Made by a program: the position numbers and the translations under genes. From Carboxydocella thermautotrophica (GTDB lineage Bacteria; Bacillota; GCA-003054495; Carboxydocellales; Carboxydocellaceae), in assembly GCA_003054495.1 (NCBI GenBank), contig CP028514.1:2310001-2374000 (forward strand): a stretch of DNA of 64,000 bases. Reading direction: 5' to 3'. Below, piece after piece: positions 1-64,000 of the stretch (its first letter is position 1; each line of letters begins with the position of its first letter). A model generated the notes under the pieces. That model did not search any database, was not told the origin of the DNA, and worked only from the letters and a program-made list of their open reading frames with translations.

Positions 1-1299
1 GTTATCAATGAAAAAGGCCAGGTCATCATGATCAATAACGCCTTTGCTGAACTGGTCGGTATCAACCCTAATGAAGCCATTGGGTTGCACATTTCCCAGG
101 TGGTAGAGAATACTAAGATGGATACCGTCCTGGAAACTGGCACCCCTCAGATAGGGGAAGTAATCAAGCTAAAAGGTCGGGAAATGGTGGTCACCCGCCA
201 CCCTATTATCCGCGATGGCAAAATTATCGGTGCGGTGGGTAAGGTAATTTTTAAAGATGTCAATCAATTAATTGCCCTGGCCGATAAAGTTCAATCTCTG
301 CGGCGGGAGCTGGATTTTTACAAGGAGGAATTAAAGCGTTACCGAAGCATTCGTTACAGCCTGGATGACATCTGTGCCCAGAGTCCAAAAATGCACCAAC
401 TTAAAGAAACTATCCGCCGAGTAGCTCGCGGTCCTTCCACTGTCCTTATCCGTGGGGAAAGCGGGACAGGCAAGGAATTGATCGCCCATGCCATCCACCA
501 GGAATCCCCTCGCCGCTCTGGACCTTTTATCAAAGTTAACTGTGCTGCTGTACCGGAAACCTTACTGGAATCAGAACTGTTTGGCTATGTAGATGGAGCC
601 TTTACTGGCGCCCGCAAAGGCGGTCAGGCTGGTAAATTCGAATTAGCCAACGGGGGTACTATTTTCCTGGATGAAATCGGGGATATGCCTTTTGCCATGC
701 AGGCCAAGCTGTTACGGGTATTACAGGAAAAGGAAATTGAGCGCCTGGGTGACAGCCGCCCCCGTAAAGTGGATATCCGCATCATTGCCGCCACTAACCG
801 TAACCTGGAAGAGCTGATCGAACAGGGACAATTTCGTCAGGACCTCTACTATCGCCTGAATGTGGTTACCCTGAACGTACCGCCTTTACGGGAACGGAAA
901 GAGGATATTCGCCTGCTGGTAGAACGATTTATTGAGAAATATAATAAACAGTTCGGCTTAAAAGTTACCCGCCTCTCTCCCCAGGTCTGGGATTTGTTCT
1001 TGACCTATCACTGGCCTGGAAATGTCAGGGAACTGGAAAATGTAATGGAACGAGCCTTCAATGTGGTAGAAGGACAGCAAATCGAGCTCAACCACCTGCC
1101 CCCCTATCTGCACCAGGGATCAGAAAAATCCGGCCTGGTAGATGGCACCCCATTACCGGAGTTACTGGCAAAAATCGAGGAAAAAGCCATCCGGGAAGCT
1201 CTGGAAATGTCAGGCGGCAATCGGGCCCAGGCTGCCAAACTGCTGGGAATCACCAGGGCCTGGCTCTATAACCGCCTGAAATACTATGGCATAGAATAA
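1..1299 (+). CDS. Sigma-54-dependent activator (PAS, AAA+, Fis HTH), 5' end outside window
   Basis: Bacterial enhancer-binding protein that drives sigma-54 promoters by ATP hydrolysis. The reading frame is open to base 1 and the first residues (VINEKGQVIMINNAF) already lie inside a PAS fold, so the true start is upstream; the first ATG at base 28 is internal. In order: PAS sensor, short linker, AAA+ domain with Walker A GESGTGKE, the sigma-54 loop GAFTGA and Walker [10 protein letters not shown], then a C-terminal Fis-type helix-turn-helix (NRAQAAKLLGITRAWLYNRL). The signal and targets are unknown. The next gene downstream is convergent, so the targets probably lie upstream of the window. It resembles the regulator at the other end of the window but has PAS rather than GAF sequence visible. 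Confidence 0.9.
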   Translation, partial: VINEKGQVIMINNAFAELVGINPNEAIGLHISQVVENTKMDTVLETGTPQIGEVIKLKGREMVVTRHPIIRDGKIIGAVGKVIFKDVNQLIALADKVQSLRRELDFYKEELKRYRSIRYSLDDICAQSPKMHQLKETIRRVARGPSTVLIRGESGTGKELIAHAIHQESPRRSGPFIKVNCAAVPETLLESELFGYVDGAFTGARKGGQAGKFELANGGTIFLDEIGDMPFAMQAKLLRVLQEKEIERLGDSRPRKVDIRIIAATNRNLEELIEQGQFRQDLYYRLNVVTLNVPPLRERKEDIRLLVERFIEKYNKQFGLKVTRLSPQVWDLFLTYHWPGNVRELENVMERAFNVVEGQQIELNHLPPYLHQGSEKSGLVDGTPLPELLAKIEEKAIREALEMSGGNRAQAAKLLGITRAWLYNRLKYYGIE

Positions 1300-1324
1300 G
1301 GGGGTCCGGCAGGACACCCCCTTA
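1297..1324. terminator. Bidirectional terminator between convergent genes
   Basis: A GC-rich inverted repeat (AAGGGGGTCC / GGACACCCCCTT) starts at the activator stop codon and runs into the end of the convergent hydrolase gene. T-runs follow on the plus side (ACTTTTT) and A/T-rich sequence on the other. Confidence 0.6.
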
Positions 1325-2023
1325 CTTTTTCGCCGCTTCCACCAGCGCGGTAAACAACTTTAATTGCAGGGGGTCTTTGGCCCACATGGCTTCCGGATGC
1401 CACTGGACCCCCAGCACAAACTTGTGGTTTTCACTTTCTACCCCTTCGATAACCCCATCAGCGGCCTGGGCAGTCACTTTCAAGCCATAGCCCACCTTAT
1501 TCACCGCCTGATGGTGCATGCTGTTAACCCGCACTTCCCGGCTTTGTAAAATCCGACTCAATAAACTACCATTCTTGATACTAACTTTATGACTGGCATA
1601 CCAGCGCGGTGCTTCCTGGCGGTGTTTCAACACCCTGTCCAGCTGGCTATTGATATCCTGATACAGGGTCCCGCCCATGGCTACATTTAATACTTGCATA
1701 CCCCTGCAGATAGCCAGAATGGCCAGATCTGCCTTCAAGGCCTGTTTGGTCAGTTCCAGTTCAAACAAATCCCGCTCTGGAGTAATCTCCCCCAGCCCCG
1801 GTACGGGTTCCTCATCAAAGAAAGCCGGATCCAGGTCACCTCCGCCACTTAAAATCAGGCCGTCCAGCATGTGTAAAATCTGTCCCGCGCATTCAGTACA
1901 GGCTGCCGGCAAAATTACCGGCATGCCGCCAGCCGCTTCCACCGCCCGAGCATAATCCACGTTCAGGGAATGGACTGTGCCATTATTAATCAAGTTACAG
2001 GTAATGCCAATAATCGGGCGCAT
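1322..2023 (-). CDS. Peptidase C26 / gamma-glutamyl-gamma-aminobutyrate hydrolase-like protein
   Basis: Class I glutamine-amidotransferase-fold hydrolase of the PuuD type, 233 aa. Family members cleave gamma-glutamyl amide bonds such as gamma-glutamyl-GABA. Seen: N-terminal RPIIGITCN strand, ILSGGGDLDP loop, nucleophile elbow ILAICRGMQVLNV (Cys), and the His-Glu pair in GVQWHPEAMW. The start was set at 2023 because AAGGAGGGGG lies just upstream; an in-frame upstream codon has no such site. It closely follows the membrane-anchored unknown gene (14-base gap) and may be co-transcribed with it. The exact substrate cannot be read from sequence. Confidence 0.85.
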   Translation of the reverse strand: MRPIIGITCNLINNGTVHSLNVDYARAVEAAGGMPVILPAACTECAGQILHMLDGLILSGGGDLDPAFFDEEPVPGLGEITPERDLFELELTKQALKADLAILAICRGMQVLNVAMGGTLYQDINSQLDRVLKHRQEAPRWYASHKVSIKNGSLLSRILQSREVRVNSMHHQAVNKVGYGLKVTAQAADGVIEGVESENHKFVLGVQWHPEAMWAKDPLQLKLFTALVEAAKK

Positions 2024-2036
2024 CGCGGCCCCCTCC

Positions 2037-2972
2037 TTAAAATTCCAGTTTCTCATTCACTTCCAGACCGCCTTTGTTGATTACCAGTTCCAGTTTAATA
2101 CTGCGGGCATTATCAGTAAAAACAGTACGGCCTAAGGGCAATATGAGCTGCCCTTCCTCCAGCTTCGGGGTCAGGGTCATAGTCTCACCCCGATCATTGG
2201 TGGCCGTTGCCGCAACTACCTCCAGCTCTGCTCCTTCTGTTTTCGCCGCCAGAATCACCGTGCCAGTGGCATAGTCAATGGTTTTCAGTTGCCAGACCTG
2301 GCCATCGATGGTCTGGGGCTGAGCCTGCTGGTCACTCAATTCGATATTGCCATTATCATCCTTGCTGTTAGTCATCCAGCCCAGCCATTCCACCTGCCAG
2401 GAAAATTTCTGCTGTTCAGTAGGTACTTCCATTCGCTTTAACATTAGAGCCGTGGGCAAGGTCTTCCCATCAGCAGCTACTGCCCAGAGAAACTGGTACT
2501 GACCTGGCCCGGTCTTATTCAGCTGGCTCACCTGGGAATGGCCGGTTACCTCTTCTTGCCCTTTCAAGAAGACAAACTCCATACCCTTTAATTCAGTATA
2601 TTCCGGCTTTAATGTGATTGTTCCCTTGACTACATGCCCGAATTTTTCACCATAGATGGGATTGTCAGTGCTATTAAGGGAAACTTCAGAGATAGTAATA
2701 TTTCCCACAGGGGTCGTGATAGTTTTCTCTAATTTCAGTACTTTGCTATCCATTTTTTCCTTATCTTCTTTTACTACCGGCTGTGTCTGAACCACCTGGG
2801 CCGGTTTGGTCCAAACGGGAGTCTTCACACCCTCCACTTTAGGAACTGGACTGGTACTATAAAAAATTGCGTGTCCGGCCAGACTTAATAAGGCCAGCAA
2901 AACTAACCCCGGAACCAGCCCTCCCTCTGCTTTTTGTTTTAATTGCAGTTCCTCCCCTTGACACTGGGCCAT
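2037..2972 (-). CDS. Membrane-anchored protein of unknown function
   Basis: About 311 aa and not recognised. One hydrophobic segment near residues 20-40 (GLVPGLVLLALLSLAGHAIF) is followed by a Pro/Val/Lys-rich stalk and a roughly 220-residue extracytoplasmic part rich in beta-prone stretches (GNITISEVSLNST, IKLELVINKG). This suggests a signal-anchored envelope protein. Two ATGs are possible; the second (2972) is preferred because AGGGGGG sits nine bases upstream, while the first (2981) abuts it. It lies between the glnA terminator and the C26 hydrolase and has no cysteines that would mark it as a lipoprotein. Confidence 0.7.
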   Translation of the reverse strand: MAQCQGEELQLKQKAEGGLVPGLVLLALLSLAGHAIFYSTSPVPKVEGVKTPVWTKPAQVVQTQPVVKEDKEKMDSKVLKLEKTITTPVGNITISEVSLNSTDNPIYGEKFGHVVKGTITLKPEYTELKGMEFVFLKGQEEVTGHSQVSQLNKTGPGQYQFLWAVAADGKTLPTALMLKRMEVPTEQQKFSWQVEWLGWMTNSKDDNGNIELSDQQAQPQTIDGQVWQLKTIDYATGTVILAAKTEGAELEVVAATATNDRGETMTLTPKLEEGQLILPLGRTVFTDNARSIKLELVINKGGLEVNEKLEF

Positions 2973-3050
2973 AGGCTCCATCCCCCCTAAAACCTTTACT
3001 ATTTACTAAATATTCGCTCTTCTTCAATTAATTCCTGCCGTAACAATCAA

Positions 3051-3081
3051 AAAAGCCTTTGCCGGACTGGCAAAGGCCTTT
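3051..3081 (-). terminator. glnA terminator
   Basis: Inverted repeat GCCTTTGCC / GGCAAAGGC with a five-base loop, followed in the minus direction by TTTTTTG. It lies just after the glnA stop codon. Confidence 0.85.
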
Positions 3082-3094
3082 CTGTTTTTAGTTT

Positions 3095-4423
3095 TTAGTA
3101 ACGAGCCAGATAGTTGTCCAGTTCCCACTGGGTAACCTTGGTGCGGTAGTCATCCCATTCAGCAGTTTTGGCTTCCACATACTTGCTGAAAATGTGTTCA
3201 CCCAGAGCTTCCCGGACCAGCTCGCTCTTTTTCATTTCTTCCAGCGCTTCTTGCAAGGAGCCGGGCAGGCTGGCAATACCTTCAGCAATTCTTTCTTCCT
3301 CGGTCATATCGTAGATATTGCGATTAGTAGGAGCCGGAGGCTCAATCTTGTTGAGAATACCATCCAGACCAGCAGCCAGAATCACAGTCAGAGCCAGGTA
3401 GGGGTTGCAGGCCGGGTCTGGGTTTCTCAGCTCAATCCGGGTGGACATGCCCCGTTTGGCCGGAATCCGAATGAGCGGACTGCGGTTTTTGGGAGACCAG
3501 GCTACATAGACAGGGGCCTCATAGCCCGGCACCAGCCGCTTGTAGGAGTTGACCAGCGGGTTGGTGATGGCCGCAATGGAACGGGCATGCTTAACAATAC
3601 CACCGATAAAGTACATAGCATCCTTGCTCAGCTGGTACTCCCCATTGGGATCGAAGAAAGCATTCTGCCCGTTTTTGAACAGGGAGACATTGGTATGCAT
3701 ACCGGAACCGTTAATGCCAAAAACAGGTTTCGGCATAAAGGTGGCATGCAGATTGTGCATTTGAGCGATTGTGCGCACTACAGTCTTGAAAGTTACAATA
3801 TTGTCTGCAGTCCGCAAAGCATCAGCGTATTTGAAGTCAATTTCATGCTGGCCTTCAGCCACTTCGTGGTGAGAAGCTTCGATTTCAAAGCCCATTTTTT
3901 CCAGGGTCAGAACCATATCCCGGCGGGCATTTTCACCCATGTCAACAGGAGCCAGGTCAAAATAACCGCCTTCATCATGAGTAATAGTAGTAGGTTTGCC
4001 CTTTTCATCCTTATGGAAAAGGAAAAATTCACATTCGGGACCCACATTCATGGTATAACCCAGTTCAGCGGCTTTAGCCAGCATCCGCTTCAGGGTACCG
4101 CGAGGACAACCGTCAAAGGGCTTGCCTTCAGGAGTATATACATCGCAGATCAAGCGGGCCACTGCACCATCCTGAGGCCGCCAGGGCAGAACCAGGAAAG
4201 TATCATAGTCAGGCTTTAAATACATGTCGGATTCTTCAATCCGCACAAACCCTTCGATGGAAGAGCCATCAAACATCATTTCCCCATCCAGGGCCTTTTC
4301 CAGCTGTTCAACAGTGATAGCCACATTTTTGACAGTGCCCAGAATGTCCACAAATTGCAGGCGGACAAACTTCACATTGTTTTCCTGGGCCAAACGCAGT
4401 ACATCTTCTTTGGTTAATGCCAT
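3095..4423 (-). CDS. glnA: Glutamine synthetase, type I (GSI-alpha-like)
   Basis: Cytoplasmic ATP-dependent ligase making glutamine from glutamate and ammonium, 442 aa, the usual GSI-alpha length. Seen: N-terminal beta-grasp part ([26 protein letters not shown]), catalytic-domain signatures [32 protein letters not shown] and the arginine-rich [18 protein letters not shown]. Start 4423 was chosen because GAAGG lies 8-13 bases upstream; the upstream in-frame codon lies within the ribosome binding site. The long leader contains an ANTAR-type antiterminator and a terminator (separate entries), so expression is probably controlled by premature termination. The ANTAR protein encoded immediately upstream is the obvious candidate regulator. 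Confidence 0.97.
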
Positions 4424-4458
4424 TTTTCCACACACCTTCCTTTACTATAATAAATATA

Positions 4459-4519
4459 CAAAAAATACAAAACGCCTTCAGGACACACCAACATAATATT
4501 GCCGGTGAACCCAAAGGCG
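4459..4519 (-). terminator. Attenuator terminator in glnA leader
   Basis: In the minus strand, CGCCTT (4519-4514) pairs with AAGGCG (4478-4473). Further pairing is possible between ACC and GGT inside, and a T-rich tract (TTTTGTATTTTTT) follows. It lies between the glnA promoter and start codon, so it would stop transcription before glnA. Its 5' arm is shared with the second ANTAR stem-loop, making the two structures mutually exclusive. Confidence 0.75.
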
Positions 4520-4553
4520 CCATTGCCCTAACCAAGATACCCCTTTGTATCTT
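4514..4553 (-). promoter_or_regulatory. ANTAR-type two-stem-loop antiterminator in glnA leader
   Basis: Minus-strand RNA: stem-loop 1 is AAGATAC-AAAGGG-GTATCTT (4553-4534, perfect 7-bp stem); a 4-base linker follows; stem-loop 2 is AGGGC-AATGGC-GCCTT (4529-4514). Both have six-base loops with A at position 1 and G at position 4, the pattern reported for ANTAR RNA targets. The 3' arm of stem-loop 2 is the 5' arm of the downstream terminator. Function as an antiterminator is inferred. Confidence 0.8.
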
Positions 4554-4576
4554 GCCCAGTATTTAATTACATTATC

Positions 4577-4605
4577 AGTATAACATGCAGGGTAAATGTT
4601 GACAA
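4577..4605 (-). promoter_or_regulatory. glnA sigma-A promoter
   Basis: TTGTCA (4605-4600), 17-bp spacer, TATACT (4582-4577). Transcription would start near 4570, about 15 bases before the first ANTAR stem-loop. The TTGTCAACA around the -35 element also occurs in the nif promoter. Confidence 0.75.
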
Positions 4606-4628
4606 GAGGTTTAAAAATGTATACAGGA

Positions 4629-5204
4629 TTATTCAGCAAAAGCCAGAATTATAGCTCTGGCTACTTCTGCCTTGGTTTGACGTTTGTCCATAGCCAGTTT
4701 TTGAATATAGCGATAAGCCTGTTCCTCTGTCATCTGACGGTACTTAATCAGCATGGCCTTAGCCTGATCCAGCAATTTACGGGTTTCCAGGTCGTCTTTT
4801 AAAGACTGAATCTCCCGGATCAGCTCCTGACTCTGACGAAAGCGGGCCAGAGCCAGGTCCACTGCCGGCAGCAAATTCAGTTCATTTACCGGCTTCAATA
4901 AATAGGAGACAGCCCAGCTGGTCTGTACTATTGTTCGCAGCTCCTCTGCTTGAGAATAATTGGCCAGTACCAGTACAGGGGCCAGCCGTTCCTGGTCCAG
5001 AATGCGCACCAGTTCCAAATAAGGCAAGCCAGGCAAATTGGTAGCCAGTACCACCAGATCTGGCTGAGTAGCCCGGGCCAGGGTCAAAGCCGTGGCACTG
5101 TCACTGGCCTCCCCAATAACAATAAAGCCAGCCCGGCTTAAAATTTCCTTGATTTTATTTCTGGTTCTGCCATCTTTTTCAGCTACCACTGTGCGCAACT
5201 GCAC
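4629..5204 (-). CDS. ANTAR-domain RNA-binding antitermination regulator with degenerate receiver domain
   Basis: Cytoplasmic protein of 191 aa. Order: receiver-like domain (1-118), coiled linker (about 120-145), ANTAR domain (about 143-189, LLDQAKAMLIKYRQMTEEQA and the following helices). ANTAR domains bind paired six-base-loop RNA hairpins and block terminators. The receiver keeps the conserved Lys (K104 in YLLKPV), but the phosphoacceptor position is alanine (VVLATNLPG, A54) and the usual beta-4 Ser/Thr is also alanine. It is therefore a pseudo-receiver, probably regulated by ligand or protein binding rather than phosphotransfer. GTG start with AGGAGG upstream. The next gene is glnA, whose leader carries a matching RNA target. 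Confidence 0.92.
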   Translation of the reverse strand: MQLRTVVAEKDGRTRNKIKEILSRAGFIVIGEASDSATALTLARATQPDLVVLATNLPGLPYLELVRILDQERLAPVLVLANYSQAEELRTIVQTSWAVSYLLKPVNELNLLPAVDLALARFRQSQELIREIQSLKDDLETRKLLDQAKAMLIKYRQMTEEQAYRYIQKLAMDKRQTKAEVARAIILAFAE

Positions 5205-5241
5205 CGTTCTTTCCTCCTCTCCACTCCTTTATTTTAGCAGA

Positions 5242-5270
5242 AAAGCCTGCCCCTGAACAGGGCAGGCTTT
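5242..5270. terminator. Terminator after mazF
   Basis: Perfect inverted repeat GCCTGCCC / GGGCAGGC, extended by AAA/TTT, seven-base loop. It lies between the mazF stop and the ANTAR gene start. It separates the toxin-antitoxin transcript from the ANTAR gene. Confidence 0.75.
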
Positions 5271-5278
5271 CTCTCCTG

Positions 5279-5629
5279 CTATATTTCTTCCAACCCCAGG
5301 CTGATAGCAATAGCCCGGTTAACTTTTTCCATGATCTCCTCATCCAGAGTACTAACTTTCTCCCTCAGCCGGCTTTTATCGATGGTGCGAATCTGTTCCA
5401 GCAATATCACAGAATCCTTTTCCAGACCGCTGATTTTAGCTTTAATCTCCACATGGGTGGGGAGTTTGGCTTTACTGATCTGGGAAGTAATGGCCGCCAC
5501 TATGGTGGTGGGACTATGCTGGTTGCCAATATCATTTTGCAGGACCAGAACTGGTCGAGTTCCGCCCTGTTCTGAGCCCACCACCGGGCTAAGCTCTGCG
5601 TAAAAGATATCACCGCGGCGAATCCGCAT
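5279..5629 (-). CDS. mazF: MazF/EndoA-type mRNA interferase toxin
   Basis: Sequence-specific endoribonuclease of the PemK/MazF (NdoA) family, 116 aa, which cleaves mRNA when not bound by its antitoxin. Seen: [20 protein letters not shown], the RPVLVLQND strand, and [11 protein letters not shown] with the conserved Thr/Ser. This matches the usual length and pattern of the chromosomal EndoA proteins of Bacillus and clostridia. Start 5629 has GAGGGGGAATA upstream and lies two bases after the antitoxin stop codon, so the two genes are co-translated. In many Firmicutes alr precedes this pair; here an IS element lies upstream instead. Confidence 0.93.
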
Positions 5630-5631
5630 AC

Positions 5632-5904
5632 TTATTCCCCCTCTGCCGCTTGCCACAGGGGAAGGGTTCCATCGACCTCCAGGCCCATATACTCGTTAGC
5701 CAGAGACAGGTTAATCGGGGCCATTTCCATATAGCCGCGGATCATTTGCTCCCTGATCTGCCGTTTTTTTCGTTCTGCTATATAGTGCTGGACAGCTTCA
5801 CGAAATAACTGGCTGCGGTTCAGTTTTTCCGCTGAAGCCAGACCATCCACCTCAGCCAGCAATTGATCGGGCAGGCTGATCATCACCCTTCTGGATTCAG
5901 CCAA
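5632..5904 (-). CDS. mazE: Ribbon-helix-helix antitoxin paired with MazF (NdoAI-like)
   Basis: About 90 aa. The N-terminal part [19 protein letters not shown] is a typical ribbon-helix-helix DNA-binding segment, followed by a helix-rich tail that in this family wraps the toxin. It should neutralise MazF and autorepress the operon. The start is best placed at TTG 5904, eight bases after AGGGGG; the GTG at 5913 directly abuts that site. A consensus promoter lies just upstream (separate entry). Confidence 0.85.
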
Positions 5905-5954
5905 GCTCCACACCCCCTGTTAGGTTCATACCGTATATCAAGAGACCATGCTTT

Positions 5955-5983
5955 ATTATATACGTCTACCATAGTATTGTCAA
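5955..5983 (-). promoter_or_regulatory. mazEF promoter, consensus sigma-A
   Basis: TTGACA (5983-5978), 17-bp spacer, TATAAT (5960-5955): both hexamers match consensus exactly. It sits only about 30 bases from the palindrome at the end of the adjacent IS element. Confidence 0.85.
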
Positions 5984-6012
5984 TATTGGCAGACCCTATA
6001 CAGTGACGTCCT

Positions 6013-6032
6013 CCCCTCAATAAATTGAGGGG
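6013..6032. repeat. IS right-end palindrome
   Basis: CCCCTCAATAAATTGAGGGG, a 9-bp stem with a two-base centre (AA), six bases beyond the tnpB stop codon. It differs from the other end only at one central base. Confidence 0.85.
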
Positions 6033-6037
6033 CATCC

Positions 6038-7270
6038 TTAAGCGGATGCACGCAGGTTTTTATCCCCGCGCTTTGGTTCGTGGACTCCGTGCCATCCCAA
6101 ACGGAACGACAGGACCACGAGCCGCGCCACACGGCCACTACTCCCCTTTATGGGAGATACCTTGTACTTCTTCTCGAAAATGTTCAAGGCCCCGTTCACG
6201 TCCGCCTGCGCCCTCCAGCCGCAGGAACACTCGTATAACCCCCGGCTTTTCCGGTTGGAGGACAAGACGCGCCCGCAGACGTGGCAAGTGACTGACGTAC
6301 CTCTCTCATTCACGTCGTCCCGGACCACAATCCCCGCCAAAGCACCCTTGTACTTGAGCATGTTGATGAGCTTCCGGTACGGCCAGGCGTGCAGACGTTG
6401 GTTCAGCTGGTCCCCATAGTCGGTGCTTTCACGGATACCGTTGATGTCACCTATGGCTATCTCCTTCACGCCCCGCCGCACACACTCTGCAATGAAGTGG
6501 GACGTGGCTACGTGCAGTAACTGTTCTACCTGCTTCTTCTCCCGGTGCGCTACCTGTCCCCATCTCCGGGAATTCCGTTGAAGGCTGGCCCGTACCTTCT
6601 GCCAGTACCGCCTTATGGCCTTGACTAGCCTGCCGGAGTAAAGCGTTACCGTGCCATCGCCAAAGGCGCAGGCCATAAGGACCGTCTCCCCGAGGTCCAC
6701 CGCTACTCTCTCCGTCCCGCTATTTTCACGGGCCTTAACCTCCACCACCAGACGGGCCTCTATCTGCCCGGAAATCTTGTCGTAGGTGATGGAAAGCTCC
6801 CGCACCCGGTCGTACTCAATACCAGGACGGTGAGATATGCGGAAAGAAACCTGTTTTACACCATCTTCCCGGCTGGTGCCCAGACTCAGAGTGACTCTGT
6901 TTTTATCTACCCTGAACCCGCTTTGGACATATTTGAGCGGAGAAAGATAATTTTTATGGCGGAAGCCGGGAGCCTTGTGTTGTGTGAGACCCTTTTTCTT
7001 GAGAGCAAAGAAAGACCTATATGCTTCCCGTACCTCATCACGGGTGAGCTGGACTGACATCGAGTAATACCCTTTGACCCTGGGTAGCTCCTTTAAGATG
7101 CGGTTGAGGTTCTTTCGAGAAATATTTACTTTCCCGTTTTCTTTGTACTCTTCCCGCAGGTGCCACAGGAGGCCGTTGTAGACCTTGGTGGCACAGAACA
7201 TGGCGTCTTTTAGAACAGCTTCGGTCTGAGAATCTGCGTGGACCTGCGCCTTGAGAGTGATTAAAGGCAT
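6038..7270 (-). CDS. tnpB: TnpB (OrfB of IS200/IS605), RNA-guided-nuclease family
   Basis: 410 aa. TnpB proteins are RuvC-like nucleases guided by an RNA made from the element's right end. Seen: N-terminal helix-turn-helix-like part (about 1-110), RuvC-I VAVDLGE (D192), RuvC-II region IAIGDINGIRE, Cys4 zinc finger (C329, C332, C348, C350) and RuvC-III ADVNGALNI (D357). At RuvC-II the usual Glu of VxEDL is Gly274 followed by Asp275, with Glu281 nearby. This variant occurs in a subgroup of OrfB proteins and leaves activity uncertain. Start 7270 has AGGAGGTAATTGG upstream. The guide RNA is expected to span the 3' end of the gene and the right end. Confidence 0.92.
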   Translation of the reverse strand: MPLITLKAQVHADSQTEAVLKDAMFCATKVYNGLLWHLREEYKENGKVNISRKNLNRILKELPRVKGYYSMSVQLTRDEVREAYRSFFALKKKGLTQHKAPGFRHKNYLSPLKYVQSGFRVDKNRVTLSLGTSREDGVKQVSFRISHRPGIEYDRVRELSITYDKISGQIEARLVVEVKARENSGTERVAVDLGETVLMACAFGDGTVTLYSGRLVKAIRRYWQKVRASLQRNSRRWGQVAHREKKQVEQLLHVATSHFIAECVRRGVKEIAIGDINGIRESTDYGDQLNQRLHAWPYRKLINMLKYKGALAGIVVRDDVNERGTSVTCHVCGRVLSSNRKSRGLYECSCGWRAQADVNGALNIFEKKYKVSPIKGSSGRVARLVVLSFRLGWHGVHEPKRGDKNLRASA

Positions 7271-7358
7271 CCAATTACCTCCTGGTTTTCGTCTTTATAC
7301 CATTATGATAACATAACATGAAATTTCTGTAAATATCAGAGTGAGGGGGTCCGTGTAT

Positions 7359-7378
7359 CCCCTCAATGAATTGAGGGG
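7359..7378. repeat. IS left-end palindrome
   Basis: CCCCTCAATGAATTGAGGGG, the counterpart of the right-end palindrome, about 90 bases upstream of the tnpB start. Confidence 0.85.
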
Positions 7379-7409
7379 GATTACTGCCCCCTCGCGCTCC
7401 CCCATTACT

Positions 7410-8789
7410 CTAAATATGGATGGCCAGGTCATGGGCTACCTCTGCTGCCTCCAGCATAGCTTCCGCCAGGGTGGGGTGAGCATGAACTGTGCGGGTAATC
7501 CCCGCAAGTCCCAAACGGTTGACCAGGGCCAGAGTTCCCTCAGCGATCAGGTCACTGGCGTGGGGCCCTATAATATGCCAGCCCAGAATTTCCCCGCTTT
7601 CCGCCTCAGTAACGATTTTGACAAATCCCTCAGTTTCCCCCATGGCCTGGGCTTTACCAATAGCCATAAAGGGAAATTTGGCAGTTTTAACTTTATATCC
7701 TCTGGCTTCTGCTTCCAGGGCAGTCAAACCCACCGTGGCAATTTCCGGTCGGGTAAAAATACAGGCTGGAACCTCTTCCACTTTGAGGGGCGGCAGTTCC
7801 TTGCCCAGGATATGGGCTACTGCTACCAGGCCCTGATAACTGGCTACATGGGCCAGCTGCAGTTTGCCGGTAATATCCCCGATAGCATATATACCCGGCA
7901 CGCTGGTACGTCCATATTCGTCTACCAGCACCTCTCCTCTTTCTCCCAAAGCTACTCCTAAATTCTCCAGGCCAATACCTCTGGTATTGAGCTGACGACC
8001 AATCGAAATCAAAACCAGGTCAGCCGCTACTTTTTCCCCGTTGGACAAAGTAAGAGTAATTTCCTCCCCCTTTTCCACCTGTTCCACTTTAACCCCGGCT
8101 TTGACACTGATGCCAGCTTTACGGAAGATAACTCCCAGTTGACGGCTGATTTCCGGATCCACTGTGGGCAGAATGGATTTCATAGCTTCGATTACCGTAA
8201 CTTCACTGCCCATTTCCCGGAAAATCGAGGCAAATTCACAGCCGATAACACCGCCACCGATAATCGCCAGGCGCCTGGGAATCTCCATCAGATTCAAAGC
8301 CTCATTGCTGGTGATTACCCGCTGGCCATCATAACCCAGGGCTGTAATTAAAGCTGGTTCCGAACCTGTAGCCAGTATGATGTTTTGTCCAGTCAGTACC
8401 AGCTCTTCTCCTTCTGGTGTATTTACCGTGACCTGGTTAGTTCCCGTTAAACGTCCAGTTCCTTTTACCAGGGTAATTTTATTCTTTTTGAACAGGAAGT
8501 GAATTCCCTTGACCAGCCGTGCTACCACCTGATTTTTACGATTTAAAATCTTTTCCCATTGGATCTGAACCGGCCCGGTCTCGAGTCCCCAATCAGCTGC
8601 TTCCTTTAACTGGGCCATCCGCCCTGCCGCCGCAGTAAACACTTTGGTGGGAATACAGCCCCGGTTCAGACAAGTACCACCCAGTTCTTCTTTTTCCACC
8701 ACTGCTACCCTGGCTCCCCACTGAGCCGCCCGGATAGCAGCTACATACCCCCCAGGACCACCGCCTAAAATGACAATGTCGTAATTCAT
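7410..8789 (-). CDS. lpdA: Dihydrolipoamide dehydrogenase (E3)
   Basis: FAD-dependent disulfide oxidoreductase of 459 aa that reoxidises dihydrolipoyl groups with NAD+. Seen: N-terminal FAD-binding GGGPGGYVAAIRAAQ, redox disulfide GGTCLNRGCIPTK, NAD-binding IIGGGVIGCEFASI, second FAD motif YAIGDIT, and the C-terminal interface HAHPTLAEAMLEAA with the catalytic His. Start 8789 has AAGGGAGGTAAC upstream; the open frame before it is untranslated sequence. No E1, E2 or glycine-cleavage genes are adjacent, so the partner complex must be encoded elsewhere. Confidence 0.95.
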   Translation of the reverse strand: MNYDIVILGGGPGGYVAAIRAAQWGARVAVVEKEELGGTCLNRGCIPTKVFTAAAGRMAQLKEAADWGLETGPVQIQWEKILNRKNQVVARLVKGIHFLFKKNKITLVKGTGRLTGTNQVTVNTPEGEELVLTGQNIILATGSEPALITALGYDGQRVITSNEALNLMEIPRRLAIIGGGVIGCEFASIFREMGSEVTVIEAMKSILPTVDPEISRQLGVIFRKAGISVKAGVKVEQVEKGEEITLTLSNGEKVAADLVLISIGRQLNTRGIGLENLGVALGERGEVLVDEYGRTSVPGIYAIGDITGKLQLAHVASYQGLVAVAHILGKELPPLKVEEVPACIFTRPEIATVGLTALEAEARGYKVKTAKFPFMAIGKAQAMGETEGFVKIVTEAESGEILGWHIIGPHASDLIAEGTLALVNRLGLAGITRTVHAHPTLAEAMLEAAEVAHDLAIHI

Positions 8790-9013
8790 AGCTGTTACCT
8801 CCCTTGTCGTGTCTTCCTGTAGTGGACTACTTCTACTATTGTACCTGAAAATACTGACAAATGCTATCCTCATATTGTTTATTGCTATGGCCCAAGAGCT
8901 ACCACATACACAAAATCAATAGGTAAAAATTAGACAAATTAACCAGCCCACTTGTTCTGACAACAACATAAATTAATACAGGTATAAAGGAAAAACAAGG
9001 AGGAATAAGGAAA

Positions 9014-9388
9014 ATGACTAATGAAGGACATAATTACCTCACCTTATCAACCGGGGTAGTTAGAAAAGATGCCTCCACTATTCAGGTCCGCATCAATTCC
9101 GTGAACCTGGACCCAGATGATCAGCGCCTAATAACTATTCAGGTTTTTGACTGGACCACAGGCAGTCCCACCCAAATCGGCACAGATATTAATGTTACTC
9201 TTAACCCTAATAATTCAAACAGCTCGACTGTAGCTTTGTTAGTCACCGTTACCGATTATGAAATCAGAGTTAAAGTTCCCAATGATGAAGATGTCATTGT
9301 CAATACCTTTGGCGAAACTGCCTTAGGGGCTATGATTGGTGCTAACACTGTTTTGTTTAAAGATCTGGTTAAACTAAGCCTGGTATAA
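9014..9388 (+). CDS. Small hypothetical protein, beta-rich
   Basis: 124 aa, not recognised. It has AAGGAGGAATAAGG before the ATG and its own terminator, so it is very likely expressed. It has no signal peptide or membrane segment and no cysteines. The body alternates hydrophobic and polar residues (STIQVRINSVNLD, RLITIQVFDW, VALLVTVTDYEIRVKV), suggesting a beta-sandwich. The abundance of Asn/Thr/Ser is reminiscent of surface- or spore-associated proteins, but that is only an impression. It is one of the few plus-strand genes and lies alone between lpdA and the glutamate synthase genes. Confidence 0.75.
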   Translation: MTNEGHNYLTLSTGVVRKDASTIQVRINSVNLDPDDQRLITIQVFDWTTGSPTQIGTDINVTLNPNNSNSSTVALLVTVTDYEIRVKVPNDEDVIVNTFGETALGAMIGANTVLFKDLVKLSLV

Positions 9389-9394
9389 TGTAAA

Positions 9395-9420
9395 AAGGAG
9401 GGCACTTTAGCGCCCTCCTT
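9395..9420. terminator. Bidirectional terminator
   Basis: Perfect inverted repeat AAGGAGGGC / GCCCTCCTT with an eight-base loop between two convergent genes. It serves both the small hypothetical gene and the glutamate synthase operon. Confidence 0.85.
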
Positions 9421-9432
9421 GTTGATTTTCCT

Positions 9433-10170
9433 TTATCCCACATATAATTGCCCGTAAGGCCGGGTAGAAACCGGGCGAAGTTTAAAGAACTGCTCTGCCA
9501 TAATTGTATCCAGTTCCAGGCTGAAGTCCTGACAGTACTCAGCTAGAATTGCCCGCAATAATTGTAGGTCTTCAGTATCAGCTGGAAAAATGCTGCACTC
9601 TCTGCCCAGTTGAGCAGGATCCACTTCTCCCCGCAGATAGATGACTCCACCGTGCATGCCTGTACCAACCAGTTCCCCTACCAGAGGCTGATTAGGCTGC
9701 CGGTCCAGTCCCAGTACCACCAGTATACCCCCGGCCATGTATTCACCCAGGAAGTCGCCGGCACTACCGCCGATCACCATTACCGGCCGTTGCTGCTGGT
9801 ATTCCTTCATGTGGATACCTACCCGGTAGCCCACACTGCCGCGGATGAAAAGTTTGCCTCCCCGCATGGCATAGCCGAGAACATCCCCGGCCTGACCATG
9901 GATGACAATTTTACCCGCATTCATGGTGTTGCCGATGGCATCCTGGCCATTGCCGTGGACGATGATGGTAGGACCATCCAGAAACGCCCCCAGATCAGAC
10001 CCCGGGGTTCCCTGGACGGTGATGGTTATATCAGCACTGATACCGGTCCCAAGATAGCGCTGACCATTGATATTTTCCAGCAAAAATTCCCGTTCTCCTG
10101 CCGCTACCTGGGCTTTTAGCCACTGGTTCAAGTCTTTATAGTGCATTCCTTTCCCATTCAGTTTCTGCAT
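9433..10170 (-). CDS. Glutamate synthase GXGXG (beta-helix) domain subunit
   Basis: 245 aa, corresponding to the C-terminal domain of bacterial GltB, here encoded as a separate gene as in archaeal-type glutamate synthases. The right-handed beta-helix shows repeated Gly-rich turns (HGNGQDAIGNTMNAGKIVIH, GDVLGYAMRGGKLFIRG, GDFLGEYMAGGILVVLG). It is thought to be structural, bridging the amidotransferase and FMN domains. Start 10170 has AAGGGGGGACAGG upstream. It is the third gene of a gltB1-gltB2-gltB3 set. Confidence 0.88.
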   Translation of the reverse strand: MQKLNGKGMHYKDLNQWLKAQVAAGEREFLLENINGQRYLGTGISADITITVQGTPGSDLGAFLDGPTIIVHGNGQDAIGNTMNAGKIVIHGQAGDVLGYAMRGGKLFIRGSVGYRVGIHMKEYQQQRPVMVIGGSAGDFLGEYMAGGILVVLGLDRQPNQPLVGELVGTGMHGGVIYLRGEVDPAQLGRECSIFPADTEDLQLLRAILAEYCQDFSLELDTIMAEQFFKLRPVSTRPYGQLYVG

Positions 10171-10183
10171 TCCCTGTCCCCCC

Positions 10184-11683
10184 TTAGCGGCCGGCATGTT
10201 TTAAGCCCAGAATCTCCATTTCTTCCGCAGACAAGCCCACAGCCCGCAGCCGTTCCCGACTGCCCCGCAGGCTTTCTACGGCATTGACGCCCATCGCCCC
10301 TAGAATTTCCTTGATTTCCAGGGACCAGCCCCGGATCAGATTGGTCAGCTGTTCCGCTCCCCACTCCGGATCCAGCCGTCTGGTCAGGTTGGGGTCCTGG
10401 GTAGCAATACCCCAGGCACAACGACCGGAATAGCATTTCTGGCACATGGTACAGCCCAGAGCAATCAAGGCAGCAGTACCGATCATGACGGCATCAGCCC
10501 CTAATGCCAGGGCCTTGACCACATCGGCACTGTGGCGAATACCCCCCCCGGCGATAATGCTGACCCGGTTGCGGATTCCTTCCTGGCGCAAACGATCATC
10601 AACAGCAGCCAGAGCCAGTTCAATAGGGATGCCGACATGATCCCGAATCATGGCTGGCGTGGCCCCGGTACCGCCCCGAAAGCCATCGATAGTGATAACA
10701 TCGGCTCCAGCCCGGGCTATGCCGCTGGCGATAGCAGCTACATTGTGCACAGCGGCGATTTTTACCGCTACCGGTTTGCTGTAATTGGTAGCCTCTTTGA
10801 TGGCAGTAATCAGCTGGGCCAGGTCCTCAATGGAGTAGATATCATGGTGAGGGGCCGGTGAAATAGCATCTGAACCCACTGGAATCATACGGGTGCGGGA
10901 GACTTCCCCATCCACTTTCTCCCCGGGTAAATGGCCGCCAATACCGGGCTTGGCCCCCTGCCCGACCTTGATTTCCACCATGGCAGCCTGGTTGAGATAT
11001 TCCGGGGTAACGCCAAAACGCCCGGAAGCCACCTGCACAATAGTATTCTGCCCATACTGATACAACTCAGGATGCAATCCGCCCTCCCCGGTATTATAAA
11101 GGATCCCGGCTGCCGCTGCCGCTTTGGCCAGGGCCCGGTGGGCATTAAGGCTAATGGCACCAAAGGACATAGCGGCAAATACCAGAGGTGTTTCCAGCTT
11201 GATCTGCGGCGGCAGCGGCTCTGCCAACCGGTAACCACCAGGCCCTTCCACCACCTTGATGCCATCGGGGCGAGAACCCAGATAAGTGCGCAATTCCATG
11301 GGTTCCCGCAAGGGGTCCAGGGAAGGATTGGTTACCTGACAGGCATCTAAGGCAATGTGATCAAAATAGTTTTTCCAGGGCTTGTCATTGCCTGTGGCAG
11401 TCAGCAGCTTGGCGCCCGTAGCCGCCTGTTTTTTCACATTATTGATTACCCGGGGTTGCCAGTGGGCATTCTCCTTGAAAACCGCCGGGTTTTGTGTAAT
11501 ATAAATACAATCCTCCGGACAGACGAACATACAACGGCGACAGGCCACGCAGTCCCGGTGTTTGGCTACCACCCGGTCCTGCCAGGACAGGGCCCCGAAG
11601 GAACATTCCCTGACACAGCGCTGACAGCGGCGGCAGCGGTCATGTTCGATAACTACCCGAAATTCTGCTGCAATGCTTTTCAT
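10184..11683 (-). CDS. Glutamate synthase FMN-binding synthase subunit with N-terminal ferredoxin domain
   Basis: 499 aa. Residues 1-70 hold two [4Fe-4S] motifs (CRRCQRCVREC and CVACRRCMFVC). The rest is the FMN-binding (beta/alpha)8 barrel that forms glutamate from 2-oxoglutarate and ammonia: AAMSFGAISLNAHRALAKAA, GVTPEYLNQAAMVEIKVGQG, GADVITIDGFRGGTGATP, and a further Cys cluster CTMCQKCYSGRC for the 3Fe-4S site. The start overlaps the preceding stop (TGATG), with GAGGGGGTAGAGG upstream. No gltD-like NAD(P)H subunit is nearby, so reduced ferredoxin is the likely electron donor. Confidence 0.93.
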   Translation of the reverse strand: MKSIAAEFRVVIEHDRCRRCQRCVRECSFGALSWQDRVVAKHRDCVACRRCMFVCPEDCIYITQNPAVFKENAHWQPRVINNVKKQAATGAKLLTATGNDKPWKNYFDHIALDACQVTNPSLDPLREPMELRTYLGSRPDGIKVVEGPGGYRLAEPLPPQIKLETPLVFAAMSFGAISLNAHRALAKAAAAAGILYNTGEGGLHPELYQYGQNTIVQVASGRFGVTPEYLNQAAMVEIKVGQGAKPGIGGHLPGEKVDGEVSRTRMIPVGSDAISPAPHHDIYSIEDLAQLITAIKEATNYSKPVAVKIAAVHNVAAIASGIARAGADVITIDGFRGGTGATPAMIRDHVGIPIELALAAVDDRLRQEGIRNRVSIIAGGGIRHSADVVKALALGADAVMIGTAALIALGCTMCQKCYSGRCAWGIATQDPNLTRRLDPEWGAEQLTNLIRGWSLEIKEILGAMGVNAVESLRGSRERLRAVGLSAEEMEILGLKHAGR

Positions 11684-12780
11684 CAGACCTCTACCCCCTC
11701 TTCCAGTTCTACCAGTACCGGTTCGCCACCTCTGGGGGCCCAGACCCGATCGGGAGCCGGGCAAATTTCCCGAATAGCACTTTCCTCACTGGCCAGGAAG
11801 AACAGATCATCCTTTTCTGCCGCTACCATGGGCCGGAGTTTAATGCGGTCAGACAGTCCCAGCATGCCCCGGCTGTGGCCCAGAATAATGCTGAAGGGGC
11901 CGTTAAGAAGAGCCGAACCATAGACCTGACGGATAGCTGTAATCAGCTCTTTTTCATCCGCTGGCAAGCGGTCAATTTTATGCCAGAATTCAGGTGCCAC
12001 CGCTTTGGCCGCAATGGCAAATGGCAGTTTCTGTCTTCTCACCATCAGGTCGAAGATATATGTTACTACTTCTGTATCGGTTTGTAAATTGCATTTATAG
12101 CCAAACATCTCCAGATAACGTTTATTAATGCCATAGCTGGTGATTTCCCCATTATGAACTACCGACCAGTCCAGCAGGCAAAAGGGATGGGCCCCACCCC
12201 ACCAGCCGGGAGTATTGGTGGGGAAACGGCCATGGGCAGTCCAGAGATAGGCTTCATATTCTTCCAGCCGGTAGAAGCGGCCGATATCTTCCGGGTAGCC
12301 GACCCCCTTGAATGCTCCCATGTTTTTGCCGGAAGAAGCCACAAAGGCACCGTCGATCTGGTTATTGATATACATAACCACATCTACTACAAAATCCCTC
12401 TCATCTTTCAGGAAGCCGTTAACATTCAGCGCCTCTGGCCGCACCCGCAGAAAATAACGCCACAAAATCGGGCTTTCCCCGATTTGGGGCAAAGGCCGGG
12501 TGGGAAGAGGTTCCGAACCATCAATGAAAAAATATTCCCGAATATACATTTCGGTATTGATTTTCGCTGTTTCTGAGTGATACATCATATGGAAAGCATA
12601 ATGGTCCTTATATTGCGGATAAATGCCGTAGGCTGCAAAGCCGCCGCCCAGTCCGTTGGAGCGATCATGCATCAGGGCAATGGATTGGATTATTGCCTCT
12701 CCGTTCATGCGCCGGCCTTTCCGGCTCATGATCCCACTGATAGCACAGCCTGATGGAATGCGTGGTCTAATTCCCAGCAT
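11683..12780 (-). CDS. Glutamate synthase class II glutamine amidotransferase subunit
   Basis: 365 aa. It is the Ntn-hydrolase domain that releases ammonia from glutamine. The expected N-terminal nucleophile is the Cys in CAISGIMSRKG at about residue 12, so a short propeptide (MLGIRPRIPSG) should be removed. Further amidotransferase features: LGGGFAAYGIYP, WSVVHNGEITSYGINK, TDTEVVTYIFD. Start 12780 has TAGGTGAG upstream. It is the first gene of the split glutamate synthase operon, with its own promoter after nifV. Confidence 0.92.
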   Translation of the reverse strand: MLGIRPRIPSGCAISGIMSRKGRRMNGEAIIQSIALMHDRSNGLGGGFAAYGIYPQYKDHYAFHMMYHSETAKINTEMYIREYFFIDGSEPLPTRPLPQIGESPILWRYFLRVRPEALNVNGFLKDERDFVVDVVMYINNQIDGAFVASSGKNMGAFKGVGYPEDIGRFYRLEEYEAYLWTAHGRFPTNTPGWWGGAHPFCLLDWSVVHNGEITSYGINKRYLEMFGYKCNLQTDTEVVTYIFDLMVRRQKLPFAIAAKAVAPEFWHKIDRLPADEKELITAIRQVYGSALLNGPFSIILGHSRGMLGLSDRIKLRPMVAAEKDDLFFLASEESAIREICPAPDRVWAPRGGEPVLVELEEGVEV

Positions 12781-12825
12781 GCTTCTCACCTACCTATTGT
12801 ACAAATTATAAAAATGATAGGTTTT

Positions 12826-12855
12826 ATTATAACATTGAAGGAAAGTTTATGTCTA
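12826..12855 (-). promoter_or_regulatory. Promoter of the glutamate synthase operon
   Basis: TAGACA (12855-12850), 18-bp spacer, TATAAT (12831-12826), in the gap between the nifV stop and the first glutamate synthase gene. No ANTAR-type hairpin pair or terminator is visible between this promoter and the gene. Confidence 0.6.
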
Positions 12856-12886
12856 TGAACGCAATGTATGAATACAGTATATATTT

Positions 12887-13702
12887 CTAACAGGCTGCCA
12901 GACATTTTTTGGCTTTTTCTATAACATAGTTTTCTAGATGGTCGACTGTCTGCCAGTCAATTTCCAAATGTTCCTTATTAATTTCAACCAGTACCCGTAG
13001 AAATTGGCCCAGACTTGTATTCCCAGCCCTTTCTCCTAAACCGCCAGCCGTTGTGTTAATCCATAATGCGCCGGCTTTGTATGCGGCTAAAGCGTTGGCT
13101 GTTGCCAGACCAAAATCATTGTGGCCGTGAAACTCAATGGGTATAGAAACTTTTCCTCTTAAAAAATGGATCATTTCAAAAGTTCGAAAAGGGTCTAAGA
13201 TGCCTACAGTATCGGCCACTCTTAACCTGGTAGCCCCAAGTTTTTCTGCTTCCTGGGCTAATTGGGTTAAAAAAAACAGGTCGGCGCGTGAAGCATCTTC
13301 AGCACCGACACTAAACTGGCATCCCTGTTGTCTGGCAAAAGACAATACTTCCCGCAACTGACCTAATACCCAGTGGCGATCTTTTTGTAATTTATAACGA
13401 ATCTGAATATCCGAGGCAGGGACAGAAATGTGTATCAATTTAAAACCACATTGTATAGATTGCAAGATATCACATTTTCTGGCCCGGTTCCAGGTAATGA
13501 GTTTGGCCTTTAAATTTATTTCTGCTAATTTTTTCAATGAGCGCTGTTCAATTTCCCCCATTGCCGGAATCCCTGCCTCAATAAAATCTACACCTATCGC
13601 ATCCAGCCATCTGGCTATCAATATTTTATCTTCAATCCCAAAAACTACACCTGCTGCCTGTTCCCCATCTCTCAAGGTAGTATCAATAATCTTCAGTGTC
13701 AT
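12887..13702 (-). CDS. nifV: Homocitrate synthase catalytic domain (short NifV)
   Basis: 271 aa, DRE-TIM metallolyase that condenses acetyl-CoA and 2-oxoglutarate to homocitrate, the organic ligand of FeMo-cofactor. Seen: IIDTTLRDGEQAAGVVF (catalytic Arg-Asp), EAGIPAMGE, and EFHGHNDFGLATANALAAYKAG with the metal-binding His pair. Full-length NifV is about 375-380 aa; this one stops after the TIM barrel and lacks the C-terminal lid and communication domain. It resembles the separate alpha chains of clostridial split NifV, but no omega chain is seen in the window. Its ATGA start overlaps the modC stop. It is last in the nif-mod operon. Confidence 0.88.
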   Translation of the reverse strand: MTLKIIDTTLRDGEQAAGVVFGIEDKILIARWLDAIGVDFIEAGIPAMGEIEQRSLKKLAEINLKAKLITWNRARKCDILQSIQCGFKLIHISVPASDIQIRYKLQKDRHWVLGQLREVLSFARQQGCQFSVGAEDASRADLFFLTQLAQEAEKLGATRLRVADTVGILDPFRTFEMIHFLRGKVSIPIEFHGHNDFGLATANALAAYKAGALWINTTAGGLGERAGNTSLGQFLRVLVEINKEHLEIDWQTVDHLENYVIEKAKKCLAAC

Positions 13703-14343
13703 GCTAACCGCCCCCAGATTTGTTGGCCTTTTTCCAGCAGAAGCATTTTATCAGCCAGATATTCCCCTTCCTGCAGGTCGTGAGTAACTACAATCATAGG
13801 AATCTGCCAGCGTTTTTGCATTTGTTTCAATTCCCGTTGTATAGTTTTTCTTAAATCCCAATCCAGTGCTGACATTGGTTCATCCATTAACAATAAATCA
13901 GGAGCCGAGACTAAAGCCCGTGCCAGTGCCACTCTTTGCTTTTCTCCCCCTGATATGCTGCCCGGGTAACTAGTTAACAAAGGTCTGATTCTTAAGAAAT
14001 CAATTATTTCATCGAAATCCACCGTGGTTTTTCCTTTCCGCCTCATACCGTACAGGATATTTTCTTTCACCGATAGATGAGGAAAAAGGGCAAACTCTTG
14101 AAAAACAAACCCGATCCCCCGTTTTCTCACCGGTAACTGCAACCCTTGTTTATGAGAATAAAAAATCTTTTCTCCAAACTTAATTAAACCTTTCTCCGGG
14201 GTGACAATACCAGCGATACAGTGCAAAATCGTACTCTTACCTGCACCAGAAGGACCATAAATGACCAAAACCTCATTAGTGATTTGAAAGTTAACGTTCA
14301 AATCGTACATAGGCATTTTTTTGTAAAAATTGGCCTGCAACAT
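13699..14343 (-). CDS. modC: Molybdate ABC transporter ATP-binding protein
   Basis: 214 aa ATPase subunit. Seen: Walker A GPSGAGKST, Q-loop FVFQEFALFPHLSV, ABC signature SISGGEKQRVALARAL, Walker B DLLLMDEPMSALD, and H-loop VVTHDLQEG. It is shorter than Escherichia coli ModC (about 350 aa) because the C-terminal TOBE/molybdate-binding domain is absent. The start (GGATGGAGGATAAGG upstream) lies inside the end of modB, a 53-base overlap indicating translational coupling. The position within the nif operon points to molybdate supply for FeMo-cofactor; other anion substrates cannot be strictly excluded. Confidence 0.9.
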   Translation of the reverse strand: MLQANFYKKMPMYDLNVNFQITNEVLVIYGPSGAGKSTILHCIAGIVTPEKGLIKFGEKIFYSHKQGLQLPVRKRGIGFVFQEFALFPHLSVKENILYGMRRKGKTTVDFDEIIDFLRIRPLLTSYPGSISGGEKQRVALARALVSAPDLLLMDEPMSALDWDLRKTIQRELKQMQKRWQIPMIVVTHDLQEGEYLADKMLLLEKGQQIWGRLA

Positions 14344-15010
14344 CCTTATCCTCCATCCTGTATTGTTTTTTAATCAATGGAATCCATGAATTTAAACTAT
14401 AAATTAAACAGAAACAAATTAATACTAAAATGCTAACCAGCATACCAGCTTTCTGCCAGTTCCCTTCCTCCACTGCATAATATACTGCTGTAGCAAGGGT
14501 TTGGGTTTGTCCAGGAATATTGCCAGCAATCATTAATGTGGCCCCAAACTCCCCCAGTGCTCTGGCTAAACCCATAATCAGTCCCGAAACAATCCCTGGC
14601 CAGGCAAGGGGTAAAGTAATAGTCCAAAAAACTCGCCATTCCCCTGCCCCCAAACTCCTGGCTGCCATTTCCAGCTGTTCATCAATAGCGTCAAAACTAT
14701 AGCGCATACTCTGATAAATAATGGGAAAAGCAACTATCGTCGCTGCCAGGAATGCACCTAACCAGGTAAATACTATCTGGATATTCAACACTTCATTTAG
14801 CCAATGTCCCAGCAACAACAGCCCAAAACCTACTACGGAAGGAGGTAAAACCAGCGGTAAAATAAAGATGCTTTCCCAGATTTGTTTTAAATAAATTTTT
14901 CTTTTACTCATTATCCAGGCCAATGGTATTGTCAGCAACAAATTTATTCCTACTGCCAGAAGGGCAATTTTTAAAGATAATAACAACGGACTCCAATCAA
15001 TAGTATTCAT
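14291..15010 (-). CDS. modB: Molybdate ABC transporter permease
   Basis: 239 aa inner-membrane permease with about five to six hydrophobic helices. The EAA loop that contacts the ATPase is visible as EMAARSLGAGEWRVFWTI, followed by LPLAWPGIVSGL. Start 15010 lies right after the modA stop with AAGAAAGGGATGG upstream; the longer open frame runs back through modA in another frame and is not coding. It forms the transporter with ModA and ModC. Confidence 0.93.
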   Translation of the reverse strand: MNTIDWSPLLLSLKIALLAVGINLLLTIPLAWIMSKRKIYLKQIWESIFILPLVLPPSVVGFGLLLLGHWLNEVLNIQIVFTWLGAFLAATIVAFPIIYQSMRYSFDAIDEQLEMAARSLGAGEWRVFWTITLPLAWPGIVSGLIMGLARALGEFGATLMIAGNIPGQTQTLATAVYYAVEEGNWQKAGMLVSILVLICFCLIYSLNSWIPLIKKQYRMEDKDVAGQFLQKNAYVRFER

Positions 15011-15011
15011 C

Positions 15012-15785
15012 TTAGTCCATCCCTTTCTTAAAACCATATTTCGTAAAAATTGCTTGACTTTCCCCTTGTAACAGAAATCGAGCAAATTCTCGCGTCTCTC
15101 GTAGATTTGTTGCTTCATTTAATATAGCCATTTGGTAAACGATTGGACTGTGTAGTTTCTTGTCGGCAATAGCAGTAACCTTTAGGTTGTTAAATTTATA
15201 CACATCCGTTCGATATACTAAACCTGCGTCAGCATTACCTGTTGCCACAAACAAAGCAACCTGGCTGGCGTCTTTTGCAAAAACTATTTTTTCATCAACC
15301 TTTTCCCACAGCCCTAGAGCTTCTAGTACCTCCAAACCATATTTCCCCACAGGCGCTGAAGAAGGTAAAGCTATACTGATCAGTTTTACCTCTGATTGTT
15401 TCAAATCATTAAAATCTTTAATCATGTTATTATCTTTAGTTGTAACTAAAACCAGTTCATTCCTTAAAAAATTAAAAATTTCAGCAACCTTTTTTTGGCT
15501 ATACAAATCCTGAACAGGTTCTATCCCGGCTGAAAGAAAAAGGTCTATTTGCGCTCCATGCAATATTTGCTCTTTTAAGGTCTCTGAACCGCCATAGACA
15601 ATTTTTATCTTAATGTTTTTGTTTTTTTGTTCATATTTTGTTGCCACTTCATCCAGGGGTTCTCTTAAACTGCTGGCAGCCGCTACCACTATAACTGGCG
15701 ATTCAACAGCATCAGGTTTGACTAACCTGCTCCAACCGCCTATTGTGATAAGTAGGAAAAGGAAAATAATAATCCAGCTTCTCAT
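15012..15785 (-). CDS. modA: Molybdate ABC transporter substrate-binding protein
   Basis: 257 aa. An N-terminal hydrophobic segment (SWIIIFLFLLITIGGW) acts as a signal peptide or membrane anchor; no clear lipobox Cys follows. The mature part has the ModA signatures VVAAASSLREPLDEVATKYE, VYGGSETLKEQI and DAGLVYRTD, which bind the oxyanion. Start 15785 has AAAAGGATGGG upstream and lies two bases after the nifX-like stop codon. Being inside the nif transcript, it is expected to be made when nitrogenase is made. Confidence 0.92.
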   Translation of the reverse strand: MRSWIIIFLFLLITIGGWSRLVKPDAVESPVIVVAAASSLREPLDEVATKYEQKNKNIKIKIVYGGSETLKEQILHGAQIDLFLSAGIEPVQDLYSQKKVAEIFNFLRNELVLVTTKDNNMIKDFNDLKQSEVKLISIALPSSAPVGKYGLEVLEALGLWEKVDEKIVFAKDASQVALFVATGNADAGLVYRTDVYKFNNLKVTAIADKKLHSPIVYQMAILNEATNLRETREFARFLLQGESQAIFTKYGFKKGMD

Positions 15786-15787
15786 AA

Positions 15788-16129
15788 CTACCCATCCTTT
15801 TCGCATTGGCCAAGATAATGATCAAAAGTTTCAGCAACTATAGGTCCCAGCGCCCAGATCCCCTTAATTCCCTTTTGTTTCAATTTGGTTAAAGCTCCTA
15901 ATCCAATGCGAACTGCCAGAACCAGCTGGCAGTCGGAAATTAGCTCAATAGTTTGATCCATCAGAGATTCATCCCCTGTTGATACGGGACAGGGTGGCCG
16001 ATTGGCTCGTATATCCACTAATTTATACCCCTCATCCACAACCTCAAAAATATAAAACTTTCCCGCTCTGCCAAAGTGTTGATTGATAACTTTTCCATCA
16101 CTGCTGGCCACAGCAAATTTTTTGATCAT
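15788..16129 (-). CDS. nifX: NifX/NifB-type dinitrogenase cofactor-binding protein
   Basis: 113 aa, dinitrogenase iron-molybdenum cofactor biosynthesis fold (NifX, NafY and NifB C-terminal family). These proteins bind NifB-cofactor or FeMo-cofactor intermediates and carry them to NifEN or apo-nitrogenase. Seen: KKFAVASSDGKVINQHFGRAGKFYIFEV and the GLGALTKLKQKGIKG helix. Start 16129 overlaps the 3' end of nifB by 32 bases, with GAGGAGGAGTCC upstream. NifB here lacks this domain, so the two together match the two-domain NifB proteins of other diazotrophs. The symbol nifX is by position and family. Confidence 0.85.
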   Translation of the reverse strand: MIKKFAVASSDGKVINQHFGRAGKFYIFEVVDEGYKLVDIRANRPPCPVSTGDESLMDQTIELISDCQLVLAVRIGLGALTKLKQKGIKGIWALGPIVAETFDHYLGQCEKDG

Positions 16130-16949
16130 AATTGGACTCCTCCTCTCCCAGTAAACCGATAGCATCAGCCCGACACTGGCGACAATGATCCATTTGTGGT
16201 ATAAATACCCTGTTTTGCTGGCGGATTCTTAATAATTCTTCCGGAGAAGGAGGGGTTAAATGAGCAAAATCCGCCTGAGGTATTAATGGCATAATATTCA
16301 TCACATATACCCCTAAGTCTCGCATTACCCGGGCTATTTCGCTCACGTGATGATCATTTATACCCGGGATTAAAACTGTGTTAACTTTAACAACTATCCC
16401 ATGTTTTACTGCTGCTTCAATTCCCATCAGCTGGTTGGATAATAACTTGCTGGCACCAGATAGGCCCCGCAAAATTTGCCCTTTATATAAAACCCAGTCA
16501 TAGATTTGATTCCCTATGGTAGGATCCACAGCATTAACAGTTACTGTTAAACTATCGATTCTCAAAGCTTTTATTTCTTCAATATAATCGGGTAGCAGTA
16601 AACCATTGGTACTTAAACACTTGAGCAGCCCCGGGGCATGTTCATTAACCAGGCGAAAAGTTTCAAAGGTTTCTTTATTTGCCAAAGGATCTCCAGGGCC
16701 AGCTATGCCTACAACGCTAATGCGTTCGTCTTTCTCCAGAATTTCTTTAAGCCTGTATATGGCCTGCCAGGGTTTTAACAAAGTACTGGCCACCCCGGGC
16801 CGATTTTCATTGGCACAATCATATTTCCGCGAACAATAACGGCATTTAATATTGCAACGGGGAGCAACCGGCAAATGCACGCGCCCTTTTTTTCCGGCTA
16901 CTTCTTTATTTAAGCAAGGATGTTCAGTTATTTTTTGTTCACACCACAT
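16098..16949 (-). CDS. nifB: FeMo-cofactor radical SAM synthase NifB (short form)
   Basis: 283 aa radical SAM enzyme that fuses two [4Fe-4S] clusters and inserts a carbide to make NifB-cofactor. Seen: HPCLNKE at the N-terminus, radical SAM cluster motif CNIKCRYC, the SAM-binding GIAGPGDPLA, TVNAVDP, and the C-terminal cluster ligands HCRQCRADAIG. It lacks the NifX-like extension of proteobacterial NifB; that fold is the next gene. Start 16949 has AAAGGTGGGAG upstream. A hairpin terminator lies between nifI2 and this gene. Confidence 0.95.
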   Translation of the reverse strand: MWCEQKITEHPCLNKEVAGKKGRVHLPVAPRCNIKCRYCSRKYDCANENRPGVASTLLKPWQAIYRLKEILEKDERISVVGIAGPGDPLANKETFETFRLVNEHAPGLLKCLSTNGLLLPDYIEEIKALRIDSLTVTVNAVDPTIGNQIYDWVLYKGQILRGLSGASKLLSNQLMGIEAAVKHGIVVKVNTVLIPGINDHHVSEIARVMRDLGVYVMNIMPLIPQADFAHLTPPSPEELLRIRQQNRVFIPQMDHCRQCRADAIGLLGEEESNYDQKICCGQQ

Positions 16950-16975
16950 CTTTACTCCCACCTTTATAAAAAATC

Positions 16976-16999
16976 AGGAGCCTCAAAACCGAGGCTCCT
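16976..16999 (-). terminator. Hairpin terminator between nifI2 and nifB
   Basis: Perfect 9-bp inverted repeat AGGAGCCTC / GAGGCTCCT with a six-base loop, followed in the minus direction by GATTTTTTAT. It lies inside the nif operon and may lower expression of nifB, nifX, mod and nifV relative to nifHDKEN. Confidence 0.7.
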
Positions 17000-17023
17000 T
17001 TGCCTTCCAGTATCACCGTTTTA

Positions 17024-17398
17024 CTATTTAAGTGCTTCCTTTCCTTTTTCTGAAGTCCTAATCCGTACTACTTCCTTGATAGGACAGACAAAGATTTTGC
17101 CATCCCCGTAATAACCAGTTTGATTGACTCTGATAATGGTATCTACAACCTGCTGGACATCTTCGTCAGCAACTATAATGTGCAATAATCGTTTGGGAAT
17201 AAAGGAGTAGGTCGCCTCCTCGGAATACCTTTCACTAATTATTTCTCCCATTGGCGGATCAATTTCACTTAAAATACCTTTTTGTTTACCTCGACCACTG
17301 ACACTGTATAAATGAAAAGCATTAAACCCCAAACCATCCAGAGCTGCCTTGGTTTCCTGAATTTTAGAGCGGCGGAGAATAGCCATCACTTCTTTCAT
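17024..17398 (-). CDS. nifI2: Nitrogenase-associated PII protein NifI2
   Basis: 124 aa GlnB/PII-family protein. In methanogens NifI1-NifI2 complexes bind dinitrogenase and switch it off when ammonium is added; 2-oxoglutarate and ATP relieve this. Seen: MKEVMAILRRSKIQETKAALDGLG, T-loop base VSGRGKQKGI, a long T-loop with the YSFIPKRLLHIIVADED strand, and TGYYGDGKIFVCPI. The insertion in the T-loop and the length distinguish NifI2 from ordinary GlnB. It is 16 bases after nifI1. Confidence 0.93.
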   Translation of the reverse strand: MKEVMAILRRSKIQETKAALDGLGFNAFHLYSVSGRGKQKGILSEIDPPMGEIISERYSEEATYSFIPKRLLHIIVADEDVQQVVDTIIRVNQTGYYGDGKIFVCPIKEVVRIRTSEKGKEALK

Positions 17399-17414
17399 AA
17401 TTTCTCCCTCCCCG

Positions 17415-17732
17415 CTATAAGCCTTTGCTGCCGGTTCTGATAGTATAAACTTCCTCTACGGGCGAAACAAAAATTTTACCATCACCGATATTGCCGGTTC
17501 GAGCCGTATTTTCAATAATCTTAACTGCTTTATCTGCTTCTTCATCCTGAACAACCAGCATTAATTGAACTTTAGGAAGCTCGTCATAAACAATTGGTCC
17601 CACTTGAATTCCTTTTTGCCTGCCCCGCCCAAAAACATACATTTTGGTCAAGGAAATAAAACCGGCATTTGCCAGTGCTTCCACTGTTTGTTTTTCTCTT
17701 TCCGGCCGGATAATCGCCCTGATCATTAACAT
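17415..17732 (-). CDS. nifI1: Nitrogenase-associated PII protein NifI1
   Basis: 105 aa GlnB/PII-family partner of NifI2. Seen: MLMIRAIIRPEREKQTVEAL, T-loop base FGRGRQKGI, the short T-loop ending PKVQLMLVVQDEEADK, and the B-loop GNIGDGKIFVSPVEE. Its start overlaps the nifN stop by seven bases and has GGAGGGAAAC upstream. In many anaerobes nifI1-nifI2 lie between nifH and nifD, and in heliobacteria upstream of nifH; here they follow nifN. Confidence 0.93.
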   Translation of the reverse strand: MLMIRAIIRPEREKQTVEALANAGFISLTKMYVFGRGRQKGIQVGPIVYDELPKVQLMLVVQDEEADKAVKIIENTARTGNIGDGKIFVSPVEEVYTIRTGSKGL

Positions 17733-19081
17733 TTTGTTTCCCTCCTTAACTTTTTTTGTTCAAGTTCCAGATAAGCGTTGGCCCACAAATCCAGTAACCG
17801 CATTGCTCCTTCATAACCTACAATCAACTGACGCTGACTGCCAAATCGGTCATCCACCGGGAAACCAGTCCGAACCAGGGGTATTCCCTCTGTCCGTTCG
17901 ATATATTCCCCATCCGAGCCTCCAATCAATAAATCAGCTTTACTTTGTCTAACTGCCTGTCTGATTTCGGTAAAATCAGCCCGGTTTAAAATTACAGGTC
18001 GCCTGGTTAAATTTCGGGTAAGTTGTTCTAAGCGCTGGACAGTTTCAGGATTATCACCGCCAATACTTAAAACAGCCGGCTGCATTCCCAGTTCCAGGGC
18101 AAAGCCAGTTAGGGCCTCAACCAGATCAGCATCTCCATAAATAGCCGGGCGTTTGCCGAAGAGAACTTTGTGGGCATCCACCATGGCATCCAGCAGGCGA
18201 TTTCTTTCTTTTTCGATTTCCGCCGGCAAGGATTGCAGGCCTTTCAATCTCAGCAGTTGACCCACAAGACGATCGGTTCCTTTGAGCCCGACAGGCAAGG
18301 GTATTCGTTCCAAAGGAACAGCAAATTCCTTTAATAAATAATCTCCCACAGTTTCCAGTTTTGAAGAGCTTAATCCCATTTGCATAGTATAACGGGCCTG
18401 GGCCAATCTTCGGATTTGAGTTAAAGGGGTACCTCCCTCTGGAATAAGAGGATAAGAGATAGTAGCTCCCCCATCCAGAGTCTCAGAGTAATCAGGAAAG
18501 AAAACAGCTTCTACTTCAATGGTTGCCAGCAAGCGCTTGAGATAGCGGATATCGGCCGGTGAAATTATGCCCGGGATCAAGTTAAGATCATAACAGTTTT
18601 TTTGTTGCGGGGGCTTAACTAAATGTTTGGCTATCTGGTAGATCGCTGTATAATAACCTTCCAGATGAGTACCAGCATAACTGGGGGTAGAAACAGGTAC
18701 TACCTCCACGCTGGCTGTCTTTCCTTCCTTTTTCAGCTTCTCAACCATTAGTTCTACATCATCACCGATAGTTTCCGCCAGACAGGTAGTAGGAATGCCA
18801 ATCATCTGTACCGATTGATATTGACGCAGAATATTGGCAAAAGCTCTCTCCAAATTGCTTCCTCCGCCATAAATGGCGTCTTTTTCTGTTAACGCCGTGG
18901 AAGCTATATCTACCGGTTCATTAAAATGTCCGCCTAAAAAGCGTCTCATATAAGTAGCACAGCCCTGGGAGCCATGCAGGAGGATAACAGTAGCTTCCAC
19001 CCCTTTTAACGCCAGTACCGCTCCCAAAGGCATACACAGTTTGCAAGGATTGACTACAGCTTTGTACTCATGCTCAGCCAT
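17726..19081 (-). CDS. nifN: FeMo-cofactor scaffold protein NifN
   Basis: 451 aa, beta-like chain of the NifEN scaffold on which NifB-cofactor is matured to FeMo-cofactor. NifK-like cysteine patches are seen: NPCKLCMPLGAVLALKG, HGSQGCATYMRR and GIPTTCLAETIGDD. Start 19081 lies eight bases after AAGGAG; the two ATG/GTG codons before it are too close to that site. The start overlaps the nifE stop, consistent with stoichiometric synthesis. Confidence 0.93.
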   Translation of the reverse strand: MAEHEYKAVVNPCKLCMPLGAVLALKGVEATVILLHGSQGCATYMRRFLGGHFNEPVDIASTALTEKDAIYGGGSNLERAFANILRQYQSVQMIGIPTTCLAETIGDDVELMVEKLKKEGKTASVEVVPVSTPSYAGTHLEGYYTAIYQIAKHLVKPPQQKNCYDLNLIPGIISPADIRYLKRLLATIEVEAVFFPDYSETLDGGATISYPLIPEGGTPLTQIRRLAQARYTMQMGLSSSKLETVGDYLLKEFAVPLERIPLPVGLKGTDRLVGQLLRLKGLQSLPAEIEKERNRLLDAMVDAHKVLFGKRPAIYGDADLVEALTGFALELGMQPAVLSIGGDNPETVQRLEQLTRNLTRRPVILNRADFTEIRQAVRQSKADLLIGGSDGEYIERTEGIPLVRTGFPVDDRFGSQRQLIVGYEGAMRLLDLWANAYLELEQKKLRRETKC

Positions 19082-20465
19082 AGACATCACTCCTTGTCAT
19101 CCGGGCAGCAGTTACCAGCTGGGACCAGACCGGGCTGAGCACAGTTGCTGCAACTTCACGGGCAAAATTGAGCATACCCTCATAGCCGGCAAAACTTTTC
19201 TTCCGTTCATGGTTAAAATCCACAAACCCCTTACCCGCCTTATAGGCCAGAGGTCGTTCTTTAACACCTCCAACAAGAACATCAGGCTGAAATTCAGCTA
19301 AAAAAGCGGATAACTCCAGGGCTCCAGCATCATCAATTATTACTCCTGTGTCTCCAAGCTCACGCTGAATTTGCTTGTATTCCTCAGCTTTCCCCGTCTG
19401 AGAACCAGCGATAACAACTTCCATTCCCAGATCCCGGAACATTTTAATTAAAGAGATGGTTTTAAATGCTCCTCCCATATAAACTGCTGCTTTTTTGCCT
19501 TTAAGCATCTGCTTGTATTGTTGTAATTCCCAGGTGATTAAATCTCTTTGTTTTATACAAAAACGACGGGCACGATATACGATTTCCTCATCCTGGCTGG
19601 CGAAAAACTGAGCAATATCCATCAACGCTTGTTCTGTATCCTGCAACCCGGCAAAACTTACTTGAAGATAAGGAATACCGTATTTTTCTTTCATTTTCCT
19701 AGCAAGGTAGGTCATTGATCCGGCACACTGAACAACATTTAATTTCGCCGTATGAGCGCGGGCAATCTCATCTACCCGGCCATCTCCAGTCAGTGTGCTA
19801 ACCACCTCTATTCCCAGAGCCTCAAGATAGTTTTTGATCACCCAGAGTTCTCCGGCGAGATTAAACTCTCCTAAAATGTTGATACTTAAGGGTGAAACAG
19901 GGGGAGGAGCAGGGTGGGTGCCGATCAGTTTCAATAAGGCGTCACAGGCTGCCCGGTACCCTGCTGATTTGTTGCCCATAAATCCTTCTGACTGCACCGG
20001 AATAACACGAATTCCTGTTTCAGCTTGAATTTGCTTGCAGACGGCCTGCAAATCATCGCCAATGATTCCGGCAATACAAGTAGCATAAACAAATACTGCC
20101 TGTGGCCGGTAATCGCGAATTATTCCGCGCAAAGCCCCCGCCAATTTGGCTTCCCCGCCGAAAATCACATCTTTTTCCTGCATATCGGTGGAAAAACTGT
20201 TACGATACAAATCCGGTCCGGAGGTTAGACTGCCACGAATATCCCAGGTGTAAGCAGCACAGCCTATTGGCCCGTGAACCAGATGAGCCGCATCAGTTAT
20301 TGGGTTTAATACCACTCTGGCGCCACAATAGACACACCCTCTCTGACTTAAAGCCCCTGCCAGGGAATTTACATCACAAACAACATCTGCTTCCTTATCC
20401 TTACGCTGGTAGCAGATTTGTTTTTCCCGGTCAGGCAGCAGGATATTTTTACAGTTTAATGCCAT
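19074..20465 (-). CDS. nifE: FeMo-cofactor scaffold protein NifE
   Basis: 463 aa, alpha-like chain of NifEN. NifD-like ligands are present: RGCVYCGARVVLNPI, HGPIGCAAYTWDIRG, YATCIAGIIGDD, plus VVQCAGSMTYLARKM at the position of the FeMo-cofactor Cys of NifD, and a nucleotide-fold C-terminal half (AAVYMGGAFKTISLIKMFRDLG). The start has AAAGGAGGGAAAG upstream. Discrimination from NifD rests on gene order and on the absence of the His ligand segment of NifD. Confidence 0.94.
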   Translation of the reverse strand: MALNCKNILLPDREKQICYQRKDKEADVVCDVNSLAGALSQRGCVYCGARVVLNPITDAAHLVHGPIGCAAYTWDIRGSLTSGPDLYRNSFSTDMQEKDVIFGGEAKLAGALRGIIRDYRPQAVFVYATCIAGIIGDDLQAVCKQIQAETGIRVIPVQSEGFMGNKSAGYRAACDALLKLIGTHPAPPPVSPLSINILGEFNLAGELWVIKNYLEALGIEVVSTLTGDGRVDEIARAHTAKLNVVQCAGSMTYLARKMKEKYGIPYLQVSFAGLQDTEQALMDIAQFFASQDEEIVYRARRFCIKQRDLITWELQQYKQMLKGKKAAVYMGGAFKTISLIKMFRDLGMEVVIAGSQTGKAEEYKQIQRELGDTGVIIDDAGALELSAFLAEFQPDVLVGGVKERPLAYKAGKGFVDFNHERKKSFAGYEGMLNFAREVAATVLSPVWSQLVTAARMTRSDVYG

Positions 20466-20495
20466 AATCTTTCCCTCCTTTCCGGAATAGAAACC

Positions 20496-21848
20496 TTACT
20501 GAACCAGCTCCAATCTGTGTTTTTCAATAAACATATCTTTCCAATCAAGCAGGGTATTGCCAATACGCTCGGCCAGCCAGGCCATTCCCCGGTAACCAAC
20601 TAGAGGAAAATGCTGCAAATTAGCCCGATCCAGGACAGGAAAACCAACGCGAACCAGAGGTATTTTTTCTTCCCGGGCGATAAATTTTCCGTAGGTATTG
20701 CCCAGCAGTAAATCTACCTTTTCTTCCTTAATCCAGCCATGCAAAGTAAATAAATCCGCTCCATTTGCAACCCTGGCTTCAGGAGTCAGGGCCTCAACCT
20801 GCCGTTGCCAGCTGTCACTCCTGGTTCCGGTTACTACATAGGCTGGAATCAGGCCCAGGGTTTTGGCCATACCCACCAGCGCCAGGGTAAGGTCGGGATC
20901 TCCATAGATAGCCACCCGTTTACCATACCAGTGAGCATGGGCATCCAGTAACATATCCATCAACCGCCCTCTTTCCTCTTCCAATTCAGGCGGAATTGGT
21001 TTTCCTGTATATTTGGCCAGGGTCATCAAGAATAGGTCTGTATTTTCAACCCCAATCGGCACAGGTAGCACTTCTAAGGGCACTTTAAATTTTTCTTCCA
21101 GATACTCTCCAGCTAAGAGATTGGCTTCTTCTCCCAGGGCAATGGTAACCTGAGCATTGGCCATATCTTTAATGTCTTCGGTCCGGGTGCCACCGTCCTG
21201 ATAAAGCTTTAATTCTCCAGTCATGGGCGCATCCAGCACACCGGACACATCCGGCAAGACAATAGCATCAATATCCATCAAGCTCAAGATGCGCTTTATT
21301 TCCCGCACATCCCCCGGGTTCACAAAGCCTGGAAGCAAATTGATTCTGGAGTTTTTTTCGCCTGGTGTGGCCAGGGCTTCTACCGCTGCTTTGATCATAT
21401 TGGCAAAACCAGTGATATGACTGCCTACATAACTGGGCGTACTGGCACTGAAGATAATCAAATCTTCCGGTACTTCCCCTGTTTTCTTCAGCTCGGCAAT
21501 AATTCCAGGAACATCATCCCCAATGGTTTCCGCTGAACAGGTAGTGTGCACAGCCACTACCTGCGGTCGATATATCTTAACCAGGTTTTTAATACCCTGC
21601 TTTAAGTTGGCACTTCCCCCAAAGACCACCTGGCCTTCAGAAAAGGAGCTGGTTGTACAGAGGGCCGGTTCCCGAAAATGCCTGGATAAATGCATGCGCA
21701 GATAAGAGGCACAACCCTGGGATCCGTGGCTGTGAGGCATACAGCCATGAATCCCCAGAGCCGCATAAACGGCTCCAATGGGTTGACAGGTTTTAACGGG
21801 ATTAACGACTAATGCTTCCCGCTCAACAGCGTAATTGACTGCCTTCAT
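20496..21848 (-). CDS. nifK: Nitrogenase MoFe protein beta chain
   Basis: 450 aa. It pairs with NifD in the MoFe protein and supplies half of the P-cluster ligands: NPVKTCQPIGAVYAALG, HGSQGCASYLRMHLSRHF and AVHTTCSAETIGDD. It lacks the long N-terminal extension of proteobacterial NifK (about 510-520 aa), as in clostridial short forms. Start 21848 follows AGGAGGGG closely; the longer open frame upstream overlaps nifD and has no ribosome binding site. Confidence 0.97.
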   Translation of the reverse strand: MKAVNYAVEREALVVNPVKTCQPIGAVYAALGIHGCMPHSHGSQGCASYLRMHLSRHFREPALCTTSSFSEGQVVFGGSANLKQGIKNLVKIYRPQVVAVHTTCSAETIGDDVPGIIAELKKTGEVPEDLIIFSASTPSYVGSHITGFANMIKAAVEALATPGEKNSRINLLPGFVNPGDVREIKRILSLMDIDAIVLPDVSGVLDAPMTGELKLYQDGGTRTEDIKDMANAQVTIALGEEANLLAGEYLEEKFKVPLEVLPVPIGVENTDLFLMTLAKYTGKPIPPELEEERGRLMDMLLDAHAHWYGKRVAIYGDPDLTLALVGMAKTLGLIPAYVVTGTRSDSWQRQVEALTPEARVANGADLFTLHGWIKEEKVDLLLGNTYGKFIAREEKIPLVRVGFPVLDRANLQHFPLVGYRGMAWLAERIGNTLLDWKDMFIEKHRLELVQ

Positions 21849-21865
21849 CTTTTTTCCCCTCCTGT

Positions 21866-23452
21866 TTACATACTTGCCCAGGGTGGAGTAATTTGTTTCC
21901 ACAGGGGATTGTTAATAGCCATATCCATATCCCGGGCAAATTGGATTGCTCCTTGAAAGCCAGTATAGGGCCCGCTATAGTCGTAAGAATGGAGCTGGCG
22001 GGAAGGTATGCCCATTTTCTGGGTCACATACCGGTCCTTAATCCCGGACAAAAACAGATCAGGTTTAATTTCTTTAATTAGAAACTCAGTTTCATAGTGG
22101 TTAAGATCATCTATTACAAAGGCCCCTTCTTTCATGTGCACCATCATGCCTTCGTAATTCATCAGGTGGTCAGGTAGTTCATGTTTTTTGCGCTCAATAA
22201 ACTGTTCATCAAAAGGGGGTTTATGGCCTGGTTGCAGCTTAAAGGTATAATCATCAATGGTTTTATGATAGGGATGGGGTTTGATTTCAGGAATGATTTT
22301 TCTACCCTCATAATCATCCCGGTGGGCAAACTGGTAGCCCGCCATAATAACTTCCATCCCTAAATCAGCGCAAAGCTCCTGATAATGATGAGAACGGGAA
22401 CCACCGGTAAAAATCATAACCTTTTTGCCTTTTAGCCGTTGCCGGTAGTATTCCAGTTGCGGCTGAATGGCCGCCAGTTCCTCGGCTATCACTTTTTCCG
22501 TATTAGCGGTTAATTGTGGATCATCAAAAAACCTGGCCATTTCCCTTAAAGATCTAATGGTTGCTTCAATACCGATGTAGTTAACTTTCAACCAGGGCAC
22601 TCCATATTTTTGCTCCATCATCTGGTTGGAATAATTGATGGAACGGTGACACATCAGGATAGATAGTTTAGCCTGATGAGCTCTGGCCAGGTCCTCGTAT
22701 TTGGCATCACCGGTAAACACGCTGACTACCCGGTAGCCGATTCGCTCCAGCAAGGGCTTAATGACCCAGACATCACCCCCGATGTTATATTCACCGAAGA
22801 TATTAATATCAAAAGGAGTTGGATTTTCCAGTTCCTGAGTCCCTACAACCCTGGTAATCACTCCGTTATTGGCAATATGGTGGCCTGCTGACTGGCTTAC
22901 GCCTTTGTACCCTTCACAGCTGAAAGCCAGCACTTTAACCCCCAGTTCCTCTTCGGCCTTTTTTGCTACGGAATGAATATCATCTCCGATTAAGCCCACA
23001 GGGCAAGTAGCATAAATCCCGATGTATTTAGGTTTAAAGATTTCATAAGCTTCCTTTATCGCCTGATAGAGCTTCTTTTCTCCACCGAAAACAATGTCCT
23101 TTTCCTGCATATCAGTGGAGAGGCAATAGTGATTGAAATAATCATAACCTTCTTCGGGAGTGGCAAAATTTCTTCTCGTGTTCCAGGTATAGAAACCGCA
23201 ACCAATCGGGCCATGGGTTATATGCAAAACGTTTTTGATCGGTCCCATCACCACTCCTTTACAGCCGGCATAAGTACAGCCCCGGTTGGTCATAATGCCA
23301 GGAATAGTGGAAACATCCGCCAGAATGTGCTGGTCAGGAGCAGCCGGGTCAATTACCACCATATGTTGTTTTCTTTCCTTGGCAATTTTAGACGGATAAT
23401 GTTCTAACATCTTTTCAAGGATCTGCTTGTGCCTTGCTTTTTCTATAGCCAT
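21866..23452 (-). CDS. nifD: Nitrogenase MoFe protein alpha chain
   Basis: 528 aa catalytic subunit holding FeMo-cofactor. P-cluster ligands: TYAGCKGVVMGPI, HGPIGCGFYTW and ATCPVGLIGDD. FeMo-cofactor ligands: Cys in SILMCHRSINY and His in SRQLHSYDYSGPYTG. It is longer than the 480-490 aa of proteobacterial NifD because of an insertion in the C-terminal half (roughly residues 375-425, containing KPHPYHKTIDDYTF and PPFDEQFIERKKHE), as known from clostridial NifD. Start 23452 has GAGAAGGGGTGG upstream. The Cys and His ligands argue for Mo- rather than V- or Fe-only nitrogenase, and nifEN is present. Confidence 0.97.
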   Translation of the reverse strand: MAIEKARHKQILEKMLEHYPSKIAKERKQHMVVIDPAAPDQHILADVSTIPGIMTNRGCTYAGCKGVVMGPIKNVLHITHGPIGCGFYTWNTRRNFATPEEGYDYFNHYCLSTDMQEKDIVFGGEKKLYQAIKEAYEIFKPKYIGIYATCPVGLIGDDIHSVAKKAEEELGVKVLAFSCEGYKGVSQSAGHHIANNGVITRVVGTQELENPTPFDINIFGEYNIGGDVWVIKPLLERIGYRVVSVFTGDAKYEDLARAHQAKLSILMCHRSINYSNQMMEQKYGVPWLKVNYIGIEATIRSLREMARFFDDPQLTANTEKVIAEELAAIQPQLEYYRQRLKGKKVMIFTGGSRSHHYQELCADLGMEVIMAGYQFAHRDDYEGRKIIPEIKPHPYHKTIDDYTFKLQPGHKPPFDEQFIERKKHELPDHLMNYEGMMVHMKEGAFVIDDLNHYETEFLIKEIKPDLFLSGIKDRYVTQKMGIPSRQLHSYDYSGPYTGFQGAIQFARDMDMAINNPLWKQITPPWASM

Positions 23453-23474
23453 AGTTCCACCCCTTCTCAGTTTG

Positions 23475-24465
<991 letters not shown>

Positions 24466-24471
<6 letters not shown>

Positions 24472-24499
24472 CCATCGCCTTGGAGTACTTCGTCGTACT
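24466..24499 (-). promoter_or_regulatory. ANTAR-type antiterminator module 1 in nifH leader
   Basis: Minus-strand RNA: AGTAC-GACGAA-GTACT (24499-24484), a 2-base linker, then AAGGC-GATGGG-GCTTT (24481-24466). Both loops are six bases with G4, but position 1 is G instead of the usual A. The 3' arm of the second hairpin (GCTTT) is part of the 5' arm of the first terminator. The geometry fits an ANTAR target; the loop deviation lowers confidence. Confidence 0.6.
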
Positions 24500-24514
24500 G
24501 AATTTTACAATGCT

Positions 24515-24543
24515 ATAATACAACAGGTTGTTATTGTTGACAA
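24515..24543 (-). promoter_or_regulatory. nif operon sigma-A promoter
   Basis: TTGTCA (24543-24538), 17-bp spacer, TATTAT (24520-24515). The -35 region TTGTCAACA is the same as that of glnA. No sigma-54-type TGGCAC-N5-TTGCA element was found in the leader, unlike proteobacterial nif promoters. Confidence 0.75.
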
Positions 24544-24557
24544 CAGTTTAAACAAAT

Positions 24558-25580
24558 TTATACTGTATACTTTTCCTTCAATTTCTTGGCCAGTTCCTTT
24601 AACAACCGAAAGGCCCTGGTCACGGTGGCATCCCCATCAGCATTGATCAAACAACAGCGAGCCGGAGCCAGCCAGGCCTGTTTTACTAGCAGCTCCCGGT
24701 CTACACCGTGCTGGGCCAGATAATCCCAGTATTCCTCCAGTTTGCCGAGCAAATAAGGCAGGGCATATTGCTCCTGTTCAGCAGTCAGGGTAGGAATAAT
24801 TCCCCAGGCAATAATTCCGCCCCGTTCCAGAAAGGCCTTGATTTCCCCGGTATAGCGGGAGAAAATGCGGCCACAGCCCAGGGCATCCAGGGATAAAATA
24901 TCCAGCTCAATCTCCCGCAGCAGAAAGGCCCAGTCCGGGTTGCCACAGAGATGCACTCCTTTCGGCCCCTCCAGCATGGTGAGAAAACGGGCGTAATCCT
25001 CCCTCGCCCTCTCACTGGTATAGCCGGAAAAGGAACCGAAGATTATCTCCAACCCCGGCTCATCCAGCCAGACAAAAGCATTGGGATTTTTGGCCGTCAG
25101 TTCCCGGTACTGGACATTCACTTTGCGGGCCACGAAATCGAATAAGAGCTCCCGCACTTCTGGATGATAGATGATGGGCTTACGCTCCTCATCAGTGATT
25201 TTCAAGCCCATGCTGACCGGGCCAATAGCCTGGCCCCGAATAGCCTGGTAAGACTTTAAATCCCGGGCCAGAAAACGGCGGTAAACCACAGAATATTTTT
25301 CTGTCAAAGTAAAGTTATTTTCATCTTCTGTCAACAAAAGATAATTCTCCAGTTCATTATAAAAAGCTGGCAGACTGAAATTTACCCTCTGGTTCTGCTC
25401 GTCAATGCTGATGCCGGGAAAATGCTCGGTAATCTGTACATACATATCCTCATAGTAACTCACTTTAGGCAATTGCGGCCAGAACGGAATATCCAGGGAC
25501 AAAGCCAGATCCAGAGCTTGTTCAATGTCGGTGTGGGGCATAATGCCCATTGCCGTTGTCGCTAAATCTCCCTTCAACAC
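24558..25580 (-). CDS. UROD/MetE-like superfamily protein (putative methyltransferase)
   Basis: About 340 aa TIM-barrel protein of the uroporphyrinogen decarboxylase / cobalamin-independent methionine synthase superfamily. Seen: TTAMGIMPHTDIEQALDLAL at the start, VWLDEPGLEIIFGSF, GVHLCGNPDWAFLL and a late PARCCLINAD; the His-Cys...Cys set resembles the zinc site of MetE. Such stand-alone proteins in anaerobes are thought to act on methyl or corrinoid substrates, but the substrate here is unknown. The start is uncertain: GTG 25580 or TTG 25577, both shortly after GGTGGGGGTGG. It ends 15 bases before the nif promoter and is probably a separate transcript. Confidence 0.75.
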   Translation of the reverse strand: MLKGDLATTAMGIMPHTDIEQALDLALSLDIPFWPQLPKVSYYEDMYVQITEHFPGISIDEQNQRVNFSLPAFYNELENYLLLTEDENNFTLTEKYSVVYRRFLARDLKSYQAIRGQAIGPVSMGLKITDEERKPIIYHPEVRELLFDFVARKVNVQYRELTAKNPNAFVWLDEPGLEIIFGSFSGYTSERAREDYARFLTMLEGPKGVHLCGNPDWAFLLREIELDILSLDALGCGRIFSRYTGEIKAFLERGGIIAWGIIPTLTAEQEQYALPYLLGKLEEYWDYLAQHGVDRELLVKQAWLAPARCCLINADGDATVTRAFRLLKELAKKLKEKYTV

Positions 25581-25642
25581 AAAAACCACCCCCACCATCA
25601 TTATAGCAGATAGCAGGGAGTGGTCCTGTGTTTTACATCACA

Positions 25643-25753
25643 TTACTGTTCCTTTTTGACAAAGGTGTCTTTGCCCTCGCACTGGGGACACTTTTTCGGC
25701 TTACAGCGCCCTTCCTTTTCATAACCGCACTGGGTGCACTGGAATACGGCCAT
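25643..25753 (-). CDS. Rubredoxin-like RCKP-type mini-protein
   Basis: 36 aa, starting MAVFQCTQCGYEKEG and continuing RCKPKKCPQCEGKD. Two CxxC pairs form a rubredoxin-like knuckle fold that would bind iron or zinc. The ATG has AGGAGGTGAGCGAAG upstream. Proteins with this RCKP pattern are a recognised family in Clostridia, but their role is not established. It lies 17 bases after the metallo-beta-lactamase gene and may be co-transcribed with it. Confidence 0.85.
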   Translation of the reverse strand: MAVFQCTQCGYEKEGRCKPKKCPQCEGKDTFVKKEQ

Positions 25754-25770
25754 CTTCGCTCACCTCCTTC

Positions 25771-26388
25771 TTAGAGAAAAGGGTTGCTGACCTTTTCTTC
25801 CCCAATGGTAGTCTGAGGCCCATGCCCGCAATATACCTCTGTCTCATCGGGCAGGGTCAGTAAACGGTTGCGGATGGACTGCAGCAGCTGGGTATAACTG
25901 CCGCCGGGAAAATCGGTGCGGCCGATACTGCCGGCAAAAAGGGTATCGCCGACGATCACAAAACCAGCCCCTTGTAAACAAATGCCTCCCGGGGTATGGC
26001 CCGGCGTATGCAGAACTTTCAACTCAATTTCCCCCAGGCGAAGGATATCCCCCTCTGCCAGGGTCCGGTCGGCTGGTTTGAGGGCCAGATTAAACCCCAT
26101 CAGCAAGGATAGATTCCCGCGGCTGCTGGTCAGCATTTCCGCATCCAGGCTGTGGATTAGCACCTCGGCTCCTGTAGCTTCCCTTAACTGGTCATTGCCA
26201 GCCACATGGTCGTAATGCCCATGGGTATTAACGATATATTTCAGCTTCAACCCCTGTTTGTTCAGTTCCTGCAGAATCCGGGGGACATCCCCACCTGGAT
26301 CCACAACCAGCGCTTCCCGGCTTTCCTTATCGCCGAGCAGATAAAAGTTGGCTCCCAACATACCCACGGGAAACCAGGTAAAAATCAT
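25771..26388 (-). CDS. Metallo-beta-lactamase fold hydrolase (glyoxalase II-like)
   Basis: 205 aa cytoplasmic hydrolase. The metal-binding motif THGHYDHVAG is complete, with later ligands in HTPGHTPGG, IVGDTLFAGSIGRTDFPGG and YCGHGPQT. The length and motifs match the short glyoxalase II-like proteins (YcbL type). The natural substrate is unknown, with thioester hydrolysis likely. GAAGGAGGGTGAAAAGG precedes the ATG. It is followed by the rubredoxin-like mini-gene, and such pairings suggest a redox or sulfur role, which is inference only. Confidence 0.9.
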   Translation of the reverse strand: MIFTWFPVGMLGANFYLLGDKESREALVVDPGGDVPRILQELNKQGLKLKYIVNTHGHYDHVAGNDQLREATGAEVLIHSLDAEMLTSSRGNLSLLMGFNLALKPADRTLAEGDILRLGEIELKVLHTPGHTPGGICLQGAGFVIVGDTLFAGSIGRTDFPGGSYTQLLQSIRNRLLTLPDETEVYCGHGPQTTIGEEKVSNPFL

Positions 26389-26427
26389 TTCCTTTTCACC
26401 CTCCTTCTTTATTAATCATAACAAAAA

Positions 26428-26459
26428 ACAAGGCCGCTTTCAAAATTCAGCGGCCTTGT
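26428..26459 (-). terminator. Terminator at the end of the Met-rich membrane cluster
   Basis: Perfect inverted repeat ACAAGGCCGCT / AGCGGCCTTGT with a ten-base loop, followed in the minus direction by TTTTTTGTT. It closes the transcript of the cluster starting near 33.2 kb. Confidence 0.85.
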
Positions 26460-26465
26460 CCATTA

Positions 26466-27083
26466 TTACACAGTTTGTGGTTCAGCATTAGGGGTATTTG
26501 GGGCTTCATTTACAGTTTGTACCCTGTTTACAGTAGTTCCGCAGGCAGGACAGTGCTGCCAGTCAGCATTCAAGCCCTTTCCGCATTTTACACAATAAGC
26601 CCGGGCCTGATTGTTTTTAAAGAATACACTCTTGTTATCTCCCTCGGTGAGATACTTTTTCAAAAAGACTACCAGTCCCACTACTAATCCAACAATCAAT
26701 AAAATGGCAAATAGGTATATGGCAAAATTGAAAATCCCTGTCAGCAATCCGGTAAAATCCCCGTTTTGCAAACCAAAACCTGATGCGTTGGTCTGCATGT
26801 GATTGGCCATGCCAGTCATAACACTTGGGTCATAAGGCATATGTCCCACACTGCCGGAAATGTTGAACTGCCCGTATACCGGCATGTGCCCCATGGGCAT
26901 TTGTCCCGTCGCCATTTGATCCATTGGCATTGGCCCCATTGGCATTTGAGCCATCGGCATTGGCCCCATTGCCATTTGGTCCATTGGCATTTGTCCTTGG
27001 GACATAGAACCCATCATATCCATATCCATTCCCATGTTGTTCATAGAGCCACCAGAACCGCCCATTCCGCCCATCATCATCAT
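26466..27083 (-). CDS. Met-rich membrane protein with C-terminal zinc ribbon
   Basis: 205 aa, function unknown. Residues 1-70 are extremely Met-rich with repeats of the type MPMxQM / MGPMPM (more than 25 Met), resembling copper(I)-binding Met motifs. One hydrophobic segment follows near 110-140 (IFNFAIYLFAILLIVGLVVG), then a zinc ribbon CVKCGKGLNADWQHCPACG. The Met-rich part would face outside if the ribbon is cytoplasmic. Start 27083 is the first of four ATGs, eight bases after AGGAGG; the ATG in another frame (27090) is too close to it. It is last in the cluster. Confidence 0.85.
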   Translation of the reverse strand: MMMMGGMGGSGGSMNNMGMDMDMMGSMSQGQMPMDQMAMGPMPMAQMPMGPMPMDQMATGQMPMGHMPVYGQFNISGSVGHMPYDPSVMTGMANHMQTNASGFGLQNGDFTGLLTGIFNFAIYLFAILLIVGLVVGLVVFLKKYLTEGDNKSVFFKNNQARAYCVKCGKGLNADWQHCPACGTTVNRVQTVNEAPNTPNAEPQTV

Positions 27084-27117
27084 CGTCCATTCCTCCTTTT
27101 ACTTACTTCTATTTGAC

Positions 27118-27513
27118 TTACATCATAGGCATGTTGGACATACCACTATTCATATTGGCTTTCATTTGCTCGTGTAATTGATGTAGCGTCTGCCGCATTT
27201 GCTGCATCTGCATTCTCATCATTTGCATGTTGTAGTACATAGCAGGTAACATATTATTGTAATATTCTGCTTGCCCCTGGTTCATCTGGAAGTGCTGTGG
27301 CATATTCCCCATATAATTGTGATTGGGATAACCTTCAAATGCCTGACCCTGGTACTGAACAACCGCAGCTCCCTGTTGCCCGTGTACCATTGCCGAACCG
27401 CCATGGGCGCTACTGTCACCACCTGATATGGCCTGGATTAGATTTAAGCCCAGAATACTGAAAACCAGACCTGCCAGGGAGACTACCGCCAATCTAAGCC
27501 ACCTGTTATCCAT
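27118..27513 (-). CDS. Met-rich single-span membrane protein
   Basis: About 131 aa, function unknown. A signal-anchor near the N-terminus (WLRLAVVSLAGLVFSILGLNLI) is followed by a His/Gly/Gln-rich stretch and a Met/Gln-rich C-terminus with a heptad-like run (MYYNMQMMRMQMQQMRQTL) that may form a helix or bind soft metals. The start is set at the ATG 27513, 11 bases after AGGAGG; GTG 27525 and TTG 27522 directly adjoin that site. It sits between two other small cluster genes. Confidence 0.75.
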   Translation of the reverse strand: MDNRWLRLAVVSLAGLVFSILGLNLIQAISGGDSSAHGGSAMVHGQQGAAVVQYQGQAFEGYPNHNYMGNMPQHFQMNQGQAEYYNNMLPAMYYNMQMMRMQMQQMRQTLHQLHEQMKANMNSGMSNMPMM

Positions 27514-27534
27514 ATTCTCCAACACCTCCTTTCT

Positions 27535-27705
27535 CTAGTGCATTGGCATCTGGTAATAGTTATGCATTGGTCGACCATACGGCATATAATTCATATGCCC
27601 GCCTTGATTAATGAAACCCCAAGGGCCAAAAAACAGATCAAGGATAAGGTTTAAGATGATTATCGCAATGAAGGAAAACAAGGCTAATTTAAACCACTTG
27701 TTCAT
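27535..27705 (-). CDS. Small single-span membrane protein with Met/His/Tyr-rich tail
   Basis: 56 aa. It starts MNKWFKLALFSFIAIIIL, a transmembrane helix, followed by FFGPWGF and a tail of Met, His, Tyr and Pro (GHMNYMPYGRPMH then NYYQMPMH). The ATG has AGGGGGG upstream and overlaps the end of the preceding zinc-ribbon gene by 17 bases, supporting translation. The tail composition links it to the Met-rich neighbours. Not recognised as any known family. Confidence 0.75.
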   Translation of the reverse strand: MNKWFKLALFSFIAIIILNLILDLFFGPWGFINQGGHMNYMPYGRPMHNYYQMPMH

Positions 27706-28198
27706 TGTTCTTCCCCCCCTCTTTGTTGTTTTCTATTGCCTGGCCGCAGCTGGGACAATATTCCCATTCGGCCAATAATTCCTTACCACACTGGAAACAG
27801 TCTTTTTTCAAACTTTCTTTACACCGGGGGCAAAAACGAAATTCTTCCGTTAAGCGTTCTCCGCATTTGGGGCATACCAATTGATTCCCCTTCATTTTGT
27901 CCACAAGCAGACTGAAATCGACAGTATTAAACTCGGCCAAATACTGTTTACCCCATTCGTACAATCCTGCCAGGACCCCTACCAGAACCAGTATCCATAA
28001 AATTTTGATTGTTAAATTGATCAAACCAAATAATAATCCTCCTATAGCTACACCTGTAGCCGCTGTTCCTGGTAAATATTCCCTATACGTTCCTGGAGTT
28101 GAAGATATCTGGGAAAAAATCAACCATAATAAAAGTACCCCACCCAACACAATTACTACATTTTTCCAGTTGGTGTTGTTTTCTTGTGGCTTACCCAT
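27689..28198 (-). CDS. Membrane protein with double zinc ribbon
   Basis: About 169 aa, function unknown. Two hydrophobic segments (NVVIVLGGVLLLWLIF near residue 15 and ILWILVLVGVLAGLYEWG near 70) precede a cytoplasmic part with four CxxC pairs (CPKCGERLTEEFRFCPRC and CFQCGKELLAEWEYCPSCG), a double zinc ribbon. The start is set at ATG 28198, with GGCAGGTGACAGGG upstream; the GTG at 28207 lies within that site. The same ribbon type recurs in three nearby genes, suggesting a common cytoplasmic partner. Confidence 0.8.
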   Translation of the reverse strand: MGKPQENNTNWKNVVIVLGGVLLLWLIFSQISSTPGTYREYLPGTAATGVAIGGLLFGLINLTIKILWILVLVGVLAGLYEWGKQYLAEFNTVDFSLLVDKMKGNQLVCPKCGERLTEEFRFCPRCKESLKKDCFQCGKELLAEWEYCPSCGQAIENNKEGGKNNEQVV

Positions 28199-28237
28199 CC
28201 CTGTCACCTGCCTTTCTGTAGAAAAGTCAGCAGTTCT

Positions 28238-28339
28238 TTACATTTGTCCTGTAGTCAAATGATGAATGAAATATCCAATTGCGCCTATGATCGCCAGGGA
28301 AACGACTACAATTGCAGCAATCATTCCCTTGTTGTTCAT
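28238..28339 (-). CDS. Very small single-span membrane protein
   Basis: 33 aa. MNNKGMIAAIVVVSLAIIGA makes one transmembrane helix, followed by IGYFIHHLTTGQM. The strong site AAAGGAGGTAATGGT before the ATG and its place in a tightly packed cluster support it as a real gene. A role as a small subunit of the membrane apparatus is inferred only from context. Confidence 0.65.
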   Translation of the reverse strand: MNNKGMIAAIVVVSLAIIGAIGYFIHHLTTGQM

Positions 28340-28398
28340 ACCATTACCTCCTTTCTTCTCTTGCTCTAGTTTAATCCTAAAACAACGTTATGGAGTTT

Positions 28399-28812
28399 TT
28401 ATGGAGAATGGGAAAAATCTGCGAAAAAAATTTTTTCCATCTGATTAAGCTGATTCTCCATAACTTCCAACTGCCAATCCATATTCGCAATAATAGCGCC
28501 ATAATTAACCGGTTGCATTACGGGCGAAAAATTACTACTGTTGCCATGATTATGATTCTCCTGTCCTGCTCCAAGAGTTTGTAATACTCCTAACGAAAAT
28601 ACGCTCAAAAACAAAAACGCAGCTGAAATATAGGCAAGCCGTAACCATTGTGGCTGTTGCCCTTTAGAACGACCTGTTCTTTTTCCAGTTTCTGGTTCAG
28701 CCCAGACCAGCGTCCGGTCAATTGCCTTCAATGCCAGCAACCCCAGACCAATTACCATTACCACTATCATTAAATAAACATATAGATTTCCCACCTGAGC
28801 CAGGTTATACAT
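28399..28812 (-). CDS. Two-span membrane protein of unknown function
   Basis: About 137 aa. Helix 1 is LYVYLMIVVMVIGLGLLALKA. A basic cytoplasmic loop (GKRTGRSKGQQPQWLR) follows, then helix 2 (LAYISAAFLFLSVFSLGVL) and an external tail with His/Asn-rich NHNHGNSSN and Met residues. ATG 28812 lies eight bases after AGCGGGG; GTG 28821 is too close. No family recognised. It is part of the Met-rich/zinc-ribbon cluster. Confidence 0.7.
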   Translation of the reverse strand: MYNLAQVGNLYVYLMIVVMVIGLGLLALKAIDRTLVWAEPETGKRTGRSKGQQPQWLRLAYISAAFLFLSVFSLGVLQTLGAGQENHNHGNSSNFSPVMQPVNYGAIIANMDWQLEVMENQLNQMEKIFFADFSHSP

Positions 28813-28825
28813 ATCCTTCACCCCG

Positions 28826-29158
28826 CTAAAACCAAAGTACTAACAACAAGACCACTCCACCGGCTAAAATAGGTACAAGCAAAAATATTGCCACAGTAGT
28901 CAAAAAAGCCATCCCTTCCAGCAATGATGTTAATAGATGGTGTCCGGATAAATTCCCCATACCGTGGTCTTCTGCTCCCTGCCTTAGTAAAATAGCTGGC
29001 GTGATTTGCCCGGCATGATGGACTTTCATCATCCCTCCCATACTCAGTCCCATACCGGTCATCTGTTCCGACAGGTTTTGCCGGTTAGCAAACAAACCGG
29101 CCAAAGTTAGAAAGCCAAATAAAATCACCAGAATCCAAAAACTCGATTTTTTATCCAT
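28826..29158 (-). CDS. Two-span membrane protein with external Met/His loop
   Basis: 110 aa. N-terminal helix SFWILVILFGFLTLAGLF; central loop with MTGMGLSMGGMMKVHHAG and a further His-rich HGMGNLSGHH; C-terminal helix TVAIFLLVPILAGGVVLLLVL. The loop composition (Met plus His) fits copper or other soft-metal coordination. The start overlaps the preceding stop by eight bases and has GAGGAGGGTGCG upstream. Unknown family. Confidence 0.75.
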   Translation of the reverse strand: MDKKSSFWILVILFGFLTLAGLFANRQNLSEQMTGMGLSMGGMMKVHHAGQITPAILLRQGAEDHGMGNLSGHHLLTSLLEGMAFLTTVAIFLLVPILAGGVVLLLVLWF

Positions 29159-29450
29159 TCTTTCGCACCCTCCTCATCTTGAGGATGGCCCCAATAAAGG
29201 CTCCGGCAAAAATCGCCGGGAATACCAGAGCTCCGGTTTTGGTCAACAAGGCACTGACAAAACCATGATTTTCTAAAGCCCAGCCCATGAGAGAGTTATG
29301 CATGGCACTCATCATGCCATGCATCCACCTCATCGTTTGTTCCTCCGTCGGTCCTGGACTAAAAAGGGATATAATCACTCCGGTCATGACAAAAAAATAA
29401 AAAGTAGCACTAAACCAAGCTAATAATTTATACCAGCTTTTTTTTAACAT
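29151..29450 (-). CDS. Small multi-span membrane protein
   Basis: 99 aa. Two hydrophobic helices (LLAWFSATFYFFVMTGVIISLF and ALVFPAIFAGAFIGAIL) flank a loop with MRWMHGMMSAMHNSLMG, another Met/His-rich segment. The C-terminus KMRRVRKNG is basic, so it is probably cytoplasmic. The ATG has GGAAGGATAAA upstream, and the gene starts one base after the stop of the cytochrome b561-like gene. Function unknown. Confidence 0.75.
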   Translation of the reverse strand: MLKKSWYKLLAWFSATFYFFVMTGVIISLFSPGPTEEQTMRWMHGMMSAMHNSLMGWALENHGFVSALLTKTGALVFPAIFAGAFIGAILKMRRVRKNG

Positions 29451-29451
29451 T

Positions 29452-29913
29452 TTATCCTTCCCCCAGTTCCAGCGGTAAACCGTGGGCCTTATCGTATATG
29501 TGCCAAATTATTACCGGCACTGAAATAAGGGTTAAAAGATCATGGATTACTACTGCAAAAGCAAGAGTAACATGAGAAAAACCTTCACAAACCCAAATCA
29601 AAATTCCGCTGAAGGCAAAAAGTAATGTTGATACCAGTACGAAAATACCCATCCCTGATTTTTTTACCACCAGCCAGGCAGTACTTCCCTGATAATGACC
29701 TGATAACTTGGTTACCTCAATGAAAACGGCGACTAGAGTCAGCAGTATAAATACTGCGGCCAGAGTCCGGTGTAAATAATCGGCCCAGGCCAGTTGATAA
29801 TCCATCAACCAGCCAGTTTTAGCCCCCATCAACACCAGGCCGCTAATCAGCAATAAACCGAAGACAACTGCATACAACCAGTGCAGGAGAAAATCAAGCT
29901 TAATTTCTTTCAC
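29452..29913 (-). CDS. Four-helix membrane protein, cytochrome b561/DUF4405-like
   Basis: About 153 aa. Four hydrophobic helices with His in matching places: LDFLLHWLYAVVFGLLLISG, YLHRTLAAVFILLTL, and AVVIHDLLTLISVPVIIWHIYDKAHG. This is the pattern of small di-heme cytochrome b proteins such as DUF4405 and formate-dehydrogenase gamma-like subunits, so heme binding and transmembrane electron transfer are plausible. The start is GTG 29913 with GGGAGTGAGG upstream, overlapping the previous gene by 14 bases. It is the only likely redox membrane carrier in the cluster. Confidence 0.75.
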   Translation of the reverse strand: MKEIKLDFLLHWLYAVVFGLLLISGLVLMGAKTGWLMDYQLAWADYLHRTLAAVFILLTLVAVFIEVTKLSGHYQGSTAWLVVKKSGMGIFVLVSTLLFAFSGILIWVCEGFSHVTLAFAVVIHDLLTLISVPVIIWHIYDKAHGLPLELGEG

Positions 29914-30247
29914 TTGCCGCCTCACTCCCACAATAGGGACAACAATTCCAGTGGTTCCCCAATTTCTGCCCACAATTTAGACACACCCTCCTGCTGTCCA
30001 CCTGCCTAACTAATTGTTGCCACAGCGGTCCAGCCTGTTCTTTCAGCAAACTGTAAAACCCGTAAATAAACATTCCTACCAGAACAAGCATTAATAACTG
30101 GATAACAACGTTAATTATCCCTGTATATTTGACCATCATCTGATTGGGACCGAAGAGCAGGGAAAAGAGTAAATCAAAAAAGATTAATCCTAGTACCAGT
30201 ACCAGCAAGACCCTTATGAGCTCATTATTTTTCAGTTCACTTAGCAT
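29900..30247 (-). CDS. Two-span membrane protein with C-terminal zinc ribbon
   Basis: 115 aa. Helices VLLVLVLGLIFFDLLFSLLFG and IINVVIQLLMLVLVGMFIYGFY are followed by a single zinc ribbon CLNCGQKLGNHWNCCPYCG at the C-terminus. The organisation matches the other ribbon-tailed membrane proteins of the cluster. Its ATG overlaps the preceding stop codon (TGATG). Function unknown; the ribbon is predicted to be cytoplasmic. Confidence 0.8.
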   Translation of the reverse strand: MLSELKNNELIRVLLVLVLGLIFFDLLFSLLFGPNQMMVKYTGIINVVIQLLMLVLVGMFIYGFYSLLKEQAGPLWQQLVRQVDSRRVCLNCGQKLGNHWNCCPYCGSEAASERN

Positions 30248-31089
30248 CAGACATCACTCTTTCCTGCCTGCGCCTGGGGCTTAAGCAGGCTGTTAATAAA
30301 CCCGACCAGGGAAGCAAAAATACCGAACAGAGATAAGAACAAGATTCCATAAATTACGTATACTACTGAATTGACGTTGAGTAAGTTAGCTAAACCACCC
30401 AATCCTCCTGTATGGCTGGCGTTCTGATGTCCGCTGGCCATCTGATTGTTAGATTGGGTATTGGGTTGGGTATTGGGCTGGATATTGGGCTGGGTACCGG
30501 GATATTGATATGGCACATAGTTCTGATAAGGTTGGACCGGATAAGGATATACTGGATAGTAATAGGATTGAGGCTGTTGCGGTTGAACCAGGTAGTAATT
30601 TACTCCGGCTTGCCGGGTTTGGTTTATATCCTGAGCCATTGCTTTTTGCGCTATATCCAGCAAAGTTAACCCCTGGGCCATCTTGTAAATACCGGTATGG
30701 ATTTTCTCCATATCAACCCCATCACTTTTTTTCGTCTGTCCCCCATTCTTCTCCCCGGGCAAATCTCCCGCCTGTGGCTGGCTATCATACATTTGCCCAC
30801 CTAAAATCAACTCTGCTCCCTGTTTAATAATTGAATTTGCTTCCTCCATTTTTTTCAAAGTATCTTCCGGAGCGGCGATTTCCTTAACAATAATCTTGGG
30901 GGTTTGTTCGCTGGCATCTTTTGGCTTTTCTTTCGGTATCTGTTCTTGCATCTGGTCCTGGTTCTGTTGCTGCGCTGCATTATGCCCATTGGAATTACCG
31001 TGATTGAACCCTACTAAAGCTCCTCCCACTGCGACAATTACTACCAAAACAACAATTAACGACCCCAAAATCCACTTTAATACCCTCAT
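30247..31089 (-). CDS. Bitopic membrane protein with Tyr/Pro/Gln-rich external region
   Basis: 280 aa. An N-terminal helix (WILGSLIVVLVVIVAVGGALVG), a charged, helical external segment (about 60-150), then low-complexity Tyr/Pro/Gln sequence (QSYYYPVYPYPVQPY), Asn/Gln/Pro repeats (QPNIQPNTQPNTQ) and a C-terminal hydrophobic pair VVYVIYGILFLSLFGIFASL. AAAGGAGGAAAAAAG precedes the ATG. It is first of the small genes after the two-component system. Not recognised; it may act as an envelope scaffold. Confidence 0.75.
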   Translation of the reverse strand: MRVLKWILGSLIVVLVVIVAVGGALVGFNHGNSNGHNAAQQQNQDQMQEQIPKEKPKDASEQTPKIIVKEIAAPEDTLKKMEEANSIIKQGAELILGGQMYDSQPQAGDLPGEKNGGQTKKSDGVDMEKIHTGIYKMAQGLTLLDIAQKAMAQDINQTRQAGVNYYLVQPQQPQSYYYPVYPYPVQPYQNYVPYQYPGTQPNIQPNTQPNTQSNNQMASGHQNASHTGGLGGLANLLNVNSVVYVIYGILFLSLFGIFASLVGFINSLLKPQAQAGKSDV

Positions 31090-31109
31090 TCTTTTTTCCT
31101 CCTTTGTTT

Positions 31110-32489
31110 TTATTTATTGGGTATGGTTACAATAACTTCTGTCCCCTTCCCCACCTCACTGGTAACCTGTATTTTCCCTTGATGAGCCTCTACAATAGCC
31201 TTGACAATAGCCAAACCGATACCGGCACCTCCGGTAGAACGAGCGCGGGAAGCATCTGCTCGATATAAACGGTCAAAAATATAGGGTAGATCCTTTTTAG
31301 CAATACCTATACCGTTGTCATTTACAACGATGTGGCTCAAGCCGCCCCGTTGAAACACATTAATAAAAACCTCACCACCTTCCGGAGTATATTTCAAACT
31401 ATTGGTTAATAAGTTAACAACAACTTGCCCAATTTTTTCCCGGTCAGCAATGATTTCACACGGCTGCCCGCTGAAAGTCAGGGCAATCTTTTTTTTATAG
31501 AAATCCCGTTGAAAATTAGTTATAATGTTATTTACCAAACTTGACAAATCAAACTTAACTTTATTGAGTTCTATCTGTCCGGTATCGTATTTATTAAGTT
31601 TTTCCAGATCATTTACCAGACTGGTCATTCTTAAAATTTCCTCATGACAGCTGATTAACCGTTCTCTGGTTGGCTCCCAAATCCCCTCTATTAAAGCCTC
31701 TAGATGACTTTGCAAGGTTGCTAAAGGTGTTCGCAGCTCATGGGCTATATCTGCAGTTAATCGCTTATTGCTTTCCTCCTGTTCTCGCAAATCCTCTTCC
31801 AGTTGTTTTATTGCATAGGCCAATTCTTTTATTTCACTGATTTTAGTATCGATCAATTTATCGCGAAAACTTTGCCGTCTTGACGCTATCTCTTTAGCCG
31901 CTTCTACTATTGCCCCTAATTGACGGCCCATTGTTTCAGAAATTCGGGTACTGAACAATAAAACCATCAAAAAAGAAATTCCAGCTATTACTAGCAACGA
32001 TTTATTCAATGAATTTAAGAAAAGGATGTCATGTTCATTTAAAAAATAAGTATCATAATAACTAATTGTTAATTTCCCAATGGACAAATTATCCGGGCTT
32101 TTAAGCGGATATTCTTTAGTAATCAACGAAGGCTTGACAGTTTTAAAATATACCCCTGCCCGTGCCTGGATCTGTTCCAGCGTCTGCCGGTATGTTTGTG
32201 GATCAATCTGTTGCGGTGACCACAGGGTCTGACCCTGGCTATCTGTTAGAGTTATTAAATAACCTTTCGCCAACATTTCCTGACCTGATTTGCTGATTTG
32301 CTCCCGATTCCATTTACCATCCCTGTAAAATTCGGTAAATTCTTTTACAATTTTAAGATGTTCCTCACTCTGCAGTTCATGGATATAATTTAAAAAATGC
32401 TCGTTGATCAGCATGTGCGTGGCAAGGGTAACCAGAAAAATTGTCACTACCGCCAATGCACCATGGGTTAACAGCATCAACCAGCGCAA
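31110..32489 (-). CDS. Sensor histidine kinase of the Met-rich cluster
   Basis: About 459 aa membrane kinase. Transmembrane helix 1 (LLTHGALAVVTIFLVTLATHML), an external sensor of about 130 residues, helix 2 (SLLVIAGISFLMVLLFS), a HAMP-like linker, phospho-acceptor His in TADIAHELRTPLATLQSHLE, and ATPase boxes VVNLLTNSLKYTPEGG, VNDNGIGIAKKDL and GGAGIGLAIVKAIVEAHQG. The start is uncertain: TTG 32489 is far from the GGAGGAGG site, and a CTG six bases earlier is possible. It is paired with the response regulator directly upstream. The signal is unknown; metal or envelope stress fits the cluster. Confidence 0.9.
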   Translation of the reverse strand: MRWLMLLTHGALAVVTIFLVTLATHMLINEHFLNYIHELQSEEHLKIVKEFTEFYRDGKWNREQISKSGQEMLAKGYLITLTDSQGQTLWSPQQIDPQTYRQTLEQIQARAGVYFKTVKPSLITKEYPLKSPDNLSIGKLTISYYDTYFLNEHDILFLNSLNKSLLVIAGISFLMVLLFSTRISETMGRQLGAIVEAAKEIASRRQSFRDKLIDTKISEIKELAYAIKQLEEDLREQEESNKRLTADIAHELRTPLATLQSHLEALIEGIWEPTRERLISCHEEILRMTSLVNDLEKLNKYDTGQIELNKVKFDLSSLVNNIITNFQRDFYKKKIALTFSGQPCEIIADREKIGQVVVNLLTNSLKYTPEGGEVFINVFQRGGLSHIVVNDNGIGIAKKDLPYIFDRLYRADASRARSTGGAGIGLAIVKAIVEAHQGKIQVTSEVGKGTEVIVTIPNK

Positions 32490-32500
32490 ACGCAGAATTA

Positions 32501-33202
32501 TCAGCCTCCTCCTCCGAATTTATAACCAAAGCCATGCACTGTTAAAATAAACTGAGGGTGTTTGCTGTCCTTTTCAATTTTCTGTCGAAGATTTTTGATA
32601 TGAGTATCAATAGCACGTTCATTACCGGTGTAATCATAACCGAAAACCCTGATTACCAATTCATCCCGGCTAAAAACCCGTTGCGGGTTTTTACACATGG
32701 TTATCAAAATCTTGTATTCACTGGGAGTTAAATTTATATGTTTCCCCTCCACTTTAACTTCATGGGTAATTGTATCAATTTCTAAATAGCCATTGGCAAA
32801 AGTCAATTTATCTGACTTTATCTGCTCAGAGTCATCTGTCCTTCTTAATATTGCTCTCACCCGGGCCATTAATTCCTGGGGGCTGAAAGGTTTGACAATA
32901 TAATCGTCTGCCCCTAATTCCAAGCCATTGATTCTGGATTCTACCTGACTTTTAGCAGTTAGCATAATAATGGGAACCCCGGATTTCTTTCTTATCTCCA
33001 TACAAACTTTTTCACCACTGATATCAGGCAACATTAAATCCAAAATAATCAAGTCGGGATTAAATAATTGAAACCTCTTCAACGCCTGGCTCCCATCAAA
33101 GGCACAATCTACCTTATAACCTCCTTTTTGCAGGTAAGAGGTAATAACCTCAACAATTTTTTTCTCGTCATCTACTACCAGGATTTTCTTGGGAAACGCC
33201 AA
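32501..33202 (-). CDS. OmpR/PhoB-type response regulator
   Basis: 233 aa. Receiver domain with VVDDEKKIVE, phospho-acceptor Asp in LIILDLMLPDISG and Lys in DDYIVKPFS. A winged-helix DNA-binding domain (LTPSEYKILITMCKNPQRVF to TVHGFGYKF) follows. The start is TTG 33202, eight bases after AGGAGGTG. It is the first gene of the leftward cluster and is divergent from the multicopper oxidase, so it likely controls both directions from the shared intergenic region. Confidence 0.94.
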   Translation of the reverse strand: MAFPKKILVVDDEKKIVEVITSYLQKGGYKVDCAFDGSQALKRFQLFNPDLIILDLMLPDISGEKVCMEIRKKSGVPIIMLTAKSQVESRINGLELGADDYIVKPFSPQELMARVRAILRRTDDSEQIKSDKLTFANGYLEIDTITHEVKVEGKHINLTPSEYKILITMCKNPQRVFSRDELVIRVFGYDYTGNERAIDTHIKNLRQKIEKDSKHPQFILTVHGFGYKFGGGG

Positions 33203-33279
33203 ATTTATCACCTCCTGTCGTAGTTTCAATTATTTTAGTGTAGCTAATTTCTTTCTACGATAATATTCAACAACAAATT

Positions 33280-33339
33280 TGTGTAGATTTTATGTAAAAA
33301 CCGTGAAAAATTTGCGAACTAAGTCACTTTCTCTACACA
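33280..33339. promoter_or_regulatory. Candidate operator: inverted TGTGTAGA repeats in the divergent promoter region
   Basis: TGTGTAGA at 33280-33287 and its complement TCTACACA at 33332-33339, with a related GTGTAG near 33237, in the 185-base gap between the response regulator and the multicopper oxidase gene. OmpR-type regulators bind repeated short half-sites, so these are candidates; no direct evidence. Confidence 0.4.
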
Positions 33340-33387
33340 GAATCTCCACATTCGACATGTAAAATGATGTCAAAAGGAGGTAATGCT

Positions 33388-34980
33388 ATGCACAGGATAA
33401 ACAGGCGCGATTTTTTAAGATATTCCGGCTTTGCAGGATTTTCTTTGCTCACAGGAGGAATCGGAGCTATCCTTGAAGGCTGTACCATTCACTCAACCAA
33501 AACACCGAAAAGTTTTGTCACCCCTTTGATTGTTCCTGACACCGCTGGACCTCTAGCTCTTTTTAAACCCGATTCTGAAACTTTTAAAATAGAAGCAGGT
33601 ACAGCGAAATTAAAAATCGTCAATGAGAAAGAATCTTTATTAAATGTATATAAAATAAAACACCAGGAAAAAACTCTAATTAACCCAACAATATTGGTGC
33701 AAAAAGGCCAGGAACTCAGGGTCACCCTGGAGAACGGTCTATCCGAAGATACTATAATTCACTGGCATGGTTTAATGGTGGAAGATAAAATGGATGGTCA
33801 TCCTGCTTATGCTATTAAACCTGGTGAAAGGTATGAGTATAAATTTAAAGTGAAAAATCGTGGTGGTACATACTGGTATCACCCTCATCCAGAAAACCTT
33901 ACTGCAAAACAGGCATATAAAGGATTAGCGGGAATTCTACTGGTTGAAGATGAAGAGGAACTGCAGCTGCGTCAATCTCTGGAATTGGAACTGGGAAAAA
34001 ACGACATACCTCTGGTAATCCAGGATAAGCGTTTTGACCAAGCAGGTAACATACTATATAACCCTGATGATATGGAAAAAATAATGGGTTTTCATGGAAA
34101 CAAGGTTCTGGTAAACTTAACTTTAAATCCGCTCCTCAAAGTAGCCAAAAAATTTTATCGTTTCAGGATATTAAATGGTTCTAATGCCAGAATCTATTGT
34201 TTATCGTTGCATAGTGAACAGCGAAGGGATTTTATCCCTATCTACTTAATAGGAACTGATGGTGGTCTTCTTGATAAACCATACAAAATTAATAAATTTT
34301 TTATCTCTCCAGGGGAAAGAGCTGACATACTGGTTGATTTCACCTCATTCAATACCGGTGAGGAATTGTTTTTTAAAAGCCTGGCCTTCGACCCTATGGA
34401 CAATGAAGATGCAGAAAACATGGATAATATGGGTATGCAACATGATTCATTAAAAGCAGGAGAAGAAATTAATATACTCAAAATTGTCATCAACCGGGAA
34501 ACAGAAAAAACGTTTAAAATTCCCCAAAACTTATCTAGCCTAAAACCAATTAATATTAAGGATTCATTGACCAGAAAATTCAGGTTATCATTTATAGGTA
34601 AACAGTGGCAAATTAATGGTCAAACTTTTAATATATCGCAGTTTCCTGTAATTGTTAAGAAACACAGCAAAGAAATATGGGAAATTGCTAATGATAAAAA
34701 AAGCATGCCTCATCCGATGCATTTGCATGGTTTTATGTTTCAAGTTCTGCAGCGTTTGAATAGCCCGAAACAAGTACAGGACCTTGCTATTGACCAAAGT
34801 GGTCGAACCGCTATGGACCTGGGTTGGAAAGATACGGTTTTAATTTGGCCAGGGGAAACAGTAAGGATAGCCATCGACTTCACCCATGATTTCACCGGAG
34901 ATCAGGTTTACCTGTTTCATTGCCATAATCTCGAACATGAAGATCTCGGCATGATGCTCAATCTAAAAGTTAAAGAATAA
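33388..34980 (+). CDS. Tat-exported multicopper oxidase
   Basis: 530 aa, CueO/CotA/laccase family. The twin-arginine signal NRRDFLRYSGFAGFSLL is followed by LEGC, a non-standard lipobox, so it may be a lipoprotein. All four copper-ligand segments are present: HWHGLM, WYHPHPEN, HPMHLHGF and HCHNLEHEDLGMM (Cys type 1, Met axial). The family oxidises Cu(I), Mn(II), Fe(II) or phenols with O2. A Met-rich stretch (ENMDNMGMQHD) resembles the substrate-copper region of CueO. Start 33388 has AAAGGAGGTAATGCT upstream. It is divergent from the two-component system and the Met-rich cluster. An O2-dependent enzyme in an otherwise anaerobic-looking genome is notable. Confidence 0.93.
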   Translation: MHRINRRDFLRYSGFAGFSLLTGGIGAILEGCTIHSTKTPKSFVTPLIVPDTAGPLALFKPDSETFKIEAGTAKLKIVNEKESLLNVYKIKHQEKTLINPTILVQKGQELRVTLENGLSEDTIIHWHGLMVEDKMDGHPAYAIKPGERYEYKFKVKNRGGTYWYHPHPENLTAKQAYKGLAGILLVEDEEELQLRQSLELELGKNDIPLVIQDKRFDQAGNILYNPDDMEKIMGFHGNKVLVNLTLNPLLKVAKKFYRFRILNGSNARIYCLSLHSEQRRDFIPIYLIGTDGGLLDKPYKINKFFISPGERADILVDFTSFNTGEELFFKSLAFDPMDNEDAENMDNMGMQHDSLKAGEEINILKIVINRETEKTFKIPQNLSSLKPINIKDSLTRKFRLSFIGKQWQINGQTFNISQFPVIVKKHSKEIWEIANDKKSMPHPMHLHGFMFQVLQRLNSPKQVQDLAIDQSGRTAMDLGWKDTVLIWPGETVRIAIDFTHDFTGDQVYLFHCHNLEHEDLGMMLNLKVKE

Positions 34981-34989
34981 AAAACAAAA

Positions 34990-35024
34990 GCCCTCAACCC
35001 CTTCTTTCGGTACAGGTTGAGGGC
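34990..35024. terminator. Terminator between multicopper oxidase and ParM-like gene
   Basis: Perfect 10-bp inverted repeat GCCCTCAACC / GGTTGAGGGC with a 15-base loop, between two convergent genes. Confidence 0.8.
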
Positions 35025-35038
35025 GTAATTATCTTTAA

Positions 35039-36190
35039 TTACCTCAAAGACAGTAGACTAAATTCTTCTTTTTCTACACTATCGGAATTCTTAACAAAAC
35101 GTTTACTCAGTATTCTGGCATTCTTCCAGGCACCTAAAGCATTAAGCATAATGGGGTTTTCGGCAAATAGCAAAGGCACGGGCTCCAATAATTCCTTGAT
35201 AATATCTTTATATAACAGCGAACCACCACCATATAAAATTAGTCCGGAAATATCCGGCAACTGGATGCCTGCAGCTGTCGCCTTGGAAATAAACTCTTCT
35301 ATCAATTGTCTACCTTCCTGTTCTATGTACTGCCGACATATCTGATTGAATTCAGGTATTTCTTTGCCATAACATAGTAAATTTCCGTCACCAATAATAA
35401 CACTATCTACTTTATGCCTTGGTATACTCACTTTATATTCAGTTTTTATGTAGTCTAAAATTCGGTTTGCGGGATCAATGGTCCCACGGTCAATCCCAAA
35501 AAAAGTACGCGGTTCCAGATTGTCCAGCACAGTTACGTCAGAGGTTAATGAGCCGATATCTAGCCCCAAAATCATCTTTTCCCCAAAACGGCTTGCCACT
35601 TGCTGTATAATTTCTCCTTCTTCATCATACATCAGTGCATTTAAAGCACAGAGACCTTCGGGCTGAATATCCACTTCCAATATATCAAATTCCACTTCCA
35701 CTCCATTAAATATCGGATTTAAGAATTTAACTTTATGAGTTCCAAGCAAGGAATTACGCAAAATATTAATATTATCCTGTTGATTAGCAAAATATTCCTC
35801 GGTTGGTAGCATTGTGCCGAGAATTATTTCTTCTTTTATCTGCTTACAGTTGGGTTTCAGCAGCGAAACTGCAATCGCAGTCAAGAGGACAATTCTAGTT
35901 TGCAAATCTTTGGCCTTGCCCTTATGCCGGTCAGCAACAGTCCTCTCTTTTATGATACCTCTGTTAAAATTATAGGCCATTTTTCCGACGAAATATCTGC
36001 CCAGATTTTGCCCGGAGCTCAAGATTTCTACTTCCAGGAGGTTTAACGGGTTACGAGTATCATCATTTACAACTCTTCTGGCATGCCAGGGAGCCGATAT
36101 ATTTAATATACAAAATTCCCTTTTTGTAGGCCCGATAATTTTAAATGCATCATTACCCAAATCTGCACCCACGGTTAAATAATCCTTCAT
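35039..36190 (-). CDS. ParM/Alp-type actin-like ATPase
   Basis: 383 aa actin/Hsp70-fold protein resembling plasmid-segregation ParM. Seen: phosphate-1 loop VGADLGNDAFKIIG, phosphate-2 loop ILGLDIGSLTSDVTVLDN, adenosine motif LILYGGGSLLYKDI. Such proteins form dynamic filaments. No ParR-like adaptor or parC repeat array is adjacent, so a plasmid-type partition role is not supported here; a chromosomal filament of unknown function or a remnant of an integrated element are alternatives. Start 36190 has GAGGGGTGGAAGCG upstream. It ends with a charged tail (VEKEEFSLLSLR). Confidence 0.85.
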   Translation of the reverse strand: MKDYLTVGADLGNDAFKIIGPTKREFCILNISAPWHARRVVNDDTRNPLNLLEVEILSSGQNLGRYFVGKMAYNFNRGIIKERTVADRHKGKAKDLQTRIVLLTAIAVSLLKPNCKQIKEEIILGTMLPTEEYFANQQDNINILRNSLLGTHKVKFLNPIFNGVEVEFDILEVDIQPEGLCALNALMYDEEGEIIQQVASRFGEKMILGLDIGSLTSDVTVLDNLEPRTFFGIDRGTIDPANRILDYIKTEYKVSIPRHKVDSVIIGDGNLLCYGKEIPEFNQICRQYIEQEGRQLIEEFISKATAAGIQLPDISGLILYGGGSLLYKDIIKELLEPVPLLFAENPIMLNALGAWKNARILSKRFVKNSDSVEKEEFSLLSLR

Positions 36191-36315
36191 CGCTTCCACC
36201 CCTCAAGTTTAGTTTAGCTAAGGTAATTATACCTAATCCAAGTAAACCTATCAATATATTCTGGTTTATTTCCCATTATTCGACATTTATTCTGATAAAT
36301 CGATTGGTTTCGCTT

Positions 36316-36345
36316 TTGACATTTACTTGCTTTGTATTTTATGAT
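36316..36345 (+). promoter_or_regulatory. Promoter of the small zinc-ribbon gene
   Basis: TTGACA (36316-36321), 18-bp spacer, TATGAT (36340-36345), 35 bases before the start codon. Confidence 0.65.
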
Positions 36346-36379
36346 AACATTAGAATATTTTTTTCAGAGGTGAATCGTT

Positions 36380-36631
36380 TTGGCTGGTTCAATTGATACA
36401 TGTGAAAAATGCGGGAAGCCTGTCAGAGAAGAATGGAACTACTGCCCTTTTTGTAAACATCAGCCAGTACTTACCCGCTGCCCGCATTGTCTAAAAAAAG
36501 TAAAACTGCGCTGGCAGTATTGTCCTTTTTGTCGCGCCAATATCAAGGGAAACCGCACGACTGCCACAATAAACGCAGAAGCTAATGCCTGGCTCCGAGC
36601 AATATTGGAATCCACTGTAGCCACGAAATAA
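36380..36631 (+). CDS. Small double zinc-ribbon protein
   Basis: 83 aa soluble protein. Two ribbons, CEKCGKPVREEWNYCPFC and CPHCLKKVKLRWQYCPFC, are followed by a short helical tail. The TTG start has AGAGGTGAATCGT upstream and a good promoter. The WxYCPFC pattern matches the ribbons on the membrane proteins of the Met-rich cluster, so a shared partner is possible. Otherwise unknown; ribbons of this type mediate protein or nucleic-acid contacts. Confidence 0.85.
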   Translation: MAGSIDTCEKCGKPVREEWNYCPFCKHQPVLTRCPHCLKKVKLRWQYCPFCRANIKGNRTTATINAEANAWLRAILESTVATK

Positions 36632-36657
36632 TGCCGGCAAAAAATTTGCCGGCATTT
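36631..36657. terminator. Bidirectional terminator
   Basis: Perfect 11-bp inverted repeat ATGCCGGCAAA / TTTGCCGGCAT between convergent genes, immediately after the zinc-ribbon stop codon. Confidence 0.8.
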
Positions 36658-36670
36658 CCTATCTGCTTTT

Positions 36671-37120
36671 TTAAAATATGCGTTTACTGTCCAGCAACAT
36701 GGTCACCGGGCCGTCATTGGCCAGCTCTACCAGCATTTCGGCCTGGAATTGGCCAGTCGCCACTTTTATCCCATGTTCTTCCAGCAAGGCCCTTACCCGC
36801 TCATAAAGGGCCAGAGCCTGTTCCGGTGGCGCCGCTTCAGTAAAACTGGGCCGCCGTCCTTTGCGGCAGTCGCCATAAAGGGTGAACTGGGACACCAGCA
36901 ATACCTCTCCACCGCTATCCTTTACCGACAGGTTGAGTTTACCCTCCTGGTCGGGAAAAATGCGGAGATGGGCAATTTTCTCTGCCAGATAGCGGGCATC
37001 TTCCTCCCCATCGTCCTGCCCTACTCCTAATAACACCACCAAACCAGGTCCGATTTCCCCTATAACTTGACCGGCTACTGTTACCCGACCGTAACGGGCC
37101 CGTTGCACTACTGCCCTCAT
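36671..37120 (-). CDS. dtd: D-aminoacyl-tRNA deacylase
   Basis: 149 aa cytoplasmic homodimer that hydrolyses D-amino acids from tRNA. Seen: [15 protein letters not shown] at the start, the catalytic [19 protein letters not shown], and the C-terminal Gly-Pro-like motif [15 protein letters not shown]. Full length. It sits 11 bases after rel, an arrangement (rel-dtd) that is common in Firmicutes. Confidence 0.96.
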
Positions 37121-37131
37121 CCCTCTTCCTC

Positions 37132-39330
37132 CTATGCCCCTGGTGCGGTCCGCCGAATCTCATAAACATCCCGCACCTTGCGAATGCGATTGATGATATA
37201 ATTTAGCTGTTCCAGCCCCTTGACCTCCAGGACCAGCTCAATGGCTGCCTGGTTATTGCGCAGGCTGCGGGCTGAAACGGAATTGGCCGAAATCTTTAGA
37301 TCAGACAGTACAGCCATCACATCAGACAACAGTCCGGCCCGATCCATGGCTGCTATTTCCAGTTTGACCTGGTAATTATCAGTATATCCCTGTTCCCAGG
37401 TAACTTCAATAATTCGTTCTTTTTCCGTCTCCTGAAAATTAACCACATTATGACAGTCAGCCCGATGAACCGATACCCCTTTACCCCGGGTCACATAGCC
37501 TACGATAGGGTCGCCGGGTACAGGGCTACAGCAGCGGGCCAGGCGCACCAGCAGGTTGTCCATTCCCCATACCATGATGCCCTGGTTGGCCCGGCCTCCC
37601 CCTTTCCAGGGCTTCACCACATCCTGGGCCTCCTGCAGTTCACTGGCCGCGGTTTTGGGGCGCTGGGCTTTTTCCCGCTCCTCCTTGAGTTCCTTGATTT
37701 TGTTCAAAACCTGGACAGCCGTAAAAGTGCCATCCCCAACCGCAGCCAGCAAATCCTCTGGCGAGCTGACGGTAAACTTGCGGCAAATCTCCTGTAATCT
37801 CTCCTGTTTAATATCCTCCAGTTCCAGCCCCGCTTTGCGGGCCTCTTTTTCCAGCAGCTCCCGGCCGCGCAGAATATTCTCTTCCCTTTTCTCCCGCTTA
37901 AACCATTGTTTGATCCGGTTTTTGGCCTGGGGAGTCTGCACCAGCTGCAACCAGTCCCGGCTGGGAGCTGCCTGCCTGCTGGTAATAATTTCCACAATAT
38001 CCCCGTTTTTTAACTTATAATCCAGGGGAACAATCTTGCCATTGACCTTGGCCCCTACACAGCGATGCCCCACATCGGTATGAATGCGATAAGCAAAATC
38101 AATGGGTACCGAACCGGCGGGCAGTTCTATTACATCCCCTTTGGGAGTAAAAACAAAAACCGATTCATCAAAAAGGTCAATTTTAAGGTTTTCAATAAAC
38201 TCCTTGGCATCCCCCAGCTCCCGTTGCCACTCCAGAATCTGCCGCAGCCAGGTCAGTTTCTCATCCAGTTCTCCCGGTTCCTTGATACCCTCCTTATAAC
38301 GCCAGTGGGCCGCAATCCCGTATTCGGCAGTACGGTGCATTTCCCAGGTGCGAATTTGCACTTCCAGGGGTTCGCCATTGGGCCCAATCACTGTGGTATG
38401 CAAGGACTGGTACATATTCTGCTTGGGCATGGCAATATAGTCTTTGAAACGGCCCGGCACCGGCGTCCAGAGGGTATGGACAATCCCCAGGGTGCCATAA
38501 CAGTCCTTGACATTATCCACAATTACCCGCACAGCAATCAGGTCATAGATTTCCGACAGATCCTTCTGTTGTTGCCACATTTTCTTGTAGATCGAATAAA
38601 AATGCTTGGGCCGCCCGGAAATTTCAGCCCCAATCCCCACTGCCGCCAGTCGTTCCGACAATTCCTTTATTACCTGATTGATCAGGGCTTCCCGTTCAGT
38701 CCGCTTTTTGGCTATCCGCTCCACCAGTTCGTAGTACATCTCCGGTTCCAGGTAGCGAAGAGAAAGGTCCTCCAGTTCCCATTTGATGCGGAAAATCCCC
38801 AGGCGGTTGGCCAGGGGAGCATAAATATCCAGGGTTTCGGCAGCGATTTCCTTTTGCTTGCGGGGTGATTGAAACTTGAGAGTGCGCATATTGTGAAGGC
38901 GGTCAGCCAGCTTAATCAGAATTACCCGAATGTCTCTGGCCATAGCCAGCAACATTTTGCGCCAGTTTTCCGCCTGTTGCTCTTCCTTGGAGCGGTACTC
39001 AATCCGGCTCAGCTTGGTCACTCCATCTACCAGCAAAGCCACTTCATCCCCGAATTCCTGCCGGATCTCCTCCAGGGTCACCTCGGTGTCTTCTACCACA
39101 TCATGCAATAAAGCAGCCGCAATGGTTACCAGATCCAATTCAAGCTGGGCCAGGATATAGGCTACTGCCAGGGGATGGGAAATGTAGGGTTCCCCTGACT
39201 GTCGTACCTGGCCAGCATGGGCTGCCGCCGCTTTTTGATAAGCCTTTTCCACCAGACTCAAATCGGCCTGGGGGTTAAAATTGCGGATTTTCCGCACCAG
39301 GTCCTGCCAGCATTTGGTTTTATCCGCCAT
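37132..39330 (-). CDS. relA: Bifunctional (p)ppGpp synthetase/hydrolase
   Basis: 732 aa long RelA/SpoT homologue controlling the stringent response. Domains in order: HD hydrolase ([26 protein letters not shown], about 45-190), synthetase ([34 protein letters not shown], about 240-350), TGS ([22 protein letters not shown]), a zinc-finger/helical region with [16 protein letters not shown], and a C-terminal ACT domain. Both catalytic sites look intact. Start 39330 has AAAGGAGGGG upstream. It is encoded between apt and dtd, the usual Firmicute order recJ-apt-rel-dtd. Confidence 0.96.
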
Positions 39331-39366
39331 CTCCCATCCCCTCCTTTCCTGGCAGTTACTCTGCAT

Positions 39367-39879
39367 TTAGTACTGGACCAGGGAAAAAACCTCTTTATCC
39401 CCCAGTTGTTTGCGCCCTTCCAGATAAGTAAGTTCAATCAGGAAGGCCAGCCCTACTACCTGCCCTCCCAGTTTTTCCACCAGTTCCACCGCTGCCCGGG
39501 TAGTACCACCGGTGGCCAGCAGGTCATCAACCAGTAAAATTCTTTGACCTGGCTGAATGGCATCCAGATGGATTTCCAGGGCATCTTTACCATATTCCAG
39601 CCCGTATTCCATTTTCGCAGTTTCAGCCGGCAATTTGCCGGGTTTACGTAAAGGAACGAATCCACAGCCCAGTTCATAGGCTACCGGGGTGCCGATAACA
39701 AAGCCGCGGGCCTCCGGGCCTACTACCAGATCGATTTTTTCATCCCGGAAACGGTTGGCGATTTCCTGAACCGCAGCCCTTAGGGCCTGTCCATCTCTGA
39801 GCAGAGTAGTAATGTCCTTAAAACGAATACCCGGTTTAGGGAAATCAGGAATGATGCGAATTTTATCTTTAAAATTCAC
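39367..39879 (-). CDS. apt: Adenine phosphoribosyltransferase
   Basis: 170 aa purine-salvage enzyme making AMP from adenine and PRPP. Seen: [55 protein letters not shown] and the PRPP loop [20 protein letters not shown] start with AAGGAGGCACTAAA upstream; it overlaps the recJ stop codon by four bases. Confidence 0.97.
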
Positions 39880-42287
39880 TTTAGTGCCTCCTTCAGCCAG
39901 TTTTCAAAATCATTATAATGCCAGGACCTCAGTTTTTGCAACCAGCAATCCAGCTCCTGTCGCCGCTGTTGACACTCAAGATACAAAGGCGATGCAGTCA
40001 GATCTTTTTTGCGGGCAGGCAGGGGTTTTTTGCGCAGCTGCCAGTACAGGCCCTCGCGCCGTAACTCCACCAGGTCCAGTTCGGCAAAAATCCGCCAGGC
40101 CATTTGCCAGCCAGGTGCAGGAGCCAGATCAGAATAAAATTCCGGCGTCTCCCGGTAGTAATTGGCCAGTCGTTCCCGGTCAGGCCAGTGTTCCTCTGCC
40201 AGTCTGCTCAGTTCCTCCAGCTCCCTGGTGCCATAAAGGAGCCAGAGCGGCCGCCCCGGGACCAGACTGGCCAACCAGAGAGCCAATTCCGGCGTAGCAG
40301 GCGGATCATAAAAGAGTACACCAGCCCAATCCTTTCCCTGTAATCGCTGGTCCGGCCGGGACACAAAACCGATATCTTCCAGGGAGCGATTCCGAAGCAA
40401 CTGCTGCAAAAACTCCCCTTTCGCCGGGTCAGTAACATACACCAGCCAGGGCCCCCTCCCCTCCGGCAAGTTAGCCAAAAAGGCTGGCCGATCGGCACAC
40501 TGACGCTGGTCATTCACCTGCCAGTTCCCCTGTCCTCCTAATGAAGGAAGCACCGGCTGCCAGAAGGGAGAGCTTTGATAGGGGTTGTCTCCCCGCCAGC
40601 TATTTTTCAGATCCTTAACCTGGGCCTGGACCAGCCGCTGCCCATTCCATTCATTTATATCAGGCACAAAAGCAATGTCCAGGCAGCCACTGCCAGCGGC
40701 AATTTCCCTTACCATATGGCCCAGTTGCCAGGCTACTGCCTGTTGTCGCTTTGCGCCTGGCCCTTCTAACCACAAACGCAGATGACTGCCTTCTCGCCCG
40801 ATGGCCCGGACCTCCAGTACTCGCCCTTTGCGCAAAGCCAGGACCGGGATAGGGTTACCATAGCCATAGGGTTCTAACTGAGCCAGTTCCTGTACCAGCT
40901 CCTCCGTCACCTGTCCCCAGGCCACTTCCCCTTCAACAAGCAAGTCAGGCACCAGGTCCATTTCCGTTAGCCAGGTATTGGCCAGTTCATTCAGCTGTTC
41001 CCGCAAGCGGGGGATCTGATTCCGGTTCAGGCTTAGACCAGCAGCCATCGGGTGTCCGCCAAATTTTGTCAGCAAATCCCGGCACTGGCTCAAAGCTGAA
41101 AACAGGTTAAATCCGGGAATGCTGCGCCCCGAGCCTTTGGCTTCATCTCCCTCTAATCCCAGTAACAGTGTGGGGCGATAATATCTTTCCACCAGCCGGG
41201 AGGCAGCTATTCCCAGTACTCCATGATGCCAGTCCGTTTGAGCCAGCACCAGTACCCTGTCCCTGGCCAGGCAACCCTCCTCTTCTACCAGGCGGCAGGC
41301 AGCCTGGACAATCTGGTTTTCAATCTGCTGCCGTTCCCGGTTGGTCCGGTCCAGCAGACTGGCCATTTCCAGCGCTTCACTTACCTTTTCTGTTATCAAT
41401 AAACGCACCGCCATCTCCGCCGAACTAAGGCGCCCGGCTGCATTGAGCCGCGGCCCAATCTGAAAGGCCAGCTGTTGAGCTGTAAGTCCCACTGGCTCAA
41501 TCCCTGCCACCTGGCAGAGAGCCACCAACCCCGGCCGGGGCGAGTGACGCATGCGTTCCAGACCGGCTTTTACCAGCAACCGATTCTCTCCGTGCAAAGG
41601 AACCAGATCAGCTACAGTACCGATAGCGGCCAAATCCAGCAAGGCCAGAGCCTTTTCCCCCAGCAAGGCCTGTGCTAGTTTGAAAGCAATCCCCGCACCG
41701 CATAAATCCGGCCAGGGATAATGATTATCCGGTCGTTTGGGATTGACCACCGCTTCTGCTGGCGGTAGCTCCCCCTGTAATTCATGGTGATCGGTAACGA
41801 TCACTTTCATTCCCAGTTCCCTGGCCCGTACTACCTCCTGGAAAGAGGCTATCCCGCAGTCCACTGTGATCAGCAGCCTGGTGCCCTTTTGCGCCAGCTG
41901 TTCCACCGCTGCCAGATTCAACCCATATCCTTCCGTAAACCGGTTGGGCAAATAGTAGTCTACCCTCTCCCCGGCCAGAGGCTTTAAGGCCAGATAGAGC
42001 AAAGCGGTTGCTGTTACACCGTCGGCATCATAGTCACCGTAAATGGTGATTTTCTCCTGTCTCTGTAAAGCCTGTTGCAAAATCTCCAGGGCCTTTTCCA
42101 GATCAGGTAATTCCAGCGGATTGCCCAGATCGGCAATACTCCCACGCAAGAACAGGTGAGCTGAGGTTAGATCAGTTATGCCCCGGTTCAGCAGGATTCC
42201 GGCCAGCAAAGGGGAGATCCCCAGCTGCTGAGCCAGAATTCGGGCCCGGTCAGGATCGGGCCGGGCAAGACGCCAGCGTTTATGCAC
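39876..42287 (-). CDS. recJ: Single-stranded-DNA exonuclease RecJ
   Basis: 803 aa DHH-family 5'-3' exonuclease for recombination and repair. Seen: [59 protein letters not shown] and [17 protein letters not shown] of the DHHA1 domain, then an OB-fold and a long C-terminal extension (about 560-803). The extension makes it longer than the 577 aa E. coli protein; such tails are common in Bacillus and Clostridia. GTG start with GGTGGGGAGA upstream. Confidence 0.95.
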
Positions 42288-42305
42288 ACTCTCCCCACCT
42301 TTATC

Positions 42306-43235
42306 TCAATCTTGTCTCCCTTCCAGCTCACAGTCATCACAATCAAAACAGCGGGTAGAGCCGTGGGTACAGGGCTCCACATGGATAACGGCATGGGTAT
42401 TGGGCAATACCTCCTGAATCCGCTGTTCCAGATGGTCGGTAATTTCATGCACCCGGCTAATAGACCAGCTCTGAGGCACTACCAGATGCAAATCCACAAA
42501 CCGCTCTGAGCCAGCTTTGCGGCTGCGCAGCTGGTGGTACTCCAGGTAATAGTCCCGGTGTTTTTCCAGAATCTCAATGATTTTGTGCTCCTCCTCTTCC
42601 GGTAAGCGCGTATCAATAATATCCACAAAGGCTTCTTTAGTCAGATCCCAGGCCGCTTTCAAAATCAGCAGGGCGACGATAATCGCGACCACAGCATCCA
42701 GCCAGGCCCAACCCGTTACAGCCATCAGCCCCAGACCGAGCAACACCCCGGCGGAAGTATAAACATCAGTACGCAGATGCCAGGCATCCGCTGCCAGGGC
42801 AACGGAATCGGTCTCCCGCGCCACCTTGAATAAATGGGCTGATATCAGCCAGTTTACTCCTGCCGAAAAGGCCATAACCAGCGCTCCCAGCCCCAGCTTT
42901 TCCACCTCACCCCCCCGGAACAGCCGGAGTACAGCTTCATAGATTATATACAGAGCAGCGGCAAAAATCAGGACCGCTTCAATAGTCCCGGAGACATTTT
43001 CCAGCTTGCCATGTCCATAGGGATGCTGTTCATCCGGGGGTTTATTGGCTTTTTTAATGGAAAAGTAGGCAATCCCAGCTGCCGCCAGGTCCAAACCACT
43101 GTGAATGGCTTCTGAAATAACGGCTACCGATCCCATCCAAAGTCCAACTGCCAGTTTTGCCAGCACCAGCAAACTATTGGACAAAACCGAAAGTCGGGCA
43201 GCCTGTAATTTGGCTAATCCGGCTCCACCGGCCAT
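42306..43235 (-). CDS. Cation diffusion facilitator (zinc/iron/manganese exporter family)
   Basis: 309 aa, six predicted helices plus a cytoplasmic C-terminal domain. Transport-site motifs SEAIHSGLDLAAAGIAYF (helix 2) and ADAWHLRTDVYTSAGV (helix 5) give an His/Asp set typical of divalent metal-proton antiporters; YGHGKLE is the helix 2-3 motif. The C-terminal domain ends in HVEPCTHGSTRCFDCDDCE, a Cys/His-rich tail that could sense or deliver metal. Specificity cannot be decided. It follows secF after a hairpin. Confidence 0.92.
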   Translation of the reverse strand: MAGGAGLAKLQAARLSVLSNSLLVLAKLAVGLWMGSVAVISEAIHSGLDLAAAGIAYFSIKKANKPPDEQHPYGHGKLENVSGTIEAVLIFAAALYIIYEAVLRLFRGGEVEKLGLGALVMAFSAGVNWLISAHLFKVARETDSVALAADAWHLRTDVYTSAGVLLGLGLMAVTGWAWLDAVVAIIVALLILKAAWDLTKEAFVDIIDTRLPEEEEHKIIEILEKHRDYYLEYHQLRSRKAGSERFVDLHLVVPQSWSISRVHEITDHLEQRIQEVLPNTHAVIHVEPCTHGSTRCFDCDDCELEGRQD

Positions 43236-43264
43236 AATATCCCCTCCGATATTGCAAAATAAAA

Positions 43265-43296
43265 GCCGCGGGTGCCCGCTGTACCAGGCCCGCAGC
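43265..43296 (-). terminator. Probable terminator after secF
   Basis: Imperfect GC-rich inverted repeat (GCGGGTGCC / GGCCCGC) followed in the minus direction by TTTTATTTTGC, in the 109-base gap between secF and the cation transporter gene. Confidence 0.5.
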
Positions 43297-43344
43297 CATA
43301 TAGGCTCACTATTATTTTACATGCTTTCAACCCTCTTATGCAAG

Positions 43345-44205
43345 CTATGCTTTTTTAGCATAGCGGCGCAGATCAAACCAGAGGGGGCTGGCCGTACAGA
43401 TGGAGGAGTATGTCCCACTTAAAACCCCAATCAACATGGCCAGAACGAAATTGTATATGGTTTCCCCGCCAAAGACCAGCAAAGCCACCAGCACGAATAC
43501 CACAGTCAGAACGGTATTGATGGTCCGGCCAAAGGTCTGATAAATACTGGAATTGATTACATCCTCTACTTCCTGATCCTTGCGGCGTTTCAAAAGATTT
43601 TCCCGAATTCGGTCAAAAATGACAATAGTATCATTTATACTGTAACCGATGATAGTCAAAATCGCTGCTACAAAGGCACTATCCACTTCCAGCTGTAACA
43701 GGGAAAATACCCCAATTACCACCAGCACATCATGAAGCAGGGCAGCAATGGCACTGAGTCCAGACCAGAATTCAAAGCGCCAGCTGATATAAATGATCAT
43801 CAATACAATCGCAATCCCCAGGGCCAGCAGGGCATTGCGCAGCAATTCCTTACCGATCACCGGCCCTACCTTGTCTTCCCGGCGCAGGTTAAAGTCACCG
43901 GTCTTTTCCCTGATAGCCTTTAGCACCTCATCTCTATCCTTTTCCGCTAAAGCTACTGTCCGAATCAGAATCCGATTCCCTTCGGCAGCCTGAATCCCGG
44001 CATTGCCCAGGCCTTTTTCCTTCAGAGCTGCCCTAACCTGTTCAATGGCCGGCACTTGCTTGTATTCCAGTTCCAGCAAAGTCCCGCCGGTAAAATCTAT
44101 CCCCAGATTCAATCCCTGCCAGACCAGGGATACCAGACCTGGAACGATAATCAGCAATGAAATGATATACCAGACCAGGCGAGTTTTGACAAAATGCACG
44201 CGCAC
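43345..44205 (-). CDS. secF: Protein translocase accessory subunit SecF
   Basis: 286 aa, RND-fold half-transporter with about six helices that with SecD uses the proton gradient to aid Sec export. Seen: LGIDFTGGTLLELEY, external domain with GPVIGKELLRNALLA, and VIGYSINDTIVIFDRIRENL in helix 4. The start is GTG 44205 with AGGAGGTGCAG upstream, 13 bases after the secD stop. It is a separate gene, not a SecDF fusion. Confidence 0.95.
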   Translation of the reverse strand: MRVHFVKTRLVWYIISLLIIVPGLVSLVWQGLNLGIDFTGGTLLELEYKQVPAIEQVRAALKEKGLGNAGIQAAEGNRILIRTVALAEKDRDEVLKAIREKTGDFNLRREDKVGPVIGKELLRNALLALGIAIVLMIIYISWRFEFWSGLSAIAALLHDVLVVIGVFSLLQLEVDSAFVAAILTIIGYSINDTIVIFDRIRENLLKRRKDQEVEDVINSSIYQTFGRTINTVLTVVFVLVALLVFGGETIYNFVLAMLIGVLSGTYSSICTASPLWFDLRRYAKKA

Positions 44206-44218
44206 ACTACTGCACCTC

Positions 44219-45424
44219 CTAAGCCCCGAATAGTTTGCTGTTCTTAACTCCGGCATCGGCAATCAGCCGCAACATCCAGCGGGTGAAAGAAATAGCGGTA
44301 AACATACTGGCCACAATCCCCAGGGCCAGGGTGACCGCAAACCCGCGAATGGAAGCTGTGCCCAGGAAATAGAGGACAGCAGCAGCAATCAAAGTAGTAA
44401 CATTGGCATCCAGAACGGTGGTAAAGGCCCGATTAAATCCGGCCTCAATGGCCGTCCGGACGGTTTTGCCCGCCCGCAGTTCCTCCTTAATGCGTTCATA
44501 AATGATAATATTGGTATCCACCGCCATACCCAGCGAAAGGAGGAAACCGGCAATACCCGGCAGAGTCAGGGTAGCATTGAGAGCTGCCAGCAATCCTAAT
44601 ACCAGGAAGGCATAGACCACCAGGGCAAAATCCGCCACCAGCCCCGGTAGACGATAGAACAGAATCATAAAGACCAGAATAGCCACCAGGCCAATTTCCC
44701 CGGCCAGTATGGATTTATTGAGAGAATCCGCCCCCAGAGTGGGCCCTACTACCCGTTTTTCGACAAATTCCAGATCCAGTGGCAGCGCTCCGGCCCGCAG
44801 GAGTTTGGCAATATTCTCAGCTTCTTCCACAGTACGATTACCGGTAATGCGGGCCTGCCCATTGGTAATGGGCTCCTTTACGACCGGATTGGTCAGCAAC
44901 TGCTCGTCCAGATAGATGGCAATGGGCTTGCCCACATTTTTGGTAGTAATCTCAGCAAATTTCCTGGCTCCCTCAGAAGTAAAGGTTAAGCTGATTTCGG
45001 GCTGGTTAGTATAGGGGTCAATCCCTGTTTGCGCAGTTTTCAGGTCTTCTCCTGTCAAAACTGTTTTCCCGTCAGCAGTTTTAAAGCGTAAAACAGCAGT
45101 TTTACCGATCAGGCGAATGGCTTCTTCCGGATCCTTTAAACCGGCCAATTCTACGATAATCCGGTCCCGACCTTCTGGCTGGATTACCGGTTCCCTGACC
45201 CCGGTTTCATTGACCCGCCGGTGTAAAACCTCAATCGTCCGGGCAATAGCATCCTGAGTCACAGCAGTTTCCTTGGTAGCCTTAGCCTGTAGCACCACAT
45301 GGACGCCACCCTGCAAATCCAAACCCAGGTTGATGTACTTAGTAATCAGTCCAAAGCTGCCGGCCATGACCGCACTTAACAGCAGGACTGTTACTACCAG
45401 TGTAATCAGGCTTTTCTTGCGCAT
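44219..45424 (-). CDS. secD: Protein translocase accessory subunit SecD
   Basis: 401 aa. Seen: YINLGLDLQGGVHVVLQA after the first helix, P1 domain with VIQPEGRDRIIVELAGLKDP, and the RND core GMAVDTNIIIYERIKEELRAG. It is shorter than the E. coli protein (615 aa), as usual in Firmicutes with split SecD/SecF. The ATG lies 14 bases after GAGGAGG, rather distant. A consensus promoter sits upstream (separate entry). Confidence 0.95.
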   Translation of the reverse strand: MRKKSLITLVVTVLLLSAVMAGSFGLITKYINLGLDLQGGVHVVLQAKATKETAVTQDAIARTIEVLHRRVNETGVREPVIQPEGRDRIIVELAGLKDPEEAIRLIGKTAVLRFKTADGKTVLTGEDLKTAQTGIDPYTNQPEISLTFTSEGARKFAEITTKNVGKPIAIYLDEQLLTNPVVKEPITNGQARITGNRTVEEAENIAKLLRAGALPLDLEFVEKRVVGPTLGADSLNKSILAGEIGLVAILVFMILFYRLPGLVADFALVVYAFLVLGLLAALNATLTLPGIAGFLLSLGMAVDTNIIIYERIKEELRAGKTVRTAIEAGFNRAFTTVLDANVTTLIAAAVLYFLGTASIRGFAVTLALGIVASMFTAISFTRWMLRLIADAGVKNSKLFGA

Positions 45425-45463
45425 GCTAGCTCATAATCCTCCTCATTCTAAGTTTCCCTGTCC

Positions 45464-45493
45464 ATTATAGTCCTTGATGGCACAAAGTGTCAA
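45464..45493 (-). promoter_or_regulatory. secDF promoter
   Basis: TTGACA (45493-45488), 18-bp spacer, TATAAT (45469-45464), 40 bases before the secD start and immediately after the HD-domain gene. Confidence 0.8.
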
Positions 45494-45497
45494 TTCT

Positions 45498-46160
45498 CTA
45501 CAGCAATTTCACCCCATTGATAATCAACTCAAACTGGCATTTGAGAAAATCGGCGGCACGGCGACATAAAACCATGCGGGTGAGGAAAATCTCGAAATAT
45601 TCCAGAACTGGACAGATTTCAGTATCAATGGTCAATTCCAGACTGATCGTCTTGTTTTCTGCATTTACTCGTAAAAAGGAGTGTTCTACCGCATAGTTTA
45701 CCCGGTCATGGATATCAAAAGTGGCAAAATCCTGATTGCGTACCCGGCTGCGGTGCACATCGGATTTGTCCGCCAGGATAACAGCCGCTGCCACCGGATT
45801 AACCGGTATTCCTCGTTGTTCATCATGGTTCCCGATAGCGGCAATCACCAGAGCGATTTCCTCCGGTTCCATACCCAGTTCCCGCAAAATGGGCAGAGCC
45901 AGAGTAGCTGCCAGTTCAGCATGGTAATGGCGATTGACTACATTGCCAATATCATGAATATAGCCGGCGATAGCTGCCAGCTCACAAAGGCGCTCCTCAT
46001 ATCCCAAACGTTCCAGTATATTTCTGGCAATAGCCGAAACCAGATGGACATGCCGGTAGCCATGTTCAGTAAAACCCAGCACACCCAGGTGCTCATTGCC
46101 TTTACGAATAAAAGCATCGACAAGTGGATGTTTTTTTACATCTTCCAGCTTAACTGTCAC
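45498..46160 (-). CDS. HD-domain phosphohydrolase
   Basis: 220 aa metal-dependent phosphohydrolase. HD signature residues: TEHGYRHVHLVSAIA, AAIAGYIHDIGNVVNRHYH and AAIGNHDEQRG, and later DKSDVHRSRVRNQDF. The substrate is unknown; the family acts on nucleotides or cyclic dinucleotides. GTG start, overlapping the upstream kinase-like gene by 11 bases. It belongs to a small operon with a P-loop protein and a PP2C phosphatase. Confidence 0.88.
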   Translation of the reverse strand: MTVKLEDVKKHPLVDAFIRKGNEHLGVLGFTEHGYRHVHLVSAIARNILERLGYEERLCELAAIAGYIHDIGNVVNRHYHAELAATLALPILRELGMEPEEIALVIAAIGNHDEQRGIPVNPVAAAVILADKSDVHRSRVRNQDFATFDIHDRVNYAVEHSFLRVNAENKTISLELTIDTEICPVLEYFEIFLTRMVLCRRAADFLKCQFELIINGVKLL

Positions 46161-46512
46161 GCTGTTGCCCCTCCTCCAAAAAGCTCAATGCTACTGCCAG
46201 AACCTGTTCCTCTGTCATAGCATCGGTATTTATGTACAGGTCACAGTTTTCCCGGGCATGTCTCAGCCGGTGCTTTTGCTCTTTCAGCCTTTCTTCACCC
46301 CAGGCTACCTGGCGTCGCTGTTTTATGACAGCCAGAGATGCATCAAGATAGATCAGCACATCCGGCTTGGTCAGTTGCCACATAGTGGGGCTAATAGAAT
46401 GTTCCTGCGCTACGGTATGGGCATGATAGCCCCGGGCTTTCAGACCCTGTACCAGTGTGGACTTGCCTGCCCCACAGGGCCCGGCCACCACGATCAGCCG
46501 CTCTTTTCCCAT
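46150..46512 (-). CDS. Small P-loop nucleoside/nucleotide kinase-like protein
   Basis: 120 aa. Walker A VVAGPCGAGKSTLVQGL and a Walker B-like DVLIYLDASLAVIKQRR suggest an AAA_33/zeta-toxin-like or shikimate-kinase-like fold, shorter than typical members (150-190 aa). Arg-rich helix RLKEQKHRLRHARENC and DLYINTDAMTEEQV resemble the lid and C-terminal parts of adenylate-kinase-like enzymes. The substrate is unknown. AAGGAGGCGATAGGT lies upstream, and it is coupled to the HD-domain gene. Confidence 0.8.
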   Translation of the reverse strand: MGKERLIVVAGPCGAGKSTLVQGLKARGYHAHTVAQEHSISPTMWQLTKPDVLIYLDASLAVIKQRRQVAWGEERLKEQKHRLRHARENCDLYINTDAMTEEQVLAVALSFLEEGQQRDS

Positions 46513-46534
46513 ACCTATCGCCTCCTTACTGGCA

Positions 46535-47242
46535 CTATCGGACGGGGAAGGACAAATCCAGGGTGCGCCATTCTTTTTCAGGAACTTCCCCTACAGTCAA
46601 TACCACTACTGACATATCATCGGCCGGCCGGCCCTGATCCAGTTCTTCCATCTGGGTAAGCAAATGTTCGGCAATTAAAGAAGCATCAACAGGCTCATAA
46701 CCCCGTAAAAAATGAAGAAAATCCTCACCATCCCAGCCCTGGCCGGTACGCTTGCCTGCCTCCCACACCCCATCAGTGAAGGCCAGTACAATCAACCCGG
46801 CTACCAGCGGCAGCTCGGTTATTTCCGGTTTCATGGTCCGCTGTACTCCAATGGGAGCGACATCCCTGCCCAGAATCCGCCCTCCATCGGGGCCGCTGAT
46901 CACTACCGGACAATGGCTGTTACGGGAAACCAGCAAAGAACGGGTTTGCAAATCTGCTGAAATTAAGGTCAGTTCCGCTGAAACCCGACCATGTTTAACC
47001 GCATATAAAAAGTCATGAACCGCCCGGGCCACCGCGCCATCTCGTACTCCTTCGGACAGGAGGGTAACGGCTTTGGTCACCACCAGATTGCTGGTACCTT
47101 TGGCTGCCCAGCCACTCCCCTGCCCATCAGCCATGATCACCGATAGCCCACCTTTGGCCCGTTCGACAACTTCCACACTATCCCCGCTTTCCCGGGACGC
47201 ATATTTGGGCCGCTTGCGCACCGCTATGCGAACTTCCAGCAC
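46535..47242 (-). CDS. SpoIIE/PP2C-type serine phosphatase
   Basis: 235 aa, phosphatase domain only. Metal-binding signatures SVIMADGQGSGWAAKG, LIVLAFTDGVWEAG and GRPADDMSVVVLTVGE match the PPM family. No membrane or sensor domain is present. Such stand-alone SpoIIE-like phosphatases usually act on anti-sigma-factor antagonists; no partner is visible here. The start is GTG 47242 with GGAGGGGAAGG upstream. It is the first gene of a three-gene set with the P-loop and HD proteins. Confidence 0.88.
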   Translation of the reverse strand: MLEVRIAVRKRPKYASRESGDSVEVVERAKGGLSVIMADGQGSGWAAKGTSNLVVTKAVTLLSEGVRDGAVARAVHDFLYAVKHGRVSAELTLISADLQTRSLLVSRNSHCPVVISGPDGGRILGRDVAPIGVQRTMKPEITELPLVAGLIVLAFTDGVWEAGKRTGQGWDGEDFLHFLRGYEPVDASLIAEHLLTQMEELDQGRPADDMSVVVLTVGEVPEKEWRTLDLSFPVR

Positions 47243-47332
47243 TAGCCTTCCCCTCCATTGTGAGTGATTGTCCCTTATGTTATTCGTGATTATAATAGAA
47301 AATCCTGTCTGCAATAAGCCCGAAAATACCAG

Positions 47333-47363
47333 AAAAAAAAGGGGGATATTATTTTTATCCCCC
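47333..47363 (-). terminator. Terminator of the second MazF-like gene
   Basis: GGGGGATA / TATCCCCC hairpin overlapping the gene's stop codon, followed in the minus direction by eight T residues. Confidence 0.85.
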
Positions 47364-47783
47364 GAACTCCGCTGTTTTTTGCATTTTTTCCGTTTTTCCC
47401 TTTTGATTCAGCCCTAATGTAAAGGCGAGAATAGTATCAATTTTGGCCATATCCTCCTCACTGAGGCTGCCAATAAAATTAGCTGGTGTAAAATGTCGTC
47501 GACTGAGGGTGCGTATCTGCAAGCAAAGAGCAACACATTCTTTGTTGAGCCCATTTTGACCACCAGGGGTGATAGGAGCGGAAAAAAGTATATTTTTCAG
47601 GCGACTGTTAGCACTTAAAGGAATAACAGTGATGGTGGGACTGAACTTATTGGCGATTTCCCCTTGAATCACCACCACCCTATGACAACCCCGGGGTAAT
47701 GTCTGTTCAACCCCTAGCGGTAACTGAAACACATCACCGCGTCTAGGTTGGAAAACTTCTTCCAGCCTTACCAATACTACCAT
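47355..47783 (-). CDS. PemK/MazF-like toxin family protein
   Basis: About 142 aa. The core QPRRGDVFQLPLGVEQTLPRG, HRVVVIQGEIANKFSPTITVIPLS, and the later LQIRTLSRRHF match the MazF fold; the Thr after FSPT aligns with the catalytic region of MazF. It is longer than the first MazF and has a basic C-terminal tail. The start may be ATG 47783 or TTG 47774, because AGGAGG is only one or two bases before the ATG. It overlaps the small Trp-rich upstream gene by 41 bases, the usual position of an antitoxin, although that gene does not look like a known antitoxin. Confidence 0.75.
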   Translation of the reverse strand: MVVLVRLEEVFQPRRGDVFQLPLGVEQTLPRGCHRVVVIQGEIANKFSPTITVIPLSANSRLKNILFSAPITPGGQNGLNKECVALCLQIRTLSRRHFTPANFIGSLSEEDMAKIDTILAFTLGLNQKGKTEKMQKTAEFGG

Positions 47784-48075
47784 TCCTCCTTTCCAGCCAC
47801 AGATCCCAGGCTCTGCTAGCCTCCCGGTCCAGAGCTTCCCACAAGCCCAGTTTCTTCAACCACAGCCCAGTACCTGAACACCAGCTCTGCCAGATCAGCC
47901 AGGATTTTGAATGCCGAATATAATACCGCTTGGAAGGGGGGTGTTTTAAAACCAGTCTACGCCCGCGTTCTGCTGTCCAGTATTGGCCGCCAGGACCGGT
48001 AACCGGCTGAAACCAGGTCAACAGACGTCGAAACCCGCCTTTAAACCAGTTCATCACTTCGTCATATTTAGTCAC
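47743..48075 (-). CDS. Small Trp/Arg-rich protein, possible toxin partner
   Basis: About 110 aa, not recognised. It is unusually rich in Trp (about 10) and basic residues (FRRLLTWFQPVTGPGGQYW, SKSWLIWQSWCSGTGLWLKK). It has no signal peptide or clear membrane span. It overlaps the MazF-like gene downstream, so the two are co-translated; by position it could be an antitoxin or accessory protein. GTG 48075 is nine bases after AAGGGGG, while ATG 48084 adjoins it. Confidence 0.55.
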   Translation of the reverse strand: MTKYDEVMNWFKGGFRRLLTWFQPVTGPGGQYWTAERGRRLVLKHPPSKRYYIRHSKSWLIWQSWCSGTGLWLKKLGLWEALDREASRAWDLWLERRNGSIGKAGRSFPT

Positions 48076-48216
48076 TTCTCTCATCCCCCTTGAATTTTGT
48101 CGTTTAATGAAAATATCTACCGATTTCGTAATATTTCTTTGAAAATCTCTTGTTTTTATTATTAGACGCTTGACTGAATTTTCCTGCTAATTTTTTAAAA
48201 TTTTTTGTTAGACCAA

Positions 48217-48250
48217 AAACAAAAACCCGGCTCCGAGTGAAACCGGGTTT
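48217..48250 (-). terminator. yajC terminator
   Basis: AAACCCGG / CCGGGTTT hairpin with a 12-base loop, followed in the minus direction by a TTTTTGTTTTTGG tract, directly after yajC. Confidence 0.8.
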
Positions 48251-48257
48251 CTCCATT

Positions 48258-48533
48258 TTATTCCTTTTCTTCCCCTTCTTTATAGGCAATGGCGCTTTTG
48301 AGAATTTCAATCTCCACTTTATCCGCCACTTTCAGCATGACGGTTTTTTCCTTGACCCGCATAATGGTACCACAAATACCACCAATGGTTACCACTTTAT
48401 CCTTTGGTTGCAAACTTTCCAGCAGCTGTTTCTTCTGTTTGGCCTGTTTTTGCTGGGGACGGATTAAAAGAAAATAGAAAAGCACAAAAAACAGCACCAG
48501 GGAACCAATATTCATCAATTGAGCCTGATTCAA
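48258..48533 (-). CDS. yajC: Preprotein translocase subunit YajC
   Basis: 91 aa. A single N-terminal helix (MNIGSLVLFFVLFYFLLIRPQQKQ) is followed by the conserved KDKVVTIGGICGTIMRVKEKTV cytoplasmic part. The TTG start has GGGAGGTAAAG upstream. It lies downstream of queA-tgt and upstream of secDF, the usual tgt-yajC-secD neighbourhood, here interrupted by several genes. Confidence 0.94.
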   Translation of the reverse strand: MNQAQLMNIGSLVLFFVLFYFLLIRPQQKQAKQKKQLLESLQPKDKVVTIGGICGTIMRVKEKTVMLKVADKVEIEILKSAIAYKEGEEKE

Positions 48534-48586
48534 TGACTTTACCTCCCTTTTTTCATGTTGTCCAATATAATTCGCTACACTTGCGG

Positions 48587-49711
<1,125 letters not shown>

Positions 49712-49721
49712 TTAATCCTCC

Positions 49722-50747
49722 TCAAATGATCAGCATGGCATCCCCAAAACTGAAAAAGCGATACCTTTCCCTTACAGCCTCCTCATAAGCTGCCAGAATC
49801 CGTTCCCTTCCTACCAGGGCAGCTACCAGCATTAATAAGGTGGATTTGGGCAAATGGAAATTGGTAATCAGGCCATCGATCATCTTAAACTGATAACCGG
49901 GATAGATAAAAATATCAGTCCAGCCTTCCCCGGCCTGGACCTGTCCCGGAGCCACTGCCGCTGTTTCCAGCACCCGGGTGGAGGTAGTGCCTACCGCAAT
50001 TACCCGCCTCCCTTCGGCTTTGGCCCGGTTTAAAACCTGAGCCGCTTCTGCAGAAAGGCGGTAGTATTCAGCATGCATCTGATGTTCCTCAATCTTCTCC
50101 ACCTTTACCGGACGGAAAGTACCCAGGCCTACATGGAGCAGGACTTTGACAATTTCTATTCCCCGCTCCTGCAATTCCGCCAGCAGGCGCGGCGTAAAAT
50201 GCAAGCCGGCAGTAGGAGCCGCTGCTGAACCCTCTTCCCGGGCGTATACTGTTTGATAGCGCTCCCGGTCTGGCAGCTTTTCCCGAATATAGGGAGGTAA
50301 AGGCATTTCCCCCAGCCGGTCCAGCAGTTCCTCCCAGACGCCCCGATAGACAAACCGCAGAATTCTGCCCCCTGCCGGAGTAACATCCTCCACTTCGGCT
50401 TCCAGCAAACCGTCACCAAATTGCAGCCAGGTGCCCGGTCGTGCCCTTTTGCCGGGTTTCAGCAATACTTCCCAGCGATCCTTGTCAATTCTGTGCAGTA
50501 AAACTACCTCAATTCGAGCACCAGTACCCTTTTTTTCGCCAAACAGGCGAGCCGGAATTACGCGAGTTTCATTGACGACCAGGACATCCCCGGCCCGCAA
50601 GTATTCCGGCAGTTGATAAAAGTAACGATGTTCCAGGCGCTTCTCCTGGCGAAAAAGCACCAGAAGACGCGAATGGTCCCGCGGTTCCACTGGCTGCTGG
50701 GCAATCAATTCTTCCGGTAGAAAAAAATCAAAATCACTGACACGCAT
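49722..50747 (-). CDS. queA: S-adenosylmethionine:tRNA ribosyltransferase-isomerase
   Basis: 341 aa, adds the cyclopentenediol ring of queuosine from SAM to preQ1-tRNA. Seen: [65 protein letters not shown], and [20 protein letters not shown]. Full length; GAGGGGTTTAA precedes the ATG. It forms the queA-tgt pair. Confidence 0.97.
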
Positions 50748-50817
50748 TTAAACCCCTCATCCCTTTAATATACACATGGTAGATTATACCCATTAAGTCG
50801 AAAAATATCAATGAAAA

Positions 50818-50842
50818 AAGAAGGCAGAATAACTGCCTTCTT
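50818..50842 (-). terminator. Terminator of the SpoIID-domain gene
   Basis: Perfect 10-bp inverted repeat AAGAAGGCAG / CTGCCTTCTT, five-base loop, followed in the minus direction by TTTTC. It overlaps the stop codon. Confidence 0.85.
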
Positions 50843-52229
50843 ACTGAGACTGGTTATAATCGCCCACCAGCTGGGCACCCGTATAGTAAAATTGCAGAAT
50901 CTGTTTATAGGTCTGACCGTTTTCCGCCCGGCCCTTGGCCCCGTACTGGGACATCCCCAGTCCATGACCCCAGCCTTCTGAGGTAAAGGTAACGGATTGC
51001 AGCTCCTGGGTTACAGGGTCCTTGACCAGAGTCATGGATTTGGCCCGGGCTTTTAAACCAAAGGTGGTCCTAACCCTGTCGGCGTTTTTGAGGATCACTT
51101 CCAGCGGGTTGCCATTTTTGTCCTTACCAGTTATGCGCAAAATTTGTATACGCTGGCCTACAGTGGTCAGTTTGTCCACTATTAAGTCAGTAACATCCCC
51201 AAAATTATAGCCTTTAAGATTAAGTTGAGTGATTAAACCCGCCTTATCATAGGTCACAGTATTTTTCGGGTCACTCCGATAATGCCAGTCATTATAATCA
51301 AAGGGGTCGACTTTACCCCGCAGGTAAGCTACTGTCGAAGACCATACCTCCTCGCTGTTTTCAGTAGCACCACCATTGCTGGAATGGAAAACAGCGTCAA
51401 TAGGCTGGCCATTATAGACCAGTACCTCACCCCGGGTCTGATCCACCGCACTGCTGCTACTGCCCCTTTCTTTGTCATACCCGCCATAAACCTGGCTGGC
51501 ATCAGTAGGCAGAACGTTATATTCCGCCAGCGGATTAGCTTTGATCTGCCGCAGGGCATAGGTGCGGGCCGCTACCGCCTGAGCTTTCAGGGCTTCCATA
51601 TGCCAGGAAGTGGGCATTTCCGATGGTACCACCCCGTAGAGATATTCCTCCATCGGTAAAACATTGATGATATTAAAAGCGGTTTCTGAGCGGGGGATTA
51701 AGCGGAAATTGCCGCGATATCTTTTGCCATTAAAACCGATTAAAGGCGGATTGTTCAACTGAGTCGACTGGCGCTGAAACTCCAGGGGCCCCACGAAGGT
51801 ACCTGCAGGCGTACCATCTACTGTCAGGGCCAGGCCTTTGGCCGCCCTCGGCTTAGCCTGAGCATCCACCATGAAGTAGTCCTTTGGCAAGGCCTGCACA
51901 GTGCCTCCAGCTCCTACCCCATAAAGTCCAGTGCTATCAGCAGGCAGAGTAGTAACCGCTCCCTCACCATTTAACACATAGATGTCCCCGCCATTATCCG
52001 GGCTGACATCTACCTGTACGCCATCACTATTATTCACTGTAGCCACTACCGCCCCGGTTTTGTTATCCACCACTTGATAAGGGCCGTAGATTTTGTCAGA
52101 ATAGCTGCTGGCATCAATTTTCAAGGCCACCTTGATAATCGGCTGAGCCGCTGCCAGAATCGGGGCCGGTGCAGTCAGATAGCCCAGCATCAATACGATG
52201 AGGATGAGGGTCCCGATTTTTTTCTTCAT
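50841..52229 (-). CDS. SpoIID/LytB domain cell-wall protein
   Basis: 462 aa exported protein. The signal peptide (KIGTLILIVLMLGYLTAPAPILAAA) is followed by an N-terminal sporulation-type region and the SpoIID/LytB domain: LPMEEYLYGVVPSEMP, QAVAARTYALRQI, FHSSNGGATENSEEVW and GWGHGLGMSQYGAKG. SpoIID itself is a lytic transglycosylase needed in engulfment; this homologue is longer, and such paralogues (LytB type) also act on vegetative peptidoglycan. The ATG has GGGGGAGGAGAG upstream. The symbol is left open because spoIID proper normally lies elsewhere. Confidence 0.9.
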   Translation of the reverse strand: MKKKIGTLILIVLMLGYLTAPAPILAAAQPIIKVALKIDASSYSDKIYGPYQVVDNKTGAVVATVNNSDGVQVDVSPDNGGDIYVLNGEGAVTTLPADSTGLYGVGAGGTVQALPKDYFMVDAQAKPRAAKGLALTVDGTPAGTFVGPLEFQRQSTQLNNPPLIGFNGKRYRGNFRLIPRSETAFNIINVLPMEEYLYGVVPSEMPTSWHMEALKAQAVAARTYALRQIKANPLAEYNVLPTDASQVYGGYDKERGSSSSAVDQTRGEVLVYNGQPIDAVFHSSNGGATENSEEVWSSTVAYLRGKVDPFDYNDWHYRSDPKNTVTYDKAGLITQLNLKGYNFGDVTDLIVDKLTTVGQRIQILRITGKDKNGNPLEVILKNADRVRTTFGLKARAKSMTLVKDPVTQELQSVTFTSEGWGHGLGMSQYGAKGRAENGQTYKQILQFYYTGAQLVGDYNQSQ

Positions 52230-52302
52230 TGTTCTCTCCTCCCCCGTTCTCTTAAAAAGAAAATTCGACAGAAAAAGGGAAAGTTCCTGCTGGTAAAAAA
52301 GA

Positions 52303-52348
52303 AAAATACCTGTCCCAAGCGCATAATAGACCTGAGACAGGTATTTTT
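52303..52348 (-). terminator. Terminator of sigI-rsgI
   Basis: Inverted repeat AAATACCTGTC / GACAGGTATTT with a long loop, followed in the minus direction by A/T-rich TTTTTC, after the rsgI stop codon. Confidence 0.8.
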
Positions 52349-53398
52349 TCAGTTATTATCAGTCTTCTGCTGCTGTGTTTGCGTCTCTCCTGAAGTGGAA
52401 GGAGTAGCGGTTCCCCCTTCTCCCCCTAGAGAAAGGTCAATTTCAGTAATGAAAACAATCCCCTGATCCTCCGGCTGGGCGACTGCCGGCTTGGTCGGAT
52501 TAGCAGGTGCAGGTTGGCTGGTCTGCGGCTTACCGGAATTAGTTGTGGCCGGTTTTACCGTTACCGCAGGTTTTTGCTCTTTGGTAGATTGCCCCTGCTG
52601 TTTAGTGCTGTTCCTGGAAACAGATTTAGTCTCTGTCTGCACCCTGGCTTCGGATTTTACCGTTTGCTGCTTCTCGCCTTTAGCCACAGCAGTCGTAGCA
52701 GGTTTTACCGTTTCCTGTTCCTGCCGGTTTTTCTTTTCCTCAATATTCTGGACCAGCTTACCTAAGGACAATCCCTGGCCGGCAGCAATCTGTACTGCCT
52801 GGGGCACTGTAACCACCGTCTTCAGAGCCACCTGCAGTTGCTGGCGCTCCAGAAACTGTTTGGTCTGCTGCCTTAAAAGAGCTGCAATCTGGGCTGCCTT
52901 AGCCTCGCCCTGACGGGAAGCCACCGCCAGGATAATCTGGGGCGAACCGTTTTTACCCAGATAGCCCGCCGCTTCTGCTGCCCTGGTCAGGCGATTGACC
53001 GCTTCTGCTGCCGCCAGACCATGAATGGGCGTACTGGCCAGCAGCTCTTTAGCCTCCTGGTTCAATCCTTGTTCTTCCACTACCCGGTTCTGGTCATCCA
53101 GCCCCAGCTGAAAGCTGGGATTGATGTCCAGAGAAAGGTAAGTAACTACAGGGCCCAGGTTCGGTTGATTCCACTGCTGCCAGAAGGGCAGAAGAGCCAG
53201 TACCAGAAAGACAGCTGCCACCGCCCCCAGCCAGTGTCGCCAGGAGGTGAAAACTGCCACTTTTTCTGGCCCTAATTCAATTTCCTCACCAATCTCCACC
53301 GGTTTATGCAGGCGAATAGTGCGGAATTCGCCACCGGGGCCCAGGACAATGGCCTGCTTGCCCTCGATTTCCAGCACCACGCCTTTGTTCTTTTTCAT
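52349..53398 (-). CDS. rsgI: Anti-sigma-I factor RsgI family
   Basis: 349 aa membrane anti-sigma factor. N-terminal RsgI domain (KGVVLEIEGKQAIVLGPGGEFRTI) binds SigI in the cytoplasm. One helix (HWLGAVAAVFLVLALLPFW) follows, then a conserved external periplasmic-type domain (YLSLDINPSFQLGLDDQNRV) and a long Lys/Thr/Gln/Pro-rich tail with TEIDLSLGGEGG near the end. No carbohydrate-binding module is seen, unlike cellulolytic clostridia. It directly follows sigI. Confidence 0.92.
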   Translation of the reverse strand: MKKNKGVVLEIEGKQAIVLGPGGEFRTIRLHKPVEIGEEIELGPEKVAVFTSWRHWLGAVAAVFLVLALLPFWQQWNQPNLGPVVTYLSLDINPSFQLGLDDQNRVVEEQGLNQEAKELLASTPIHGLAAAEAVNRLTRAAEAAGYLGKNGSPQIILAVASRQGEAKAAQIAALLRQQTKQFLERQQLQVALKTVVTVPQAVQIAAGQGLSLGKLVQNIEEKKNRQEQETVKPATTAVAKGEKQQTVKSEARVQTETKSVSRNSTKQQGQSTKEQKPAVTVKPATTNSGKPQTSQPAPANPTKPAVAQPEDQGIVFITEIDLSLGGEGGTATPSTSGETQTQQQKTDNN

Positions 53399-53416
53399 CG
53401 CAGGTCACCACTTTCC

Positions 53417-54160
53417 TCACTGCACATATTCTTTCAGATAGGAAAAATCATAAATCAAAATGAGGGCGATGGCTATTATGTACTTGCGTTGCCGTTCCAG
53501 AGTCTTGCGGCTGACCTCTACCAGCTCTGTCAACTCTTTCAAGGGCAATTCGCCCCGATTGAGCAGGTGCTGACGCAGTTCCGGCCGCTCTGCCACCAGC
53601 CGAGCAGCAGCCAGGGCATTGGCTCTGGCATCGGCGTGTTTGGGACAAATTTCCGGCAGCTCCCGGAAACTGATCTGAAAGCGGGCCAGCAACTTGCTAT
53701 AGGCTACAATCTCCTCCCGGCGTTCCAGGCGTTCCTGTTCCAGCTGATGCTGTAGCATCGCCTGGTGCATGGTCATGCGTTCAGCTACTACCAGGCCATC
53801 TTCCTCTTCCTGGCCCAGACCCGACAGAGGGATTACCTTATTCCCGCGCTGTTCTTTGCGGTAATAGTCAATTAACCGCCGTTTAATTACTGTTTCAGCA
53901 AAGGCAAGAAAGCTACCGCTCTTCTGGGGGTCATAACTGTTAATGGCCTCATCAAAGGCCATTAAGCCGATACTGATTTCCTCATCCTGGCCCTGTTGTA
54001 CAAACCGTCCGCTTCTTTGCGAAAGCACTCGCAAAATGAAGGGTTTAAACTGGCGGATGAGTTCCTCCCGTGCCCCGTGCTCTCCTCGTTGCGCCTGGGC
54101 TAACAGCTCCAGATGCCGGGGAGATTCCTGGACCTCCATATGGGGTTCGGTTCGACCCAT
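53417..54160 (-). CDS. sigI: RNA polymerase sigma factor SigI
   Basis: 247 aa, SigI-type sigma-70 family member. Seen: ELIRQFKPFILRVLSQ, EISIGLMAFDEAINSYDP of region 2 and FLAFAETVIKRRLIDYYRKE, then the C-terminal SigI domain ELPLKELTELVEVSRKTLER. It is linked to heat, envelope or polysaccharide responses in Bacillus and Clostridium. Start 54160 has GAGGGGTGAAAGG upstream; the GTG at 54169 lies within that site. It is paired with rsgI. Confidence 0.93.
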   Translation of the reverse strand: MGRTEPHMEVQESPRHLELLAQAQRGEHGAREELIRQFKPFILRVLSQRSGRFVQQGQDEEISIGLMAFDEAINSYDPQKSGSFLAFAETVIKRRLIDYYRKEQRGNKVIPLSGLGQEEEDGLVVAERMTMHQAMLQHQLEQERLERREEIVAYSKLLARFQISFRELPEICPKHADARANALAAARLVAERPELRQHLLNRGELPLKELTELVEVSRKTLERQRKYIIAIALILIYDFSYLKEYVQ

Positions 54161-54214
54161 GCCTTTCACCCCTCATCAAATAGATTCGCTCTATCCCCTC
54201 TTTTTACGGGGGTA

Positions 54215-54421
54215 CTAACGCCGAAAAAGCAAATTTAACAAAAGAGTAAGAATTATGCTGATCACAATGCTGGTAGCAAGAGGAAAGTAAAAGGTAAAAT
54301 TCCCTTTCTGAATATAGATATCCCCTGGCAAACGGCCAGCAGGCAGAATTTTCTCCATTAACCAGATTAACAGGCCCGCTCCCACCAGAAACAGACCTGT
54401 TCCCATCAGCCATTTACCCAT
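54215..54421 (-). CDS. DUF2905 family small membrane protein
   Basis: 68 aa with two hydrophobic helices (MGTGLFLVGAGLLIWLM and LATSIVISIILTLLLNLLF) joined by KILPAGRLPGDIYIQKGNFTFYFP, the conserved core of DUF2905 proteins, which are often encoded next to ruvB. Function unknown. Its ATG follows the ruvB stop by two bases, with GGAGGTATAGGT upstream. Confidence 0.9.
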   Translation of the reverse strand: MGKWLMGTGLFLVGAGLLIWLMEKILPAGRLPGDIYIQKGNFTFYFPLATSIVISIILTLLLNLLFRR

Positions 54422-54423
54422 AC

Positions 54424-55413
54424 CTATACCTCCACTCCCAAATGGCGATAGGCCAGCTGGGTGGCCACGCGACCCCTGGGGGTGCGCTGGATGAAACCCA
54501 GCTGTAACAGGAAAGGTTCATAAACATCTTCGATAGTAGTGGCCTCTTCCCCTGTAGAAGCGGCCAGGGTGTCCAGCCCTACCGGGCCGCCCCCAAATTT
54601 GAGAATAATGGTTTCCAGCAAGCGGCGATCTGTCTGGTCCAGGCCCAGCTCATCCACTGCCAGCAAATCCAGGGCCTGGGCCGCTACCTCCCCGGTAATC
54701 CTCCCCTGAGCTCTAACCTGGGCATAGTCCCGTACCCGTTTCAACAATCGGTTGGCAATGCGGGGGGTGCCCCGGCAACGGCCAGCAATCTCCCGCGCTC
54801 CCTCAATGGTAATGGGGATTTGCAAAATCCCGGCCGCCCGCACCACAATGGCGGTCAGTTCGTCTTGTTCATAGTAATCCAGGCGGCAGATTACCCCGAA
54901 CCGATCCCGCAACGGGGCACTTAAAGCCCCGGCTCGAGTGGTCGCTCCTACCAGGGTAAAGGGCGGCAAATCCAGGCGCAGGGAACGGGCACTGGGACCC
55001 TTGCCGATAACAATATCCAGAGCAAAATCCTCCATGGCGGCATAAAGCACTTCCTCCACACTGCGGCTGAGACGATGAATCTCATCGATAAACAGAATAT
55101 CCCGGGCCTGCAAATTGGTGAGCAAAGCCGCCAGATCTCCAGGACGCTCAATGGCAGGCCCGGAAGTAATGCGCAAATTCACTCCCATTTCATTGGCAAT
55201 CACCGTAGCCAGGGTGGTTTTACCCAGGCCGGGAGGGCCATAAAGCAACACATGGTCCAGAGCTTCCCTTCGGGCTCTGGCTGCTTCGATGAAAATTTGC
55301 AAGTGTTCCTTGACCCTGGTTTGGCCGATATATTCCTTCAGGCGGCGGGGCCTTAGACTTAAATCCCATTCAGCCTCTTCCCCCATTTGAGGTGAGAGCA
55401 GTCTTTCTTCCAT
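54424..55413 (-). CDS. ruvB: Holliday junction branch-migration ATPase RuvB
   Basis: 329 aa AAA+ helicase motor. Seen: [18 protein letters not shown], Walker [15 protein letters not shown], Walker [20 protein letters not shown], sensor [20 protein letters not shown], and the C-terminal winged-helix [20 protein letters not shown]. Complete. The ATG follows GAGGA closely. Normally ruvA and ruvB are adjacent; here about 626 bases of mobile-element remnant separate them, so ruvB may depend on a promoter inside the insertion or on read-through. Confidence 0.97.
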
Positions 55414-55434
55414 TCCTCAGGCCTGGTTCAAAAA

Positions 55435-55462
55435 ACTTGACTGTTTTTATTTTTAGTCAAGT
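55435..55462. repeat. Hairpin at the ruvB-side end of the insertion
   Basis: ACTTGACT / AGTCAAGT with a 12-base A/T-rich loop, nested inside a wider inverted repeat GCCTGGT (55421-55427) / ACCAGGC (55473-55479). It may mark the element end or act as a terminator upstream of ruvB. Confidence 0.6.
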
Positions 55463-55887
55463 CGGCCCCCAGACCAGGCTTTCGCCTCCTTCCGAATACT
55501 TGATTTGGCCCCGCAGGGCAGGGCGACAGGGGACCTCGGCCCGGGAGTTCCACCCGGACGGGAGTACTGCACCGGTTTATGCTGACCTCCCGGTGAGAGT
55601 ATAACTCCGCCTCCCGCGTCCTGTTAGGACGCCTACCGGTTTCTCCGACACCGGCTAACGGGGTCACCGTACGGACAGGGCCAATAACTTCAGGTCAGGC
55701 CAGACGGAGTTATACGCCTCCTGTTCACACGGAGCAAGCCCGTTATGCACAGAAAGCCTCTCCTCCAGCCGCCTCAAGCAGGCCCTGACCCCACGGGTCA
55801 TCCCTTTTCCTTCCCCAGGTCTATCAGGATTAACCTTCCGGGTCAGGTTTTGCTTGATTTGCGATACCAGTTGCCTGAGTTCTATAG

Positions 55888-55971
55888 TCACCCGTTCTTT
55901 TCCCAGGCCCGAAGCCTGTTCGGGTGTACACCTAATCTCTTTGCTGCTTCTCCAGTGGATAATAGTTCCAT
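55888..55971 (-). pseudogene. Truncated IS607-type tnpA (MerR-like HTH only)
   Basis: 27 codons then TGA. The peptide begins MELLSTGEAAKRLGVHPNRL and continues RAWEKNG, the usual first helix-turn-helix of IS607 TnpA resolvases and MerR-type excisionase proteins. Neither the expected DNA-binding wing nor the serine-recombinase catalytic domain is found downstream in any frame. It is therefore a remnant; no full copy occurs in the window. Confidence 0.65.
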
Positions 55972-56039
55972 ACTTTTAATGTTGTAAAACAGTTAAATAC
56001 AATCAATTATAGTATAGTTTTGAAGCTGCTGCATACCTC

Positions 56040-56663
56040 CTATCCGGTTGCCAGATAAGCCAGTGCTTTTTTCAGAATCTCCTCAATGGGCAGATCCCCG
56101 GGCTCTTCAGTCAACACTGCCGCCACCGCCTGCCGGGCTTCCTGCGGCTGATAGCCCAGGGCCTCTAAGGCCAGAATCGCATCAGCAGTCGCTTCCATTT
56201 CCCCTTCTCTTCCTGTCGGCAGTTCCATATTAGCAGGCAGGGCCAGGTCTTCTCCCATCAGCTTTTTCAAGCGATCTTTCAACTCCAGCACCATTCTTTT
56301 GGCTGTTTTAGGACCAATCCCCGGTACAGAAGTTAGGGCCTTGACATTTTCCTCCATTACTGCGAGACAGAGGCCATCCTGGCCTAAAACCCCCAGACAG
56401 GCCAGAGCCCCTTTCGGTCCTATCCCTGCCACAGTTTGCAGTAACTCAAACAAATCCCGTTCCCCGGCTTTGGTAAAACCATAGAGGGACCAGCCTTCTT
56501 CCCGGACTTGCAGGGAGGTATGCAATAATGCTTCTTCCCCGATTTCCGGCAGAGCCCCCGCTGTCCGGGCATGAATATATACTTTATATCCTACGCCGTT
56601 TACATCCAAAAGGCAACTGTCCAGCTGGTTGGCTACCAGCTTCCCCCGTAGAAAAGCAATCAT
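56040..56663 (-). CDS. ruvA: Holliday junction DNA-binding protein RuvA
   Basis: 207 aa tetrameric junction-binding subunit. Domain I OB fold ([20 protein letters not shown]), domain II with two helix-hairpin-helix motifs ([20 protein letters not shown] and [20 protein letters not shown]), and domain III ([20 protein letters not shown]) that contacts RuvB. The start overlaps the ruvC stop by four bases, with GGGGAGGATGTC upstream. Confidence 0.97.
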
Positions 56664-57151
56664 GACATCCTCCCCAGAAGCGAATAATTGGAATGAGCAT
56701 GACAGATAGCCAGGGCCAGAGCATCGGCCACATCATCGGGTTTGGGCACCCCGGGCAAATTTAAAATAGCCTTCACCATGGCCTGGACCTGCTGTTTTTC
56801 CGCCCGCCCGTATCCTACCACTGCTTGCTTTACCTGCAGGGGAGTATATTCAAAAACCGGCAGCTCCGCCTGGGCACAGGCCAGCAGCACCGCCCCCCGG
56901 GCTTGCCCTACCGCCAGAGCAGTAGTGGTATTGCGGTTAAAAAACAATTCCTCTACAGCAACCTGGTCCGGTTGGAACTCCCGGATCAGAGCAGTGATTT
57001 CCTGGTGAATGACCAGCAATCTCCGGGGCAAATCCAGCTCCGGGGTGGTGCGAATACAGCTATAAGCCAGAGGGCGAAAACGGTTACCCAGGTACTCCAC
57101 CACCCCGTAACCAGTGATGGCTGTCCCCGGGTCTACTCCCAAAATAATCAT
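56660..57151 (-). CDS. ruvC: Holliday junction resolvase RuvC
   Basis: 163 aa endonuclease. Catalytic acidic residues are in [36 protein letters not shown] and [15 protein letters not shown]. Start 57151 has GGAGAGGAAGC upstream; the longer open frame upstream lacks a site. Order ruvC-ruvA-(insertion)-ruvB. Confidence 0.96.
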
Positions 57152-57224
57152 GCCGCTGCTTCCTCTCCAAACATAGTACAAATATAATATATTCGTCAGC
57201 GAATATTCGTTCTCCTGCTGCTTC

Positions 57225-58118
57225 TCAAAAAATTCCCAGAATCTCGCGTCCAGCCCCTAGTGCCTGCCAGTTCAACTGGTATGCCAGAGAAATTTCCGTA
57301 TGAGCGGCAAAGCCGCAGAGGGCACAGGAAGGACCGCTAGTCCGATTGAGCAGGTAACAGCCCTGGCGATAGGTGCCGTCCGGGTCCACGTTGGCAATCA
57401 TCCAGCTTTCACACTGCCAGCGGTTATCCTTAAGAGCCTCCAGGGCTGCCAGACTATCGGCTACCGGATAACCGGCCTGTTTTAAATTCTGCAATTCTGT
57501 CAGCACCCAGCGCCGCTCCTCCCAGCTGCAAAGCATATCTTCGCTTTCGGGATAAGGATAAAAAAACTGGATGGTAATCCCCTGCACTTTTCCGGCCAGC
57601 AGTTTGACCAGCTCCGGTATTTCCCGCACATTGTAGCGGTGAATAGTGATGTTGGCCAACACCCGGCTGCAGGCTGCCCTGATATGATCCATAATCCGGT
57701 TAAAACTCTTCCCTCGCCAGCAGTCATGGGTATCCGGCAGGCCATCGATACTGACCCAGTAGATGTCGGCCGGATAAATTAAAGGCTGTAAACCATTGGT
57801 AGTTACACCAACAGTGTAAAAATATTTTTTTGCCAGTTCAATTACATCCGCCAGGGTCTTTTTTCCATCCCGCCAGAGGGTTGGCTCCCCACCTTCCAGA
57901 ATCAATAGCCTGATCCCTTCCTGCCGTAAAAAAGGAAAAAGATTCTGCAGCTGCCGCCAGCTCAGTTCTGGTCCCGGTCTGCGCCAGTAAGGACACTGGC
58001 GGCAGCGCAAAGAACAGCGGTGGGTTAGTTTAACCCCGGCTAAAATGGGTTGCTTGCGCTGTGAAAATTTGCTGACCAGATAATACCTGGCCAGATAGAA
58101 TAAACGCCCGAATTGCAC
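57225..58118 (-). CDS. Radical SAM protein with C-terminal Cys cluster
   Basis: 297 aa. Radical SAM motif [11 protein letters not shown] near residue 35, then [14 protein letters not shown] (GGE motif), [21 protein letters not shown], and a C-terminal half with Cys residues in [36 protein letters not shown]. The last resembles a SPASM/Twitch-like auxiliary cluster or the DUF3463-type tail of HpnH relatives. The substrate is unknown. GTG start with AAAGGGGTAAAACA upstream. It follows the ThiF/MoeB-like gene and may belong to the same unit. Confidence 0.85.
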
Positions 58119-58141
58119 TGTTTTACCCCTTTGCTCCCCTG

Positions 58142-58957
58142 TTATATTTCGATAATTTCCATCTCCATGGTTAACAGATTGATGGTCAGTAACCGTTGAC
58201 TCAAAGATTCACCGGTCCTCAACAGGATTTTGGCCACTTCGGCCACTTCCAGGCTGGCTACCACCGCCGGTGTAAAAGCAGGGTTGCCCAGCTTTTTTTC
58301 TACTCCCTTGCTTTCAGCTCTTCGCCGGTAAATGCGTTCTACGGTTTCCTCCCCGGGAAACTGGGTAGTTACCTGGCCAAACCAGCCGCCAATTGCCCCG
58401 TGAACCAGGGGTAACTGCAACTCCCGGCAGACTGCCGCCAGTTCCAGGCGAGTATCAATATTGTCCAGGGCATCTACTACTACCTGGGCCCCTGCCAGCA
58501 GTTCCCTGCCATTGGCCTGGGAAAAGGCTTTTTGCTGCGGCACAACCGTTACAGCCGGGTTAATGCGGGCCAATCTTTCCGCCGCTACCATGACTTTGGG
58601 TCGCCCCAGGTCAGCCGGGGTAGACAGCAACTGGCGATTGAGATTGTGTTCCTCAAACCCATCGGGATCAATAGCATAGATCCGTCCCACCCCCAGGCGG
58701 GCCAGCTCTTCCAGAATATAGCCCCCTAAGCCTCCGCATCCAATTACAGCTACCGTGCTGCGTAACAAGGTCAGCTGGTCGGCCAGGGAAATGGTCTGCC
58801 GGTTACGTTGATAGCGGGCCGGCAGAAAACCAGCTTCCAGCGCCGCTTCTTCCACCTGGGCCAGGGTTAATTGAAAACGCTCGGCAGCCTCTACCTGGGC
58901 TGACCAGGGCAGTAAATCTCCCTGACAGTGCTGAGCCAGAAATGCTCTCAGGTCCAT
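58142..58957 (-). CDS. ThiF/MoeB/HesA-family adenylyltransferase
   Basis: 271 aa E1-like enzyme that adenylates the C-terminal Gly-Gly of a ubiquitin-like sulfur carrier. Seen: nucleotide-binding VIGCGGLGGYILEELARLGV, YAIDPDGFEEHNLNRQLLS, AQVVVDALDNIDTRLELAAV. An N-terminal extension (1-60) contains a helix-turn-helix-like segment. The Zn CxxC pair of MoeB is not evident. ATG 58957 is eight bases after AGGAGG, directly after the MoaD-like gene, its likely substrate. Together they fit tungsto- or molybdopterin synthesis for the nearby oxidoreductase. Confidence 0.9.
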   Translation of the reverse strand: MDLRAFLAQHCQGDLLPWSAQVEAAERFQLTLAQVEEAALEAGFLPARYQRNRQTISLADQLTLLRSTVAVIGCGGLGGYILEELARLGVGRIYAIDPDGFEEHNLNRQLLSTPADLGRPKVMVAAERLARINPAVTVVPQQKAFSQANGRELLAGAQVVVDALDNIDTRLELAAVCRELQLPLVHGAIGGWFGQVTTQFPGEETVERIYRRRAESKGVEKKLGNPAFTPAVVASLEVAEVAKILLRTGESLSQRLLTINLLTMEMEIIEI

Positions 58958-58958
58958 A

Positions 58959-59183
58959 TTAGCCACCTCCTACCGGTGGGAACAGAGACAGCGTATCCCC
59001 ATCTGTCAGCTGATGCTCCAGTTCTACATCCCGGCCATTGACCAGGATCAGGGCCAGCTCCTCCTCCGGAATGCCCAGTTCCTCCACAATTCGCCCTACC
59101 GTGGTTCCCTCCGGATACTCCCGGGTCTCCACCTTAAAGCGTCCGGTGCGTAAAGTCGCAAACAATTTTACCGTTACCTTCAT
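58959..59183 (-). CDS. MoaD/ThiS-like ubiquitin-fold sulfur carrier
   Basis: 74 aa beta-grasp protein. MKVTVKLFATLRTGRFKVET at the start and the diagnostic C-terminal SLFPPVGGG with the terminal Gly-Gly that is adenylated and thiocarboxylated. The gene is one base upstream of the ThiF/MoeB-like gene and just downstream of the aldehyde ferredoxin oxidoreductase, as often seen for tungsten oxidoreductases. Confidence 0.93.
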   Translation of the reverse strand: MKVTVKLFATLRTGRFKVETREYPEGTTVGRIVEELGIPEEELALILVNGRDVELEHQLTDGDTLSLFPPVGGG

Positions 59184-59218
59184 CTGCCATCACCCTTTTC
59201 TTTTTATTATACCATAGA

Positions 59219-59257
59219 GAAAAGAGGACTTCCCAGTCCGGGAAGCCCTCTTTCTCT
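59219..59257. terminator. Terminator after aor
   Basis: Near-perfect inverted repeat AAAGAGG-A-CTTCCC / GGGAAG-C-CCTCTTT with a five-base loop, just after the aor stop codon. It may partly separate aor from the MoaD-like gene. Confidence 0.7.
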
Positions 59258-59259
59258 CT

Positions 59260-61056
59260 TTATAACCCCAGTTCCTGTCTCCTGGCCGCTGTTGGCACTC
59301 CGTTTTCATCCCAGCCCCGCACCTGGTAATAGACAGGCAGCAATTCTGCCAGCCGGTGCACACTGCCCTTGGACGGCCCGTCCGGAATGGGCTCTTCCAG
59401 TAAACGCCGGGGCAGGGTATCGTCCTGAGCGGTATAGCCCTCCTGCAGGTTGAACAGGCGCTCATTGTTCCAGATCCGTTCCCCGCAGGCCAGCAGTTGT
59501 TCTGCTGTCAGGTTTTCCCCGGTGGCGGCATTATACAGGTCGGCATAATCCTGCGCCCCCAGGGCAAAGGAGGTGAACAGGCACAGCCCCAGGCTGTCGA
59601 TTACTGCCGTCAGGTCCTGGAATACCTTCACCCATTCCGCTTTCCCCTCCAGGGAGAACCGGTCCAACTTCTCCGGCAAGCCCAGAATCTCAGGGGAAAT
59701 CATGTAACCCCGCACATGGCAGCCACCCCGGTTGGAGGTAGCATACTGCAAACCATGGCCCTGCACACCCCGCGGGTCATAGGCCGGCAGTTCCTGCTTC
59801 TTGACCGCCATCGCCAGCTCCGGATGGCCATAGGCCTCACACAACCGGGCGGAACCCAAAGCCAGCTTGGCCCCCAGGCCTTCCCCGGCTCCCATCTTGC
59901 GGGTCCATTCCACGATGGCTTCCCCACTGCCCCACTTCAGCTCCGGTCCATCCACTTCCTCGGGCTTGATGATGCCCCGCTGGTAAAGCTCCATGGCCGC
60001 CGCAATGGTAGCTCCAGCTGAGATGGTATCCAAACCGTACTCATTGCAGAGATTGTTGGCCTTGATTATCGCTTTCAGGTCGGAGACGCCACAGTCAGAG
60101 CCATAGGCCCAGATGGTTTCATACTCCGGACCGCCCCCTTCTTCCCCGTCTACTTCACAGTAGCGGCCACAGGCAATAGGACAGCGATAACAGGGATCTT
60201 TCTTTTTCAGGTATTTCTCCGCCAGAGTTTCCCCGGAGATTTCATCGGCAGCCGGGAAATAGGCTTCCTGAAAGTTGTTGGTGGGCAATATGCCGCTTTC
60301 ATTGATGATATTGACCAGCACCGCTGTGCCATAAGCCGGCAGGCCCTGGCCGGTGACGCCGTTCTCCCGGATTTTCTTCAACAGCCCGCTGACCACTTCC
60401 TTGAAGCGGTCGGGCTGGGCTACTTCTACCTTACCGCTGCCTCGCACCACGATGGCCTTCAGGTTCTTAGAACCCATGACGGCACCTACCCCGGAACGGC
60501 CTGCGGCCCGGTAGCGGTCATTCATGACGGCAGCGATGGGAGATAGCCGTTCCCCGGCCGGACCGATGGTCAATACCCTGGCCTTGTCGTCTCCTGCCTC
60601 AGCCAGAAGTCCGTCAGTGGTTTCACTGACCAGTTTGCCCCAGTACTTGTCGGCAGGGCGGATTTCCACCTGGTCATCCTTGATGTAGATATATACGGGT
60701 TTGGCTGCTTTCCCTTCTACAATCACCATGTCATAGCCAGCGAATTTCAGTTCTGCGCCCCAGAAACCTCCGGAGTTGGAAGAGGCAATGGTATTGTTGA
60801 GGGGGGATTTGGTAACTACCATGTAACGTCCGGAAGTCGGAGCGGAAGTACCGGTAAGCGGACCGGTAATGAAAAAGATTTTGTTAGCTTCACTCAAAGG
60901 ATCGATACCAGCCGGAATTTCCTCGGCCAGCATGCGGCCCCCCAGGCCCCGGCCGCCGAGAAAGGCTCTGGCTTTCTCCACCGGCAGGGCTTCGGTGGTG
61001 ATAGAACCGGTAGTTAAATTGATGCGCAGAATTTTACCCGAATAAGCATTGAACAC
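59260..61056 (-). CDS. aor: Aldehyde:ferredoxin oxidoreductase (tungsten-pterin)
   Basis: 598 aa, AOR family. It interconverts aldehydes and carboxylic acids with ferredoxin; in gas-fermenting anaerobes it reduces acids to aldehydes. N-terminal pterin-binding domain: KILRINLTTGSI, GGRGLGGRMLAEEIP, SGRYMVVTKSPLNNT and SNSGGFWGAELKFAGYD. [4Fe-4S] cluster ligands: CYRCPIACGRYC, with the fourth Cys in DSLGLCLFTSFALG. GTG start with AGAGGTGTTTG upstream. It follows the alcohol dehydrogenase by 29 bases, apparently in one operon. Confidence 0.94.
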   Translation of the reverse strand: MFNAYSGKILRINLTTGSITTEALPVEKARAFLGGRGLGGRMLAEEIPAGIDPLSEANKIFFITGPLTGTSAPTSGRYMVVTKSPLNNTIASSNSGGFWGAELKFAGYDMVIVEGKAAKPVYIYIKDDQVEIRPADKYWGKLVSETTDGLLAEAGDDKARVLTIGPAGERLSPIAAVMNDRYRAAGRSGVGAVMGSKNLKAIVVRGSGKVEVAQPDRFKEVVSGLLKKIRENGVTGQGLPAYGTAVLVNIINESGILPTNNFQEAYFPAADEISGETLAEKYLKKKDPCYRCPIACGRYCEVDGEEGGGPEYETIWAYGSDCGVSDLKAIIKANNLCNEYGLDTISAGATIAAAMELYQRGIIKPEEVDGPELKWGSGEAIVEWTRKMGAGEGLGAKLALGSARLCEAYGHPELAMAVKKQELPAYDPRGVQGHGLQYATSNRGGCHVRGYMISPEILGLPEKLDRFSLEGKAEWVKVFQDLTAVIDSLGLCLFTSFALGAQDYADLYNAATGENLTAEQLLACGERIWNNERLFNLQEGYTAQDDTLPRRLLEEPIPDGPSKGSVHRLAELLPVYYQVRGWDENGVPTAARRQELGL

Positions 61057-61085
61057 TGTGCAAACACCTCTTTCTTCATATCTTG

Positions 61086-62249
61086 TTACAAAGCATTTTT
61101 ATAAATTTGAATTACATCCTCCAGGGTAGCCTTCCGTGGGTTGGTTAAACTACAGGCATCTTTCATAGCATTTTGAGCCATGACAGGAATATCTTCTTCT
61201 TTTACTCCCAGTTCAGTCAGCCCCCGCGGAATCCCAATATCCTGGGACAATTGCACAATTGCCTCCAGCGCCTTGTCAGCCGCAGCGCGCACAGAAAGGC
61301 CGGCAATGTTTTCTCCCATTGCTTCAGCAATATCAGCAAACCGCTGCGGATTGGCGATCAGGTTGAACCGTTCTACATGAGGCAAGAGGATAGCATTGCA
61401 AACCCCGTGGGGCAGGTTATAAAAACCACCCAGCTGGTGAGCCATCGCATGAACATAACCGAGGCTGGCGTTATTAAACGCCATACCAGCCAAAAACTCA
61501 GCATAAGCCATTTTATCCCGGGCCTCAAAGTCATCACCATTTGCTACTGCCCGCCGCAAATACTGGCTAATCAATTTGATGGCCATCAGGGCAGCTGAAT
61601 CGGTTACCGGAGTAGCCGCCGTGGATACATAGGCTTCCACCGCATGAGTCAAGGCATCCATACCAGTAGCTGCGGTCAATGCCGGTGGCTTTTTCATCAT
61701 CAGCAACGGGTCGTTAATGGCAACATTCGGAGTACAACGCCAGTCAACGATAGCCATTTTTACATGACGGTCCGTATCAGTGATGATACAAAAACGGGTC
61801 ATTTCACTGGCAGTACCAGCTGTTGTGTTGACTGCAATCAAGGGAATCATCGGTTTGGTGGATTTATCCACACCTTCATAGTCACGGATGTTCCCGCCAT
61901 TAGCAGCTACAATACCAATCCCTTTGGCACAGTCATGACTTGAACCCCCACCCAGGGAAACAATCAGGTCACAGCCTTCTTTTTTGAAGAGGTCAACCCC
62001 ATCATGAACATTTTTATCAGTCGGATTCGGTTCTGCCCCCGGATAAATTACTACTTTAATGCCTTCCTTTTCAATAATGTCACTGATCTCTTTGGCCATG
62101 CCTATCTGGTTCAAATAAGCATCAGTAACCAGTAAGACTTTTTTACCCCCCAGAAGCTTTGCCTGTTCACCCACTTTCTGAGCAGCCCCGGCCCCCATTA
62201 AATTAACCGTAGGCATAAAATAACCATAAACCTGATGAACAACTGACAT
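61086..62249 (-). CDS. Iron-containing alcohol dehydrogenase
   Basis: 387 aa, group III (Fe-dependent) NAD(P)+ alcohol dehydrogenase. Seen: NAD loop VSLGGGSSHDCAKGIG, NTTAGTASEMTRFCIITD, and metal ligands within AMAHQLGGFYNLPHGVCNAILLPHV (Asp ligand upstream in HAVEAYVS region). With AOR it would convert aldehydes to alcohols. The ATG has GGAAGGAGGAATG upstream. It has a sigma-54 type promoter and lies next to a sigma-54 activator gene, strongly suggesting induction by that activator. Confidence 0.95.
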   Translation of the reverse strand: MSVVHQVYGYFMPTVNLMGAGAAQKVGEQAKLLGGKKVLLVTDAYLNQIGMAKEISDIIEKEGIKVVIYPGAEPNPTDKNVHDGVDLFKKEGCDLIVSLGGGSSHDCAKGIGIVAANGGNIRDYEGVDKSTKPMIPLIAVNTTAGTASEMTRFCIITDTDRHVKMAIVDWRCTPNVAINDPLLMMKKPPALTAATGMDALTHAVEAYVSTAATPVTDSAALMAIKLISQYLRRAVANGDDFEARDKMAYAEFLAGMAFNNASLGYVHAMAHQLGGFYNLPHGVCNAILLPHVERFNLIANPQRFADIAEAMGENIAGLSVRAAADKALEAIVQLSQDIGIPRGLTELGVKEEDIPVMAQNAMKDACSLTNPRKATLEDVIQIYKNAL

Positions 62250-62308
62250 CTTTCATTCCTCCTTCCTACTATAATCTTTTACTGGTTGTGTTGGCATTAA
62301 TCATCTTT

Positions 62309-62324
62309 TGCAAAATTCATGCCA
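62309..62324 (-). promoter_or_regulatory. Sigma-54 (-24/-12) promoter of the adh-aor operon
   Basis: Minus-strand TGGCAT-GAATT-TTGCA: the -24 GG and -12 GC are correctly spaced (TGGCA-N6-TTGCA type). Transcription would start near 62297, about 50 bases before the alcohol dehydrogenase ATG. Confidence 0.8.
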
Positions 62325-62379
62325 ATTTTCAGAAAAATCCATCAACCTGAATTAACGGCTTTGCTGAACCGAAAAAAAA

Positions 62380-62408
62380 ACGAACTGTTCCACAATAAAA
62401 CAGTTCGT
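62380..62408 (-). terminator. Terminator of the AcoR-type regulator gene
   Basis: Perfect 10-bp inverted repeat ACGAACTGTT / AACAGTTCGT, nine-base loop, followed in the minus direction by a run of T residues, shortly after the regulator stop codon. The symmetric sequence could also serve as an activator site, but the T-run favours a terminator. Confidence 0.8.
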
Positions 62409-62423
62409 GCCGGTACACTTTGT

Positions 62424-64000
62424 TCATTTAAGCAAATTGTATTCCTTCAGTTTTCGATACAGGGTAGTTCTGCCCATTCCCAGCAGCCTGGCAGCCGGAG
62501 CAATTTTCCCTTTGGTTTTTTGTAATGCCTCGATAATAGCCAGCCTGGTTTTTTCTTCCAATAACGCTCCTTCCTCGACTTTTGTGCTACAAAATAGATT
62601 TTGCCGCAGTTCGGGAGGCAAATCCGCTACCGTGATTTGAGGTCCACCGGCTAAAGCAACCATGCCAGTTATAATATTTTCCAATTCCCGCACATTTCCG
62701 GGCCAATGGTAAGCAAGTAAATAAGGATATATTTCCCGGTCCACTTCCAGCAAAGGTTTACCCATATTCTGGCAAGCTTTAGAAACAAAATAGGGTACCA
62801 GGTCATAGATGTCCTCTATTCGCTCCCGTAGTGGCGGCAGGTTAATGGTAACCACTTTTAAACGATAATACAGATCCAGACGAAACAAGCCAGTTTTAAC
62901 CAGTTTTTCTAAATCTTTATGGGTTGCCGCAATTACCCTCACATTAATTTTCCTGACCTTGTGATCACCGATGCGACAAACTTCCCTTTCCTGCAGCAAT
63001 CTTAACAGAGCCACCTGTACATTGGCAGGCATATCCCCAATTTCATCAAGAAAAATCGTTCCGCCATCAGCCAGTTCAAATTTGCCCGGTTGTCCACCTT
63101 TTTTGGCACCGGTAAAAGCGCCTTCAGCATAGCCGAAAAGCTCACTTTCAATCAAATTAGGAGGCAAGGCTGCACAATTTAAGGCTACAAACGGTCCTTC
63201 CCGGCGGTCACTCAGCTGATGAATATATCGGGCTATCACTTCTTTACCTGTACCACTTTCCCCCTGAAGCAATACAGAAACATTGACCGCAGCCGCTCTA
63301 GCCGCTATATCCAGCACCTGTTTCGATTTGGCACAGTTCCCAACCCAGCAGCTGGACTCTATGGGATCGACATTTGCCCTGGTCAGGTTTAAAACCCCAA
63401 CGCTACCGAGCAAACGACCTTCAGGGGAAGTAACTCGTATCAGACGGGAATCAATTTCCTTGCCAGCATTGTCTTCAAACTGCAGGTCTAATCTCTTGTG
63501 GCTGAACAGGATACTTTTGGTATTATCAAAAACATCTCCTACCGTGTTACCAATTATTTCCTCTCGTCTTTTACCCAGGAGCTGCGCACCCTGCTGGTTA
63601 ATTTCCTTGATTACCCCTTTGTTGTCTATTACAATAAATCCTTGCCGCAGCATAGCTCCAGCCAGCTGCAATCCTCGCTGACTTATAGCAGCTTCTTTTT
63701 GCAATTCAGCAAGAAGCAGGTTTTGTTCGATCATTTTAGCGCCAATCAAGGCTATTTCCAGAAAACGACTATTTCTCTGTCCACTTTCTCCGGATATATC
63801 CAGAACCCCTACGATTTTCCCCTGGGGATTACGTACAGGAGCAGCCCAGCAGGATAAAAAATGGTTCTCCTGAACATAATGCTCCCAGCCTAATACTTTT
63901 ACTGCCGTACCTTCGGAAATTGACGTACCAATGGCATTTGTACCCCTTACGTCTTCTCGCCAGTTGGCTCCCGGTGATAACTGTACTTGTTGTGCTCTGG
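62424..64000 (-). CDS. AcoR-type sigma-54-dependent activator (GAF, PAS, AAA+, Fis HTH), 5' end outside window
   Basis: The frame is open to the window edge, and translation upstream of the first ATG (63749) gives a clear GAF domain ([47 protein letters not shown]), so the start is beyond 64000. Next a PAS domain ([20 protein letters not shown]), the AAA+ domain with Walker [15 protein letters not shown] and TIFLDEIGD, and a C-terminal helix-turn-helix ([20 protein letters not shown]). AcoR relatives sense acetoin, aldehydes or alcohols. The adjacent operon downstream has a sigma-54 promoter and encodes alcohol dehydrogenase and AOR, the likely target. Confidence 0.92.

Follow-up and report, generated by a model that had tools for sequence, protein, structure and literature searches.

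The leader of glnA, the only glutamine synthetase gene that a genome search recovered (a single PF00120 match), is very probably a transcription attenuator that responds to an ANTAR protein. Throughout, the window denotes the whole 64-kb stretch of DNA that was analysed, and the positions of its relevant features are collected in Table 1. The leader is about 150 nt long and carries two successive hexaloop hairpins (P1 and P2), followed by an intrinsic terminator whose 5' arm (CGCCTTTGGG) takes in the 3' arm of P2 (GCCTT). Both hexaloops, AAAGGG and AATGGC, have A at position 1 and G at position 4, and both are closed by a C-G pair. Judged by its sequence, the leader is thus a member of the ANTAR-target RNA class, which is characterised by dual hexaloop hairpins with stems of at least 3 bp and the A1/G4 loop signature. 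It also matches the model R1 with 40.2 bits at positions 4515-4552, this sequence being itself a member of the R1 seed.

Table 1. Features of the glnA locus and of the nif cluster (window positions).
Feature	Position	Strand	Description
glnA	3095..4423	minus	ATG at 4423; TIGR00653, 601 bits
U-tract	4460-4472	minus	TTTTGTATTTTTT; directly after the terminator, read from the sequence
Intrinsic terminator stem-loop	4519-4473	minus	CGCCTTTGGG...TCCTGAAGGCG
P2 hairpin (antiterminator)	4529-4514	minus	AGGGC[AATGGC]GCCTT; 5 bp including one G.U
P1-P2 linker			GTT (3 nt), or GGTT (4 nt) counting a 7-bp P1 stem
P1 hairpin	4554-4533	minus	CAAGATAC[AAAGGG]GTATCTTG; perfect 7 bp, eighth C-G pair possible
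Promoter-like site	4605-4577	minus	TTGTCA-17-(TG)TATACT, extended -10 TG; faces glnA; consensus scan, by itself no proof of function
Receiver-ANTAR protein gene	4629..5204	minus	191 aa; Pfam PF03861 ANTAR, 66.7 bits; PF00072 Response_reg, 45.5 bits
Candidate weak module	16968..17026	minus	gap between PII gene and radical-SAM gene, nif cluster; poor P1, P2 AGGC[AAAGGA]GCCT, overlapping terminator; R1 17.6 bits
nif leader module 2	24347..24415	minus	GGGTGC[AGGGAA]GTGCCT, GTGGC[AACGGA]GTCAT, overlapping terminator, T6; before nifH
nif leader module 1	24435..24500	minus	AGTAC[GACGAA]GTACT, AAGGC[GATGGG]GCTTT, overlapping terminator, T6; R1 16.0 bits

The initial annotation had described this leader as a textbook ANTAR target next to the gene of an ANTAR protein, and every element of that anatomy is found, base for base, on the minus strand: the 7-bp P1 stem and its loop, the 5-bp P2 whose 3' arm is shared with the terminator, the U-tract, and an ANTAR gene lying directly upstream in the same orientation. 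Its 4-base linker is correct for a 7-bp P1 stem and shortens to 3 nt if the eighth pair is counted. The word textbook suits the A1/G4 loops and the overlap of P2 with the terminator, but not the linker, which at 3-4 nt is shorter than those of the Enterococcus faecalis eut leaders (5-12 nt; PMC3369931), while lying inside both the 2-25 nt reported more widely (PMC8164766) and the 0-16 nt found in this phylum, where linkers of 0-5 nt are frequent. The length of the linker counts against an attenuator inasmuch as it is as short as that of an inactive eutP mutant, in which a 3-nt linker cost most of the induction (PMC3369931).

Folding predictions are consistent with a switch between two states. 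Taken alone, P1 folds with -8.1, P2 with -5.1 and the terminator with -25.5 kcal/mol, and the weakness of P2 beside so strong a terminator is a second point against an attenuator. When the transcript was folded at growing lengths, P1 formed first and P2 next, and P2 gave way to the terminator only after the terminator's 3' arm had been made. Forcing P1 and P2 excluded the terminator, and the stem that remained was shorter and lay apart from the U-tract (-30.0 vs -46.1 kcal/mol), so that the two predicted states are mutually exclusive and the antiterminated state would need help, a requirement that in these models fits the published mechanism of ANTAR proteins (PMC3369931, PMC3369936). The leader as a whole folds better than shuffled sequence (z -2.83).

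On the mechanism that we propose, transcription would start from the glnA promoter about 20 nt ahead of P1, and without an active ANTAR protein the terminator would form and most transcripts would stop near position 4460. An ANTAR dimer holding P1 and P2 would keep the 3' arm of P2 from the terminator; since the remaining stem would be short and far from the U-tract, RNA polymerase would proceed into glnA. The effector would most likely be the ANTAR protein encoded upstream, possibly sharing the task with a second, amt-linked ANTAR protein, and the switch would act under nitrogen limitation on a set of targets to which nif, an operon of ANTAR, amtB and glnK genes, and a glnK-amt unit would also belong. 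The control of glnA by read-through, as claimed in the initial annotation, is well supported as a model by anatomy, folding and comparison with relatives.

Comparative evidence was gathered with a module scan, which sought two successive A1/G4 hexaloop hairpins, an arm of the second pairing into a terminator. The window contains two such modules, in the glnA and nif leaders, whereas 20 shuffles that preserved dinucleotides gave 0.05 on average. In the loci of relatives, which were scanned with loop positions 1 and 2 left free, there are 54 against 0.6 in shuffles. A pattern scan of genome contigs yielded two useful close relatives only. Two further genera of the same order (L005 and L006) have the arrangement mazE-mazF-ANTAR-glnA as well, with a module between the ANTAR gene and glnA; among these three leaders, stem positions differ with pairing kept, most loop positions are held in common and the terminator loop is divergent. 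In the window, the mazE-mazF type toxin-antitoxin pair lies at 5279-5913 (minus strand), directly upstream of the ANTAR gene, and a frame resembling a TnpB/OrfB-type transposon gene by its sequence lies close behind the cluster at 6038-7270 (minus strand).

Across the phylum, a related ANTAR protein occurs in 71 of 199 genomes, and glnA is the next gene after it at 49 of 92 loci. Thirteen of these 49 ANTAR-glnA junctions contain a module, with none in shuffles; in the other 36 none was detected, and several of these have one ahead of the ANTAR gene. A module is present in the ANTAR gene's own leader in 24 of the 92 cases (shuffles, none). Loop position 2, which was left unselected, is A in 39 of 40 A1-type P2 loops. 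Of the bases at position 1, on which the scan of these loci likewise placed no restriction, A occurs 83 times, G 22 times, and C or T about three times, so that the G1 loop is a real minority form. The P1 loop of L005 also begins with G, which, like the junctions lacking a module, tells against the attenuator reading. In an alignment of 20 sequences, 98.5% of cells are paired and eight of ten pairs covary, figures that are partly circular because the set was mostly picked by pairing.

The same comparisons bear on two accounts of the leader that dispense with an ANTAR-responsive switch. Terminators after operons are ordinary and the glnA leader stands directly behind the ANTAR gene, so that the terminator might merely close a mazEF-ANTAR operon, the hairpins having no regulatory role. 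However, the terminator lies downstream of a promoter-like site that faces glnA (24 bp beyond the end of the ANTAR gene), paired changes preserve both hexaloop hairpins whereas the terminator loop diverges, and such modules are nearly absent from shuffled sequence; we regard this account as very improbable. Scarcely credible is control of glnA by a ligand-binding riboswitch, a T-box or a leader-peptide attenuator, as a terminator in a leader of some 150 nt, and an ATG inside the P2 loop, might otherwise suggest. At gathering score no Rfam cis-RNA family matched the window, and the leader was without a match even at E up to 1. A leader peptide was rejected, since the ATG is not conserved (the corresponding loop of L005 is AAAGAG) and the frame that it opens has no glutamine codon ahead of the terminator.

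The protein encoded between mazF and glnA combines an N-terminal receiver fold with a C-terminal ANTAR domain, the architecture of EutV and NitR, and matches two solved proteins over its full length (1s8n, a putative antiterminator, E 7e-33; 6wsh, a response regulator, E 3e-31). Its receiver reads VVLATNLP in alignments where its relatives have VILDxxLP, placing Ala at the site of the phospho-acceptor Asp; phosphorylation, or a phosphorelay, via that residue is therefore excluded for this protein. Among the 92 family members in the phylum the site is Asp in 63 and another residue in 29 (E 11, A 7, N 6, others 5). On the tree of the 92 proteins, Asp and other residues must have replaced one another at least 14 times, but well-supported branches force only three of these changes, so that the number of independent losses of Asp is uncertain. 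Since Ala stands in place of Asp, the protein is probably governed by a partner protein or by its own amount, and not by a histidine kinase; among the genes adjoining the ANTAR gene (mazE, mazF and glnA), none encodes a histidine kinase. Glutamine synthetase and PII are candidate partners on grounds of gene neighbourhood and of the parallel with other nitrogen regulators of Gram-positive bacteria.

The genome encodes two ANTAR proteins, a further point against the proposed mechanism. The second (G000:C1:2289114-2289671) has an intact Asp; its gene shares an operon with amtB and glnK and is preceded by an ANTAR leader of its own. It is possible, if on balance doubtful, that the attenuator is real and is worked by this amt-linked protein, the neighbouring pseudo-receiver protein having another role or acting as a modulator. 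Such an assignment would accord with the higher ANTAR domain score of the amt-linked protein (87.4 vs 69.1 bits), with its retention of the Asp motif (VVVDLNLP), with the P2 loop AATGGC common to its own leader and that of glnA, and with the rapid evolution of the glnA-linked protein (end branch 1.46). Against it stand the ANTAR-glnA synteny, kept across the order and at those 49 loci of the phylum, and the ANTAR domain of the neighbour, which retains most of the conserved positions of the family. We favour the next-door protein as the probable effector at the glnA leader. On a more far-reaching joint reading, the glnA-linked protein would sense nitrogen without a kinase: glutamine synthetase or PII would gate its pseudo-receiver by contact, so that the attenuator would directly read their state. 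The two paralogues would differ in loop preference (A1 and G1), which would turn the serial modules at nif into an AND gate; we consider this conjunction unlikely.

The regulon, for whose definition the initial annotation recommended a genome-wide search for the two-hairpin motif, was sought with model and family searches only. Modules precede glnA, the ANTAR-amtB-glnK operon, a second amt behind a second glnK, and nif. Of 599 candidates, the genome search with R1 scored 150; the nif modules escaped it but were found by the full window scan. Because this search was lossy, the list of targets is incomplete. The nif leader has two modules in series, in which loop position 1 is G in both loops of the first and A in both loops of the second, and the first is matched by R1 although it is outside the R1 seed. 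Elsewhere in the phylum a module is a frequent feature of this leader, being present in 11 of 29 distinct cases (shuffles, none), and the arrangement of two in series recurs at three other loci (L131, L133 and L139). The proposal that the regulator of glnA could also act on nif is thus supported on its target side. A weaker candidate lies elsewhere in the nif cluster (Table 1). One R1 match inside the second ANTAR gene (L109) and the weak matches L110-L116 were discounted as probably due to chance.

Some further features of the nitrogen genes deserve mention. The module between the second glnK and the second amt, at about positions 1501-1540 of that locus, L108 (G000:C1:485521-485560), has the loops GATGGG and GATGAC, and the amt frame there contains two in-frame stops and looks broken. 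Before the nif cluster, at window positions 9433-12789 on the minus strand, lie split frames that by their sequence resemble parts of a glutamate synthase (glutaminase-like, FMN/ferredoxin, and GltB C-terminal-like). No ANTAR module was found ahead of these frames, either by eye (12640-12980) or in the window scans.

Taken together, the modules would bring nitrogenase, one operon for ammonium transport and the organism's sole glutamine synthetase under one RNA-based control logic. The bases to mutate are named by the hairpins themselves, and the recurrent loss of the phospho-acceptor makes the signal sensed by nitrogen-linked ANTAR proteins directly testable. Less expected are the G1 form of the loop and the lack of the Asp, both in the glnA-linked regulator and, repeatedly, among its relatives.

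ANTAR antitermination of nitrogen genes has already been published, and the glnA leader is a good new example of this known control device. Genes for glutamine and glutamate synthases, P-II, ammonium transporters and nitrogenase were predicted by Ramesh et al. 2012 to have ANTAR targets ahead of them, and nitrogen regulons were predicted in Desulfotomaculum acetoxidans, D. reducens and Pelobacter carbinolicus, the first of which has several predicted targets per unit (PMC3369931). The targets described here are alike; however, those searches fixed A1, whereas some modules of the present genome have G1, which suggests that genuine targets escape any search that demands A1. NitR of Clostridium saccharobutylicum is described in a review as an ANTAR protein through whose antitermination GS/GOGAT genes are induced when nitrogen is limiting (Stutz et al. 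2007, via PMC6316151), and on that description it resembles the present system as a nitrogen-linked antiterminator with a glutamine synthetase target. The eut leaders and EutV share with the glnA system a receiver-ANTAR protein, A1/G4 hexaloops and a P2 that overlaps the terminator; dimerisation of EutV, however, needs phosphorylation (PMC3369931), whereas the glnA-linked protein has no phospho-acceptor Asp. In this respect the latter is closer to AmiR of Pseudomonas aeruginosa, presented in these accounts as the model of a known class of pseudo-receiver ANTAR proteins (PMC3369931) and as controlled by a partner (PMC3369931, PMC3369936). The signal in that system is amide and the known partner is AmiC, whereas the glnA-linked protein would respond to nitrogen status.

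Follow-up and report, generated by a model that had tools for sequence, protein, structure and literature searches.

An operon of small membrane proteins in Carboxydocella thermautotrophica, an anaerobic hot-spring thermophile that grows by hydrogenogenic CO oxidation, contains a five-protein membrane core which, judged from gene order and protein distances, is inherited as a unit: P280, a di-heme cytochrome b, P99, P110 and P140 stand together, in one order, in 17 of 17 modules from about 11 Bacillota-type genomes. The core is best read as a redox module of the cell envelope that binds Cu(I) and is coupled to menaquinone, and that would do roughly the job of the Pco/Cop system with unrelated parts; from the sequence comparisons, this reading is given a probability of roughly 0.58.

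Locus and Gene Organization

The window, that is, the whole stretch of DNA analysed (64,000 nucleotides), corresponds to bases 2310001–2374000 of the 2,690,058-bp C. thermautotrophica chromosome; a second contig lies alongside, for a total of 2,743,125 bp. The published genome of strain 41T consists of a chromosome of 2,690,058 bp and a plasmid of 53,067 bp (PMC6085454). Eleven small open reading frames (ORFs) occupy 26466–31089 on the minus strand in the order P280, P115, cytochrome b, P99, P110, P140, P33, P172, P56, P135 and P205, where the P-names give lengths in amino acids. All overlap or lie at most 59 bp apart; seven of the ten junctions overlap or span less than 10 bp, and the widest gap is 59 bp. 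Two of the proteins, P33 and P56, fall under the 60-aa limit of the initial ORF list. Each of the eleven has at least one predicted transmembrane (TM) segment, in agreement with the original prediction of tightly packed genes for small membrane proteins, and the Met/His-rich external parts that it described are borne out by Met contents of up to 14.8% (P135) and 14.6% (P205). A GC-rich hairpin followed by a T run, read by eye, closes the operon at about 26430–26455. The predicted arrangement of a two-component system (31110–33229, −) divergent from a Tat-exported multicopper oxidase (MCO; 33364–34980, +) is likewise present, and the conserved neighbourhood reaches rightward to 36631, past the region first delimited. 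The features are as follows.

26466–27083 (−): P205, Met-repeat external N-terminus, one TM segment, cytoplasmic zinc ribbon
27118–27525 (−): P135, single TM segment, Met-rich external tail
27535–27705 (−): P56, single TM segment, Met/His external tail; paralogue of the P135/P140 tail family
27689–28207 (−): P172, TM segments and cytoplasmic double zinc ribbon (DZR, 5e-11)
28238–28339 (−): P33, 33-aa single-TM protein, recurrent
28399–28821 (−): P140, two TM segments and a C-terminal tail, very Met-rich in homologues; core
28826–29158 (−): P110, two TM segments, external MGxxM motif, invariant His74; core
29151–29450 (−): P99, two TM segments, external Met motif WMxGMMxxMHxSLMG; core
29452–29913 (−): di-heme cytochrome b, HyaC/FdnI type; core
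29900–30247 (−): P115, two TM segments and one cytoplasmic zinc ribbon; slot conserved, ribbon not
30247–31089 (−): P280, TM segment, external helical hairpin, low-complexity linker, C-terminal TM segment; core
31110–32489 (−): sensor histidine kinase, external sensor region between two TM helices
32501–33202 (−): response regulator, OmpR family
33230–33363 (no strand): putative divergent promoter region with three CTACAC/GTGTAG hexamers, two of them as TGTGTAGA...TCTACACA
33364–34980 (+): Tat-exported MCO, McoP/CueO-like; accessory
35039–36199 (−): actin-like ATPase (ALP/ParM family), conserved neighbour in five genomes
36380–36631 (+): small protein with a double zinc ribbon; in four genomes its gene diverges from the actin-like one

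The GC content is 42% for the operon and 38% for the MCO gene (computed), against a published 49% for the chromosome (PMC6085454). Because the block is AT-rich relative to the chromosome, acquisition from elsewhere would fit. A plasmid origin was rejected, no match to the cytochrome b being found among 72,556 plasmids; Rfam found no RNA families in the window. A genome of the same species is 99.7% identical across 16 kb and the core is syntenic in all modules, so the locus is not a product of chance.

Conservation of the Core Module

A search with P110 found relatives in 4 of 101 related genomes, the own genome included, and a search with P99 in 7 of 398 genomes of the phylum, the own species included. 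Nine loci emerged from scanning 84,980 species, and drawing again around one of these added two more places. The modules were found via P99, whose presence in them is therefore trivial; the other four core proteins were free to be absent. Lack of a conserved neighbourhood had been named beforehand as refuting the proposal, and what was found is a core that keeps its order in every module. Between P280 and the cytochrome b there is usually a zinc-ribbon or TM protein. Pairwise distances of P280, cytochrome b, P99 and P110 correlate at 0.84–0.91, which in part reflects shared genome ancestry. In addition, three genomes carry a second module type, and these copies are mutually closest for all four proteins tested. 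The module therefore moves and duplicates as a whole, the behaviour expected of subunits of one complex. No spread beyond Bacillota is claimed: the label 'Calditrichales' of locus L015 is doubtful, the relatives of its genome including the Clostridia metagenome-assembled genome G401. Among open-licence papers, no description of the module was found.

The accessory slots are less constant. The three zinc ribbons of the original prediction exist at the Carboxydocella locus, with a clear score for the double ribbon of P172 and sub-threshold scores for the single ribbons of P115 and P205, but they do not hold as a general feature, being lost in several homologues. For instance, the equivalents of P115 at L013, L014, L015 and L058 contain no Cys, and the ribbon is therefore not essential.

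Core Membrane Proteins

Four of the five core families (P280, P99, P110 and P140) have no match in Pfam or NCBIfam, nor does P135; the fifth is the di-heme cytochrome b. Together with the absence of any match to CopB, CopC or CopD (PF05425) at E ≤ 1 in the ten window proteins scanned, this upholds the earlier impression that the small proteins belong to no recognised system. In the hairpin of P280, which is duplicated in some homologues, His131 is invariant. The AlphaFold2 (AF2) model of this protein reached only pLDDT 57 and pTM 0.29 and was left out of the fold search for that reason; a profile of P280 gave no credible match in the PDB. In the loop of P99 between its TM segments, M43, M47, M50 and M55 are invariant in an alignment of homologues, and the positive residues at the ends of P99 and P110 suggest that the loops of both proteins face outside. 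The tails of P140 and its single-TM paralogues hold up to 56 Met in 255 residues; they are of low complexity, and their exact motifs drift between homologues. Such Met-rich regions could alternatively bind silver or serve as oxidant sinks.

Di-Heme Cytochrome b

The cytochrome b most likely starts at GTG 29913 (153 aa). On its own it scores 29.2 bits against PF01292, just under the cut-off of 30.1, while PF01292 is matched by 14 of 14 homologues (best 2.9e-10) and CopD is touched weakly by only 2 of the 14. A profile of the family finds FdnI of formate dehydrogenase-N at 4e-4. The AF2 model (151 residues, pLDDT 79) has four helices, and its best match is hydrogenase-1 HyaC (Foldseek probability 1.00, VIA Z 12.8), followed by superoxide oxidase (5oc0, Z 11.6) and FdnI. 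H9, H46, H122 and H136 are invariant in the 14 aligned sequences; by analogy they would be the heme ligands, their spacing resembling that of the heme ligands of FdnI. The original reading as a di-heme cytochrome b is thus supported by the match to the b561-type family and by the four His. With HyaC and FdnI the protein has in common the four-helix fold, the His pattern and PF01292, but it is shorter, and its partners are Met-rich two-TM proteins rather than a hydrogenase or dehydrogenase. It could exchange electrons with the quinone pool.

Copper Link and Related Systems

In 6 of 10 genomes a module has a copper P-type ATPase (TIGR01511, counted only above its cut-off) no more than 15 kb away, against 0.26 expected (P ~2e-8); the statistic treats genomes as independent, so that its significance is somewhat overstated, and the excess is still great. 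This excess supports the original inference of copper, although no such ATPase is near the module in Carboxydocella, nor in G035, G401 (contig only 13.7 kb) or G804. CopZ-like proteins, HMA-DsbD fusions and DUF326 proteins recur near modules, and polyferredoxins are neighbours in several genomes. The sole FtrD-like gene (PF10080) of G146, G399, G400 and G804 adjoins a module; none was found in G035 or G401, and the Carboxydocella copy lies at 1.906 Mb, away from the locus. Because both the ATPase and the FtrD-like gene are missing from the surroundings of the Carboxydocella locus, copper is supported there by the Met motifs, the MCO and the evidence from homologues.

The MCO carries the Tat motif RRDFLR and the copper-ligand motifs HWHG, WYHPHP, HPMHLHG and HCHNLEH at 133, 171, 450 and 519, and its three cupredoxin domains (PF07731, PF07732 and PF00394) all score above cut-off. 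It reaches 102.8 bits against copper_res_A TIGR01480 (cut-off 478.95) and 308.6 bits against the CueO equivalog NF008205 (cut-off 525). The closest solved enzyme is McoP of Pyrobaculum, a metallo-oxidase that acts efficiently on Cu(I) and ferrous ions (PMC11111587). The MCOs of L018 and L059 are closest to copper_res_A and represent a second MCO subfamily at module loci; the core thus sits with different enzymes of cuprous-oxidase type.

Two-component control accompanies the module in several genomes. For the response regulator, whose ORF opens at 33229, a TTG start at 33202 is preferred (233 aa). Its top NCBIfam scores are to MtrA/RpaB/YycF models and not to copper regulators; it scores 167 bits against the heavy-metal model TIGR01387 (cut-off 279.2), and the kinase 183 bits against TIGR01386 (cut-off 292.6).

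The Gram-negative Pco/Cop system (PcoABCDRSE) combines an MCO, a two-component system, Met-rich external copper binders and a polytopic membrane protein. The same types of part occur here, the MCO being Tat-exported, but the four core families are unrelated to any Pco part. The module would work most like Pco/Cop, but it is not a member, because the MCO falls short of TIGR01480, the regulators fall short of TIGR01386/TIGR01387, and CopC/CopD are lacking; these are three defining features of that system. The Mnx manganese oxidase (MnxEFG) is a complex of an MCO and small accessory subunits (PMC5622069, title). In this respect it resembles the present locus, but in some genomes the core exists without any MCO. 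The FtrABCD/P19 iron systems share the FtrD-like domain that recurs beside the module; it is, however, absent at the Carboxydocella locus, and no permease was seen.

Actin-Like Neighbour

Two genes on the right-hand side, for the actin-like ATPase and the small zinc ribbon protein, had escaped the original prediction. The ATPase scores 37.8 bits against ALP_N (PF17989, cut-off 26.3), its nucleotide-binding motifs (DLGND, DIGSLTSD and GGG) are intact, and it matches the ParM structures 4xhp/4xe8. It shares these matches with the ParM family, but its gene stands beside a membrane module and not on a plasmid, and plasmid relatives are at best 29% identical. Relatives at 63–64% identity occur in G001, G398, G399 and G401, and each adjoins a module. 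A look for a ParR/parC partner showed that in these four genomes the gene is followed by one for a protein of 93–108 aa, with no Pfam or NCBIfam match, that is absent beside the Carboxydocella gene. Only four of 398 genomes of the phylum have an actin-like match at E < 1e-30; all three genomes with a close match carry the module, and the one with a match of 31% identity lacks it. This co-occurrence is suggestive but not decisive, because two of the three genomes belong to one species and the third to the same order. The gene is absent from the module genomes G058, G035, G146, G259 and G400, and none was seen beside the G804 module; with five module genomes lacking it, it is an accessory. Chromosome-encoded ParMs (cParMs) of unclear function are known, and an excerpt of the source (PMC12270681) mentions no link between them and a membrane module. 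Speculative, and rather unlikely, is the idea that a ParM-like filament docks via the cytoplasmic zinc ribbons and, in the manner of MamK, organises a metal-handling membrane patch in a Gram-positive-type anaerobe by positioning or assembling the quinone-linked complex that binds copper.

Proposed Mechanism and Alternatives

From these comparisons we infer the identity of the metal, the direction of electron flow and the filament role. The kinase may sense metal at the cell surface and switch on the operon. P99, P110 and P280, along with the Met-rich tails, would offer binding sites for Cu(I) on the outer side of the single membrane, and the di-heme b would exchange electrons between this external copper and menaquinone. 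The Cu(II)/Cu(I) couple at Met sites has a potential far higher than that of menaquinone, and the most plausible flow is for that reason from menaquinol outward, Cu(II) being reduced and kept as Cu(I) on the Met sites. In that case the module would reduce Cu(II) and store Cu(I), while export or oxidation would fall to accessory enzymes that differ by genome: an MCO oxidising Cu(I) with O2 or another oxidant, a copper-exporting ATPase, CopZ or an FtrD-like protein. The cytoplasmic zinc ribbons may dock cytosolic partners, including the actin-like filament of some genomes.

It can also be proposed that copper wiring serves to remove oxidants, electrons passing from menaquinol through the di-heme b and the copper sites to an MCO that reduces O2 (or N2O). 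Electron flow along this path would be downhill, and the result would be a terminal reductase without a heme-copper oxidase that protects an anaerobe. An MCO adjoins the module in Carboxydocella, G001 (split gene), G399 and G401, with a fragment in G400, and nitrous oxide reductase activity of McoP, the nearest solved enzyme, is reported in the title of a 2010 paper cited in PMC11111587. However, the MCO of G058 is located elsewhere in its genome, and PF07731 has no match in G035 (complete), G146 and G259 (63% complete), which rules out the MCO as an obligate part. Since the MCO is dispensable, the O2-using oxidase to which the original prediction looked for an explanation cannot account for the core; because of these three genomes, quinol-driven O2 removal is kept as a rival, which we consider unlikely. 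Defence against air may be a function. Improbable, too, is that the b561-type cytochrome oxidises superoxide or radicals, passing electrons from superoxide to quinone like E. coli superoxide oxidase (SOO, CybB), with the Met tails soaking up oxidants. Met side chains are oxidant sinks and the cytochrome b model has SOO among its nearest folds, but HyaC outranks it, by only about 1 Z unit, and the copper neighbours are left unexplained. MsrA is absent from 5 of 10 genomes (Carboxydocella, G001, G058, G035 and G398) and elsewhere lies on other contigs or far from the module, so an MsrA-recycled sink is disfavoured.

Iron or manganese oxidation or uptake, as in FtrABCD or Mnx, would have the b cytochrome and the FtrD-like protein carry electrons from metal oxidation. 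The FtrD-like (PF10080) and polyferredoxin neighbours of several genomes and the MCO of some agree with this, but no FTR1 permease or P19-like protein was found among the flanking genes scanned, and the neighbours are copper ATPases, CopZ and a copper_res_A-type MCO; we give it the same low standing as superoxide oxidation. A role in dissimilatory Fe(III) reduction was set aside, as strain 41T carries the cluster yet does not reduce Fe(III) (PMC6085454). A passive copper or silver sponge, in which the Met-rich proteins sequester the metal with the cytochrome b as a mere bystander, would suit tails so numerous and variable; it is the least probable of these alternatives, as every one of the 17 modules has the cytochrome b, and the four His proposed as heme ligands do not vary across the 14 aligned sequences.

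Significance

Envelope copper handling is a known kind of function, whereas the component families are undescribed; should another metal or another electron path come to light, the assignment to this class would need reconsidering. Copper meets anaerobes mostly as Cu(I), its more toxic form, and O2-driven cuprous oxidases are unreliable there. If the Cu(I)-binding and redox reading is true, the conserved module would solve this problem in another way, by coupling Met-rich surface copper sites to the quinone pool, and four membrane families missing from Pfam and NCBIfam could be named and given their first function. A functional tie to an actin-like protein would add one more surprise, given that its ParM relatives are known for moving DNA.

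Genes flanking the module and its relatives

To the right of the module of small membrane proteins lie two genes kept as its neighbours in several genomes, both beyond the reported coordinates (26466-34980):

35039-36199, actin-like (ParM-family) ATPase
36380-36631, small double zinc ribbon protein

One of the two module copies of Pseudobacteroides cellulosolvens (locus L060, 5086-11625) looks frame-broken, with the cytochrome b and the response regulator each broken into two ORFs and the multicopper oxidase (MCO) reduced to a 58-aa fragment; in genome G001 (locus L010, 12623-13932), the MCO linked to the module is divided between two adjoining ORFs. Downstream of the module in L010 (15755-17363), there are two small membrane-anchored c-type cytochromes with the motifs CARCHGPGGMRS/CAGCHNPGGMRS. 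MsrA (PF01625) was not found in genomes G000 (Carboxydocella), G001, G058, G035, and G398, although the surface proteins are Met-rich. The Calditrichales label of module loci L015/L061 (record title Calditrichales bacterium MX18-03) is doubtful because the relatives drawn for that genome include a Clostridia MAG.

Nitrogen-fixation-like cluster

Elsewhere in the window, a cluster resembling nitrogen fixation genes (12887-24413, minus strand) was recognised by eye:

23475 (-), NifH-like
21866 (-), NifD-like
as far as 17726 (-), other nitrogenase-like proteins
16098 (-), radical SAM protein
within 12887-24413 (-), molybdate-transport-like genes
within 12887-24413 (-), homocitrate-synthase-like gene

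The word "nitrogenase" is absent from the C. thermautotrophica genome paper (PMC6085454).

Promoter region and base composition

The 134 bp divergent promoter region (33230-33363) contains three CTACAC/GTGTAG hexamers, two of which form an inverted pair, TGTGTAGA...TCTACACA, and these hexamers are possible response-regulator sites. The GC content drops to 38–42% across 26466-36199, compared with 49% for the chromosome, as though this stretch had been acquired.
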